Positions 1 to 64,000 of a stretch of DNA of 64,000 nt are shown in pieces. The notes under the pieces are model-generated. The model was not told where the DNA came from, made no database searches, and saw nothing but the letters and a program-made list of their open reading frames with translations. Every line of letters starts with the position of its first letter. The first letter of the stretch is position 1. Origin of the DNA: Eutreptiella sp. 'Long Island Sound 2002' (Eukaryota; Euglenozoa; Euglenophyceae; Eutreptiales; Eutreptiaceae); assembly GCA_964036045.1 (NCBI GenBank), contig OZ038383.1, positions 8,510,430 through 8,574,429 of the forward strand. The letters run 5' to 3'. The position numbers were made by a program, and so were the translations under genes.

Positions 1-1511
1 TCTGTCTCCTTCTTGCGCCTCAGGTGCTCCGGAAGCTCAGAATCCTATATGAGCATCACAACATAAACCTCGGCTGTATGTATGCAGTTGTAAGTAAGGG
101 GTCATTTGCTGCACAATGAGGCCAAAATGACCCCATTTGTCTCACCATTGCTCGGCACACAGCATTTGCGCAAATGATGTACACTTCATTTCTTCTACAT
201 AATTGTGGCCACTCATGTTCAACCCGTACTGGGCATTGTTGATTATGCATTTGATACCCTTCTCCAAGAGAGTGCTCCGGGAGAGTACTAACCTCCCCTC
301 ACAAAATCTACACCCCGGGGTACAGATTGGCAAAACACTCAGTAAGGCCAAGGGGTAATAAACTTTGGGGGGGTGCTGCACATTGTTTGTCCCTTGCCAT
401 TCACTTTTGTTTTGTGTTGATCGCAGGGAATATTCAGATTCTGATTTGAATCTGATTGTGAACTGCAAGAGGTAAACTCTGGACTTGATGACCTTTCTGA
501 TGAACCTGCAATGTCAAGACACAAGCTCATTTCTTTCTTCAGGAGACCTGCACAGTAGTGCTGAAACCGTAGCCTGGATTTGGTCATATTCCATTTCTTG
601 TAGATGGCTTAGGGAGAAAAACTTTGGCAAAACAGCCATTAAGCCTGGGGGGAGTTATAAATTTGTGGGGGGGTCAACAATTAAGGGGGGGGGGGGGGGC
701 TACAGTTGTGGTACCTATTCCAGAGATGTTGCCAGCGGTACAAGGACACAAGGATGTCGTTGTTGGAGGGAAGGACCTCGGTGGTTGTGGGTCAGGTTGT
801 GGAGTTTAGGGGGAAAAAGGGCTCCAGTGTTGGGGGTTGTTTGCTTACTATGGTGGGGTGCCGTGTCACTCTGGTGGTATGGCGGCCAGAACTGCTTGTT
901 GCGGGGTCCATATCCACGTGCCCCATGCCCTGTGCCCCATGCCCCATGCGTGGCTCTCATAGCTGGGGCATCCAGGAGTGCGTCTCTGACTTCTTTGATT
1001 TGGGTGAAGAGCTATTTTGCTAGTGTGCTGTTTTGTAGCAACTTGAATGCATAGTGATTATTTCAAGTATTTGCAGTTGCAGTATGAGGTTGATCCCTTC
1101 CTGTGCTTTTGTTGTGCCTTGTAAACTTACCGAAAACTTGTTTGGGGTGTTTTTTTTTTGTGGGCATGCTTGTGGTTGCTCTTGAAGCCCCCTTGAGGTG
1201 TGTGATTGACTACAGGTTGACCCCCTGAGGATGCAAGGGCAAGGCAAAGCCAAGCGTCCGGTCCCACTGGGTTTCAGGTGCTCGTGAGGAGCTCCTGCCC
1301 CTTTGGCCCCAGGAGGGCAGCTAGCAGGGCTGCATGGCCGGAGCTGTCCCAAAGGGGGAAGGGGGGCAGGGGGGAGGGGGGTAGAAAAAATTTTTTGGTT
1401 CCAGCGTATAGCTTTTTTTTTTCAGGGGGTACCCCCGGAGGAGGGGGGGGGGGGGGGGGGGACGAAAATTTTTTTGCATAAAAGCTTTTTCCGGACCCCA
1501 AAACCTGAAAT
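1..1511. other. Non-coding, G-run-rich DNA
   Basis: No supported gene. The stretch contains long poly-G runs near 687, 1,440 and 1,750 and short AT-rich pieces. The block at 1,380-1,500 (runs of A/T, a GGTACCC-like core, then a long G run) resembles the block at 5,000-5,120, so it may be the edge of a dispersed repeat. Open frames here are low-complexity translations of the G runs. Confidence 0.5.
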
Positions 1512-2946
1512 CACCTCGCAGAGGTTGCTAGATCAAAGCCAGGCAGGCGTATATAGGGGGAAAACGCCACATACCCCCCCATTTTGGCCTTTTTGGGCCT
1601 ATTCGCGTACCCTACCCCAAGGGGTTGAATTGTTAGTTTAACCCCTTGTAAAATCATTATTTTGTCCAATAAACGCATCCCCCAATGAGTTTTTGCTCCG
1701 GACCCCCCAGACTCCCCCCACTTGAAACCCACTTTTTTCAGGTTTTCAGGGAGGTGGGGGGGGTTGGGGGTGGGGGGGGGGGGGGTTCAAAAATGTCGAA
1801 AAAAATGACCCCCCCTTTTTTTGGGTCGAAAATCATGAATCTTTTGATTTTTTTCGATTTTGAGCCGAAAAAGTGTTCCCGGGTCCCGACTCTATGGGGT
1901 TTGTATGGGGCGGAGTGGGACGAGCGCTGATGCAGTTTATGCACTTTCCAGCCATTTTTGGTATGTTGGCAGTTTTGGCGACCTCGGTGACCCCGTGGTA
2001 CCCACTCTGAGGGGTGTGAGTGGGGATGTTGTGACAGTACATGCCTACTAGGATACGAAAGGACGTTTTTTGCAGTCTCTGGCCTTGCTGAGAGCCGGTC
2101 ACAACCCGTGCCAAAGAAGCGAAATGACTATCTCCACCAATAATGGCCTAGTGAATGGGCCGGTACACAACCTGCTTATGCAGTTTTTCACCCTGGGCAG
2201 CTCAAAATTCGAAGTTTTCGAAACTTGTTTTTATGAGATTGTGACCACCTAAAATGACCATCCAAGGTATGTAAAGCATGTTTTAGCCCGTATTTACGTG
2301 TTTTTCACCCGATTTGGGTATTAGGTCCGGGGGGTCAGGGGTCTCCCAAGGGATGGGTACACAACCTGCTGCTGCAGTTTTTCACCCTGGGCGGCTCAAA
2401 AATCGAAGTTTTCGAAGGTTATTTTTTTGATATCGTGACCACCTAAAATGACCATCCAAAGTATGTAAAGCATGTTTTAGGCCGTATTTACGTGTTTTTC
2501 ACCCTATTTTTGTATTAGGTCCGGGGGGGGGGGGGGGGGGTCAAACGGGATTGGTACACAACCTGCTTATGCAGTTTTTCACCCTGGGCGGCTCAAAAAT
2601 GGAAGTTTTCGAAGGTTATTTTTTTGATATCGTGATCACCTAAAATGACCATCCAAGGTATGTAAACTATGTTTTAGGCCATATTTTCCTGTTTTTCACC
2701 CTATGTGGGTATTGGACCGGGGGGGGGGGGGGGGGGGGGGGCTCCCAAGGGATTGGTACACAACCTGCTTATGCAGTTTTTCACCCTGGGCAGCTCAAAA
2801 ATCGAAGTTTCCGAAACTTATTTTCTTGATATTGTGATCACCTAAAATGACCGTCCAAGCTATGTAAAGCATATTTTAGCTTGTATTTATATAGTTTTTA
2901 CCCTATTTAGGGTGTGTGTTGCTTGGGGTAGATTCTCTGCGAGGTG
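1512..2946. mobile_element. ~1.4-kb repeat, copy 1, with 12-bp inverted ends
   Basis: This segment is repeated almost base for base at 3,511-4,923. It opens with CACCTCGCAGAG (1,512-1,523) and closes with the exact reverse complement CTCTGCGAGGTG (2,935-2,946). The first ~640 bp are unique within the copy. The rest is four tandem units of about 195-200 bp beginning near 2,159, 2,351, 2,552 and 2,755, each with the phrase CAACCTGCT..GCAGTTTTTCACCCTGGGC. The units are separated by G runs of variable length. No coding capacity is evident. Similarity to copy 2 continues ~25 bp beyond the right inverted repeat, so the true boundary is uncertain. A non-autonomous DNA transposon is the simplest reading; a segmental duplication is the alternative. 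Confidence 0.55.
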
Positions 2947-3510
2947 GACTTGCCGAAGGCAATAGAATTTCCTCAACTCTACCCCACCTCTTTGGGTTTG
3001 GAAGGTGCAAGGAGGATATTTTTCGAGGTAACTATTGATGTTTCAGCCAATATGGGTGGAATTAGTGTTTCAAGGCACAAAGACCCCAGTCTGTTCTGGC
3101 TGCAGTGCAGCGCCCACCCTGGCCCCTTATCGGCAGGCCCAACCAAGTGGGCGGAAGTGCTACATGACCCCTGCATTCTCAAGGGTCCTCAACAAACGGG
3201 GCAAAATCAAAGCACAAAAAAGCAACAAAAACCAAAAATAAAAACTTCCATTGTGTGCACCACATCCTACCTAGTAGCACGAAAATTGCCTGCCTAGGGA
3301 ATTGAACCAGGGACCTGCCCATCGCAGAGGCACTGTTTACCCACAAGGGTACGGGCCATCTCTGTCATGTATCTGCACAGGGCTGATATTGATATTTGGT
3401 CGCATATGGTTTTCATCCATTATTGAGTTCTCCTAAAAAACACGAGTATTCGGAGTATAAACACATGGGGTGAAAACCCATTTTTTCGGCCTCTGCCAGA
3501 TGAAGCAAAT
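2947..3510. other. Spacer between the two 1.4-kb repeats
   Basis: No gene is supported. On the minus strand, about 3,300-3,375 contains GGTTCAATTCC, a fair match to an RNA polymerase III B box, with a weak A-box-like stretch upstream. The arms do not fold into a credible tRNA, so at most this is a decayed tRNA-derived SINE fragment. Confidence 0.3.
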
Positions 3511-4923
3511 CACCTCGCAGAAGTTGCTAGATCAAAGCCAGGCAGGCGTATATAGGGGGAAAACGCCACATACCCCCCCCATTTTGGCCTTTTTGGGCCT
3601 ATTCGCGTACCCTACCCCAAGGGGTTGAATTGTTAGTTTAACCCCTTGTAAAATCATTATTTTGTCCAATAAACGCATCCCCCAATGAGTTTTTGGTCCG
3701 AACCCCCCAGACTCCCCCCACTTGAAACCCACTTTTTTGAGGTTTTCAGGGAGGGGGGGGGGGGGGGTGGGGGGGGGGTCAAAAATGTCGAAAAAAATGA
3801 CCCCCCCTTTTTTTGGGTCGAAAATCATGAATCTTTTGATTTTTTTCGATTTTGAGCCGAAAAAGTGTTCCCGGGTCCCGACTCTATGGGGTTTGTATGG
3901 GGTGTAGTGGGACGAGCGCTGATGCAGTTTATGCACTTTTCAGCCATTTTTGGTATGTTGGCAGTTTTGGCGACCTCGGTGACCCCGTGGTACCCACTCT
4001 GAGGGGTGTGAGTGGGGATGTTGTGACAGTATATGCCTACCAGGATACGAAAGGACGTTTTTTGCAGTCTCTAGCCTTGCTGAGAGCCGGTCACAACCCG
4101 TGCCAAAGACGCGAAATGGCTGTTTCCACCAATAATGGCCTAATGAATGGGCCGGTACACAACCTGCTGATGCAGTTTCTCACCCTGGGCAGCTCAAAAA
4201 TCGAAGTTTCTGAAACTTGTTTTTTTGATATTGTGACCACCTAAAATGACCATCCAAGCTATATAAAGCACGTTTTAGGCCGTATTTACATGTTTTTCAT
4301 CCAATTCGGGTATTAGTTTGGGGGGGGGGGGGTTCCCAAGGGATTTGTACACAACCTGCTTATGCAGTTTTTCACCCTGGGCAGCTCAAGAATCAAAGTT
4401 TTCGAAACTTGTTTTTTTTGATATTATGACGATCTAAAATGACCATCTAAGGTATGTAAAGCATGTTTTGGGCCTTATTTACGTGTTTTCACCCTATTTG
4501 GGTATTAGGTTTCGGGGGGGGGGGGTCTCCCAAGGGATTGGTACACAGCCTGCTGCAGTTTTTCACCCTGAGCAGCTCAAAATTCGAAGTTTTCGAAACT
4601 TGGTTTTTTGGTATTGTGACCACCTAAAATGACCATCCAAGGTATGTAAAGCATGTTTTAGGCCGTATGTACATGATTTTCACCCTATGTGGGTATTAGG
4701 TCCGGGGGGGTAGGGGGGCTCCCAAGGGATTGGTACACAACCTGCTGATGCAGTTTTTCACCCTGGGCGGCTCAAAATTCGAAGTTTTCGAAGGTTATTT
4801 TTTTGATATCGTGACCACCTAAAATGACCATCCAAGGTATGTAAAGCATGTTTTAGGCCGTGTTTATGTAGTTTCCATCCTATTTTGGGTGTGTTTTGCT
4901 CGGGGTAGATTCTCTGCGAGGTG
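3511..4923. mobile_element. ~1.4-kb repeat, copy 2
   Basis: Direct copy of 1,512-2,946. The left end reads CACCTCGCAGAA (3,511-3,522), one base different from copy 1, and the right end is CTCTGCGAGGTG (4,912-4,923). It also carries four tandem ~195-bp units, starting near 4,152, 4,347, 4,541 and 4,732. Copies differ mainly in the lengths of G runs and in scattered substitutions, which points to a fairly recent duplication or transposition. Confidence 0.55.
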
Positions 4924-5852
4924 GACTTGCCGAAGGCAATAGAATTTTCCTTATGGTGCACAATGTAGCAAAGTGAAGGTTACATGCAAATCCTCCCTGC
5001 GAAAAAATTTCCGACAGGGGGTGCTAGTTTTTTGGGGGGGGTACCCGGAGCGGGGGAGGGGGGGGGGGGGGTACAAAAAAAATTCACGCGAATTTTTTCC
5101 ACCCCCCCCCCTTGGAAGGCGGGCCACCGGGCCGTTTCCATGTAGAGCAGTAGGGCTGCCACTGTGGAGTCCCCAAGGTTCCCCTCCAGTCGACACACCT
5201 AGGAATGTGCATTGACGGCCATTGGGTCAGCGGCTCGTGGCTACGAGTCTAGTCTCTGCCTGTAATCCCTGCACTGCCATGTCCCACGTGACTGTCCACC
5301 GTGGAGACTCCTCCCAGCCTTGGCTACTTCACAAGGTCCACTATCAAGTGCGCTTGTGGGCCCAAGAAATGGTGTGCAACCCAGTTGCCAATCTCTATCC
5401 CACCAATCTCTTCGAGCATGCGATTGAGGAACATGAACTCTGCCCCACCTAGGGCTACATACTGTGTGATGAGCTCTTGGGCATGGCGGTGCGTATCCTT
5501 TGTCCGCGCCCATCCTTCTCATGGTAGGACCATGGCGTGAGGTGCCGGACATTGGGTGGTGCCTAGCACCCGTGCAACCTCCTCATCTAGCAATTCTTGG
5601 CTATGGTGAGCGGCAACGTTGAAGGCATGCTACGGGACACCCCGAAAGACGTTCGCCAAGGGCCTTTGTTGGGCTTTAGGGGGGCAGCAACATATCACTA
5701 TCATCCTGCAATGAGTGATTTGCCGCTGGGAGCCAGGTCTGCTCCTACCAGCCAAATGGCGACCCTGAGCACTGAGAGGTCCCCCGACAGAAAGGCGCAA
5801 GCGGCCTTTCGCCCTTCCAGTGCAATGCCACAACTAGGCATGCAAGGTACCA
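4924..5852. other. Non-coding DNA upstream of the CCATA cluster
   Basis: The first 25 bp continue the repeat shared with copy 1. A G-run and C-run block lies at 5,030-5,115. From about 5,215 to 5,850 the composition is more balanced and open frames exist on both strands, but none shows a recognisable domain. This is the left flank of the nested retroelement cluster. Confidence 0.4.
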
Positions 5853-5956
5853 CATACCATACCATACCATACCATACCATACCATACCATACCATACCAT
5901 ACCATACCATACCATACCATACCATACCATACCATACCATACCATACCATACCATA
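5853..5956. repeat. (CCATA)n microsatellite array 1
   Basis: About 21 perfect pentamer units. The array ends abruptly in CCATA followed by TAGCGGAGTCC, the same junction seen at 8,298. It marks the left border of the first retroelement-like insertion. Confidence 0.95.
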
Positions 5957-8164
5957 TAGCGGAGTCCCCCCCGGCGAATCCGAGGTTCTTCCTCGAAGGG
6001 GCCCACGAGCCCAGGGGACGCCACCGGGTTTTATCGGCCAAGCCGGACGGAGCTCCCACCGGCGACCCCCCCCCCGCATGGGTGGGTGCACGCGACAACC
6101 GCCAGCCCCCCCCCCCCCCCCCTCAGCCCCCCCAAAAAGGGACTCCGGCGCGGAGGGTTGGGGATATAGTCCCATGCCGCGCGGCCATGAATCGACATGG
6201 CCCTACACCGGGCGATACACGCCCGCCCCCCCCCCTCGCACAAGAGGGGCCCCCGTCGTCCCCCGGGCAGGGAGCAACCCCCCCCCCCCCCCCCAGGGAA
6301 CGGCCGCCCTCGGGAGCCCTCGCCCAGCCCCCGAGGGCCTCTCGGGGTTCGCCCCCGAGCCAGCCCGGCCCTCCCACGCCCCCCCCTCACCAGCCGCAGC
6401 CCTAGGGCCCGCCCGGTCTCCCCCGCGCCGGCCCGCGAACTCCCGGGACCCGGGCCCCAGAGCCACGGTGCCCAGCCCAGCCCGCCCCCCCGGTATCCCT
6501 CCGGCGGGGCCCGTCCCGGTCCGGTTCGGCCGCGAGGGGACGGCGAGGCGCTCCCCCCGCCTCCACCAGGATTCGCCCCCGTGGATGACGCTCGGCGGGA
6601 TTCGTCCCCGCCGAGCGGGGTGCGGGCCCCATCGCTGACCGTGGCCCCCCCCTCACCACGAGCGCCCCAGGCTCCCCGGCCGACTTTGGCCAGCCCCGGC
6701 CGCTCCTCCGCCCCGGTCAGCCACACGGTGACGCTCAGCGGCTGAGCTCACCGCACCCCCTCCCCCGCGCACGCTCGCCAACCCCCACACACAGCCCCCC
6801 TCGCCCCCGCCTTCCCCCCCCCCCCCCTGCCCCCTCCTCCCTCTCCCCCTGCCCTGTCCCTCCCTTCGCTCCTCACAGGTAACCCGTGGCAACGGAAGCA
6901 GGCCACCGTGGTCGCAGCCAGCATGGCTCCAGATCATCGTCGGGCCCCCCCACTACCGGCAGGGGTCCCAGGCCTTGCTCCTCCCTCACGCCCCCTGCAC
7001 CGGCCCAGTGCGGCCTCATATGGCATGAGTCATCCTCCTCCCCTCCGTGCAACGCCTCCCCCCCTGCCCCCACCCCAGCCCCTTGCCCCGTTCACAGGAG
7101 ACGTTCAGGGGGACCACAGGTCCCTGGGAGGGGACCTCAGTACCCTGGGCGGGGACCCACGCCTCTCACTTCCTGCCCCCGCGCGCCGGGCCGCACCAGC
7201 TGTGCTGTGCCGGCCCCACGGGAAGCGAACAGCACGCCAGGGCCGCACCAGCTGTGCTGTGCAGGCCCCACAGGAACCCCCGCACGCCGGGCCGCACCAG
7301 CTGTGCTGTGCAGGCCCCACGGGAACCCCCGCACGCAGGGCCGCACCAGCTGTGCTGAGCAGGCCCCATAGGAACCCCCGCACGCCAGGGCCGCACCAGC
7401 TGTGCTGTGCAGGCCCCACAGGACCCCCGCACGCCAGGGCCGCACCAGCTGTGCTGTGCAGGCCCCACAGGAACCCCCGCACGCCAGGGCCGCACCAGCT
7501 GTGCTGTGCAGGCCCCACAGGAACCCCCGCACGCCAGGGCCGCACCAGCTGTGCTGTGCAGGCCCCACAGGAACCCCCGCACGCCGGGGCCGCACCAGCT
7601 GTGCTGTGCAGGCCCCACAGGAACCCCCGCACGCCAGGGCCGCACCAGCTGTGCTGTGCAGGCCCCCACAGGAACCCCCGCACGCCAGGGCCGCACCAGC
7701 TGTGCTGTGCAGGCCCCACAGGAAACGGGCAGCGCCCCTCCACGCCCGCGCTCGTGCGGTTCAGGGGCACGCAGGCAGATTGCCCCCTCCCCTGTCGTGG
7801 GGGAGCGGCGGCCGGAAGCAAGGGGAATCGGGGCCCCGCAGGTCCCCGAACAGGTGGTCCCTCCATCCAGCCCCCCCACCCCGCCTCCGTCTCGCACAGG
7901 TCGGGTCACCCTCCCCCCCGCAGCGGGGGAGGGCTCCAGGGTAACACACACAGGTAGCTCCTCCCTCCTCCTTGCGCGCGCACCCCCCCCCCCGACATGG
8001 CGGCCCCCACCCCCCCCGCCCCGCCCCCCTCGGTCGTCGTCGGCACACGCCGGCCAGCGTGACGCCGGCCGACTGCTCCCTTGCGCCCTGCCCAGGGAGA
8101 GCGTGTCTGGCAATTTCTCCCGCCGGCGGCACGTGCTGGGTGCCCTCACAACAACAACAACAAC
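5957..8164 (+). mobile_element. Non-autonomous retroelement-like insertion 1
   Basis: A GC-rich unit bounded by (CCATA)n on both sides. Its 5' end (TAGCGGAGTCCCCCCCGG) and first ~850 bp match insertion 2 at 8,299. Its 3' ~420 bp (7,745-8,164), ending in five CAA/AAC triplets, matches insertions 2 and 3. The middle holds an 11-copy 49-bp tandem repeat. It has no reverse transcriptase. Long frames on both strands are Pro-, Gly- and Arg-rich translations of GC-rich DNA and are not credible genes. I infer a non-autonomous partner of the non-LTR element at 11,431-17,503, since the 3' ends are shared. Confidence 0.6.
7190..7722 (+). repeat. 49-bp tandem repeat, about 11 copies
   Basis: Head-to-tail units built on GGCCGCACCAGCTGTGCTG followed by TGCAGGCCCCACAGGAACC. 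Units differ by single substitutions and 1-2 bp indels. Because the unit length varies, no frame is kept through the array, which argues against a protein repeat. One stray unit occurs at 10,470-10,510 in insertion 2, so the array expanded or contracted between copies. Confidence 0.9.
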
Positions 8165-8298
8165 ATACCATACCATACCATACCATACCATACCATACCA
8201 TACCATACCATACCATACCATACCATACCATACCATACCATACCATACCATACCATACTATACCATACCATACCATACCATACCATACCATACCATAT
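8165..8298. repeat. (CCATA)n microsatellite array 2
   Basis: About 27 pentamers with one variant unit (TACTA) near 8,257. It follows the CAA/AAC tail of insertion 1 directly and precedes TAGCGGAGTCC of insertion 2 directly. Confidence 0.95.
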
Positions 8299-11200
8299 AG
8301 CGGAGTCCCCCCCGGCGAATCCGAGGTTCTTCCTCGAAGGGGCCCACGAGCCCAGGGGACGCCACCGGGTTGTATCGGCCAAGCCGGACGGAGCTCCCAC
8401 CGGCGACCCCCCCCCGCGCATGGGTGGGTGCACACAACAACCGCCAGCCCCCCACCCCCCCCCCCCCTCAGCCCCCCCAAAAAGGGACTCCGGCGCGGAG
8501 GGTTGGGGATATAGTCCCATGCCGCGCGGCCATGAACCGACATGGCCCTACACCGGGCGATACACGCCCGCCCCCCCCCCCCTCGCTCAAGAGGGGCCCC
8601 CGTCGTCCCCCGGGCAGGGAGCAACCCCCACCCCCCCTGAAGGAGCGGCCGCCCTCGGGGGCCCTCGCCCAGCCCCCGGGGGCCTCTCGGGATTCGGCCC
8701 CGAGCCAGCACAGCCCTCCAAGCCCTCCCCCCCCCGGCCGCAGCCCTAGGGCCCGCCCGGTCTCCCCCGCGCCGGCCCACGCACTACCGGGACTTGGGCC
8801 TCGGAGCCCCGGTGCCCAGCCCAGCCCGCCCCCCCGGTGTCCCTCCGGCGGGGCCCGTCCCGGTCCGGTTCGGCCGCGAGGGGACGGTGTGGCACTCCCC
8901 CTGCATCCACCAGGATTCGCCCCCGTGGATGGTGCTCGGCGGGATTCGTCCCCGCCGAGCGGGGTGCGGGCCCCATCGCCGTCCGCAGCCCCCCCGTCAC
9001 CAGCAGCGCCCCGGGCTCCCCGGCCGACTTTGGCCAGCCCCGGCCGCGCACCCGCTACGGACGGCCACACGGTGACGCTAGGCGGCCGAGCGCACCGACC
9101 CCCTTCCCCCCGAGCACGCGCGCACACGCCCCTCCCACGCCCCCCCCCCCCCTCTCCGCGCACACGCCGCCCCTCCCTCCCTGTCCCCTCCCTTCCTTTT
9201 CGCCTCACAGGTGCAGCGAGAGAACCAACCTCGCGTCGTGACGTCAAGACAACTACGGGCCCCCCACCGCCGGCGGGGGTCCCAGGCCTACTCCCTCTCT
9301 CCTGCACCCCCCCCCCTCGCCCCCCTTTGGCTATATATACCCCCGGCTACAGCATAACAACGCTGTAGAGATGCTGCAGCAGTCAGGCTGCGACGCAAGG
9401 GCTGCAGGCTCCAATAGTCCCTTGATTGGTAACGGGGCTGGGGCATTACCGCAGCCAGTGGCTGCAGCATAACAGCGCTGCAGAGGTGCTGCAGCAGTCG
9501 GACTCCACGGTGGAGGCACCAGACCTCCGTTGTGGAGGCACAAGACCTCCGCGGTGGAGGCACAACATGCGAACGTGCGGCCAATGAGCTGTGGTGCACA
9601 GGCTACAGCACGAGGACTGCAGGCCCCAATAACCCCTTGATTGGTGACGGGACTGGGGCTTTGCTGCAGCCAGTGGCTGCAGCACAACAGCGTTGTAGAG
9701 ATGCTGCAGCAGTCAGGCTACGACGCAAGGGCTGCAGGCTCCAATAGTCCCTTGATTGGTAACGGGACTGGGGCGCTCCTGCAGTGACTGCAGCATGCGG
9801 ACGTGCTGCCAACGGGCTGTGGTGCACAGACTGCAGCACAAGGACTGCAGGCCCCAATAGCCCCCTGATTGGTGACGGGGCTGGGGCATTACCGCAGCCA
9901 GTGGCTGCAGCATAACAGCGCTGCAGAGGTGCTGCAGCAGTCAGACTCCACGGTGGAGGCACCAGACCTCCGTTGTGGAGGCACAAGACCTCCGCGGTGG
10001 AGGCACAACATGCGAACGTGCGGCCAATAAGCTGTGGTGCACAGGCTACAGCACGAAGACTGCAGGCCCCAATAACCCCTTGATTGGTGACGGGACTGGG
10101 GCTTTGCTGCAGCTGCAGCACAACAGCGTTGTAGAGATGCTGCAGCAGTCAGGCTGCGACACAAGGGCTGCAGGCTCCAATAGTCCCTTGATTGGTAACG
10201 GGACTGGGGCGCTCCTGCAGTGACTGCAGCATGCGGACGTGCTGCCAGCGGGCTGTGGTGCACACACTGCAGCACAAGGACTGCAGGCCCCAATAGCCCC
10301 CTGATTGGTGACGGGACTGGGGCATTACTGCAGCCAGTGGCTGCAGCATAACAGCGCTGCAGAGATGCTGCAGCGGACAGACTCCACGGTGGAGGCACAA
10401 GACCTCCGCGGTGGAGGCACAAGACCCCTGTCGTGGAGGCACAAGACCTCCGCGCTGGGGGCCCCGCACGCCAAGGCTGCACCAGCTGTGCTGTGCAGGC
10501 CCCACGGATTCGGGCAGCGCCCCTCCGCGCCCGCTCTCGTGCGGTTCGGGGGCACACAGGCGGATCGCCCCCATGCGCTCCAGGCAGTGCGCAGCCACAG
10601 CACCCTGAGCGGTCCCGGCGGCCGCTACTCCTGCTGTGGGCCAGTGAGCCACCCTCCAGCCCTGCACCGCAGGGCTCCCTAGCACAGCCGCAGGCTGCGC
10701 CCCAGAGCGACCCCACGCTGCGCCCCCTGTGCAGCCGCATGCGGCGCTGCGTCATAGACCCACGCCACGCCCCAACGCAGCTGCGTGCTGCGCGCCTCCG
10801 CGGCCCCGTACTGCGCCCCTGCGCAGTCCCACGCTCCGCCCCAGCGTAGCCACATGCTGCGCGCCCCCGCAGCCCCGCGCTGTGGCCCTTCCGCAGCCGC
10901 TGCGCCCTAGCGCAGGGAATAGACCATACATATACCCCGCCCCCTCCACCCCCTTACACCACCTTCGCACAGGAAGTAGCCCCCTCCCCTGTCGCGGGGG
11001 AGCGGCGGCTGGAAGTAAGGGGAGTCAGGGCCCCGCATGTCCCCGGACAGGTGGTCCCTCCATCCTGCGCCCCCCCTCCTCCACCGCTTCTCACAGGTCG
11101 GGTCACCCTCCCCCCCGCAGCGGGGGAGGGCTCCAGGGTAACTTCCACAGGTGGCCCCACCCTCCTCCACGCGCGCCCCCCCCCCCCCTCCACACCACGC

Positions 11201-11350
11201 CCCCCCCCCCCCCCCCCCCGGTCGTTGTCGGCACACTCCCGGCCAGCGTGACGCCGGCCGACTGCTCCCTTGCGCCCTGCCCAGGGAGAGCGTGTCTGGC
11301 AATTTCTCCCGCCGGCACGTGCTGGGTGCCCTCACAACAACAACAACAAC
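8299..11350 (+). mobile_element. Non-autonomous retroelement-like insertion 2
   Basis: The 5' part (8,299-9,230) closely matches 5,957-6,880 of insertion 1. The 3' part (about 10,470-11,350) matches the end of insertion 1, including the closing CAA/AAC tail. The middle differs: it holds ~445-bp repeats (9,357-10,440) and a GC-rich stretch (10,440-10,930) instead of the 49-bp array. No polymerase or endonuclease domain is present. Both insertions start at the same base and in the same register of the CCATA array. Confidence 0.6.
9357..10440 (+). repeat. ~445-bp tandem repeats
   Basis: Two and a half imperfect copies. Landmarks recur at fixed spacing: GATGCTGCAGCAGTCAGGCT near 9,370, 9,700 and 10,135; GACTCCACGGTGGAGGCAC near 9,499, 9,945 and 10,380. 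Each unit contains CCAAT and ATTGG facing each other across ~10 bases and several GCTGCAGCAGC-type palindromic cores. No credible reading frame. Confidence 0.8.
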
Positions 11351-11430
11351 ATACCATACCATACCATACCATACCATACCATACCATACCATACCATACC
11401 ATACCATACCATACCATACCATACCATACC
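11351..11430. repeat. (CCATA)n microsatellite array 3
   Basis: Sixteen pentamers between the CAA/AAC tail of insertion 2 and the truncated start of the coding retroelement at 11,431. The right junction (CATACC then TTCTGC) is in a different register from the junctions at 5,956 and 8,298, consistent with 5' truncation of the third element. Confidence 0.95.
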
Positions 11431-14400
11431 TTCTGCACGCCGCCCAGACCTCCTCGTCGCTACCCCCCCTCGCTCCGCGCCTCCGCCCTCCCTACAGTGT
11501 GCGGTTGGCTCGCCTCCTTCCCCCCGCCAACGCCACGACCCCTCCTTCTGGATCACCCCACCCCTGCACGTGGACGCCAAGTGGACCGCCTGCTGGGACA
11601 CCACCCACTTGCCGTCGGTCCCCCTCCCCCCGTCCCCAGCGTACGCTCGCTCGTCGGGCCCGGCCTCAGCGTGGACGCTACACCCTGCTCTCCCCGACGC
11701 CCCGCTCGTCGCCTCCTCCGCATGCCCCGACTGTGGCCGCCCCAGGCCTCACTCTGCCTTCGTTGACCTCCCCACATCCCCAACCGACCACTGGCCTCAC
11801 TTCTTCTGCACCTCCCCCCACAAGGCCCCGCCCATATGCACTCGGGACACCGCCGCCCGCTGTGTGGCAGGCTTCCAGGGCATGCTACTGCCCGGAGCTG
11901 TGCCCGTCTCGGCCATCCCCTGGGCCACCCCCTGCGCCCCCCCTCCGGACCGCCTCCTCCAGCTGACCCCCGCCTTCATCCTCTCCCTCCCCGACCCCCG
12001 CGACCAGGCATCCACCCCCCTCCGCGACACAGCCCTCACCTTCCTCACACACAACTGGGGCGGCATCACCGGCCAAGTCTCCCTCGCCCGCACCTGGCTC
12101 GAGGCCCTGTCCCCTGACGTGGTCGCCGAACAGGAACTGTGGGACTTGGCCGCAGCCCGCCCCGCCCTCCCACCACGATACGAAGCCCACTACAGCACCG
12201 CGTCCGGCCAGGGCTCAGGCCTCCGCACGGCCTGGCTCCGGTCCCTCCGCGCCCCCTCCCAGCCCGCCGACCTCGTCTACGACGGCCCACACTGGATTGC
12301 CTCCGCGGTCCCTCTCTCACTGGGGGGCCGCGCCCTCCTGTTCAACGCCCACCTCCCCCCGCGCCTCTCGTACTCCGAGTGGGTGTCCGAGGTCAAGCTC
12401 ATGAACCACCTCCGCTCCCGCATGCGTCCCGACCTGTGCGTCTTCCTGGGCGACCTCAACAGCACAGGCGCCCCAGGCACCCCCCTGGCCTCCGCGCTCG
12501 GAGCCTTGGGCCCACTGTCGGCCTGGCACCGCCTGGTCCCCCCAGCCACTCCCACCAACTTCACCACCCGCCACGGCTCCCCCCGGTCCACCGCCATCGA
12601 CCACATCTTCGCCACCGGACCCATCGCCTCCCACGCTCACCACGTCCTCCCCTGCCACACCTCGCACGCCATGGTGCTGGCGCAGGTCACCCTGCACCAC
12701 CGCTCCTGCGACGCCCACTCTTGGCGTCTGTTCCGATGGCGCCTGGCGACTCTCGAGGACATGGACTCCCTCTCAGCCGCCCTTGACCTAGCGTGGGGCT
12801 GGCTCTCCCTTTCCCCCTCCCTCCCCGACCACTACATCGCCGCCCACCACTTCATCGCGCACCAGCTGCTCCCGCACCCGCCCGACACCCCCGCCCTACT
12901 ACGTTCCCTGGCCCGGTTCACCTTTCCCCTCTCCACCCACGACCTAGCCGCCCAGTCCTCTGCCCTCCGGGAGGCGTCGGCCGCCCGCGGCTACGTCTCT
13001 CGCGCGGCCATCCTCTCCTCCCCCTCCATCACCTCCGCCACCCGCACCGTCCTCCGGCTACCCTCCCCACCCCTGGAACCGTTCCACGGCATCCTCCCCC
13101 ACCCGGGGGCCACCCTCGCAACCCGCGAGGAACGGCTCGCCGAGGTCACAGCTCGATCCCGATCCCAAACCGCCAACCGGCACGTCTCCGTGGACCACAC
13201 CTTCTTCGCCGCCCGCTGCACCCCAGACCCCTGGCTCCCCCTCCTGCACCCGCCCACCGACCTCACTCTCCCCCTCCTCCACGACGGCCTCCGCGCGAAC
13301 GCCCGACCCGAGTCTCCCGCCTCCCTCCAGGCGTACGCCCTCGCCCGCAAAACCTCCCCCCTCATCACCACCGCCTCCCTGGCCCACCGCCGCATGGGCA
13401 AGCGCTCCCTCGCCGTGTCCACTGACAACGTGGCACGCGCAGCGCTCTTCCGCAGCGGCGGGGGCGTTCACCTCGGGCTGCTTCACCTCCTCCTCCAACT
13501 AGAGTCCGGCACCCCAGGCGTCTCCAACAAGACCGTCTGCTACGGCCTCTACAAGGGGAAGCCTACCAAACCCCTCCCCCGACACCTCACACGCTCCTTC
13601 CGCCCCGTCGACGTCGAGTCGGGCGTCTCCGGCGCAGCCTCCGGCATCGCCACGACCCGCCTAGCCGCCGACCTCGAGCTCACCTCCACCTACACCCCCG
13701 CCTCCTTCGCCTACCGCCCGGGCCACTCCGCCCTGGGCCTCGCCCTCGTAGCCCGCGCCGCCACATACACAGCCCTCTCCACCCACGGCACCTGCGCCAT
13801 CTGCGACTGGGACGAGTCTGACGCGTAGCTCAGGGTGCTGCGCCAGGACAACTCCCGCCTCTGCTCCCACCTCCGCGCCACGTAGGACTTTGGCCCCCGG
13901 GCAGACGGCTTCTACAGCCGCCTGGTCATCCGCGTGGCCACCCGCGAAGGGTTCGCCCACCCCTTCAGCACCGAGGAGGGGGGCAACCAAGGCGCCGGGT
14001 TCGCCCAACTCCACTACCAGGCACCCAGCCTGGTGATCACCGGGGCCATGCGCCCCAACACTTCCATCACCCTCCCCCTCACCATCCCCGGCCACACCGC
14101 GTCCCTCCCCGCCACCCACCTCTCGTACAGCGACGACCGCCGCTTCATCACCCCCTCCCTCACGAACGGCAGCCATGGCCACCGACTGCCGCGAGTGCTC
14201 TCGCCGCGCCGGCCGCATCATCCACCCCGACAAGCAGGAATTCTCCCTCATCAATTCCCGCCCAGGCCGGCCCACCCTCGTCACCGCCGACGTTCCACAA
14301 CACACCGGCACCACCTCCACTGCCCCCCCAGAGGTCGTCGGCATCCCCATCCTCCCCGAGCTGCCCCTCGTCCGCGTCATCAACAAATCCCGCGCGTCCC

Positions 14401-16409
14401 TCGACCGGGCCCGCAAGGCCAGCCGCAACCGCGAGGCCTGCCCCATACTCCAGCTCCGCTCCCTACACACCTTCGGCCTCTCCCCCCTCGACTACGTCAC
14501 CTCAGGCGTCCTCATTCCCCCCGCCTCCCTCCGCCCCCATCAGACCGCCATCAACAGCGCCTACCGCCATGCCTTCCGTCTACCCCCCGGGGCACACACG
14601 GCCTTCCTCCACCTCCCCCTCCAACAGGGCGGTCCCGGCGCCCCCCTCTTGGCGTACCGGGCCCCCCTCAACCTCCTCCGAACCTACCTCCGCGCCTCTT
14701 GGGGCCCCAACACCCTCGCGGTAGCCGCCACAGCGTCCCTCGTCTCCCCACGCCGCCCCACCCCCTCGCTCACCGAAGGTCCCGCCCTGGCACAGGCGCT
14801 CGCCCCCCTCGGCGTCACCGTCCACCTCCTCCCCTCCCCCCACGTGCGCCCCGCTCCGCAGCACCACACCGGCTCACTGGCCCCCGTTCGCTCCCTCCCC
14901 TACGTCGTGGTCGCATGCGACGGAAGCCAAGAGGGCTCCCGCCTCGGCGCTTGCTTCCTCCTCTGGCACCCCCACCACGGCACTCTCTACCGCGGCTGGC
15001 TTGGCCCCCACGCCCTCGCCGGCCACTCCACCGACGCCGAGTGGATCGCCAAGATAGCCGCCATGTTCGCCCTCCGCGGCTGGTCCGGCGAAGCCCTCTT
15101 CGCCTCAGACTCCACCGCCTCCCAACTCTGCGACCTCACCCGCGGCCCGCCCCCCTCCTCCGCCCTCTCCATCCCGTACCGAGCGGCCCTCCTCTCCGCC
15201 ACCTTCCGCATGCACGAGGCCTGGCTCCCCGCGCAACACGACTCCGGCTCCGCCAGCCACCTCGCCACCCTCAACACCGAGGCCGACAATCTGGCCCGCC
15301 GCGGGCTCCACACCGCCTCCCCGTGGACCCTCCCCTGGTCCGCGCTCTTCCACGGCCGCATCGTGGCGCTCCGTGAAGGCGCGATCTTCCTGAGCCCCGC
15401 GCGCGCCGCAGAGGCAGCGTATGCGGCCACCACCACCCGCACCCATGCGCAGCACCTCCGGCCCCTGCCCCCAGGCTGGTCCTCTCACCTACTCCGCCTC
15501 GCGTATGAGCGCGCCGAGGTCCCAGCGCTGGCCCTCCACCGCATCATGCACCTGCGGCTACTACGCTCCCAGGACCATCCCCCCGGCTAGGGGGGAGTGA
15601 CGTGCCCCTTCTATCACCGCCCCTACCCGGACTCCGCCGCCCACCTCCAGTACCACTACCCCCCCCACTACGGCCTGCAATTGCTCCTCGCGTGGCGCCT
15701 GTTCACGCACCCTCCGGTTCTGTCTGCCACGGCGGGCCACCCCCCCCACCTCATCTCCTCTTTTGAGCTCCGCACGGCCACCGCCGCGGTGTACCTCGCC
15801 GACCACCTCCCAGCCGCCCCGCGACCTAGCCCCCCGACGCAGTTGGGGTTCAGTATGCTGGGCGTGTGGCACTCCACCTCCCCCCACGGCGCCTCCCCCC
15901 TGCTGGACAGCGCCGGCCGAGAAGAGCTCCTCCGCGAGCTCCTTTCCACCCTCAGCACGACGCACACGTCGCTGGCGTCACTCCTCCGCCAGGCCCCCTC
16001 CCACGTCGCCGCCCCCCCCCCCTCCCACCGCACGTCCCCACGCCGCCCTGCACACAGCCCCTCACACTGCGCCATAGCATCGCCCTGGTCTGGCTCCTCC
16101 GCCAGTGCGCCACGTGGCGCCTCACGGTGGACCGCCAGCCTGTGGTCCCACTCCCCCCGGCGGCCCTCCCGGGGCCGCACCCGGCCCACGTCGTGTTCAC
16201 CCCCGCGTCACGGGCCACGGACATCCTTCCGCTCCTCGCCGCGACCCCCCCCCGGGCAACGCGTCCTGCTTGCCGCAAACCCCTCGGTCCTCAGTGAGGT
16301 CCTCATCGGGCACGCCGATGCCCTGCACGTGCGCCCTCTGATGCCCGACCTGCACGTCGCGTACGCCCCCGGCACGCCCGTCGACCCCTCCGTGTGGGAC
16401 TCTCAGTGA
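11431..16409 (+). pseudogene. LINE ORF: endonuclease, reverse transcriptase, RNase H (broken)
   Basis: The protein would nick target DNA and reverse-transcribe the element RNA there. The endonuclease spans about 12,030-12,700: visible motifs are THNWGG, a VAEQEL Glu, FLGDLNS, IDHIFATG and SHAMV where SDH is usual. Reverse transcriptase runs from ~13,480: CDWDESDA is motif A, GGNQGAGF is motif B and YSDD is the catalytic motif C (~14,130). RNase H lies at about 14,905-15,300 with DGS, AE, SDS and EADNLA acidic residues. A Cys/His segment (CPFYH..HLQYH) starts near 15,603. In-frame TAG stops occur at 13,826, about 13,880 and 15,588. The frame shifts near 14,165, and again near 16,010 in a C run and near 16,260. 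No start codon remains because the 5' end is lost at the microsatellite. It is inactive as it stands, unless some lesions are assembly errors in homopolymers. Confidence 0.85.
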
Positions 16410-16800
16410 GGCCACCGGCCGCCGGCCGGCCCGCACGCCCCGCCCCGCGCCCGCCTCGGGCACCTAGGCCCGTTGTCGCCGCTTCCGCCTAGGCCGCCCG
16501 CCGCTACCCACGCGCCCGGCCCCGGCCTCGACCCCCGGGCACCGCTTCCTGCTTGCCGCAGGTCCCACGGCCCGCGGGGGGGCCCTCATCGGACACGCCG
16601 ACGCCCTTGCGCATGCGCCCCCCGCAGCCTGGCCTGCGCGACGCGCTCGCCCCCGGCACGCCCACCGACCCCACAGTGTGGGGCGCTCCGGGCCACCGCC
16701 GCCCGCCGGCCGGTCCGCCCGCACCGCCCTGCGACCGCCACGGGCCCCGCACCCACATGGCGCCGCCTCCGCCTCGGCCGCCCGCCGCTACCCATGCGCC
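16250..16800 (+). repeat. Degenerate duplication of the LINE ORF 3' end
   Basis: The segment encoding the last ~55 residues of the LINE protein (16,250-16,420; phrases CTGCTTGCCGCA, GGGCACGCCGATGCCCT, CCCGGCACGCCC) reappears in altered form at 16,540-16,690, with a third scrap near 16,795-16,830. The later copies are frameshifted. I read them as tandem duplication within the 3' region of the element. Confidence 0.6.
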
Positions 16801-17503
16801 CGGCCCAGGCCTCGACCCTCCCGCCGGCCGTGCCGCGCGGCCTCCCGCACACGGGACACAGGGACAGGCACCAGGGGACCACTACCGGACCAAACACAAC
16901 ACGCCACCAGCCGAATACCCGTTATTGTGCTCTTGTGCTCCCGCCCTTGTGCCCTCCCTCCCCGCCGACCGACGCGCGCGCGCGCTCGCACCACCGGGGA
17001 CGAGGCGGCCACACCACAACACATGCAGAGGTGACTAGGCGCCAGCAGACAGCAACTCCCGGGCCTCCCCTCGCCCCCGATGACGGCTAGACGCACGGGC
17101 CAGCGCCCCCGGCCACGCCACGGCCACACACGAGGAACGGCCACCTCGGCGGGATGTTCGGGCAAGGCGCGGAGTGACCGCGGACCCGGGCGTGCCTTCC
17201 CCACCCCAAGGTCCCCGCCCAGCCCTCCACCCCCTCCACAGCCGCTTCGCACAGGTCGGGACACTCTCCCCCCACGAGACGGGGGAGGGCTCCAGGGTAA
17301 CTCACAGCTGACCCCTCCCTTCTCCACACGCACTCGCCCCCCCCCCCACACCATGCCCCCCCCCCCCCCCGGTCGTCGTTGGCACACGCCCGGCCAACGT
17401 GACGCCGGCCGACTGCTCCCTTGCGCCCTGCTCAGGGAGAGCGTGTCTGGCTATTTCTCCCGCCGGCACGTGCTGGGTGCCACAACAACAACAACAACAA
17501 CAA

Positions 17504-17622
17504 CATACCATACCATACTATACCATACCATGCCATACCATACCATACCATACCATACCATACCATACCATACCATACCATACCATACCATACCATACCA
17601 TACCATACCATACCATACCATA
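17504..17622. repeat. (CCATA)n microsatellite array 4
   Basis: About 23 pentamers with two variant units (TACTA, TGCCA) near 17,518-17,535. It follows the CAA/AAC tail of the LINE and runs into ordinary lower-GC sequence, so it is the right border of the nested cluster. Confidence 0.95.
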
Positions 17623-19564
17623 GCTCTCAAAGATGCAAACCTTGCAACACCTATGTTCCAGTAATCCGAAGGGCTAAGTCTAAAAGCGCACCGAAAAATG
17701 AGGGCCATAGTAACGGATACTGAGCTTGCATATACCCCTATGACACAAGCATATGGTCATAGCCATGAATCTCAGTACATTGTTTTGACTTGTTGCACCA
17801 CAACGCAAACCAGATTAGTGCCAAATGTTGCCTTGTCCACCGCATAGGACGGCTATCGCATATTTCTTGGACCGTCTGGGTAAGCTCATCCCCCTCCCAT
17901 AGGCGCCGGACAGCCATGAACCATGCACTCAGGGGTATGATACATTACCACCTTCCCTCGCAAAATGGGTAGAAGCGACGGCTCCGTGGCACGCCGTCTG
18001 GGGTTCGAACCCGTGGTCCGTGGCATTTGTGTGCAGTGCATGTCTGGTATGCTACGTTGCCGTCACTGTGGTAACCGTTTCCCAAGCCACCCGCTCCCAA
18101 AGCCATTCCGCCCCCCCGGGGGTCTCGATCTACCGACCGGTGTGTATCACTAACTGCAGATCGAAGGCATGGCCGGTCCCATTGCCCCCTTGGGTGGACC
18201 TAGCCTCCAACCCCGACGCGTGTGTCCAGTGTATTTCAGGTATGCTCCCTTCCCCTCAAAAAACTAACCCCAATGTGAAATAGGAAGCGGGGATTCGGGG
18301 CATTCGGTGCATCCCTACCATCCCAAGTATCCGATGATGCGGGCCACCTGGGTGTCCCACTCAAGCACAGAGGAAGTTGCGCGTAATTCGGAACCCATGA
18401 CCCATGTGACCGCTGCGTACTGTGATGCCACTATACCACTCTATGGACTTCCTGCCACTTTGATACCACCGTAAACATACTCGCCACTATCCCAGCAAAA
18501 AATGTGTGGGGAGGGGGGGATGCCATTCCGAGTTTCGATAAATCACAGCAACGGTGTGTATCACATATATTCATCCATCAGAAACCATGGAAACTAAGCA
18601 AGATTGAGCATTTCAGCACCTGAGTATCACTCTGGCTCAGTTTGGACCGCTTTTGACACTTGCTTTGGACCTGAAGTGGCACTTTCAGTTCACCCACCCC
18701 ACATCAAAATGATCAAACAGTACCCGAAACAATTTGCAAGTTGAAAACTTGGCGCCATCTGCTAATGTGCTTCCACCACAACTACCGCTTTCACCACCGC
18801 AAGAAAAGGAGATCAACACACAACATCTGAGCCATGGATTTCCCATCTGACATCTCCTGCTTTGCTCCTTGCTGCTAGCTTGGGGAAAAGTTTGCCCACC
18901 AACTCGGACAAACATAGCAGTGTCTGCAGCATTGCTCCTTTGCACAGGACTAAGAAGTCCTCCCATCCCAAACCATCCCTCAGTGCTTTCCTCCTCCACA
19001 ACAACGCTTTTTGACCACCAAGCAGATGTACCACAAAATTTTGCCCTGTGTTATATAATGTACATGGTCGAGCTGGGTTTAGGCATGTGAACTGAAGCAA
19101 CATTTCAATATCATAACAAGGGAAATCCCTGCAGAAACGCAGTGCACAGGTTGTGAAAAATGTGAGGGGATCCGAATGCCAAAAGCCACTGCGTAGTTCC
19201 TTTCAGGTCACGCAAAGAACTAGGTGATTTTGGGGGGCATCCTTTCAGGAGATGGGTCTTTCTGGGATCCAGAAAGTAGCTCTGTTCATTTTTTCATAAA
19301 CGTCCTGACCCTGGAAATCGTTTGCATGAGTTGAAAGGAAAACTCTAGCCTGCATGGAACAGAAAAAGGAATCGTCCTTTCAAAAAAAAAAACTTGTCCA
19401 ACAGTGAAAACAATAAACTTGCCAATCCTCCAGTTGAAAATGAGTCGACTGAAATCAGGTTCACTCATGGCATCAATTGGTTGCGGATGGGGCTAGGAAA
19501 CAAAATAGGGATGATGAAAGGAGAAGCAGAATAATCACAAATAATTTTCTTCTAAAAATGGTTG
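17623..19564. other. Lower-GC non-coding DNA
   Basis: No gene recognised. A polymerase III B-box-like GGTTCGAACCC occurs on the plus strand at about 18,002 but lacks a foldable tRNA around it. Short frames show no domain. Confidence 0.4.
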
Positions 19565-19828
19565 TTAGGGACTGGTATGAGGAACATGGACTAAAACAAC
19601 CTTCACCATGTCGAGCTCTCCCAAAAGGTTGTCCGGGGAAGTTGAAGCGGCTGGCTGCCGACTCTCGATAAAACTTGCGTAAAAATTCTCCACAGACCCC
19701 AACGGCTCCGACGGTTTCGCAGCCACCCGCTTCCGATGTGTCTCAGATTTTAAGTGCTCTTGCACAACGTGGCCAACACCCACTAGAAGACCACAGTCAC
19801 AAAGCACTTTGGGAGAAGGATGACTCAT
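19565..19828 (-). CDS. Small zinc-finger-like ORF or exon
   Basis: An 87-residue open frame from the ATG at 19,828 to TAA. Near its N terminus it has CDC, twelve residues, then HLKSETH, giving a C-x-C-x12-H-x5-H pattern with the basic run HRKRVAAK after it. This resembles the U1-type or BED-like zinc fingers of some nucleic-acid-binding and transposon proteins, although the Cys spacing (one residue) is unusual. The middle (PSEPLGSVENFYASFIESRQ) has normal protein composition. A possible splice donor (GACATG then GTGAAG) lies near its 3' end, so it may be one exon of a larger gene, perhaps the C2-like gene upstream on the same strand. I found no phase match to prove that. Confidence 0.3.
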   Translation of the reverse strand: MSHPSPKVLCDCGLLVGVGHVVQEHLKSETHRKRVAAKPSEPLGSVENFYASFIESRQPAASTSPDNLLGELDMVKVVLVHVPHTSP

Positions 19829-20118
19829 GCTCTAAAAGGCAGGAGCATGCCATCAGTGACAGTATATTGTGATGGGAGCATGAACATCGGCAAAGCATCA
19901 ATATTGCACCGTTACACATGACACACAGACGGATGAGCTGCATCCCCGCCCCCAAGCATAGTTTTCGGCCAAAATGGCCATCAAGCACCACACCCATGAG
20001 CATGTCAGCTTAGCATCTAGCGATCTGCATGAACATGCATACAACCTTGCAGGCAAATGGGGCAAGACCTCTAGAGGTTTGATGGAGAAAAACACGTTGC
20101 CATTGTGGTGCCTGTCAC

Positions 20119-23100
20119 CTTGGAACTTGTAGCCAAAGACTGCCATCTCTCCCCATACTTTGCACTGTAACCGAGTGTCCGAGGGTCTCAAACTGCAAGG
20201 GACGCAAGTCCTGAGGAATTGGCTAGAAAGAACCCCATGGGACCCAATATGAATGCCCTCTCTGAATGCAATGGGATGCAGCAAATTCACACTGGGTCAG
20301 CACCAGCCGGCGATTTGGCTGGCCATGCGGAGTCTGACAACTGGTTCCGATCGTTTGGCTCGTTTAGAGCACGTTGGATCTGTTTGCCAAAAGGCCAAGT
20401 AGACAAGCCGGTTGGTACCTCCGGATGATCACAATTGTTCAAATTTTACTGCTTTTGGCAAGGGACCTCGAAGAGCAGAGGGGAGTGTGTTACTTCATGG
20501 CACGTGACAACGCGACACACCCTTACAGGTGAGATTTCATTTCGTGCGCGGGTCATTTTGAAAACAGAGATCAGTTTTGGAATTTTCAATTTTGAGCTGA
20601 TGAATCTGAAAACCGCCTTAGCAGCTTGTCCCTTGGAAACACCAGTGCCTAAGAGGGCCTAAAACATGATGTACGTGGGATAAATGATCATAGTGGGTGG
20701 CAACAGTGTCAAAACCAAGGGTTTTAGAATATTACATCTTTTGAGCTGTTGAGGCCGAAAACTGGTGAAGCAGTTTTGACCTTATTTTCGTCAGCAAATT
20801 TGTGCCTTTCAAATAGGCTACGGCAGGCTCAAAGGAGGGGTAGAGGCGGCACAGCATGTCCTTTTGCATGCTGTCACAATATTCCCAGCCCAAACCCTCC
20901 AGTGGGGTACCAGTGGCCGGCCCTAGGTAGGGCAAAAGGCTCCAAAACACATCCTTTTGCATCCTGCCATGGGTTTACTGGCACAAGATCCCTGATTGCA
21001 GCCCCCTTAGGGTATTACAGGGTCCCTAAGGCCGCTGAGAATGTGTCCGTCACAAATATGGCCAAAAACTGCATGGACTGCAGAAGCGCTCCTCCCCCGC
21101 AACCCAACCAAGCCCCACATACCTGGGGCTCACAGAAGCTTTTTTTTTGTCTCAACATCTAACCATTCGCAGAAGAAACGCGATTTTGAAATTTTGGGCA
21201 ATATCTTGATTGGTTGATGAAAAACTACTTTGATAAACTTTGCACTCCGCCCTCATCAGCCCCCCCATGACACCCGATGGCCAAATAGTGTGAAACACAC
21301 ACAATAGTGTTGCGGAGATACAGGGGGGCAATGTTGGAGAGGCTGGTGGGTTTGTCCGTTTGCACACCTGTTGCACAATGTGTGGGTACAATTTGTGGTC
21401 AAAACTGGTCGCCGACCCTTTTTGGAGGAGTTGGTGGCTGAAGTTTGGCCCCCTGTTGCTTATTTTTTTTTGTTTTATAACACATAACATGTCATTGTTA
21501 ATGATTTGGGACGGTCACAATATGGTCACAGCAAAGCAATGTTCCACTTTTCCACTTGTGATGTGTTGATGCTCCAAGCTGCCAGAGCAGTTGGTCTGGT
21601 ACCCTCGTTGTGTGCTAGTCACCCTATTTGGCATTGGGTGCAGGGGTTGGGGGGATGCTGAGGGGTTAATTTTTTTTTGTTCGTGTCCTGTACACTATGT
21701 ACACTTGGGTTATGCGGGGATATGGAGCCCATGCAAGCCGCACATTGGAGCCCTGAGCCGTCCCCCTATGTTGTGTGTGGCGTGTAGGAAGCATCGCTCT
21801 CCTGTGCCACTGTGAAGATGTGGCCACTGGCCTGGCGACACCTCAATGAGCCTCACCAATCTCCTTCGGCCGCAAAACCCCATGCTCTCCATATCCCTTT
21901 GGGGGAGGGTGAGGGCCTGCTTGATCCCGGCCCAGCAGATCCGCCCAGGAAACAAAACATCGATCGTCCGAAACAGTGCCAAAATTGCTGTCAACAAACA
22001 GGAAATTGGACCCATCTGCTATCTCGGGACAGTTACCCAATATTCTGTGGGAGATCCGCCAAAGGTGCTGTTTGGGCTCCACTGTTTCTATTCCTGTTGA
22101 GAAATGTGCACGCATCTGACAGGTGTTCCCAAGGTCCCCAAGCTCCAGCGTCCCCTAATGAACAGGGGTGTCAAGCATGGGGTTTGGCACTTGTTTGCGA
22201 CATGTGAAGATGTCTACCCCTAACCTCATGATACGGAAGCCCCCAGTGGAGGGAACGTGAGGCAGCCTGACGCCTGACTTACTGACTGACAATCTCACTT
22301 GAGGCCCCAAAGCGCTAGACTTGATGCAAGAGCCATACGTCATTAGGTCCGCCCACGGAATGGACGTTGAGGTCAACAGCTCTGGCTTTGGGTTAGGAAC
22401 TTCATAAGAGTCGTAGACTTCAAAGCGAAGGCTCATATCAGCGACTGACGGCGGCAGGTTTATCACGAAACGTTCCTGTGATGCACAAAATACATCAGTA
22501 CCCAAACCATTGATCAGAGCACTTGCAAGTCAGAAATGTTATTTGCTCTCTGCAAACTTTCTACAGCTCCTTTGGACAGGGGAATTTCCACCAACGTTTC
22601 TTGTCCGTCCACGTCTCCACTAGTGATTCATTTCCTGCCGAGGTTATGTGCTGGTGAGGTTGCTGCAAGTTATTCAATTGTGGAAGCCTTTGGCCAAAAC
22701 GAGGTGATGCTGGCAGGCATGGCTTTCATTTCAGCATAGGTATGTCCGGTATGAACTGTTCAGAACTATGCAATTACACACATTCTGGCAGAAGCATCAC
22801 AGACGGTGGTCTCATCGAGCAGGACACTCAGAGGAAGCTCACAGGTGTGCTACAGGATGCCGCAGGTGCGCTGCAGCATTTGAGTTTCACTATTTTTCAC
22901 GAGATTACCACACTGTTTCCTAACATCAAAAAATTGGCAACGAATGAGTCTTTCCAATGTAACCACGAGGCCCTACCATGCCGTTGTTACAACCTTTGCT
23001 TGGAAGTATGCTTCGGTTGCACTGAGGTACTGTCGGCGCAAAGTTTGGAAGACTTTCGTAACCAACGCTGTCTACTGAAAGCTCTGCTTATCAACATCCT

Positions 23101-25049
23101 CCTCAGGGAAGCCCCATTTAGCAATAAAATGCTCAGCACCCTCCTTCCACTCAATGTGCCCATGGGCAAACACGAAGACTCTGCATTTCCCCGTGATACA
23201 GTTGTAATTACCACACAAAGAGGGTGCAATAAAACTAAGACAGCACTATGCACTGTTTCCTGACTACATTTCTCACACAGGTGCCGCTGGGCGCGTCACC
23301 GGCACCCCACAAAAAGCGTTCCCTAAGGCAACAGAAATGAAAAATAGTCGCAAATGGATGAACATGTGGCACTAATCCATTGCAATAAGAAGTGAGACAC
23401 AGATGAAGCCAAACTAAGGAGGTTAATAGAAATGCAGATGCACAGCAGGGGGCAGGGGGCAGGGAGAAGATTTCTTTCAAACAGGCCGTAAAATCCCCTG
23501 CAGCGCCGGATGGTCCACCACATGCCCTTTTGTATCCTATTGTGGGCATACAATTACAACATCCCAAATTGCACCCCTCTGTTTTTCTGCCACAGCATGT
23601 TTTGGGCAGTTTAAGGGGACACACCTTTCCTTCAGTAAAACCAGGCACAAAAGTGCCATGGACGTGTTTTGCTCAAGCCCTAAGCCCTGGGCATTGCTAC
23701 TGTTTCATGCCAAAGGACTCCAACAATGGCAAGAAAAAACGAATACAACGGCTGAAGGCCATTGCACCCCCCCCTCCATGTCCAGCAATACATCTATCGT
23801 CCAGATCAGGACATCCACAATGGGGATGGTTAATGCTCATTACCGCCTGTTGTGAACTGATTATGTCAATGCTCTATGTGTCTATGCTCGCCTCTCACAT
23901 TTGTTAACAACTAAGCCAAGTGGCACCTCCTGACGCGTTTTGGTGCACGCCATTTTGCTTTGCTTGCCTCTCTCGTCTATTGCCAACAAGTGGTCATTTG
24001 GCGCGCGCCAAGTGTCCATTTGGCATACGCCAGAAGGGTGTTTGGTGTGCGCCAAAACGGGTTAAATCCAACAAACTTCATACAATCAGGTGCACACCAT
24101 CTTCCCACCTTGCTTTTTGTGACCACATATTGTCCACACACTGATACGTTGACCTACGGTACAACACCACTTCCCGTTGGGCATGTTCCTCTTTTTTACA
24201 CTCTTCTGTTCCTTCCTTTTTTCGGCGCCGTCTAAGAGTAAGAAAGCTAGCGGCAAGAAGCCGAAGGCCGGTCGCGGTGGCCGAGCCGTGGCCAAGCCTG
24301 CAGCGAAGGATGCTGCTGAGCGGGGGCAACCACCAGCGGCGCGGTGCAATGTGGAAGGTGTGCAGCGGGAGGATTATCCGGAGGTGGCGGTGCCCCAAAT
24401 ACGGAGTGTATTGAACTGGGGACTAATAGAGGGCACCCTCCAATGCATACCTCGTACACCGGACTTGAACTCCTCTCCATCACCATGGACTTCACCTGAT
24501 GCACCACTTTGCCACCATGAAGCATTGAAATAATCACATATGGGGATGGAAAATTCAGCAGCCATGTCCTGGTGAAGAATGAACAAAGCTGTCCCATGTC
24601 GATGAAAACACATATCGTGTGGTGCCTACCCAATTCACATCAACGCCCATCTCTCGAAAGGTCTTGTGCAAACGTATGCAGAACTCGGCCAAGGCTGTGC
24701 TTGCACAAGGGTAAAGTGGTGGAACAAACAGGCATCAGCTATGCTGCCCTGCGTCCCCCAAATACAAAAGTCAGACTTCTTGGCTGTGTAGAAGAATTGC
24801 TTGCATCAAAAGTTTCAGCAGCAAAATTGGTCCCAAACTGCGCTGAAATGGTTGTAGCACTCATATTACCCCTTATCACAGCTTTATTTGCATTTTTGGG
24901 CATTTGCCTGACACTGATGATGCTGGTGGTGACTTTGGTACCCTACAAATCGCCTGACCACCCCCTCCATCCTCAGGAGGACGGGCTGTGCATGTGTCAA
25001 GGCATACCTGGGAAGGTGCTCCAGCCGGTTCAGGATCAATAAAAAACAC
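20119..25049 (-). CDS. Partial multi-exon gene with a C2-like segment
   Basis: Four minus-strand exons share compatible phases: 25,008-25,049 (14 codons), 22,299-22,475 (59), 21,842-22,015 (58) and 20,119-20,192 (24 codons plus two bases). All have AG acceptors and GT donors, and the first three joins are phase 0. The first two read ..FFIDPEPAGAPSQ then ERFVINLPPSVADMSLRFEV and later LLTSTSIPWADLM. This has the rhythm of a C2 domain (partner loop, E-x-F-x-F/V strand, L-x-F-x-V-x-D strand, then the I-x-L strand). C2 domains usually bind membranes or proteins. The third exon is basic and hydrophobic. The 5' and 3' ends of the gene were not found. The exon chain is inferred from splice signals and phase only; transcript data would settle it. 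Confidence 0.4.
23937..24057. promoter_or_regulatory. Cluster of TTTGG..CGCCA palindromic motifs
   Basis: Four copies of TTTGG, four or five alternating purine/pyrimidine bases, then GCCA lie near 23,938, 23,997, 24,019 and 24,041. The best, TTTGGCGCGCGCCAA, is a perfect palindrome and contains the E2F-type core TTTGGCGC on both strands. No gene start is established beside it, so a regulatory role is only a guess. Confidence 0.3.
24237..24357 (+). CDS. Possible exon, Lys/Ala-rich
   Basis: A GC-rich island follows a polypyrimidine tract and an AG (24,236). It encodes a chain of Lys, Ala, Gly and Arg (SKKASGKKPKAGRGGRAVAK and onward), ending at a GT after GTGGAAG. The composition is that of a chromatin-associated or nucleolar basic tail. 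No neighbouring exon was matched. Confidence 0.2.
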
Positions 25050-27756
25050 CTTTGCTGCTGGATCCGTTTGATGTGGGGGGTCCACTCCCCCAAGGGAGAA
25101 TGCAATGCCCAACCTGGCACAGGTGAAGTGTATGGAGGTGGTTTGTGGTTCAGAGGACTGAGACCATGGATGAAGAAGGGAGCAAGGAGAACAGCACGGT
25201 CAAGGAGGCAGGGGTCGGCTCTGCAGGTAAGAGACATCAGGACTGTTTCTGTGCAACACTGAATTCCATTACAGAGACTTCTACCGAAGCTTATGCACCA
25301 GGTACGCCGCTTTATCAAACATATGCAAACAAAACGTGATTCAGTGACCCTCTGCAGCACACCAACTCTCCGCGGATCGGCAGCAAAAGTGACTGGAATT
25401 TCGCAAAAATAGATTGGCAACTTGATGAATTAGGTGCAGTTGAGTCCAGCAGGAGTGTCTCATGCATGGTAGCCGCTCAGCATTGTGTTATGCCACATGC
25501 ATGTTTGCAGCACTCTTTGCTTTCTGGTTGACTAAATTGGAGACAACCAAGTTTTATGTTTGTTTGTGTGGCGACACTGCCCTGCTGTACAGAGGTGGTG
25601 TTTGCTTTTAGAGGGTTTCCCATCTGGTCAGTTTTGCCAAATATGCACGTAGTGTGCACGCAGTGCCTGTGCCATGCAACAGCATTGCCTGCGCCTCATC
25701 CTACAAATACCCAGGCAACCACCAAGCAGCAGCATGGTTTTCCACCATTTGGACAGTCAAACGAGCGTTGGTTTACAGCTGCATCTGCTTGTGGTGAACA
25801 TCTTGCCGCACACATCCATGTGCGTTGCAACGTGTCCCATAAAACACCAGATTTTTTTGGGAGTGTAAGTGCATGATGAACGGATGAGCCTAGCCAAGCA
25901 AAAGGCACACAATGTCTGGGCAAGGCTAGCCGAATGGCCTTGGCCACTCATGCGCCTGTTATACCGATGCATGGTGTGCTGCACACGACTTTGTGATGCA
26001 TTTGGTCATAACCTGCACAATGGCCACGGTTAGCCACTCGGCTGTGCTTGAACCTAGGAACATTGAGGCTGGGTTCGAGAGGGTTGCAGAGGTTTGACAG
26101 GTGGGCTTCACCATGAACAATTGCCCCAGTCACTCTGCTCCTCAAAAACCAGTGCCAATGGCTGACCTGGAGCAACCCTTGATAATCGTTGATAACCCTC
26201 AACAACCATCTACATTCAGCCCACCAACTCTTCCACCATTCCGAAAAAACCATTTGCTGAAACCCATGAACTGAAAGGTGGAAAGGCAGACATACAAGAT
26301 CAATTCATGGGGGCTGAGTAACAGTGGCTTTGGTACAACTTTCCCAGGCACTGCACTGCCTGGGACAAGCACAGTTGTGGACATGGCAGGCAATCAGCTT
26401 AACTTGGCCCAAGGAACAAACATAGCTGCATGGTTATGGCTGCTTAGTGATGCAGGCTTGTCACAAAGATGACTGGTTGTACAACTGTGCTATGCATGGA
26501 AATACATGAATGCCACATTCGTCAGCAAGCTACATGCTGTAAACTGGGACTTCTGGCAGGAGGGTGACAGGCAAGGTAGGAGGCGAAGGTGAAAGCTGAG
26601 GTCATGGTGGGGGCTGAGCACTCAGATGTGCAAACAGAGGCACGAAAGCAAATGGGAGCAGAACCTCTTTCGCCGTCATCTCTGGTGATAGGGACGAATG
26701 ACTGTGACACGACATTCCGTGGAGTCCCTGGAGATGCTGCAGGAAGGCGAGGGGTCCCACCACTCGACGCCGGCAAAGAGCATCTACTCATCACATAAGG
26801 GCGCCTGGAAATAAAATTGGATGTGATTGTTGCACAATCCCTGCTGCCTGACAATTGGAGATTGCAGTCATGCTCTGCCTCACCACAGCAGCTGTGTCTC
26901 GCCGCAGCCTTCCTGTGGCCCTGTGGACACTCCAGCGTTGTCTGGTGGCATTGGTGTATTATTGCCCACACCTTCCCATTCACCTTCAAATCTGGAACTA
27001 AAGCCAAAACAGAAATGCTCATGTGCTCCCTCCATCACTGTTTTTAAACCAATCAGTCAATAGGCCAGGCGGCCAGGGAATTGGGCCAGACTATGACCTG
27101 CATGCACAATGCATGCATAAATGCCCATACCTCTTGGCAGTAGAGAGAGCATGAGTAATATTGTGAAGGAAGCTTAAGAAATGGCACGTCTTCAATTGTG
27201 ATTGAAGGCCACATCCAAAGTCGAGGATCGGCATGCACTTGACTGAATATGCCTCCCTGTTTGATTGCACATCAGACTAGCTGCTCCACCCATGCTGTGC
27301 CACACAGTGTAATTAATCTGTCCTGGGACCTCTTTATACGACCAAGGATGTTCAAACTTCTTTCAATTCTTTTAAATGTATTGGTGAAAGTGCTCGCCAA
27401 GAAATTTGGGAATTCCACTGCTGCTGCCAGTGCCCCCAATTCCCCTTTTGGTGGTGCTGCACGCATGCAACACTTCCGGTTGGTCAAGAAAAGGTAGGAA
27501 ACAGTGCATATTACCTTACTGAAATTGGTGTGTCCATTCACCACGCCTTTTCACATCCTTCCGTATTTTTGGCCAAGTTGTTGCACCACTGCGTGCACGG
27601 CATTCCCTTTGTTAATCCTGCAGAAAAAATTGTATGCCGTGTGCTATGGCAATTGCCTAGCCCAATTACAAAATGTAAAGGTGCTAAAATTGAAATTCAA
27701 GTGAAAATATCAGGGTGCTGATAGTGCAGAAATGGTTGTCACAAAAATTGCTCGCC
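25050..27756. other. No supported gene
   Basis: Several open frames occur (for example a Ser/Pro-rich frame on the minus strand at about 26,580-26,790), but plus- and minus-strand readings are equally plausible and no splice-phase partner was found. It may be intron of the C2-like gene. Confidence 0.3.
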
Positions 27757-28346
27757 CCAGGGCTTTTTTTAAGTGGGATGGGTGGGTCCAGGGGGGGGGG
27801 GGGGTCCAGCCCCCGCCCTGCAGTGGTGCTGAGTTTTCAGAAGCGCCAAAGACGCAGAAGGAAATTTTTGTCTACTGGGGGGGGGTGGGGGGAAGCGAAA
27901 AGCGAAAATTGGAATGGCGAAATTTGGCAAAACAAAATTGTACAAAAATCTAGGACAATACTACAGTATAGAGGTTTGATCCAATGCACGCCCACTGCTG
28001 TTTATCGGTTCGACCGCCATGCTGGACTTCCATGCAACCGCTCTCCATTACTTGTAGATGTAGGCCGCCAGAATTTTGCCAAATTTTGCCATGGTGTTTA
28101 AGAATGTGCCAAATTTTCACTGCACCGAGTTTTGAAATTCCAAAATTTTTGTTGCATGTTCCAAATTCCCCCATGATAAACTGATTGGCACCAAAGGCGC
28201 CAGAGAAATTTTTGATTGCCCGAAGTAGGCCCAATAATCCATTTTTTCTGGGGGGGGGGGGGGTTCAAGGGGGTGGATGGGTGGTGTGGGACCCCCCCCC
28301 CCATCCCCTCCCCCTGGTGGTGCTGAGTTGTTAAAAAAAGCCCTGG
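27757..28346. mobile_element. 590-bp MITE-like element with 16-bp perfect TIRs
   Basis: CCAGGGCTTTTTTTAA at 27,757-27,772 is repeated as its exact reverse complement at 28,331-28,346. Inside both ends lie long G or C runs and the phrase GTGGTGCTGAG. There is no coding capacity. No clear target-site duplication was found beside the ends. Size, perfect short TIRs and lack of genes fit a miniature inverted-repeat transposable element. Confidence 0.6.
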
Positions 28347-30389
28347 TCTGCCGTCTTGGCACTTGTCTTGGCACTCTTGCTCCCAGTTATGGAAATTACA
28401 AGGTCATTGTTGGCTTCTCAGCCCTTGCCTAGCCCAGTCAGCCTACCTGAACCACTGAGGTGGCTACAATCAACTTGGAAACCCCCTTTGCCCTCGCACT
28501 GTGCTTGTTTCAAAAAAAAATTACCAAGGCCAAATCATCTACTGCAATGGGCCAAGAAAGGGAATGAAGCATCAGATACCAAGCTACTGGATGCCACCAT
28601 GTCACAAACATTGAGCCATTGGTCAATGAACAAGTTCCAGATGAAGCCTTGAATTTGGCCTGATGGGGGTTGACATTGAGAAATCTTTCTCATCCCAAAG
28701 ATCACACTCGTTTGCAGTCTTCTTGGTGTTGGTAGTCTTCATGCCCCTTTTCTGTGCAACACCCTTTGTGCATCATGAAAGTCAACATCCATTGGTTTGG
28801 AATGCAAATCATATTCCTAAAAGGAGTGCGTTGACCAGACTTTCAGAATGCCCATCCTTGGCGGATGGTAGTAATTGACTCTTGGGGCTAAACACACATG
28901 TACCCAACCAAATCTAACGAAATTGTACAGAGTCCCTTTACATGGGCTCGTCAATCCTAGCTGCAATGTGTACCAAGTTGTTGCTGGGGGGCGTTTGTGC
29001 AGGGTGCGTAGTTTACATGGCAAAATTGGAGAGTTTCAGGGTAATTAGATCCAGACAATATTACACCCCCACAATGTTAGACAACCCCATGTCAGAACAG
29101 ACTTTTGCAAGGGCAAAGCTGTAGAAACGGAGTGCATGTCACAAACCAGCCTTTTCAGCATAGACTGTGCCCTGGATTTCAGAGCTCTTCTGTACACTGA
29201 GGAGGGTATCGCAGTTTTCTCCATGCCCTGCTGTTTTGTGTGCAGACAGGCACACTGAGCAGTTCATGATTTTGAATATTATATTATGGTTTCTTTGACC
29301 GATCCCTTGGGTGGAGGGTAGATCAATGGGATCTAGTTGCTTTGACATTTCACGTGTACCATTTCCTTGAAGCAGTTGGGTTTGCACGCTAATGTGGATG
29401 CTGTTCACGTAGTGAAGCACAGTATTGGTGCTGTAGTAGCAACTGAGACCCCAGTTTGCATGAGGGAGGTGGCGGGGGGCAATCTCCTAGGTCCCATGCA
29501 CAACTCTCGTTGGTCAAACTTAGTTGCCTGCTTGGCTTGACATGACCATGGGTTTCAAAGCTGCTGCAAGAAAAATTCTGTTTGTGAACCACCACAAGAA
29601 TGTGCATGATTCATGGATATTTGCATTTTGCTGTGTTTAAAACAACAGACAGAAACGAAGAAGGATCACCACAACTTCATCTTCTCACTCGATACCATCA
29701 TCAACTCGTTGTGCATGTGCAGAAATGTAATCACCCTCCTCATATTGTTGGTCGTCATCAAGGTCATGCACAAAATGGACATCATGAGGTTTCCGTTGAT
29801 GTGGGCATTGGTGGCAATCAACGCCCATGGGTGTGGGGATGGGGGCAGAAACAGGCTAGAGGTCAGCCTCAAAATGCTTTGGATGGGTTGTTACAAGAGG
29901 TGGAGGATGGGATTGGTATCTAATACCAAATAGAGAGAAAAACAAGGTGGAAATGCCCCCAAAACACCCCGTCACATCCTCCCATAGTATCAACACAACC
30001 CCTTTGAAAAAAATTGGAGATTGATGCACAAAACTGCAGTTATGGTGGCGTATGCTCCCATCGCCCTAGATTTATGTGTGGTCAGAGGTCCCCAACGGCT
30101 GAATTTCCGTACAGCACGTACACGGCAAACACAATGCACCACAAAGATTCCCAAAGATGGGAGGTTACATGGCTACGTAACCACTGTATTGGGGACATAG
30201 AGACCGTCACACAAGCTATGTTGTGAGGTGGTGTAAAAGTGCAATTTAGGTCGAAACGAACCAGCTCAGTACAAGAGTGATATGCCAGCCGCATGCAATA
30301 CAACGGTACGTTTAGATGACACCAAACATCAAAGAGATAGGAGTCAAATCGGGTGCAGAATGTTGGTCCTGAACTCAAAAAGCAACGTC

Positions 30390-30459
<70 letters not shown>

Positions 30460-32688
30460 GGTGATTCCGATGTGAAAACTGCAGTGAGAACTTCACTTCA
30501 AATGTAATCTTCCACATCGTCCGATTGAAGGAGAAGCTTGCATGGAGAGTTACGTTAGGATCGGGGCACAGCCTGTGGTCTGTGATTGAGGGTTTTGGGG
30601 ATGCGAGGCGAGAGGAAACCAAAAACTGGTGTATGTGTGCAGCCCCCCAATCCAGGAAAACCACACACAGGTAGGGCCATGTCAATTCATTCTTCCCACA
30701 ATCAAAATTGTTGTCCTTGTCCATGCATGAGCTTATGGCCCAGTCTGTGGGGCGCACGGGGAATATGTGCAAATGCACTATCTGTGTCAAAGCACCTGGA
30801 TATGCTAGGAGCAGTCTGTTGAGCAGACCTGGAGGAGGCATTTCCCTGACCCTTCCTAATGCCTCTGGATTCTGCTGCAAATGCCCAAGGTCGCCTCAGT
30901 AGACAGTCAGGAAATAGACACGGAACTGTAATATGAACAGGAATATGAAGGGTCGAGTGGTGCACATGTCGACGGAGTGCAATGGTCAACGAACCAACAG
31001 AATACCATGACACTGCTCTAAGGGACGCTGACACCGAAACCATAGCGCAGAATCAAAATCATGTACAAAAGTGGATCGAACCTCTGGCAAACTTCCCCAA
31101 ACAGACACATGCAGTCATTCACCCACCACCAGACAGACACGGAAGGAAGCTGCGGTATCCTGAGCCTTCAGAAGACAATCAACCAATGTACATCACAAAA
31201 ACAGAATCTGTAGGCAGATACCAGATACCAGAGGGTAGTGGTTGGTCTCCATGCTGTGGATGGCTGCGGCTTTCAGGATCTTCTGGTTTCATATATAAAG
31301 ATATATAAAAAATTTGTGTGATAGGCGACAGATAAACGCTGGACTACATACAACACCACAATGCACACATGATACGACACCACCAGCTACAGATACTGCG
31401 ATGCGGGTAACCCAAAACGGTGTTCAAAATCATCCACTACCATAAGTGACCCCCGGGAGAGCCTGTTTACGGAAAATCTGGCGAAAAATATGCCAAAAAT
31501 ACAGACCATGAAATTTTGGCATAGCAGAACTCAATCTTTCATCAAACAACCTTACCTCTCTCGCATGTGCCACAAACAAAACATGGAACGCAGATGACTT
31601 ATGTGAGTACCATCAAAAGGTGGCTATAACGGTGGGTACCCCGAAGTTCCAATGAAACCAAAAGGCAGATGGTTGGTGGAACGTTGAACTTTTAAAACCA
31701 TTTTCCACATTTTTGCCACCCTCAAATTCTGCATCACCTTTGACAAAGCCGTCCAAACCCAATACTCAAAAAAAGCGGGGGGGGGGGAGCGGGGATGGCT
31801 GTTGGTAACCAAATTTTGGGTTAACTAACTCACCCACCCTTCTACCCACCAGGGAGTAGGGTCGACAGCCCCCCAGGCCGCCAGGAGGTCTGATCAACGG
31901 GCCACTAAGCATTAGCCTGATTGCCGTCCAACATGGCCAGGGATTTTTTCAATTTCGTTTGCCGTTGCGATTGCGGTCGTTGCTGTTGTTGCTGTTGCTG
32001 GCATTGCTGCTGCTGCCGGGAGTCATTGTCACAAATGATCCAGCAGAATTATCTGCTCCTCAAATGTTCCGCACGGTAGGCCCCAAATCGACTGCAGCAG
32101 ACAAACCCCTTGACGGGTGGGCATCTGTGCTCTGAACGACTAGATCTGCAGAGACGGACCGGACCCAGAGCCAACTGACACAAGAAGCAGGAACAGAGCT
32201 TGCACTGAATTTGATATGCCCAAACCCATTCTCCAGAGGCAATCATCACTGCTTCTCAAAATATGATGGTTAGCAGATTAGTAGGGAATGCATTCTATAA
32301 TGGGAGTCAATGTTCGGGCCCAAACTTGGTGATAAGTTCATAGAGACTGCGACTCAAGACGTCTGGTAAAACCAAGAAAGGGTGCTCAGGACAGTAAAAG
32401 CCTTTCTTGTGAAATTTGACCTGCCAACCTCAATTACGCTCCAACTGCCATTGGTTGTTCGCCAACCGCGGGGATTTAGCCAAAGGGGAAAAGGGGCAGA
32501 CGGTCCTTAAGGGACGTCCTGCGGCGAAGGGGTCTGGGCCAAGAGAAGAGTTCAGGGTAGGCAACTCGATGACGGTGTGTCAGCGGTCGAAGCGGAGGTG
32601 AGTGCAGGAAGGTTACGGGCCAGGGGGCGGGAGTAGCGGCCGCAGGTAAGGAATTGCAGAGATTCGCAGGAGGCGAGCGGTTATCATC
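28347..32688. other. No supported gene; one possible exon and a CAA microsatellite
   Basis: A minus-strand stretch near 30,760-30,850 reads QNPEALGRVREMPPPGLLNR between an AG acceptor and a GT donor and may be an exon, but it stands alone. Other open frames are short and featureless. Confidence 0.3.
30387..30460. repeat. (CAA)n trinucleotide microsatellite
   Basis: About 24 perfect CAA/AAC triplets. Unlike the tails of the LINE-related elements it is not followed by CCATA and its upstream flank does not resemble their 3' region, so I treat it as an independent microsatellite. Confidence 0.9.
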
Positions 32689-35600
32689 TTAAATGGTCGT
32701 AGGTGCGGGCGGCTTGAACTTCCGTTGCTGCAACTCAATCCGCAGTGCAGGGCCCATGGTCAGCACGGCCACGGCCCCCAAAGCGATCAAGCAGTAGAAT
32801 AACGCAGACCAACCATAGGTCTCTGAGACTATGGACGTGAGGAAACCCTGAAGGATGGCCCCAACAGAGCCAATACCCCCGACCAGTCCTGACAGTATGC
32901 TGGCTTGAGAAGGCACGTTGGATCTGCAGACACAAGGCATGTATTTGGAAGGGAGGGGGACCAGGGATGGGGGAATACGTGAGACCCTCAAAATGAAGCA
33001 GCACCGAAGCTGCTCCCTGAAGAAGACTGGTTCTCTCCGACCCTTGAAGAAGCGGGGTTCAAACCCAGTGTTCAGCGCCACCTTGCCAATAACAGAGCGC
33101 TGATGCAGATGCCTGCAGTCCAGTTTTCTAACTCACCTCTCCACCAGCTCCTCTGCCAACATGGCACGCTTTGGATCTGCCAATCCGCAGGGTGGCACCT
33201 GGAGCCACCCTGAGCACGCCGAGGGAAGAAAGGTACTGTGACTATCCGCCGACCTCATCTCATGACTGACAAGAGTGGTGCTCTCTTAAAGTTATGCCAC
33301 CGCCAGCACGGGACTACTCTTTGAAAATTGCACGGCGAGGTTGGTCAAACCTCAGCAGAGAGAGCGGGGGAAAAGCCTCTCTGTCCTCATGGCTTCGCCC
33401 CACGCGCCTGGTAAACCCCAAAACCGGGCCAGCAGGGAAAAGAAATCATATCCCTTATGAAATGTGCGTGACGCATTCCACTCGCAGAAAAAGCGATGCA
33501 TACCGTTCAGCAATATCCTGGATCACAGGCCCCGTCACAAGAGAGTCGCAGCCAAACAAGAAAAATCCAACCATGAAGCACACAGTGCATGTCAGGATGA
33601 CCGAACCACTCATCAATGCCTCGAACTGCAGAAGAAAACGCAGCACACGTTCATCACTCGATTCATGCACCAGGTGCACAGCAGGGCCAGCCTTTTCTTA
33701 GTTGATATCACTCATGTCCCATACCAGGTGCATTTCACACGCAGAGCAGGGCCCATGGTGCACCCCAACAAGCAGCCGTCAACCAAGCAGCAAGACGCAT
33801 TGGTTCAATGCCAAATTGCCAAGATGGCACTCTCCTGCAGGCAGTAAGGCGACGGCGCTGATAAACCGGCAGCAACAGCAAACAAGGCTCCCGAGCCAAA
33901 AATTCATCCGCCACAAATTCATCCACACATGAGGAGCATCAAAATGCTAGAACTTTTAATTTTTGAACACTGTGTGTGAACATTCACCTCACATGTCCAA
34001 ATGATGCAATTTGCATGTGAATCAGCAAACAGGATGATCTCTGAGATGCCGACCACTATGTGCCATGTTGCTCTCTGCAATCAGCAGCCTACATGCCCTT
34101 TCCTGTCATCATTTTGTTGGCGCTGATTTATTTTTTTTTTCAGCTAAAACCACTTTCTAACCTTTTTTTATGCCTGATGGACTCCTTCTTAGACTGCTGA
34201 GAGCGCCCACCGCCAAATGTTCACGATGGATATCAGAAGGGTTGTTGCCCAAACGGGACAGCTGTGCAGTTGAAGTATAAAAGCTGTACTGTTTTCAGAA
34301 GTACTAAACCCAGAAAAGTAAAACAGTTGCAAACAAGTATCAAAATTACAGAAAACACAACCGCTGTCCTACCCAGGAAGCAGTACAAGTACCAGCGAAA
34401 GCATACATCATTTTAGCTACTTCTAACGGGTCGTACCAGTTTTGTTTGTTTGAAGCTATAGAAAGCGGAACCACCGACGAAAATTTTTTTTTTCGAAAAG
34501 TGCAATGACACAAGGGAGTGCAGAATGCGGATACAAGGTATGCGTGGCAGGGACAGGCGTGATGCACAGGGCAAAGAGACACAAAGCAACACAGCAGCAG
34601 ACGATACTGTGAAAATGTAGCAAGCATTACCTTTCGTGGTCTTGAGTATGGATACTAACCGTCGGACAGCGACTATATTACATGGTCAAATCAGCAGAAT
34701 GGAAAATCTCAGCGCATTTGCGCTGAAAAAATCTGAAACGGCTAATATGATACCATAAAACTGCTGTTTGGTAAAATCTCAGCGCAAATGCGCCGAGATT
34801 TTTTGGAATCAGCAAAACAAGGTCTGAGAACCTGTCTCTGGACGCCCGGTACATGGCGTGCAAAAGTATCCCACGGGTGACATGCACCAGTAAAAGTAAT
34901 GTGGCTCGTCCGACAAACACGGACGACATATAATGCAACACAACTCTATGGCAGCCTCTGATCTGCTCCACCATGTGTCACACGTTGGCATGCATGCACC
35001 ATGCTTGCAGGAAAAGTAGTCCAACACGAAGTGTCGGAAATTAGAAGGGATGTACAAAGATCGTGGTTACTGTGTACAGCAACCCACGCAACGTCGATGG
35101 TGCAAAAGCGCAACAGCGGTAAAAATACATAGCACAAAACTTTCTGAGTACCCGTGCCTACTTCTTTTTGCCTTTCTTCAACGCGGTGCCCCTGAAGGCG
35201 GCTGCATTGAAGGCCTCCATCGGCGAACGCTTCTTCGCGTTGATCCCGGCTTCCTGCGCAGCAGCGTCGGTCTTTGCTTTCGCTTCTTTTTCTGCGTCTG
35301 CCTTCTCCTTCTTTTTCTTTTCCCTTTCTTCCTTGTCGTGCTTCTTCTTCGCCTCTTTCTCGGCCTTTTCCGTCTCCTTCTTTCGAGGCGCAGCGAGATG
35401 CCGCAGCTGCACGTAAAGATGCCAAATCTGCTTGCAAAACATTTTGTACCAGCGCGGTCTTGGTCGTGCAGCACGGGCGGCACACAGCTGCGTCATCTTG
35501 CGGCGCGTCTTCCGGTTCAACCGCAAGGCAAGGGCCCACTCGACGAAGAGAAAGGTAGGCCCGTTGCTGAGAGCCGATGCAACGATAGCATCGCCGTTGG

Positions 35601-38600
35601 GCCACTCATACTCTGTGACCAAATCCGAAGCGCCGGCGGCATTCAGAGAAGGCATAACATTGTCTGTTCATTGATAGCAACAAACAAGAAGAGTGCAGGC
35701 ATGGGGTACGGCAAGGGATGTCCTTTGCAGATAAAACGAGTGCCTGAAAACCAGTTTTGACCTCGCCGAAAAATCTCAGCGCATTTGCGCTGAGATCTCA
35801 TAAAAGGGCAATTTTACATGATCATGTTACCTGTCATCCGCTGCTGATTGTTTCTTATCTGCCACTAGATTTCCTACAATCAAAATGACAACGTTCATGA
35901 AATCTGAGCGCATTTGCGCTAAGATTTCCTGAACGTTCTACTTATGGTACGCATATTGCTGCACAGTGTCTTCCGATTTCACCTCCCACATACATGCCCG
36001 TGCAACCATTTTTTGCAATTTAAAAAAATCTCAGCGCATTTGCGCTGAAAAATCACTGTTTAGCTGTTATCCCCTATGATATTTCCTTTTTTGGTTTCTT
36101 TAACGCCAGTGCACTACCTTTTCCGTTCCTTTTGTTCCTTTCCCTTCATGTCTACGACGATGGCCTCTATCCTGTCTGTGCATACCACCTCACACATGTT
36201 CTCTTCCGGACTTATTCATGTTTTCTGCATGTTTCCCCTGCCGGTACCCCTTCTTTGTAATCACATTGTTCCGCGGCTCTCCGTCACATCCCTTCTTCCC
36301 TTCTCCTCTTGCACGTGCACAAGCACCATAACAGCAATTGGCCTTTTACATAGTACAATTTGCTTTCCGTGACAGTCCTTCAGGCTACCCGCAAAAACAC
36401 CTGTTTTTTTCCCATTGCTCCTTGGCATGCTACAACTCTTTCACTAGTTTGTTTACTTTTATGCCCATTTTCTCTGACAACCACCTCCGTGGTTTTTGTG
36501 TCAAGGTTGCTTTACAGAGGGTCCAATTTGGCGGGTAGTCTCAGCAGTCTAAGTCCTTGCAATAGAAATGCATCTGTGGTGCACGTGTAACATGCTGTGC
36601 AACAAACACGGTGGGAAATATTGTATTCATCAGCATGCCCAAGGGAATCTGTTTTCAGCAATGCCCCCATGGCACTGAAAACTCGTGGCATCGGGCATTT
36701 GCAAAATTGGCCAAATGAACTGCATGGAATGAAATGAGATAGCCATTTGGCTACAATAACCTGGGGGTCTGTGTGCACACACACCGGCTGAAAAAGACCT
36801 CAATTCCCACAACCTACGTTCTGGGTCAGTGTGGAAGTAGAACAATGCAGAAAATGTGGATGGAACCTCCCCTGCCTAACATTCATCAGGTGCTGTGAGC
36901 CATCCACCAGGTGCTGAAAAGAATCACGTTACTTGTAGGCACAATGCAGAAATATGTGGGGGAGCCCTCCCCGCTGCCTGCCATGAGCTTCAGAGTAATG
37001 ACAATAGAGTGAAACACGGCAAGTGGGCACCATGAAATGCAGTGGAAATGGGGTGGCGGGGTGGCAAAATCTCGGGGCATGCTTCAGGTTACTAGGGACA
37101 GGCTTGAAGGTTGGGCAGTACCCTATGTTGTCACACACAACGTTGGAAAAAGACCAAAACCCCGCAACATATGGGCCAGTGTTGAAGTAGAGTTATGCGG
37201 AAAGTGTGGATGGAACATCTGCCATGCACACACGCATGCATATCATCCAGTAAAACCTCCAAATTGAGCCCCTTCCAAACGACCCCACCAAACGAAATTG
37301 TGTCTTGTTGTTCCCAACTTCCTCTGGGGCCAAAGGAAGATGCACCATGGACAAGATAAGAAGCATTTTGTGCATCACTCCTCCTGAAGCGTGCATTACA
37401 TCTCAAATACAGCACCATTGTGCTCTAGAGTAGTAATGACGACATTCAAAAATGGACTATTTGTAGAGAGCACCCCAAATTGTATCACCTCAATACCAAG
37501 CTTGGGGTGCCCTTGTCATTTGCATCAATGCATCCAAGATCAGAAGAAAGCCATGGTACCATGGTGATAGGGAAGGCAGGGAATGTGATGGCCCATCAGC
37601 ACAGCCTACAGTGTGTATGCATCACATATTGGGTATTGGCAGTTTGATGGCCCCATCAACTCTGTCCCCGGTGTTGGTGTTTCAAAAAACAATGCAAGCG
37701 CAACCGCTATGTGTCAGGAAGCTGCTTGATGACCAAACTTGTGGCAAGTAAATGCCACAGGATGTCAGTAAAGCGCCCTTTGGCTAGTGCACTCGCACTC
37801 GGACCATCTAACGCAGGGGGAGGATCCTCCAGTTGACTCCAAATCCACATGGTAGCATCCTTTGATGCTGCACCAAGCATTGCGATATGTGAATCTTCAA
37901 ATACACCATCAATACACAATAATGCGCATCATCAGCTAAGTCCTGTAGGTGTGCAAACGCAATACATGATCAACTACGTGCAACCATGAGACCAGACGAG
38001 TGTTCATCTTACTGTGTGTATCACATATTTGTGGGACTATCTAGGCAGCACCTGGATGCTTGTGCAAGCTAGGCATCAAAGGGCAACAATATGGTGTTTC
38101 TGAGCCCCATACAGCAGATCTAATTGATATCCCAGAGTCCGCCCACAAAATGCCAGCAATTATTTCATACCTTGGAGTATGCTACGCAAATACCCTCCCA
38201 AATTGGGGGTATATGGCGCTGGCACCTGCCCTTGGTCTCACGGCCCTCTTCAAAATAATTTTTCAGTGTCGTTGGTGCCATAGCCCCGCGACCACCCAAG
38301 AAGGAGGCGTGGGAGGTCGCACACAAGGACCCCCCCCCCAAAAAAGGGTGGGGGCTGGGGAGGCAATAGACACTTTTCTGCAAAAAAAAAACATGTGCAC
38401 AGAGCAAACACACCGAGGTGAAAGCCAGCATGAACACAATATTGAGGACCAAGAAGCCACAGACAATTGTAATCCGCCTTTTGCCATTCTGATACATATC
38501 CGAGGCTATCCCAGAAGCGAATGTCCCCACAACACCACCCTATGTGCAGATGATGTGCAGATCCCAGACAGTGTATGAGGAAACCCCGCATGTCAAAAAA

Positions 38601-41600
38601 TGCAACGTGAGCAAATCCCAAGGCATTCACATCCGTTGAATCATGGTCTGAAAACAGTTTTGCTTTCACTCATGCCCTAACTTTGGTGGTGGCAGCCTAT
38701 CCCAAAGGTGCATATAGACAGACATGTGGTTGTATCACCTGTATACAACCACCACTGAACATGCAATGCCGTACACCTGGCCCGAGGTATTGACCACTTG
38801 CATTGCATTGCATGCGAAAACTGTGAAGGCGAGAATTCAATATCCCATCCCGAATGCCCAATTCCATGGCCAGCCCTGCACATTGCACACCTTGTTCCTG
38901 TACCTTGCCTGCCCAATGCCCTGCAAAATAGTACCCCCTCAATTCTTCTTACAGCTCCGTGGGTGTTCCTCTCACAATCTGCTATACTCCCAAATCACTT
39001 GTACAACCCTGCTCTCAACACTGCAGTGATTGACTGGGTCATTGGAGGTTACACAAGCTGTGGGACATTGCATGCCCACGACATACAAAACCCAAACCGC
39101 AGAAAGAGGTGGCAAGCACAGGGGATACCAAATCAAATGCAGCAGAAATATACCCTGCACTAATCACAGAGTACTTCAACACCTGCAAACAGGTAAGGAG
39201 TGGAGGCAATCCCCAGCAGGTTCCAAACCGATCTCCCATCTTGACTCCCTCCGCCGTCATGCCCTCGAGACATGAAAATGCTGTCCTGGTCGTGATCACG
39301 ACTGTGCCACCCCACCATCACCGTTGTCCGCTCCGATGTACCAGTATCCTGCTCATTTCACTCACAATCCTGCTGCTGATACAGCCACAAACCACAATGC
39401 CCTCAGCCGGACACGCAGACCTTAGATATGTAGAAAGGCAACCAAAACAGCAGCGAGTACCGGATCACCTTCTGGCAGAAATATGAAATAGACAGTCCCA
39501 TGACCCCAGGGACCATGATGGCGCCAGTGGTGCCGAGCCCTGAAGAAGCAAAGAGACATAGAAGCGTAGGTGCCACCCTCATGTGGACAGAACTCAACAG
39601 GCCCCAGGAAAAATCATTCAAAGAACGGTGACCTCTGGAGAGAATGGAAGTGCAAGGTTGAGACCGGGATAGAAAACAAGTGAACATCCCATGCCACTTA
39701 CGAGCGAGTGCTGGCCACTCCAGTGAGGTCCCGCTGCAGAAAGTCAATCACAACATGAACTACGAAGCCGTGTTCCGGTGTTGGTATCTCAGTGGATTCG
39801 TAACGGGTCCCTGACGTCCGTCTGGCTGCCCAATTCCTTCCTATGTTTCTGTGCCCCATTCCCTCTCGCTGCTGAATCCTCTGCAACTACGGAACCATGG
39901 GCGGTGTCGCTCTGTGACCAGAGACAAGCGCCCCCCCCCCTCCTCCTACACGACAAAGCGTGTCATATTTTCAAAGCTCCGCAATAATTGGTGCTCACAG
40001 TATCCCTGACAATCCGCCATATCATTTGGCCACCACCACAGAGCTGCCCATTCTGGCCTTGCGCGCGGGTGGCCAAAGCCCCCAAATCACAATTCAAATA
40101 CTCCTTCGCAACCCAGAAAATTGCCTTCGCAGGGGAGGTAATTGGCCGATGATAGTAGCTTCGCCGGACTTTGAGGAAAAAGGGACTGGGGCGAAACGTG
40201 ATTCAGAGCAGAAACTTGGTCTGGGTGCAACAGTACACAACGGCAGACTCCAAGCCTTCAATGTGTGATGCTGTGTTTGCGATCATGCGGCAAAATCTGG
40301 GAGGGCACTCGTCAGGTGCATATGGATGTCTGGCAGACGGAGGTCAGAGCGTCAAAATCAACAAAAGATGTGCATGACAGTGGCAATCGGTCAATCTGTG
40401 AATATTATCCATACAAACCTTGTGCATCGCATATGCTCCATAAACATTTCCCCGCGATGCAGATGCACATGTGCACAGCAAACAGGGGATTTGGCCAATT
40501 TTTTTTCGCGAGGAGTGGTGGTTCGTGTGGATATGTCCGGAAGCATATTTGCCTTTACTTCGAGCATTGAACACTGGCTGGGCCCTCGGGGGGGGGAGTC
40601 CACAAGGGCACAAGGGGGAGCCAGTATGCACACCCAGTGCATATGCACTTTCAGATCCCGTTGCAGCACCATAAAGGCTTTGCCGAGACGGTTGCACATG
40701 AACAGCGACACAGTCTCCCACAGGCTAAGGTGGCACCTTGGTGGTACCTTGGAGTTCCAAAGGGGGGGCGGGTGTGTTGGGTCAGGCATTTCATTATTAA
40801 CATGATCATTATGCGTCTCAGCAACATACTGGCTTCTGACTTGGGAGATTTGAGCTCACCGTCCTCTTCGTCCTCCTTTTCTGGTTCTTCTGCATCCAAT
40901 AGGTCCGATGGGTCAGGGGACGCCCCTGGTTCTATGCATGTATACATGCACAGAGCTCTGTGATGACACGCCAAAATCTCGAATGCATGTTTTTCCACCT
41001 GTGAATCTTGCCTTTGTCTGTCCTCCTCTATTCCGGTCTGAATGTGATGTTCAGGCGCAGTGGGGTCACTCCAAATATTGTGTGTGTGGCCTGGGGGGCT
41101 GTCACACTAAATTGGTGTGGCTGGGCTTGCAATCAGCTCACATTAGGGATATGCTTATCCATGAGGAGGGGCGCCGGGGGCAGGGGGTGATTTGCTGGAC
41201 CCACCCACCGAGGTTTTGGGGAAAACCACAAATCCCAAAAGATGTGCCACCCCATGGTTTGGGGGATTGCCATAAAAGCTGAGTAATTGTGCCGATTGGT
41301 TCTAATTAGAGTTTTGAGGAACAAATTGTTTCCATTGCCTGTCCCAAGGCGCTGGGGAAAAGTGTTTGGAATAGGTGAGAGCGAGACAGATGTCACAGTG
41401 CCCACAAGTGCTGCTTTCAGCATGCTTCACACAAAATCTTTCCCACCACATTTTCTACACCTAGGCACGTGCCTTCTACATTCCCCATTGCCTTCTACAT
41501 TCTACATTCCCCAAAATTACCAGTAAAGGGTTTGGTTTTGTTCGTGTCTGAGAAGGTTTTTCGACCCTTGCGAAAAAGTCAGTGTTCGCCTGTTTTGTGG

Positions 41601-44600
41601 AGCCATTTTCAACGCCAAAATGGGCCTTTTTCGGCGCATTTGGTGACATCACAAGGACACAAATGGACCAAAAGTGGTGGCTAGTGACAGCCTGAAATGC
41701 CATTTTTAACATCTTGGATGGTCCCCAAGCATTTTTGGAAAATTCATTTTCGACCTATTTTTGATCCCTGGGTGTCCCCTTGTAGTCCTAACTACCCTAG
41801 CACACACACCATGTGCCAATCCCCAGTGCCAAAAAGCCTTTTGAAGCGCGGTTTAGAGAGGCTTGCAAACATTGTCATTTATCATCATACATCACGATGC
41901 GGCCCTTACAGACACTACATCTCTGACAGACTTTGAAACAGGGGGCAGCCACTTACGGCGCCTGTCAACAACCAATAGCATCGGGTTTCTACCTCAAATT
42001 TTGTGAGTTCATATTCCAGGCAGCAGTGAGGAGTACCACGGATTCCGGTGAGCAAATGTTTATGCAGGTTGGTGTGTTGCTGGGGATGGTGGGTGCTGTG
42101 TCCTTGTATAGATTCACCTTCTGCCGTGGCTCCCAGTTGTCGTTCCCAGCAGTGGGTGGTCGTGGGTGAGAGGTGGGCGTGGTAAACACAGGGTTGGGGA
42201 CAGTGGTGACGAAATTGTTGGGGTATGTTTGTCTGTGTGCAGCAAGGGTGGCATCTGCTAGCAAGGGGCAGCGTGGGTGGCATGTGTCATGGAGAAAACT
42301 GACACAGGGGTGTGGATGGTTTGCGCCATTACTGTCGCCTTGTTTGGCAGTTTCCCTCACTAGCACTGTATTGAGGTCGGAGTTGCTTGGTTCGGAAGGG
42401 GGGGGGGGGTAAGAGTAAGGCACGTTAAGAAGGAAGAGGAGGGGGAGTGGGTGATGCAAATTGTTCAACATTGTGAAATGTGGAAAGAAGAACAAGAGAA
42501 TCTTTTTGCGATGGAGGGGCCCTGGTGTTGGCTGCATTTGCGGGTGCCGCCTGCAAACTTGGGGCATTGCTGCCACGCCCCCTCGGAAAACGGCACGGGA
42601 TGACTACTCTTGGTTTGGACGTTGTATTTGATGAATGTGGCCCGATCCTGTACCCAGTGCTTGGCTGGGTTGGCAACACTTATGCATGCAGAGGCAAGAC
42701 AGGGGTCACTGCGTGGCTGGCACCCAACCCCTCTCATGGGCAACTACCATGACAACCCAAGTTCCACCTCATTTGTCCCACAATGCCCGAAAATGCACTT
42801 CTATTGGCCACTGGTGTTGTGCATGTGTTGGGGCAGGGCACCTTGCATTATGCAAGGCAAAAAATTCATCAAGGACCGGGACCACCAGACCACACCAAAT
42901 GTATTCTTGAACTATGGACGCGCATTTTACGACCCGAAATGCGTCCAAAACAGCTAGAAAACGACCCTCTTTAGTGACCATCAAGGATCTTCGGCTGTTT
43001 TGCGCAATTTTTCATGCACGGAATTGGCCTTGCCGAATGGTGCATCCATGACAAGACACAATCTCCATGCAGCGCAGACCGACCAGTCAATGGAAGGAAG
43101 TACTGAAGACACGGAAAGCTTACTTGGGAAGGGAGAGAACAGCTTTAAATAGAATCAGTGTGCTGGTCACGGGCCCATGCCCCCATGTCTGGCACAACAA
43201 CTGCACACCATTTTGCAGCTCTGGAGGGATGGTCAGCTGCAGCAACTTTGGATGGTCGATGAGGAACATCGAATTTACAACTCCTGCGCATACAAAGGCG
43301 ATATATGCAGACCTGCCGACCTCACCTCAGTGGAATTCACACTTAATACTGCCACACAAACATGCACATGCGCGCGGAAATACACTGAGAGCCAACTCCA
43401 CCAAAAAATCATGCGGTTATGCCATACTCCACGACATTGCCCCGAACCCAGTCTCACATATCATACCTATCGCAAGTGTCAGGATAGAGCAGACAAAGAA
43501 AGCTGCCCTCCAACCGGCGCGTTGCATGAAAAAAGTGATGAGGGCGTTGCCCACAACCCCACCGACCTGTGCAATGTTGGGGATGCAGTCGGGGTGAGAT
43601 ACTTAACAGGCTGCGCACCACAACCACAGCATAGAAGCAAACAGTCAAACAAGATCAGCAGCAGACTGATCGACGAGCAGTAAGAGTTCGCAATGCAGCG
43701 CTGAAGGTGAAAAAGCAGGTACCCGGGCGTGTATCTTGCATAATCCAGCAGACTCCCTGGTCTCACCATGAGGAATCGCAGCACAACCCGAAAAAATGAA
43801 GAGACTCCTCCTTTCAAGCTGGAAAGACACAGCAAGCCAGCACATTTCTGAAACAGGGAGAGAGCTGAGGCTGGTCGATGCCCTGACTCTGAGCAAGAAA
43901 TTGGATGCTCATTTTTCCTGCAAATCTTTTTGGGCAGTGTTTGGCAGCGGCGCATGCACGGGCAGAGGCATGCACGCAGACATGACAGGCGGCACCCATC
44001 AAGCGTGCGCACCGTACGGATCATCGTACGCACCGAACATTTTCCAAACCCAACTCCTGGACAAGAAATGCGGACCCTGTGTGATGCCCACAGCCCCTGT
44101 CACGCAAAACACACCGATTGGCAAGAACACCAGACTCCCATCACTCGGCCACGTTCTTTACTCCCAATCCATGGCGTGAGAACTTTGATGCAGCTTGGCC
44201 ACTGAACAAAAGGAGGTATCGATGACCCACGTCTACATGCAAATTGGGTGGGCCTAGGACTTCCGTGGTCGCATAGGGGGAGCCCCCTTCGCCAGCCTGC
44301 CTGCAGACTCCAAACAGCGTCTCAAATACCCTCAGGGCCAAGTTGGAGCAAGCAGCGCTCGGGACGAACCCTCAATTCCAGACCTCTGCCGCAGGAATCG
44401 ATGAGCTCTGGGTTCAGAGCACGTGACCCAATGGAAAAGGTTGGGCCCCACACCCTTGGCCGGCGCCGTGATGAAAGCCATGCCTGGTTGGTCCCGGAAC
44501 CATTGTTGGAGCGCCCTTGCCACCAACCCTAGTGCGGTCTTGTGCAGCGAATGCGATCCCCGCCCCGCTAACCTGAAGGCCGTATAACCCATTTTACAAT

Positions 44601-47600
44601 CTTGGCAACTAGGAATGGAACATTTCCCCAAACTCGATCTCAAGGTTTAGGGCATGAAAACCCAAATCGTAGCCAACTTCACCGTTTTGTGGCCATGCCA
44701 CGTTTTGGTGTCACTTGATGTCACCACATGAAGCCTCCACGAACCAATGCTTCTTGTGCGAAATACTGAAACAGATTTCCTGTCCATGTCCACGTCGTGG
44801 TGGATGGTGTGGTTAGATGCGGATGTCGCTGTCTTTTCATCGGAAGATAATATGAAACACATTGTGGGACAGGCATGGGGCTCGGTTGGGGCTTGTTGGG
44901 CAACCATCTGGGCATTGCTAAAGCGAGACAAACGCGATCGCCAGAAAATCGATAACACAAGCAAGAATGGGCAAACATACCCCAAAAGATTGCATGAGGC
45001 CATTCAATCCCCACATCACCACAAGGAGGGGAACAAAGGAACTGGTGGCGAAGAGCCCCACGCATATGGCACTAGCAATCAGACCTAAAGAAAACAATGG
45101 TGTAAGCATGCAGGCGTCGTGCATTGAGACATAATCTACCAATTATGTAGGAAGTTTTCTTCAAACACTTTTTTTCGTTCGTTGGGGAATTAAGCACCAT
45201 CATGGGTGTTGTCAATGTTGGAGCATCCCTCTACTATTGGTGTCGTTTCGCATTGCAGCTTGGGCTTTGGGGTTTCTGTGGGGGCACTCCTCCCTCCCGT
45301 GACAATACACCCACCAAAAGGGCACGAAGCAACCCTCCCTTTGGGAGGCCGCGTGCACTGCATGTTGCATGTACATTGGGAGGCCGCGTGCACTGCATGT
45401 TGCACACACATTGGGAGGCCGCGTGCGCTGCATGTTGCACACACATTGAGAGGCCGCGTGCGTTGCATGTTGCACACACATTGGGAGGATGCATGCATTG
45501 CATGTTGCATACCCGTTGGGAGGCGGCGTGCACTGCATGTTGGACACACATTGGGAGGCCGCGTGCACTGCATGGGAGCTTACCCATGTCACGACACGTG
45601 TCGCGGCACACTTTCCGATGCCCCCCCCCCCCTCCCCCCCCCTCCGTGTCATGGTGGCACGGCCGGCACAGGCGACACAGGTGACACAAGTGCCAAACCC
45701 CCTCCTACACGAACCATTGCATGGCGTACCGTGCCATTGCCCCCCCCCCCCCCCCCCTCCATGTCATGGTGGCACAAGGGACATAGGTGACACAAGAGAG
45801 GTGCACAAGCACAATAAAGCACAAGCACGCCTCCACAAAACACAAAACGAATTCATGCAAATTGCAACACGCTAGCCAGCATCATTGTTCATTGTTTTGT
45901 AGCCCAAGTCAAAGAGGCAGATCATCATGTGATCTAGAGAGCAAAAGTCAAAGAGGCAGATCATCATGTGATCTAGAGAGCAAAAGTCAAAGAGGCAGAT
46001 TCCAACACAACACAACACAGCATAGCACAGCACAACACAACACGACACAGCGGCGGCACCGTGTGACACGACACACCCTATGTGGCGGCACCGTGGCACG
46101 CCCCCCCCCCCCCCCCTCCGTGGCTGGGTAAGCTCCATGGTTGCACTTACTTTGACTGGTCGCGTGCATGTTGCACAAACATTGGGAGGCCGCGTGCGCT
46201 GCATGTTGCACAAACATTGGGAGGCCGCGTGAAGTGCATGTTGTCGTACTTGCATTGGGAGGCCGCGTGCACTGCATGTTGCACGTATATTGGGAGGCCG
46301 CATGCGCTGCATGTTGCACACACATTGGGAGGCCGCGTGCTCTGCATGTTGCACGTATATTGGGAGGCCGCGTGCACTGCATGTTGGACACACATTGGGA
46401 GGCCGCGTGCATTGCATGTTGCACCTATAATGCGAGTCCGCGTGAAATGCATGTTCCACACACATTGGGAGGCCGCGTGCATTGCATGTTTTACGTGCAT
46501 TGGGAGGCCGCGTGCATTGCATGGTGCACCTACATTGATTGGCCGTACACGCCGCATGTTGCACACATATTGGGAGGCCGCGTGCACGGCACGGTGCACC
46601 TACATTGACTAGCTGAGTGCGCTGCCTGTTGCATACACATGGGGAGGCCGCGTGCATTGCATGGTGCACCTACATTGATTGGCCGTACACGCTGCATGTT
46701 GCACACATATTGGGAGGCCGCGTGCACGGCACGGTGCACCTACATTGACTAGCTGAGTGCGCTGCCTGTTGCATACACATGGGGAGGCCGCGTGCATTGC
46801 ATGGTGCACCTACATTGACTGGCCGTGCGCGCTACATGTTGCACACACATTGGGAGGCCGTGTGCGCTGCATGTTGAACACACATTGGGAGGCCGTGTGC
46901 GTTGCATGTTGGACACACATTGGGAGGCTGCCTGCACTGCATGTTGCACCTACATTCGGTGTCCGTGCACTTCCACTATCTTGGTGCGATGGTTTGCACA
47001 CATTTAATGCTTCATGCTTATTGAAAATGCCCACCCTCTTTTTCCGTTGCATATTGCACTCCGTTGGTTGCGCAACACATTGGGTTGCACTTCGCCAACT
47101 TTGAATAATTCTACATTTGATATTTCATGAGGTAATGCCATGATGTCATGACGTCAACAAATGATGACGCCAACAAAACAATTTTTCGCAATGAAAATCA
47201 AAAACTCGTGGGGAGTGAATCTTCCCCGAGTTTGCAAACATGTCGCCACGAAATATAAGAAGCAACATGGAAAAAAGTATATTGCAAGACATCCAAGGCT
47301 TCGGCCTCGGACAAAAAACTTAAGAGACCAAGGTCCACGTTTACGGGAGACGGATTAAGTAGGAACCTTTGGGCCCAAGGGACGCGCAATACATGCCCAT
47401 CCTCACGATGCCCTTTGGATGGAGGTTGTGACGTTCTCAAAAAAAAAATCTTCTTGGTAAGCGAGGCAACACACACCCTTGGAGATAATAGTGGTGGCAG
47501 TGAAGCGTTGATCAACGGCACTGTAGAAGATTTGTCCCAAAGAATATCTGCGTGAAACGCACGATGGATTACGATGTGCCTACTGATTGGTCTTAGTTAC

Positions 47601-48969
47601 TCTCGTTTGGCAAATCATGTCAAGTGTACTCACGAACAACCGGTTCTATCCTTTGATCTCGAAGCCCGAGCATCCCTGAGATATCCCTCCCGTAAGGCAC
47701 CCGGTGCCATTGCCGGGAGGAGGAGAAACTATTCCACCTCAAATTCCGGGAAGCCACCAACAATCCCACCCACCAAACGAGCGCAGCAAGAGGAAGCACA
47801 AAACCCTTCATGTGGGTCAATACCGCGGCACCCTACCTGCAAGTGGACGAAACCCCTTTTGCTCAATCACGCATTCAAACTTTCCGGACTCCGGCGGGAT
47901 CACAATCCGAATTTGTGATATGCGGCTCAAAAATTGTTCGTGGCAACAAGGCGCAGTAACCAAACAACTGCCCGACAAGTCTCCTCACGGTATTTGTTGT
48001 TGCACAACCCGATCGCGGAACATCCCAACGTTGCATGCGAATGGAATTGGCATACGTGGTGAGGAAAACGGTGTCGATTAGCCCAAGTGTATGAGTTGAA
48101 AGGCCGAGCTTGTCTTGGAGCTAAACAAGCACGAAATCGATGAATACGAGCGCCAAGCCAAACATCAAACATCAACAGCCTTCCAAAATGATGTCCTGTA
48201 TGTGGTCGTCGAATCACATTACGGTGGATATGAGGATGTGTGGATGAAGATTGGCGCGGATTGACCGATGTCGACGCTCGACGGACACTACAACGCGAAG
48301 GCGGAATTCAACGAGGAACGCTGGAAGTCTCCCTTAATTCTTACTTCAATAAGTTGTAGCTCAGCTCAATTTCGGTTTTCGTTCCACTTGGTGCACCTTT
48401 CCGTGGTCACGTGAGCCATCCGTGGTTATGTCCCACAACGCGTGCCACAACAAGTAGGAGAGATTGGGGGAACGGAACAAAAAGCACCATCTCGTAAAAT
48501 CCACAACAAAGAAACATTCTCGCACAAAATCCTTCCAACACATTTCCATTCGCGCCATACTCGAAAACTAGCATTACCAAAGAAGAAGAAATTTTCTCTC
48601 ACACATTCGTGCGAACTCCTTTCGATTCGCGGCACTCGGTAGACTTAGAGGAGGCATCAAAATGCAACAATACTAAAAATTCACCGATGAGGGTCCACTT
48701 TTCTACAAATAGTGACAACCATTGCAATCAACCGACGTCGCAATGGTTCATATGCACGACCACCGTCCACGTCCACATGGAGAGAATGTGAAGGTTGGAG
48801 AAGGCGCAAATACCTCGACACGAGCAACAGATGTAGGTTTCCGAGCAACCAAATACGCCACGTACGCAAACCATGTCAAAGTGAGCACTCTCGAAAACCG
48901 TATGCTTTGGAACGAGGAAGCGTCTTCGGAAACCGACATTTCTTGTTTGGTTGGACTACGCTTTCGCAT
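32689..48969 (-). CDS. SLC37-like major facilitator (sugar-phosphate:phosphate exchanger)
   Basis: Exons placed, 5' to 3': 48,814-48,969 (ATG, 52 codons), 47,477-47,547, 44,981-45,084, 44,452-44,538, 43,467-43,566, 40,860-40,931, 39,421-39,539, 39,129-39,182, 38,414-38,539, 33,504-33,625, 32,689-32,923 (TAA). Apart from the step after exon 1, every donor/acceptor phase matches. Landmarks follow the family in order: ..WFAYVAYLVARKPTSV (helix 1), YSLGQIFYSAVDQRF (helix 2 and loop), NGLMQSFG, ARALQQWF, VGGVVGNAL..GWRAAFF, an acidic central loop (EEPEKEDEEDG), MVPGVMGL..SLLFWLPFYIS, YSVISAGYISAAFDL, GGVVGTFASGIASD, FMVGFFLFGCDSLVTG, GLVGGIGSVGAILQG. SLC37 proteins exchange glucose-6-phosphate or glycerol-3-phosphate for phosphate across internal membranes. 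At least one short exon is missing between 48.8 and 47.5 kb, and possibly one after 43.47 kb. The substrate cannot be read from the sequence. Confidence 0.75.
34707..34800. repeat. GCGCA-TT-TGCGC palindromes, downstream pair
   Basis: Two near-identical hairpin-forming sequences, TCTCAGCGCATTTGCGCTGA at 34,707 and a variant with an AAA centre at 34,779-34,800. Arms are about 10 bp with a 2-nt spacer. They lie beyond the 3' end of the Lys-rich gene at 35,158-35,655 (minus strand). Confidence 0.8.
35158..35655 (-). CDS. Lys-rich small protein of unknown function, nested in an intron
   Basis: An uninterrupted 165-codon frame, ATG at 35,655. The N-terminal ~95 residues are mixed and include a basic, aromatic stretch (RPRWYKMFCKQIWHLYVQLR). 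The next ~45 residues are almost all Lys, Glu, Ala and Asp in a heptad-like pattern that should form a charged helix or coiled coil. The C terminus is FRGTALKKGKKK. I do not recognise the family. The gene is GC-richer than its surroundings and lies inside a 4.8-kb intron of the SLC37-like gene, on the same strand. Five copies of one palindrome surround it (two downstream, three upstream), which suggests it arrived as part of a small mobile or regulatory unit. The opposite-strand frame is Leu/Phe-rich and looks like a shadow. Confidence 0.55.
   Translation of the reverse strand: MPSLNAAGASDLVTEYEWPNGDAIVASALSNGPTFLFVEWALALRLNRKTRRKMTQLCAARAARPRPRWYKMFCKQIWHLYVQLRHLAAPRKKETEKAEKEAKKKHDKEEREKKKKEKADAEKEAKAKTDAAAQEAGINAKKRSPMEAFNAAAFRGTALKKGKKK
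35774..36048. repeat. GCGCA-TT-TGCGC palindromes, upstream trio
   Basis: Three hairpin-forming copies upstream of the Lys-rich gene: 35,774-35,795 (TCTCAGCGCATTTGCGCTGA then GA, perfect 10-bp arms), 35,900-35,927 (one arm mismatch but longer arms) and 36,029-36,048. Each is set in A/T-rich flanks. Confidence 0.8.
45345..45575. repeat. ~36-bp GC-rich minisatellite, block 1
   Basis: Six imperfect units of GGGAGGCCGCGTGCACTGC followed by ATGTTGCACACACATT. It sits in the SLC37-like intron between exons 47,477-47,547 and 44,981-45,084. Open frames through it are only translations of the repeat. Confidence 0.9.
45902..46000. repeat. ~40-bp tandem repeat, 2.5 copies
   Basis: Units contain AGTCAAAGAGGCAGATCATC followed by ATGTGATCTAGAGAGCAAA. 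A short hairpin (GATCATCATGTGATC) lies in each unit. It separates the two minisatellite blocks and is followed by a CAACACAACACAG-type simple repeat to ~46,045. Confidence 0.85.
46150..46960. repeat. ~36-bp GC-rich minisatellite, block 2, with higher-order repeat
   Basis: About 22 further units of the 45,345 minisatellite, again around TTGGGAGGCCGCGTGC. Between about 46,512 and 46,790 a ~137-bp block of four diverged units is itself repeated twice, a higher-order structure of the kind seen in satellite DNA. The block lies in an intron of the SLC37-like gene. Confidence 0.9.
47720..48264 (+). pseudogene. Coding-like remnants, unidentified
   Basis: Two plus-strand pieces have protein-like composition but stops and shifts between them. 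At 47,720-47,965 the reading includes FMWVNTAAPYLQVDETPFAQ and SEFVICGSKIVRGNK, ending in TAA. At about 48,103-48,264 it includes LELNKHEIDEYERQ and YVVVESHYGGYEDVWM, ending in TGA. The phrase QVDETPF recalls the first catalytic Asp of some DDE transposases, but that is too short to assign. They lie antisense in an intron of the SLC37-like gene and are probably a decayed transposon gene. Confidence 0.3.
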
Positions 48970-51900
48970 TCATCCACGACAATCACTGCGACCATCAAAA
49001 CAAGAAGACTTACACGTACGACGGATTGCATTGAAAGCTAGGGTACTTTTGACCGAGCAAGAATGCGTGCGACTCAAAAAATGTCATGATTAGTCCACCC
49101 AAATTCCCTCAAGCGAATGAGCAGAAGGAGAAGGGGAGACAACGGAGCAGAGCACCACCATGGAGCCTCCCGGCAAGGCCTCCACCCGGAAGGAGTTGGG
49201 GGTTTCGGGCTTGTGGCACGGCTGAGTTTGTCCAGCCTGGGTTTTTCTTGGCCTTTCTTGCCAATCTTGGCGCGCGCCGGTGATCGCGCAGACAGTGCGG
49301 ATCCATTTCTTCCTAGGGCCAAGTTCTCTCCGGAGGCGCCAATCCTACTTAGCTGCGACGTCGCAAATTGGAGGTTGGGGGAGGTAAAACCCGAAGGCTC
49401 TGGCAATGCACCTGACCCAAGGGAGGCTGCTTCTTGTCCCTTGTGTCTTGTGCATTGCCCTCGCCTTCCCTACGTCCCCTGTCGTCCCTCGGGAGACTTC
49501 GACCCCTACCATGCGGAGTTTCGAGATTTCCTCGAAAATTTTTGAAGATAAGACCAGACAAGCTGGGAATGTGTTTTTTGACTGTCTGTTTACCAGGTTC
49601 ACTATTTCCAATGTTGTCGAAGCGTCAATTTCACAATTTAAGTTTGTCGAACTTTTAGACACGGAGGACCACTTTTTACCCCAAAGTTCATTTGAACAAC
49701 TTTGTGCCGCTATTTGTGTTCAACGACATGTTTTTTGCATTGGACAACTGTACACAGCGATTGGTGTTTGAGTTCCAAACGGCCAAGCATGTTATGTACG
49801 TGCAAATCAAAAGATTTGCAAAATTGCACATCTCCTCCCAAGCAGGCCAATGACCAAAGTATGACTTCAAGGTAAGAAGCCTCCAACAAGTAGAACACAT
49901 CCAACCAGGTGTTCTAAGAATCCCTATTTGGCCACTTGGAAGCGTGAGCATCCTCATTGTCAATGAGCGTTGTATCCGACTTGGAAGGAGGCCCCCATGT
50001 TGGAGGCCACGGCGCGGTTCTCAAACATGATATCGGCCTACCAGGTGGGATGTTGGTGCAACATGGAAGTTTAAAGTTGCAAGATCATTATAATCATCTT
50101 AGTTGTTGGTTTTGAGGCCAAAAGATTGGGGAGTAGGTAAGTATGTGCTTCCCATGGAAAACTCAGAAGCTCAAAAAAGCATTCCTGTGAGGCCGAAGAG
50201 AAATTCGCGGTTGGGAATTGCTTCATCTAATTGGCGCAAGAATGACACGCAGTCTTCTCTTCAAGTCCGCCAATCTGCAGCTATTACAGCCCAAAATCAA
50301 GGGGTCTGCTTTAAAGCTACGAAAAATGTCTAAATTTGATATCATTGTTGGTGTTTGAATTTCTCATTTGCTAGTCATTCCCAAAAATGGTGTTAGATGC
50401 TATGAAAACCTAAAGCGAAGGGCGTATAGGAGAGGTAATTAACATTAAAACCGTTGTTGTGATGTGCCGGACACGGAGTACGCAATGTTCGGTTGCTGTC
50501 TACAGCTCATGTACATGTGACCAGTCGTCATGTTTGCACGTTTGCTGCTCTCCTTGGCCCCTTAACAACTTGAGAACCACATAGAATTTTGAATTTTGAA
50601 TTTTTAAAAGAATAAAGTGTTCGAAAGTACAACATATTCATGATTGATTCTTTAATTCTGGAAGAAAATGTTACAAGTAGTACAATGCAAACTGATCTCA
50701 AATGCAACCAATGAGGAGGCACCTTGAAAAAAAAATTAACAGTTCGCATGATCTTGAAGTGACCTTAGACTTTAAGAATTTAATTTGAACATGCTTTGTT
50801 TGAGAAGTTTTCATGCATAATTGGTTCATAGTTGCACACCGTATCACATGGTGCACTTTGTAACTATCAAGGACACATACAAGACATACAATAATTGCCT
50901 TTGGTTGCATGTCACATCACATTACTAGATGCTCTGCCAATGTACCACTTTCATGGTCTGTTGTTGCTTTCATGTTGGGCCACGCATGTTGCGCACCGGG
51001 TGCATGTCACAATGTGCTTGGAACAATGTCAGTCATTACATGCAGTGCACAATAATTGCTTCATGTGTACTCCATTTTAAAACAAGTAAGGCGAGCCAGT
51101 GAGCCATGACGCTCTCAGGTCAAAACAGCTTGGAGTATGTCTGCAGTTTGCTTGTTCTGCGTGATCCGGCATGGTGTTGTAGGCAATGTACCGTGAACTG
51201 ATTCCAAAGGTGGGTTTCCGTACAATTGTCCGTGAGGTTGTCTTTTGGAAGTGCATGTTTCTTTGGGATGGAAGCAATGATCCATTCGCTTCGTGTAGTG
51301 GTTCATATTGAGTTTCCCTCAAGAAGCTTGGGGTACCCGAAGCTAGGCTATTTTGTCATACTCCACCCAGCCTTGACGTGCATGTTGTGTGATGTTGCAT
51401 GTATGCTATGTGCATGTTTGTGGAGCAGGAGTGCCCGTAGATTCAAATATTCCTTTATCTACAGCCCCTCATGAGCAACCCCTTCGCCGAAAAATGAAAA
51501 GGTTTGAAAAGTTGGGAACCCTTGGTTTTGGGACCTCAACCACCTCATGGAATCATCCGTTTTGTCCAATTTAATTCCATCAAAAAAACCACTTTTTGAA
51601 TTTTTGCAACCCCCTCCCGTCGACGAAGGTGTTTTCTGCCCCCTTGCAACCCATGGAGGGCCCCGGGAACTAGATTTTTTAGGTTGCAACAAAAAAAAAG
51701 CGGTGTCATAAAGCGGTTGCACATCATCATCTTCACTTTGTAGGTATTGCAAACCGTGTGGCGGTTGCGTATGAGGGTTGCACTTCTCTGTTGTCCCACT
51801 TTAAAGTGGGACAACATTGTCAGTGTTAGTTTTACATTGTAGTTCCCCATGCCCGCTAATGACGATGAACCGGGGTTGCCGCTCCCGAAGGCGTACCTCA

Positions 51901-52227
51901 TGAATGACTGCCCTTTTGTTTTGCAGGTTCCCTTCTCCTCTCATCTGTTCTGGAATTTACTGCACGCTCGTTTGTGTCCGTCCATTCATTATAAACATGA
52001 TATTCCTTTGGCTGAATACGTGGGTCGCGCATCCACCTTGCATCCATCTGGACGTTTTTTTGTTTTGCCTGTATGCCATTGCTTTCTAGGAAGGTGAAGG
52101 TATTGTGAGTGTCCACAACAATGGGTTTGATGGTTGCAACTCAATTTGGACCCATTTTGATGCTTTTTGTATTTTTCAATTTTGCATCCACCCCAGGAGC
52201 GTTCTGCACATATTTCACGTTCGTATC
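48970..52227. other. No supported gene; upstream region of the SLC37-like gene
   Basis: Exon 1 of the minus-strand transporter begins at 48,969, so its promoter should lie here. A GC-richer patch at 49,100-49,540 has open frames on both strands without a recognisable domain. From 49,600 to 52,100 the DNA is AT-richer with no convincing exon. Confidence 0.35.
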
Positions 52228-52270
52228 ATGCATCCGCGTTTTGCATCCACACGCCGTTTTGCATCCCCGC
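52228..52270 (+). repeat. TGCATCC triplet array, copy 1
   Basis: Three TGCATCC words spaced about 13 and 18 bp, ending in CCCCGCAG, a good splice acceptor. It may therefore be the 3' end of a 5'-UTR intron of the piggyBac-like gene that starts at 52,328. Confidence 0.7.
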
Positions 52271-52480
52271 AGACGTTGGCAACGTCCGGACGGGCTCCCT
52301 TGTCTCTCGTACCAGCCCCTTTGTTCCATGCCTCCTCAAATGGCCGTCTGGGTGCCGCCCATTCCCCCAGATTGGCGCCAAGACGACTGCTCCTTGTTCC
52401 CGGCGGATCCCTCAATTGTGAAGCCCGGTCACACTGTTGTTCTCTTGGTATCTGTTTTTGCGCGCACACAACGTTGCCAA

Positions 52481-52669
52481 CGTGCATCCGCCTTTTGCAT
52501 CCACCCGCCCTTTTGCATCCACCGTTTCTACGTCTTGACAACAGTGCGTTCGTTGCGTACAAAACGTGCATCCATGCACTGTTTGCATCCACACGCCATT
52601 CTGCATCCTTGTTTGCACCGTTTGTACCGGTCGCTCCGAGCAGTTGTGCATCCACCCAGCACTATGCGC
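52481..52669 (+). repeat. TGCATCC arrays in intron 1
   Basis: Two full triplet arrays (52,481-52,522 and 52,566-52,608) and a partial one (52,646-52,669) fill the 237-bp intron between exons 1 and 2. The common form is GTGCATCC, then TTTTGCATCC, then ACACGCC, then TTTGCATCC. The intron ends CCTTTTGCAG. Confidence 0.75.
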
Positions 52670-53583
52670 ATCCACCTTTTGCAGAAGCCTCGTAGCCGCA
52701 ACGGCTTTATCTGCGGATGGGTGGACAAGAACAGGCCTGCCAAGAACGAACTGGTGTTGACAAAACCGAAATCATACGGTGTGACGGACAATCGCGACAG
52801 GATTATGGCAGGCACGACGAGAAATTGTGGGGAGAAGACTTACAAGTATTCAGGCATTAGCAAGTTGTGGGCACTTTACAAAAACGACGATCCACCAAGC
52901 GTGGAAGACGAGGAAGAGGAGGATGAGCAGGACGAGGAGGAAGAGGACGCTGACGACGAAGATGACGACGACGCTGCCCTTTTCGCCCATGGGACGGTTA
53001 GGGATGCCGCTGCTGGGGACAACGATGACGAACTTGTGGACGACCCTGACGATGACGTTCCTTTGGCGCAGTCTCTCTCCAAGCCGAAGAAGGACACAGA
53101 CGACAAGGGCAGGGACAACGACAAGGCCATCAAGAACCCAGAGATGGCAAAAGGAAAAGGTCCGAAGGTGCGCATTCAACTGGCAGGCACCGCAAAGAGC
53201 ATCACCACAAAGCCCACCCGATCAGAGCAACGATCGCAGTCGCAAGGGAACGTGGAGAAGATGGCGGCGTGTGGCGAGCAGCTGATCAAGAAGACTGGTA
53301 TCACCCCAGCAAGGCTCAAGGCGCATTACAAGAGGTGTCACGATGGGCTGGATCTGCAGACAGCAGGATTCAAACGTCGGGAAATTGGGCTCTGCACGAC
53401 TTTGGTGACAGGCGGGGCACAGGACCAGTTGATGGAGTTGTTTGGGATGCGGGCAGACCACTGCAAGGCGTTCCCGACGGCAAGAATGCTGCTGCAGAAC
53501 ATGCACAAGACAAACGCCGCCTTTGGAGACGCTGATGCCTATGCAGGTACTTCACATGCGCACGAGATGTATAATACGTTCAG

Positions 53584-53700
53584 AACGTGCATCCGGGTTT
53601 TGCATCCACACGCCATTTTGCATCCCCGCTTATACCGCTGCGCACGAAGCGTCCATGACGTGCATCCACCGAATGCATCCACACGCCGTTTTGCATCCAC
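53584..53700 (+). repeat. TGCATCC arrays in intron 2
   Basis: Two more triplet arrays in the 172-bp intron between the donor at 53,547 and the acceptor ending 53,718. Same orientation and spacing as the intron 1 arrays, so the two introns share a repeat although the exons do not. Confidence 0.75.
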
Positions 53701-53787
53701 CTGCACCTGTTTCCACAGTGCTGTTCCTCGGCAAGATCGCAAGCTGCCCCACGTGTGCCAGCGCGCAAGGATCCGGTGTGTTGCCTA

Positions 53788-53826
53788 GTATGGGATGCAG
53801 CGTTCTAGGGCGTGGTGCGGAACCCC
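53788..53826 (+). repeat. Left terminal inverted repeat of the 7.1-kb element
   Basis: Identical over 39 bases to the reverse complement of 60,845-60,883. A second, imperfect inverted match (CAATTTTGGG) follows at about 53,829. Confidence 0.95.
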
Positions 53827-53970
53827 CCCAATTTTGGGTGTTGTTAATATGGTTGGAACCCGGAATTTCACATGTTACATGGGTGCACTATGATGCAACA
53901 ATGTGCCTTCCATGTATTGTTTGCTCGATATTGCCCGTTTTGCACTTTTTGCGATTTGATCTTTGTGTGC

Positions 53971-54119
53971 TCTAACTAGTTATCGCGGGGTTAGAACGGG
54001 GTTAGAGCACTAGTTATCGCGTGGGTTATCGCGCGATAACCTAGTTATCGCGGGGGTTATCGCGGGGGTTATCGCGCGATAACTAGTTATCGCGTGGGTT
54101 ATCGCGAGGGTTATCGCGC
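53971..54119 (+). promoter_or_regulatory. TTATCGCG array 1 (subterminal, upstream of the oxygenase gene)
   Basis: Nine forward TTATCGCG words, two of them fused into the 16-bp palindrome GTTATCGCGCGATAAC. Spacers are short G-rich runs. A polypyrimidine tract and TTTAG (54,150) lie between it and the first ATG. Position and orientation fit transposase-binding subterminal repeats and/or a promoter. Confidence 0.75.
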
Positions 54120-54177
54120 TTCATTTTATGTTTCCCCTTTTTCGCTTTAGCTCTCAAATCCTTCGTACTCTTTGATA

Positions 54178-57100
54178 ATGGCCCTTGCTGCTGCCCACGC
54201 TTGGTGCGAGCACCATCAAAAGCTCCTTGGGGTCCGTCGCCTTGGCGGTCCTGAGGGGTTTACGATGGGTGATGCCAATGTGAGGCGCCCTGTGGCGACC
54301 CGCTTTGAACATGGTGTGGACTTTGGACTCCTTGTCCATAAGTCCCCCTTCATGGCGGACAACCGAGACCCCCTGGTTCTCAGCAACTACATCTTCGAGT
54401 TGCTAGAGGTAAATCCAGGGGTTGCTGGATTCTTGATTCAGCTTCATCCGGACGATGTGGACGCCGTGGTGGAGTCCGTCACCGCCCATGCCGAGAAGGG
54501 TGCGGGGACGAAGACGACCCTCTATGTGGGTCAGGAGGAGGAGGAAGTGGAGGAAGTGGAGGAGGAGGAGGAGGATGCGGGGGGGGTGGGGGCTGGGGGG
54601 AGGAAGGAGAAGCCCCACAACCCCCTCATGATTAGTGTCCAGAAGGTAAGGATCCGACCGGGTAAGGGGAAGGGGCAGTCGGATGGTTGGTTCCCCCAAC
54701 CCCTCACCCACAACACCCGCCGGGTCTGCACTGACGACCCCGAAAACAAGCTCCCCATGCACTCCCTTTGCCCCACAAGGGAGTGGGAGCGTGAGTGGTA
54801 TGGGGTCACCACTCCCAACATTGTTTCGGGGCAGGGGGTGATTCTTTTTCCATTTGGGGCAACACCCCCCCTTATTGGGGAGGCGGAGGAGGTGGTTGCC
54901 GCCGAGCCCTTGGGGGCCTTTAATAGGGACCCCAATGACCTTGTGCAAACGGTGGGGGGGAAGCTGGTGGTCAACCACCTCCTGGAGCACGATTTTTTGA
55001 GTGCTGTGCAGCTCCAAAGTCTTTTGGATGATTTGGATAGGGTGCCTCTCTCAGAGAAGGCACCCATTTTCAATGAGAACCCCCCCATTGTCGGCAGGCC
55101 CCAAGATTCTGGGACCCGCCGTACATTGTACGGCAACTATGGGGGTGCCCACCACCACAGGCACAACCCCCACAAGCTCCATGATCTGCCAGTCCTCAAA
55201 AGGGTGGCAGATCGTGTGCTTGAGACGGCGAAGAAGACTGTGGTGGGGGGGGTTGGATGGAGCTGCACCATCCTTGACATGGCCGAAATTTCGAGCTATG
55301 ACCACACCCCCCAGCACCTCCATCGCGACGCCCCCCCCTACACCATTCCTGAAGGCACATTGATTGTCAATTGCCTTATTATGCTAACCCATAATCATGA
55401 GGAGGAGGATGGGTCACATTTTCTTTTTGTGCCCTCCAGCAGTTCGGGGTTCCCTGACCCTTGGGTGGAGAGGGCTGTGCCATTCAAGAGGGGCACTGCC
55501 TTTTTTTTTAATGCCCTTGATGTCCACAGGGGGTCGGGGATTCCCAAGGCCTCCCCCACGGGGGTGTCCCACCCCCGCCTCATGGCATTTTTTGCCATTG
55601 AGCTTACCGTGGGGGGGAATCTTCGATTCCCCAACCTGCACGTGACCCAGTCCATTAAGAGGCCCCAGCTGGGGGCACCTGGTGGCCGGGTGGCCAGGAC
55701 AGTCCAGTGTGATGGGGCGGTTAGGTGTAGGGGGAAGGTGGTAGCCAATTGCTACGGATGCAATCGGCTGATTTTGTGCACCGCCCACAAAGATGGCCTT
55801 TGTGTGCCATGCCAGGAGGGGGAGGAGGTGGAGGGGGGGGAGGAGGAGGAGGTGGTGGTGGACCCCAATGGGGTCAGCATTGAGCAATCTGCTCAGTGCT
55901 TGCTCCCGGTGGGAACAACCACCGGGCATTTTTTGTTGTCGGGGTGGGGGGTTGGGAGGGAGGTGATTGCCCCCCTCACTAATGAGGAGGCGGGGGCGGT
56001 CGCAGGCCACCCCGATCAGTGCCCCTTGGCCAAGGTGTGCCATGGGGAGGCACTGCCCTGGCCCACCCTGCAAGGGCATGTTGGGATGAAGGTGCCGGCG
56101 GGCACCATTTTGGTGGTGAGGAGGGGGTTGTATGGGGGAGTGGCAAGGGTGGCCCCTGAGGCGGAGGGGGTGGCCCAGGTGGTGGAGTGGCGGCAGGTGG
56201 GGGAGTATGCGGCCGTCACGGACTTCGTGTGGCTGCGGAGGCTGGGCCTGGTGCTGGACGACGCCAAGAAGGAGGGCCAAGGCATGTGTCCATGTCACCA
56301 GGTGTGAAAACCTCCCACAACACCCTGCTCTAACCCCTGCTCTAACTAGTTATCGCGCTAGGTTATCGCGTTCTAACTAGGTGCTCTAACTAGTTATCGC
56401 GCTAGGTTATCGCGTTCTAACTAGTTATCGCGGGGTTATCGCGGGGGGTTATCGCGGTGGTTATCGCGCGATAACCTAGTCATCGCGGGGGTTATCGCGC
56501 GGGTTATCGCGTGTTTTTTTTTTGTTTCTTTTGTTTTTTTCAGGCCACCATCTTGCAGCTGCCCCGCATCTTCGTCAAGGACGACGCCCAGGCAGCCGAC
56601 GCAGCGGGCGGAGCGGCAGCAGCAGCGGGGGCACGGCCCGCCAAGCCGGTGGCGGCCCGGTTGGAGCTGGAGGGGGAGAAGAGGCTGCCGGAGGGGGCGT
56701 CGTGGCGGTTTGGGGAGCCTGGGGATGAGGCCTGCAGGATGGGGGGGACGGGATGGTACCGGCAGGTCACCATCACAGAGAAGGAGGGGGGGGTGGAGAG
56801 GAAGACCAACCTCACCCTCCCCTCCTATGTGTGGGTTGGGGGGGAAACGGCCAAGTGGCCGCAAGCCGCAGAGGGGGAAACGGTTGCGGCTTTTTTGTGT
56901 TTGTTTGGGATGAGCGACCCCCCCCAAAGGAAATCTTATTTCCTTTTGAGGGTGTGTTTTTTGTGGGAGGGGGAGTATACGGGGAGGGAAGTGTGGCAGA
57001 AGCTGCACAGGGGGGGGGACATCCACCAGGTTGGTGGGTATGACCCCCCCCCTTCTGTGGGGGACGCCACTGCCGAATGGATTCGGCAGTATGCACCCAA

Positions 57101-57752
57101 GGGGGGAAGGCCGGGAAAAGGCCAGACGAAGCGGGGACCAGACGTGGTGGTGGTTGAGCCGGATGCCCCCCCCCCCCTTAGGGGTAAGGGCCAAACCCCC
57201 GCCCCCAAGCCCTCCCCCAAGCCATCGAAGGTGGCAAAGGTGGCGGCAGCCCAGCCCCCCCATGAGGCCCTGGACGTGGAGGCCTTGGGGGCCAGTGTGG
57301 CCACCCACGTGACGGACGCTTGCCAGGTTTTGGTGGAGCAGGCGGCCGCCACGGGGGTCGAGGCCGCACTGGCCAAGGGTCGGTCGGCCGACCACAGGTC
57401 GGCCTTGGCAAAGGCCGAAAAGGCCCAGGGCAACACCCAGCGTGCCCTGGACCAGGCCCTCAACCTGGCCGCCAAGAGGGGGGAGGAGGTGGAGGCGATG
57501 AGGGAGGCCCTGAGGGAGGCCCAGGAGGGGAGGCGGAAGGCGGAGGTGGAGGTGGCCCAGCTTAGGGTGGAGGTGGAGGGGCAGCGGAGGAGGGGGGATG
57601 ACCTTGGGCAGCGCTTGGGGGTGGCTGAGGCGCAGGTGCGCAGCCTCACCTCCACCCTCTGTGCCTCCTTCGGGGCGCAGCAGGCCCAGCAGGGGCTGGC
57701 GCCGCAAGGGTTGCAGAGTCAGGGTAGCGGGAGTAGGAGTGGGAGCCAATGA
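54178..57752 (+). CDS. 2-oxoglutarate/Fe(II) oxygenase fused to a coiled-coil region
   Basis: Two exons, 54,178-56,301 and 56,544-57,752. The donor CAG/GTGTGA and acceptor TTTTTTTCAG/GCC keep phase 0; without splicing the first frame ends only two codons past the donor. Counting from 54,172, the oxygenase shows His384-x-Asp386 in LHRDAPPYT, distal His452 in DVHRGSG and Arg469 in HPRLMAFF. This is the facial triad plus the 2-oxoglutarate-binding Arg of the double-stranded beta-helix fold. A Cys/His cluster (about 527-547: CYGC, then C-x2-H, then CVPC) looks zinc-binding. Acidic runs surround residues 125-140 and 555-565. The second exon ends in a long Ala/Glu/Arg helix likely to be a coiled coil. 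Such enzymes hydroxylate proteins, nucleic acids or lipids; the substrate is unknown. The codon use is intact and looks functional. Confidence 0.7.
56331..56513 (+). promoter_or_regulatory. TTATCGCG array 2, inside an intron
   Basis: About ten forward TTATCGCG words and one full GTTATCGCGCGATAAC palindrome. They make up most of the 242-bp intron 56,302-56,543 of the oxygenase gene. Their presence in an intron means they are not simply promoter elements between genes. Confidence 0.7.
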
Positions 57753-57755
57753 CTA

Positions 57756-58364
57756 GTGGATTTGCTCAGGGGGTTGCCCAAGGGCATTTTTCGTGGGGAG
57801 GAGCGATATGGGGCCCAAGTGGACATGTGCCACTTTGGCCTCGTGGGAAGTGGAAACCCCAACCCCTCTAATTTTAGGGCGACCCACATGGCCGCTGCTA
57901 CCCTCAGGCCTGCCCTCACCCCCTTGGTAGCAGACCTCAATGGGTATTGCACCTCCAATGCTCCACCATGGTTCACATGGTGTAGCATCCAAATTGTTCG
58001 CCCCCAAGGGACGGACACCATGGGCCTCCACTCCCATTTGCGGGATGGGGCGCCCATGGCGCTTATTGTGTGTGTGGGGTCTTTCACGGGGGGTGAGTTT
58101 TGGGTGGAGAGTGGTGGCCTGCTGAATCCCTCCTTGAGGGAAAAAAAGCGGCACACCCGTGTGTGCAAGGGTAGGGCGGTGGAGGGTTGGGCATGCACCG
58201 CCACCCCCCAAGCCCCGGTGTTGTTCAACACCAGGGCACTACACGCTCCATTGTCATGGGAGGGCGAGCGATGGAGCGTGATTTTTTATAGTGCGGGGGG
58301 GGTTCTGCACTGCACGCCTGTGTGGCGGCAGCAGCTGCTGTCCATGGGTTTTAGGGTCCTCTAA
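57756..58364 (+). CDS. TET/JBP-like oxygenase domain, HxH variant
   Basis: A ~200-residue frame starting right after the TGA (57,750-57,752) of the preceding gene and in the same frame. It has no ATG at its start (CTA then GTG), so it is either read through the UGA, spliced, or started internally. The layout is that of a TET/JBP-type double-stranded beta-helix. It runs SIQIVRPQGTDTMGLHSHLR, then MALIVCVGSFTGGEFWVESG, then PVLFNTRALHAPLSWEGERW and SVIFYSAG. Counting from 57,756, His92 begins the metal motif, but the usual H-x-D is H-x-H here (His94). The distal His163 and the Arg172 expected to bind 2-oxoglutarate are present. If active, the family oxidises methylated bases in DNA. The missing Asp makes normal Fe(II) chemistry doubtful; halogenases and some lyases of the wider fold also lack the acid. 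Confidence 0.5.
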   Translation: MDLLRGLPKGIFRGEERYGAQVDMCHFGLVGSGNPNPSNFRATHMAAATLRPALTPLVADLNGYCTSNAPPWFTWCSIQIVRPQGTDTMGLHSHLRDGAPMALIVCVGSFTGGEFWVESGGLLNPSLREKKRHTRVCKGRAVEGWACTATPQAPVLFNTRALHAPLSWEGERWSVIFYSAGGVLHCTPVWRQQLLSMGFRVL

Positions 58365-58580
58365 CCCCTCCAGCTGATTCGATTATTGTTCACTATTTCT
58401 ATTACTGTCTAGCCCGGAACATTTGAGAGGCACCCTATCCAAATCATCCAAAAGACTGTGTGACTGATTTGAATTTGTGATTGTGGCGCCATGTACCCCG
58501 TGCCTGCACATTGTTGACATCTCCAAGGTTTCCTGGGTGCAAAATCAACGTTTGTGAAGGTTTTAGGGTGCCCAACGCTT

Positions 58581-58768
58581 GCTCTAACACCACCAGTTAG
58601 TGCGCACTAACCCCTGCTCTAACTAGTTATCGCGGGGGTTATCGCGCTCTAACTGGGTGCTCTAACTAGTTATTGCGGGGGGTTATCGCGCTCTAACTAG
58701 TTATCGCGGGGGGTTATCGCGGGGGTTATCGCGCGATAACCTAGTTATCGCGGGGGTTATCGCGTGGG
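58581..58768 (+). promoter_or_regulatory. TTATCGCG array 3, upstream of the transposase gene
   Basis: Nine forward TTATCGCG words, one TTATTGCG variant and one full 16-bp palindrome. CTCTAACTAG phrases separate them, as in array 2. A pyrimidine-rich stretch and GCGCCCAG (ending 58,825) follow, so the array may sit in a promoter or in a 5' intron of the transposase gene. Confidence 0.7.
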
Positions 58769-58840
58769 TTATCGCGTGTGTTTTTTGGGCCCTTGCTTCA
58801 AAACCCTCCCTCATTTCGCGCCCAGGTCCTCTTATTCTTC

Positions 58841-60499
58841 ATGGACAATGCTGTCAATGAGGCCCTGCGGGCTCTCAACACAGCCAACCTGCGGCGGTAC
58901 ACCGATCTGCAGTGCCCCAAGGCCCGGCGGCGGCGTTTGAAGGCGGTTCAGCGGCTGGTGCGAGTTCTATTGGGTGACCCAGACGTCGTGTGTGGCACCA
59001 ACACCAAAGGCGAAGTTTGTTTAAGTGGTGGGGCGTGCACTGCCCTGTCTGGCCCACTTGGCGGCCATCTTGCATTAACAGCTCAGGAGCATGAGGCCCT
59101 GAGCATGCTACGCATGGCATGCAGCATGCATCTCTCCCAACGGGCCCTTTTGCGAATGCCCCGCCGTTGCACACAACGGGACCTAAGGACCGTTCGGCAA
59201 CGGATCATGCCCTACTTTCCCCAAACCACCATTGTAAAGTCTACCACAGGCCGCAATAGGGCAGCTGCCCATGTGCCTTTGCAATCAATTGTGCAAAATG
59301 CAATATCTATGGCCCGAGTTATTGGGAAACCCCCCCCTAGTGGCGTTGCCATTATTGTTATTTCAGTTGATGCGACTTCCTTGTGGAAGGCATCCTCTAC
59401 CCGTGCGGATGTATGGGTTAATGTATGGGGGGGGGCAAAATATGCTTCGAAGGTGAAGCTATGGGCCTCATGGTTTTGCATGGATGGCGGGGATGAACAG
59501 GCTTTTTTGAGAAGCCTTGACATCTCCGCCAACCTCAACCAAGAGGTGAGGGATGTGGAAGAGGACGTTGTCCTCTTTCAAAACCAATTTTTGACTTGCA
59601 CTGTCATTTTGACAGGGGATGGGAAGGGGATGCAAGCAATGGGGGGGGCTGGGTCTAAGTGTTGGTTGTGCAAAGACCCCAATGGGATTGTTGAGCAAAT
59701 GGGGGTGGAGTCCACCTCAAGATGGGGGTCATTCTTGAGAAGTGTGACCCCTGATAGGCGGCCGGGGGACTACCAACATGCAGCATGCCGCATCCTAAAC
59801 GGCATTGCAAAGCGCATTGAGACCACCCTCCAGGCCCTCCCCCCTAGTACCCCTGGTAAGGCCCAAGCTCTTGCAGCTTTGCAGGCCTTCAAACAAGCCC
59901 TCAAGGATGAGACCGCAGGCATCCCTCTTAGGGAACGCCTCCCTTCGGCCTCGAGGGCCACAGAAAAAGATTTCGATCTAACCAGCACCAAAGTTTTCCT
60001 AACCTCCCCCCCCTTCCAAAGGCAATTTGTGGAATGCCTCAAAGAGCATGTCCCCACAGTGAGGACCCCTGGGGGACCTATGTTATGGGTTGTTGTGCAT
60101 GTCATGGTGAAATGCATTGAGGGTTTGTATGAGCTTTGGAGGGTGAGGGAGTTGTACACTCTAACCCAAGTGGAACGCCACCGTGCGTTGACCACAAAAT
60201 TTTCAAAAGCGTGGGGAGACTCAGGTTGGTCCCCCACCAGGTGGATCCATTGGTGCTTGGCACATTCCACCTTTTTTGCCGAGAAATGGAGGAACATTTT
60301 TCAGTTTTCCTCCATCCCAACGGAGTATCGGCATGGGCCTTACAAGAGGAGGCTCAAAAATTGTTTTAAGGGTTGGTCTTTGCTGAGGCCAAGTATGTCC
60401 CTCCGCCACATGCACCATTGCATGTCCATGAACGCCCTGGAGCAAGGGCTTTTGGGACTGGAGGCAGCCAAGGCCACAGACATTGATGACTTTGTATGA
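58841..60499 (+). CDS. Candidate DDE transposase of the 7.1-kb element
   Basis: Open from the first ATG at 58,841 to TGA, 552 residues. The frame is open upstream to 58,778 and an AG acceptor lies at 58,825, so a spliced start is possible. An RNase-H-like core is suggested by VISVDATSLWK (Asp near residue 177), TGDGKGMQ (Asp near 260) followed by a CWLCK Cys pair, and TEYRHGPYKRRLKN near the C terminus (Glu near 495). A GDxK motif followed by Cys residues, then a late Glu in a basic helix, is a layout seen in several poorly classified eukaryotic transposases. The N-terminal third is basic with Cys residues and may bind DNA. I cannot assign a superfamily. It is the only transposase candidate within the terminal repeats. 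Confidence 0.55.
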   Translation: MDNAVNEALRALNTANLRRYTDLQCPKARRRRLKAVQRLVRVLLGDPDVVCGTNTKGEVCLSGGACTALSGPLGGHLALTAQEHEALSMLRMACSMHLSQRALLRMPRRCTQRDLRTVRQRIMPYFPQTTIVKSTTGRNRAAAHVPLQSIVQNAISMARVIGKPPPSGVAIIVISVDATSLWKASSTRADVWVNVWGGAKYASKVKLWASWFCMDGGDEQAFLRSLDISANLNQEVRDVEEDVVLFQNQFLTCTVILTGDGKGMQAMGGAGSKCWLCKDPNGIVEQMGVESTSRWGSFLRSVTPDRRPGDYQHAACRILNGIAKRIETTLQALPPSTPGKAQALAALQAFKQALKDETAGIPLRERLPSASRATEKDFDLTSTKVFLTSPPFQRQFVECLKEHVPTVRTPGGPMLWVVVHVMVKCIEGLYELWRVRELYTLTQVERHRALTTKFSKAWGDSGWSPTRWIHWCLAHSTFFAEKWRNIFQFSSIPTEYRHGPYKRRLKNCFKGWSLLRPSMSLRHMHHCMSMNALEQGLLGLEAAKATDIDDFV

Positions 60500-60568
60500 A
60501 AAACGACCACAGATGCTTTGTGCCAAGTGTTTTGTGTTGTTTGTCCTAGGGAGGGAGGGAGGAGGGGT

Positions 60569-60690
60569 GCGCGATAACTACCCGCGATAACTGCGCGATA
60601 ACTGAGTTATCGCGCGATAACTAGCGCGATAACTAGTTAGAGCAAGGTGCTCTAACTGCGTTCTAACTCTGTTCTAACTGTGCTCTAACT
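60569..60690 (-). promoter_or_regulatory. TTATCGCG array 4, inverted (right subterminal)
   Basis: Five CGCGATAAC words (the reverse complement of the motif), one of them inside a GTTATCGCGCGATAAC palindrome, then four CTCTAAC or TTCTAAC phrases. The orientation is opposite to arrays 1-3, so arrays 1 and 4 form a pair of inverted subterminal repeats. Confidence 0.75.
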
Positions 60691-60844
60691 CTTTGACCCC
60701 CCCCCCAAAAACCACCCCCATGATGCGGGTTATGTGGGGAAAGAAAGGGGATGGGGGGTTTTTGAGGGTGCTGAATCCATTTTTTTAGGTGGTTTGCCCC
60801 AAAATTGAGGGTAGGTGGGTGTTCCAGAAATTGCGTTCTAACTA

Positions 60845-60883
60845 GGGGTTCCGCACCACGCCCTAGAACGCTGCATCCCATAC
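60845..60883 (-). repeat. Right terminal inverted repeat of the 7.1-kb element
   Basis: Exact reverse complement of 53,788-53,826. The next base resumes the interrupted exon of the piggyBac-like gene. Confidence 0.95.
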
Positions 60884-61388
60884 CCTCGGCTCGGCGAAGG
60901 AGGAGCACGCGCCCCATGGTGTACCCCTGGGTGCATTGCGCAGGTTTGGCGCTGAGAAGGCCCTGTTGTCTGCGGGTGGAGCTGCGTCGGAAGCAGGCAG
61001 TTACAGTTATCGTTCCATGGGTTCGCGCCGCAGCACTGTGGCCCTCTCCCCAGCAGACATCCTGAATATGCCGGACAAGGAGCTCGTGGACCAGTTTGAT
61101 CGTGCCCTAGGTATGCTTTCCTACATCCACGCCGAGATCTGCGACCGTCGTGAGCTTGACCCCCCAACACAGCGTGGCCGTCACCGCCTTGTGGACAAGG
61201 ACAGCCTGGCGCAGATGGAGAAGGCACGCAAGAAGGCAGAGGACAAGAAGCGGAAGCGCAAGGAAAAGAAGCGGGAAAAGAAGAGGGCCAAAAAGCAGAA
61301 GAAGCGCGCGAAGAAGAAGGGGAAGTACGACACGTCCTCTTCATCGTCCTCCATGACAGCTCGAGCGCTACGAGTTCCTCTTCAGCTG

Positions 61389-61830
61389 GATCCGAGGATC
61401 AACGCAAGGCCGAGGAGCAACGCAAGGCCGAGGATCAACGCAAGGCCGAGGAGCAACGCAAGGCCGAGGAGCAACGCAAGGCCGAGGAGCAACGCAAGGC
61501 CGAGGAGCAACGGAAGGCCGAGGAGCAACGCAAGGCCGAGGAGCAACGCAAGGCCGAGGAGCAACGCAAGGCCGAGGAGCAACGCAAGGCCGAGGAGCAA
61601 GGCAAGGCCGAGGAGCAACGCAAGGCCGAGGAGCAACGCAAGGCCGAGGAGCAACGGAAGGCCGAGGAGCAACGCAAGGCCGAGGAGCAACGCAAGGCCG
61701 AGGAGCAGCGCAAGGCCGAGGCGCAACACAAGGCCGAGGCGGAACGTAAGGCCGAGGCGCAACGCAAGGCCGAGGAGGAACGCAAGGCCGAGGAGGAACG
61801 CAAGGCCAAGGAAGACGCCAAGGCCGAGGA
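61389..61830 (+). repeat. 18-bp coding repeat (AEEQRK)n
   Basis: About 24 units of GCCGAGGAGCAACGCAAG. Unit length is exactly 18 bp throughout, so the frame is kept and encodes a charged single-helix or coiled-coil linker in the piggyBac-like protein. The frame joins the transposase domain downstream without interruption. Upstream it is out of frame with the Lys-rich segment by one base, with the break in the Ser-codon run near 61,350. Confidence 0.85.
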
Positions 61831-61867
61831 CGAGCAATCCACACTTACTTTACTAGGGCCCACACCA

Positions 61868-63274
61868 ATGCCTGCACCTGCGGTTGCCACCCGGGCACGC
61901 AGCTACAACACTGGACCTCTAGCTGGGACTGAGTCTACGCTGCACATCCCCCAGAAGTTCAGCGCAGGGAGCAGCACCCTACCCATGACGTCAACCATGA
62001 GTGAGGTCTTCCTACACTTGCTGGAACCGTTGCTGGTGGCGCAGCACCGCTGCCTGGCCCGCGTGGGGAAGATGTACCTACAGGATAGCCTACTCAAATA
62101 CAATGTGTTCAAGATTGGTTTAGGGATGGCTCGTCTACGCCGTGTTGACGACGTATGGCGGTGGCGGCCGAATGGGGTAGTAGCGGTCCCTCGCCTCAAA
62201 GCCCTCATGCCGCGGTCGGAGTGGTACACGTTGAACCGTGTTCTAAACGTGGACGTCGCCGGGTTGCTGCAGGCATGTAATAGGCAATGGAGTAGTCCAT
62301 GGAAACCCGGGACAGCCGTAACGGGGGACTAGACAATCGTCCCCCATAAAGGAAAGCGTGCGGGCAAACTACGACAGTTTGTCCCACGCAAACCCCATAG
62401 TACGGGGTTAAAATTATATTGCATGTCGGACGCTGGGTTAAAATTATATTGCATGTCGGACGCTGTCCGGCCTTTTATAATGGACATGTATCCTTTTGAG
62501 GGACGCCGAGGTGTTGTTCGCAACGCCACAAACGATTGTGTTGGGAAAAACACACCCACACAAATGGTCCAGCATTGGCAGGCCCTAGCCCCAAGCGAAA
62601 GCATTTTGGTATGCGACTCGTATTTTGGTTCAGCGCACACTGCTGCATATTTGACCAGTGCAGGGCAGCCCTTTGTCCTACTCGCCAAGCGCAATGATCA
62701 TGGGGTAGGTGAATTGGGTGCGAATTTGCGTGAAGGGGAGGAGGAGTGTGCGGTGGCCTGTGACCTCCCGTTTGCCTTGCATTGTTTCAAGAACCCGAAA
62801 GTAGGTGGCAAGGCTGCGCGCGTGGTGCCCATGTATACAAATTGTAGTGTAGACCCAGCGCTTTGGCGGCATCCCGGAGGCCATTGGCTACCTCCGTTGG
62901 TGGGTGCCTACCGTTCTCTAGCGGCCGGCGTAGACCAAGCCAATGCCCTAGCCTTGCATTTTCGGGAGATCCAAAGGCTTCAAACGTGGTCTAGAGCACT
63001 GCGTGCTTTTGTGCTCCGGTACGGAGTAGTGAACACTATTAGCACGTGCAAGGATCTGTGCCTGGTGCCAGAAGAGACTTCCCTTTGGGATTTCCAACGC
63101 ATGTTGCTCGATGATTTTTTTCCGGAGGAACGGTTTGCCAAAAAAGAGGTGCATTGCATCAGGGCGACCGTGAAGCGGGGCGTGTGTGCATATTGTAAAA
63201 CGGGGCGTGTTGCCTGGGTCTGTGCAGCTTGCCGTGTGCCACTACACACCTGGTGTTTTGCACATTACCATTGA
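61868..63274 (+). pseudogene. piggyBac (DDE_Tnp_1_7) transposase domain
   Basis: All three catalytic aspartates can be placed by motif. The first is Asp at 62,327 in TAVTGD, followed by VPHKGKRAGKLRQF. The second is Asp at 62,615 in VCDSYFGSAHTAAYL. The third is Asp at 62,933 in AAGVDQAN. A C-terminal Cys-rich domain (CAYCKTGRVAWVCAAC then HTWCFAHYH) matches the zinc-binding tail that recognises piggyBac ends. The codon after the first Asp is TAG (62,330-62,332) where the family nearly always has Glu, so GAG to TAG is the likely change. A 30-bp unit encoding GLKLYCMSDA is duplicated in frame (62,405-62,434 and 62,435-62,464). It has the full domain length otherwise. Confidence 0.8.
62405..62464 (+). 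repeat. In-frame 30-bp tandem duplication
   Basis: Two identical 30-bp copies back to back add ten residues right after the first catalytic Asp region. Other piggyBac proteins have this segment once. Confidence 0.95.
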
Positions 63275-63384
63275 GTGTAGACCGTCACCGTGACAACTGA
63301 AGTGCAGTGCAACGTTGCTCGTGGGTAAGAAAACAGGGTTCGATGCGTAGAAAACGTACGATACGTGGAAAACGTGTAGAAAAC

Positions 63385-63522
63385 GTGCATCCGGGTTTTG
63401 CATCCACCCGCCTTTTTGCATCCCCCCCCTAGAAAACGTAATGAACGTGGAAAGCAAGGAAAACGTACAAAACGTTGGGAACGTGCATCCGGGTTTTGCA
63501 TCCACACGCCAATATGCATCCA
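63385..63522 (+). repeat. TGCATCC arrays downstream of the piggyBac-like gene
   Basis: Two triplet arrays, at 63,385-63,426 and 63,483-63,522, identical in layout to those in introns 1 and 2. Between and around them lie many AACGT words (GAAAACGT, GGGAACGT, GGCAACGT). They may belong to the 3' UTR, another intron or the right end of the piggyBac element. Confidence 0.75.
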
Positions 63523-64000
63523 CCCCTGTTCCCCCTGTGAAAAGCACACGTTCCCAACAGTGCGTTCCATGCGTTGGCAACGTACGTTCCCAACAGGTTT
63601 TTAGGGGTGGATGCGTAGTGAATGTACGTATTGTAGCCAAAGGAATATACAAAAACAAGGTCCCATTTCTCGCCGCCTCTTGTGCGGCTACTGAAGCCCA
63701 AGGGTCTATACGTGGTTGGTTGGGTCCACCGCGTCAACAAACAAAAGAAGAAATTCGAGTTCACCCACGACCAAGAGTGCGCGCCGCGGGGGGTTGAAAT
63801 CAAGGATGGCAAAGCGGTCAACCAGGCGTTCCCCAATGTTTGTGAATATGGCTTTGGCAATGTGTACCCTTCGTGAACCGGCCGTTTGAATCCGAGATTC
63901 ACGGTACCGTGAATTTCACCTATTTTTGCTGTGTTTTGCTCGTAACTTGGTGCTATCGTGTGCTTTTGTCGTGCTATCTTCGCCCAAAGTAAGATCCAAC
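63523..64000 (+). other. 3' flank, no supported gene
   Basis: A short plus-strand frame at about 63,682-63,876 reads GLYVVGWVHRVNKQKKKFEF and ends in TGA. It may be an exon running into the region or a decayed piece. The window ends without a clear partner. Confidence 0.3.

Follow-up and report, generated by a model that had tools for sequence, protein, structure and literature searches.

The 64-kb window analyzed here, by which we mean the whole stretch of 64,000 nucleotides, holds a complete and recently active cut-and-paste DNA transposon with terminal inverted repeats (TIRs), a TA target-site duplication and many copies in its euglenid host genome. Our overall reading, which on balance we consider probable, is that this is a CMCT-type TA transposon in which one oxygenase frame (ORF A) is spliced to a second frame (ORF B), readthrough of a stop codon adds a TET-like domain, and the oxygenases un-silence the element's own DNA. 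Its features are collected in Table 1.

Table 1. Features of the element, in window coordinates
Feature	Position	Strand	Basis or remarks
Left TA target-site duplication copy	53789..53790	.	TA at both ends; empty sites
Left terminal inverted repeat, 36 bp (TGGGATGCAGCGTTCTAGGGCGTGGTGCGGAACCCC)	53791..53826	+	same TIR in other copies
Left subterminal array, GTTATCGCG / CTCTAAC units	53968..54125	+	CpG-rich, consensus CpG o/e 2.06
AG, candidate splice acceptor (spliced-leader or 5' UTR intron) ahead of ORF A	54149..54150	+	sequence; putative role
ORF A, 708 codons, PhyH-like 2OG-Fe(II) oxygenase	54178..56301	+	open frame, motifs, alignments
Probable GT-AG phase-0 intron, ORF A to ORF B	56302..56543	+	predicted from frame arithmetic and aligned copies
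Second GTTATCGCG array, within probable intron	56327-56512	.	
ORF B, 402 codons	56544..57749 (TGA to 57752)	+	open reading frame
In-frame TGA CTA G, ORF B / TET-like ORF junction	57750..57756	+	readthrough consensus
TET/JBP-like oxygenase ORF, 203 codons	57753..58364	+	GLHSHLRDG ... SFTGGEFW ... ALHAPLSWEGERWSVIFY
Third array, GTTATCGCG / CTCTAAC units, upstream of transposase	58582..58776	+	
AG, candidate splice acceptor ahead of transposase	58824..58825	+	sequence; putative role
Transposase, 552 aa	58841..60499	+	D177, D260, C274-x2-C277, H470-x4-H475, E495
Right subterminal array, GTTATCGCG / CTCTAAC units inverted (CGCGATAAC)	60566..60690	-	
Right terminal inverted repeat, 36 bp	60845..60880	-	arm complementarity
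Right TA target-site duplication copy	60881..60882	.	copies and empty sites

The perfect 39-bp inverted ends described in the first-pass annotation are real: the two 39-nt arms (53788-53826 and 60845-60883) are fully complementary (100%) and form the longest perfect inverted repeat of the window, and a chance origin is ruled out by an expectation from composition of only ~9e-15 such 39-mer inverted pairs. They can be refined, however, to a 36-bp TIR that is extended by the duplicated TA and by a single base that pairs by chance. At 13 of the 40 listed genomic places the left-end match starts only at base 2, and the base next to the right TA differs between copies. Because the TA is a target duplication and the base outside it is variable, the true TIR is 36 bp long (TGGGATGCAGCG...) and the element proper spans 53791-60880 (7,090 bp), with termini TGGGATG..CATCCCA.

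Mobility, which the same annotation had proposed, is borne out by the shared ends, the target duplication and empty sites. It had looked to further copies with the same ends and a constant duplication for confirmation, and these were found: TA is present on either side of the element in 13 of the 20 copies fetched as well as in the window copy, six of the remainder having no right end within the 8 kb fetched and the single exception (L009) having two candidate right ends, both without TA. When the flanks of L012 are joined, they align without gaps to an unoccupied paralogue over 323 bp (83.6%); those of L021 do so over 243 bp (91%), with TG at the target in the paralogue. When a third pair of paralogues is compared (L016/L012, 176 bp), the target reads TT and small gaps lie immediately to the left of the junction. 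The joined flanks of L011 form an open PiggyBac-like frame that is homologous across the junction to window positions 62771-63157. The paralogous empty sites show that the duplication upon insertion is TA only. An IS3EU-like reading (termini TAYGG..CCRTA, 6-bp duplications) was rejected, as the flanks carry no 6-bp duplication.

The lack of any second copy of the ends had been named as grounds for abandoning the proposal; instead, 40 scored places among 334 first-look candidates, the window's own included, align to the left 113 bp, and in 26 of these the match is identical (100%) across its whole length; this count by ends is a lower bound on copy number. One ORF of the element has at least 150 near-identical copies. 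Among the 20 copies fetched, L014, L020 (99.7%), L022 and L026 are full-length at 7.09-7.14 kb, and some of the element's copies are internal-deletion derivatives. The impression of a protist-like genome also proved correct, since the host carries the Euglena spliced leader (2,580 exact matches; reversed control, 0). Euglena mRNAs receive such a leader, and the candidate acceptors ahead of ORF A and the transposase are retained in the 10 aligned copies and in the nine aligned copies covering the site, respectively.

The 552-aa protein is, with good support from its residue order, probably a DDE transposase of the CMCT group (EnSpm/Mirage/Chapaev/Transib/RAG1-like). By inspection its spacing is D-83-D-14-CxxC-193-HxxxxH-20-E, and the corresponding distances in RAG1 are D-108-D-19-C..C-207-H..H-20-E. 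Among alignment rows with a residue at the position, D177 is kept in 11/14, D260 in 16/18, the cysteines in 15/17 and the histidines in 11/12 and 10/13, and position 495 is E in 8/12, degraded copies included. The frame has an omega of ~0.21, estimated, as for the other frames below, from substitutions common to at least 2 of 21 copies (singletons gave 0.61-0.80 per ORF). The window transposase matched no family in Pfam-A, which contains KDZ, and a search to E=10 with 20 aligned members returned only two single-member chance matches. Among PDB sequences the best E was 0.41, with no RAG1 or Transib match, and the AlphaFold model has a mean pLDDT of 32. The 41 database matches, scored among the 8,000 best word-sharing candidates, are all close relatives, 69-100% identical where aligned.

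These null results and the exclusively close relatives among the matches scored favor a new DDE superfamily outside CMCT, with a coincidental C2C/H4H likeness, as do termini that differ from the usual CA..TG. We nevertheless regard this as rather unlikely, given the ordered D-D-CxxC-HxxxxH-E set and the occurrence of TA duplications in the ESTA elements discussed below. The residue order and the TA duplication together point to the CMCT group, whose termini are CA..TG only "in most cases" according to PMC12730594, so that TGGGATG is not decisive. The first-pass suggestion of a new superfamily was thus probably too strong: the lack of a Pfam family stands, but the D-D-C(2)C-H(4)H-E order is most simply CMCT. 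Its impression that the transposase is unlike KDZ (Kyakuja, Dileera, Zisupton) holds. The classical examples of DNA transposons with a TET/JBP-type passenger are KDZ elements (PMC12730594). Our element shares such a passenger with them, but we consider KDZ membership extremely improbable and rejected it, because there is no KDZ match in Pfam and the 2-bp TA duplication contrasts with the 8 bp given for Zisupton in the same text.

Comparison by description points to the fungal ESTA elements as nearest in kind. As presented in Kojima 2025 (PMC12730594), these are CMCT-group elements with TA duplications that carry TET genes, and they share with our element the TA duplication, TIRs, a CMCT-type C2C/H4H signature and a TET/JBP-type oxygenase beside the transposase; the euglenid host, the second, PhyH-like oxygenase, the one interrupted frame and the TGGGATG termini are the element's own. 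The Harbinger-type, TET-positive PHISTA elements of rust fungi, as outlined there, likewise combine a TA duplication, a TET gene and a third protein, but our transposase differs from theirs by its C2C/H4H order and matched no Harbinger family in Pfam.

ORF A was originally described as a canonical HxD..H..R oxygenase, and its full motif set is indeed intact: H382-x-D384, H450 and R467, accompanied by a Cys-rich stretch (identified by eye) and a C-terminal region. The metal triad and 2OG arginine are invariant among rows with a residue (H382 and D384, 8/8; H450 and R467, 9/9), eight of the nine rows coming from a second, 26%-identical family. The HxD..H..R order is common to the PhyH superfamily, but the long N-terminal region, the Cys-rich stretch and the C-terminal region of ORF A were seen elsewhere only in this second euglenid family. 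At 16.4 bits the window ORF A misses the curated cut-off of 22 for Pfam PhyH (PF05721). PhyH matched two of nine ORF A members at E <= 1 (best E 1.5e-4, a second-family member), as compared to three of nine for 7tm_2, which we take as noise (best E 0.03). With an omega of ~0.34, and 0.23 in its 2OG part, ORF A is under purifying selection. ORF A has a relative in the second high-copy family that shares its exon end (phase 0, ...CPCHQ) and behind which a different CpG palindrome array lies (GTATACGGCCGTATAC). Under the more specific and doubtful reading given below, a family with a separate ORF A and CpG array would fit an arms-race radiation.

The arithmetic of the frames and the aligned copies give good support to the view that ORF A is cis-spliced to ORF B through a phase-0 intron. 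ORF B comprises an N-terminal part and a probable coiled coil; its only profile match is a weak one to ATG16 (E=0.021), and its omega is 0.54. In the eight copies that cover the junction, ORF B and the TET-like ORF lie in the same frame, and of 21 copies examined these same eight all keep the TGA, in the context TGACTAGT in seven and TGACTCGT in one. In line with a conserved TGA, the TET-like open frame is only 203-215 aa in 150/150 scored genomic copies. UGA CUA is the high-readthrough consensus of humans (PMC4359377); the element's UGA CUA G fits it, albeit as a consensus established for human cells. In two diverged copies (P0052 and P0059) the stop is replaced by a sense codon. Selenocysteine insertion at the TGA was considered and not adopted. 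The predicted product would be 1,110 aa long, or 1,314 aa with readthrough.

A real but lesser possibility is that the TGA is a true stop, so that A and B make one protein and the TET-like protein of ~179-202 aa is separate, starting at a non-AUG GTG (codon 2) or at Met-25, the first Met, or translated from its own trans-spliced mRNA. Most database versions of the TET-like ORF do begin at the GTG directly after TGA-CTA, printed as M, a spliced leader is available in the genome, and the RNA folding signal 3' of the TGA is weak (z -1.8, with 11/200 shuffles as good). Against a start at Met-25, however, the residues of codons 8-24 (L8, P9, F13, A21, V23 and D24) hardly vary among 12 aligned proteins, and against a true stop in general, the two frames are in phase and TGA-CTA-G equals the readthrough consensus exactly. 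We therefore retain, with moderate confidence, the model in which readthrough would add the TET-like domain to a minority of molecules.

The identity of that domain is partly supported, its resemblance to TET/JBP being one of motif only. The first-pass term TET/JBP-like rests on motif order (H.H..D, FTGGE-W, H-x8-R and the last strand), but no match to the Pfam Tet_JBP profile was obtained and the metal motif, H93-S-H95-L-R-D98, is HxH/HxxD rather than the canonical HxD, which is absent. These residues are retained in 10/12 (H93), 11/12 (H95) and 11/12 (D98) rows. A search of the genome with PF12851 hit one place only, other than the TET-like ORF, PDB sequences yielded nothing meaningful (best E 0.98), and profile comparison with the Tet_JBP protein of L037 gave a probability of 0.1 from a shallow alignment (Neff 1.4). 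Omega is ~0.9, near neutral, resting on only seven shared changes. Given the lack of a canonical HxD and of any Tet_JBP or PDB match, the domain may be inactive or belong to another 2OG subfamily.

CpG-rich arrays are located at both element ends and between the genes. The GTTATCGCG unit occurs 29 times, plus nine times inverted, within the element and not at all elsewhere in the 64-kb window. CpG o/e is 1.45-2.06 in the arrays versus 0.41-0.50 in the ORFs. CpG transitions exceed those at other C/G sites in the ORFs (87/5519 v 214/37077) but not in the arrays (22/2512 v 36/2885), a contrast that is not significant when counted by sites (p=0.56); non-CpG transitions are commoner in arrays than in ORFs (p=7e-5), in tandem arrays that are hard to align. 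The Euglena nucleus has been reported to hold both methylated cytosine and base J. The former is present in E. gracilis according to PMC12455990.

According to the model we favor, the transposase would act on the TIRs and probably also on the subterminal GTTATCGCG arrays, while the exon of ORF A, cis-spliced to the coiled coil of ORF B, would supply one oxygenase and readthrough the other. The CpG-dense arrays may guide these oxygenases to the element, where they would act on host modifications of its DNA (5mC, base J or a chromatin substrate), so that promoters and ends stay unsilenced and accessible to the transposase. There is a conceptual parallel in VANC of the VANDAL/Hiun elements of Arabidopsis, an anti-silencing factor that acts on element-specific short-motif noncoding arrays. 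VANC is not known to be an oxygenase, and in our element the link between array and protein is putative. A more specific version, in which a euglenid branch of the RAG1/Transib type (CMCT) makes, through programmed UGA readthrough, one protein with two different 2OG oxygenases and a coiled coil that is directed to family-specific CpG-palindrome arrays in the element's ends and introns, each family thereby removing or rewriting host 5mC or base J on its own DNA, is doubtful.

Alternatively, the oxygenases may be passengers without an anti-silencing role, acting on a protein, RNA or small-molecule substrate or persisting as inactive remnants. We think this unlikely, though well worth keeping in mind: the likeness of ORF A to PhyH, whose superfamily has small-molecule hydroxylases among its members, and the non-canonical metal motif of the TET-like ORF speak for it, but purifying selection on ORF A and the recurrence of its relative with a CpG palindrome array in a second high-copy family argue otherwise, as do the fungal precedents linking TET genes to transposases (PMC12730594).

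TET/JBP-bearing transposons have been described in fungi (PMC12730594), and none was found for Euglena in the open-access literature, searched partly among best-ranked matches only. In the literature so searched, neither the added oxygenase nor the arrangement around the stop codon nor this host was found for such an element. If our interpretation is correct, transposons also captured DNA-modifying oxygenases in a remote eukaryotic lineage, where another type of oxygenase was added and a recoding device may set the ratio. Because of the many near-identical copies, anti-silencing is directly testable by comparing modification among intact copies, oxygenase-deleted derivatives and the two families within a single genome. 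Each of the three proteins of the first-pass annotation is present as a long open frame; ORF B, the probable phase-0 intron, the in-frame TGA and the GTTATCGCG arrays come in addition to what it described.

The element is a real, unusual transposon. The perfect inverted ends described in the first-pass annotation (53788-53826 and 60845-60883) are borne out, and they form the longest perfect inverted pair within the window; by chance, ~9e-15 such pairs would be expected. Because the left-end match begins only at base 2 in 13 of the 40 listed genomic places, and because the base outside the right TA differs among copies while the TA itself is constant, we assign the element a 36-bp terminal inverted repeat (TIR) and the boundaries listed in the table. 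TA stands at both ends, with the right end inside the 8 kb taken, in the window and in 13 of 20 fetched copies, such that the other copies with shared ends and a constant target duplication by which the first-pass annotation proposed to judge mobility do exist. One fetched copy (L009) has two candidate right ends, both without TA, and the right end is absent from the 8-kb stretch in the other six (L010, L015, L017, L023, L024 and L028).

Features of the element in window coordinates
Feature	Position	Length	Remarks
Element	53791-60880	7,090 bp	TA + TGGGATGCAGCG...CGCTGCATCCCA + TA
ORF A (first oxygenase)	54178-56301		ends ...CPCHQ, then GTGTGA
GTTATCGCG arrays			left end; putative A-B intron; upstream of transposase; right end (inverted)

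When the flanks of two copies were joined with a single TA, they aligned without gaps to unoccupied paralogous sites, over 323 bp at 83.6% for L012 and over 243 bp at 91% for L021, where the target reads TG. The duplication is therefore TA and nothing longer. A comparison of L016 to L012 extends over 176 bp at 81%; its target reads TT, and short gaps lie immediately to the left of the junction. Joining the flanks of L011 yields an open PiggyBac-like frame that is 48% identical to window positions 62771-63157 in an alignment crossing the junction.

The left 113 bp occurs in at least 40 scored places, the window's own included, of 334 first-look candidates in the 2.28-Gb assembly, and 26 of the 40 match over the whole length at 100%. 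The 20 fetched copies were drawn from this full-length-match group among the other 39 places. Four of them are full-length (L014, L020 at 99.7%, L022 and L026), and the remainder include internal-deletion derivatives such as L016 (0.69 kb). For the TET-like ORF, at least 150 open copies, each at least 98% identical, were scored of 4,189 first-look candidates. Three copies (L012, L013 and L025) make up a non-autonomous subfamily. They keep the element's TIRs, and 42-bp units in tandem, built from subterminal motifs, stand in place of part of their middle; exact copies of the seed number 29, 13 and 29, respectively.

ORF B restarts at 56544 after TTTTTTTCAG, in the same phase as ORF A ends, and so a phase-0 intron would most simply make A-B one 1,110-aa protein, judging from the reading frames. 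A TGA at 57750 closes ORF B, and the TET-like ORF opens at the next codon with the frame unchanged; its first Met is codon 25, yet the preceding stretch is conserved. The TGA is kept in all eight copies that cover the position (21 examined), followed by CTAGT in seven and CTCGT in one. This context invites the suggestion of readthrough, since UGA CUA is described as a high-readthrough consensus in human cells, with G the most favourable base at +7 (PMC4359377), although leakiness may differ in Euglena. The open frame is only 203-215 aa long in the 150 scored genomic TET-like copies, so that among them an open ORF B is never joined to this ORF by a sense codon in place of the stop. In two diverged database copies (P0052 and P0059) the position of the TGA is taken by a sense codon.

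ORF A has the residues H382-x-D384, H450 and R467, and its match to Pfam PhyH scores 16.4 bits, under the cut-off of 22. A chimeric database protein (P0034) led to a second protein family (15 matches), with P0164 in a cluster of 151 members; P0164 and ORF A share 26% identity across 511 columns. All rows reaching the position keep H382 (8/8), D384 (8/8), H450 (9/9) and R467 (9/9). PhyH matches two of nine members, the best being a second-family member at 1.5e-4; a chance family, 7tm_2, matches three of nine, with a best E of 0.03. At L007, a single partial locus found through a first-family copy inserted there, the second-family ORF ends ...CICNQ then GTATTT, the same exon end as ORF A, and ~0.3 kb beyond lies an array of GTATACGGCCGTATAC, a CpG palindrome other than the first family's GTTATCGCG.

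The TET/JBP-like identity proposed in the first-pass annotation stands in part. The ORF carries GLHSHLRDG...IVCVGSFTGGEFW...LFNTRALHAPLSWEGERWSVIFY, an order of motifs that presumably resembles that of fungal TET/JBP proteins. However, the Tet_JBP profile matches neither the ORF nor its members (12 examined, one of which hit a different family by chance at E 0.29). The metal motif reads HxH or HxxD rather than HxD. No PDB sequence matches it better than E 0.98, and a PF12851 search of the genome returned only one locus, unrelated to the ORF. The label is a lead from motif order rather than an established identity. That one Tet_JBP locus (L037, G000:C2034) lies on a small contig and encodes a protein of 534 aa, the second half of which is like phage glycosyltransferases; similar proteins occur in 27 bacteriophage records, so the contig is probably phage or contaminant. 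Behind the TET-like ORF, 36 bp of ORF A (55015-55050) recur in inverted orientation (58425-58460) in the window, L020 and L026. Separately, an 11-bp loss close to the end of the TET-like ORF shortens its C-terminus in the window and in L020. L024 carries a ~0.53-kb insertion within the TET-like ORF region (~3723-4273, oriented), apparently a MITE, whose ends (TCCTTTGTCTAC..GTAGACAAAGGA) are inverted; a comparable piece occurs in P0163 of the second family.

The 552-aa transposase has at least 41 matches among the best 8,000 word-sharing candidates scored, all close relatives on ENA contigs. It matches no Pfam family, its best match among PDB sequences has an E of only 0.41, and AlphaFold gave no usable model. 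A putative DDE fold is suggested by inspection: D177, D260, CWLC (274-277), HWCLAH (470-475) and E495. Among 20 aligned rows, degraded ones included, and counting at each position the rows that have a residue there, D177 is kept in 11/14, D260 in 16/18, each C in 15/17, H470 in 11/12, H475 in 10/13 and E495 in 8/12. The H-to-E distance is 20 residues, as it is in RAG1. The fungal ESTA elements of Pucciniomycotina are described as combining the signature of CMCT, the group including EnSpm, Transib and RAG1, with TA duplications and a TET gene (Kojima 2025, PMC12730594). TET-bearing DNA transposons are already known; this variant belongs to another eukaryote branch and has a second oxygenase. 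The open-access literature yielded no such element in Euglena among the matches listed.

Selection was gauged from substitutions that recur in two or more of 21 copies, against a neutral expectation in which transitions are weighted 2:1. This put omega at 0.34 for the whole of ORF A and 0.23 for its oxygenase part, at 0.54 for B and at 0.21 for the transposase, which shows selection on A and the transposase. With singletons the value was 0.61-0.80 per ORF, and 1.06 for A's oxygenase part. From shared changes, of which it has only seven, the TET-like ORF came out at 0.90, and its maintenance is therefore not shown by this count.

GTTATCGCG occurs in 29 direct and nine inverted copies in the element and nowhere else within the window. 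The ORFs have a CpG observed/expected ratio of 0.41-0.50, the arrays one of 1.45-2.06 and the rest of the window one of 0.68. Across 21 copies, CpG transitions exceed those at other C/G sites in the ORFs (87/5,519 vs 214/37,077) and show no excess in the arrays (22/2,512 vs 36/2,885); arrays and ORFs differ at CpG with p=0.012 by cells and 0.56 by sites. Other C/G sites change more in the arrays than they do in the ORFs, perhaps owing to noise in the alignments (p=7e-5). The CpG pattern hints at a methylated body with protected arrays. Dooijes et al. reportedly found base J in E. gracilis in 2000. E. gracilis DNA is also described as containing methylated cytosine (PMC12455990). The Euglena spliced leader, used as a query, gave 2,580 exact matches (1,233 + 1,347), and its reversed control none; the host is taken here as a Euglena, either E. 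gracilis or a close relative.

In the favoured model, the transposase would cut at the TIRs with the help of array binding, and readthrough would make a minority of A-B-TET beside A-B. Both products would be recruited to the arrays, where they would oxidise host marks, their presumed substrate, and so may keep promoters and ends active.

The element may itself be nested in a PiggyBac-type element (52200-53787 + 60884-63600): positions 62333-63271 match Pfam DDE_Tnp_1_7 (9.4e-11), and related TGCATCCAC-type repeats flank the element at 52.2-53.7 kb and 63.4-63.5 kb. Elsewhere in the window, 11252-15590 is probably a LINE, with an endonuclease ORF (11252-13825; Pfam Exo_endo_phos, 2.1e-11) followed by an ORF that is RNase H-like by eye, and short tandem repeats beside it.
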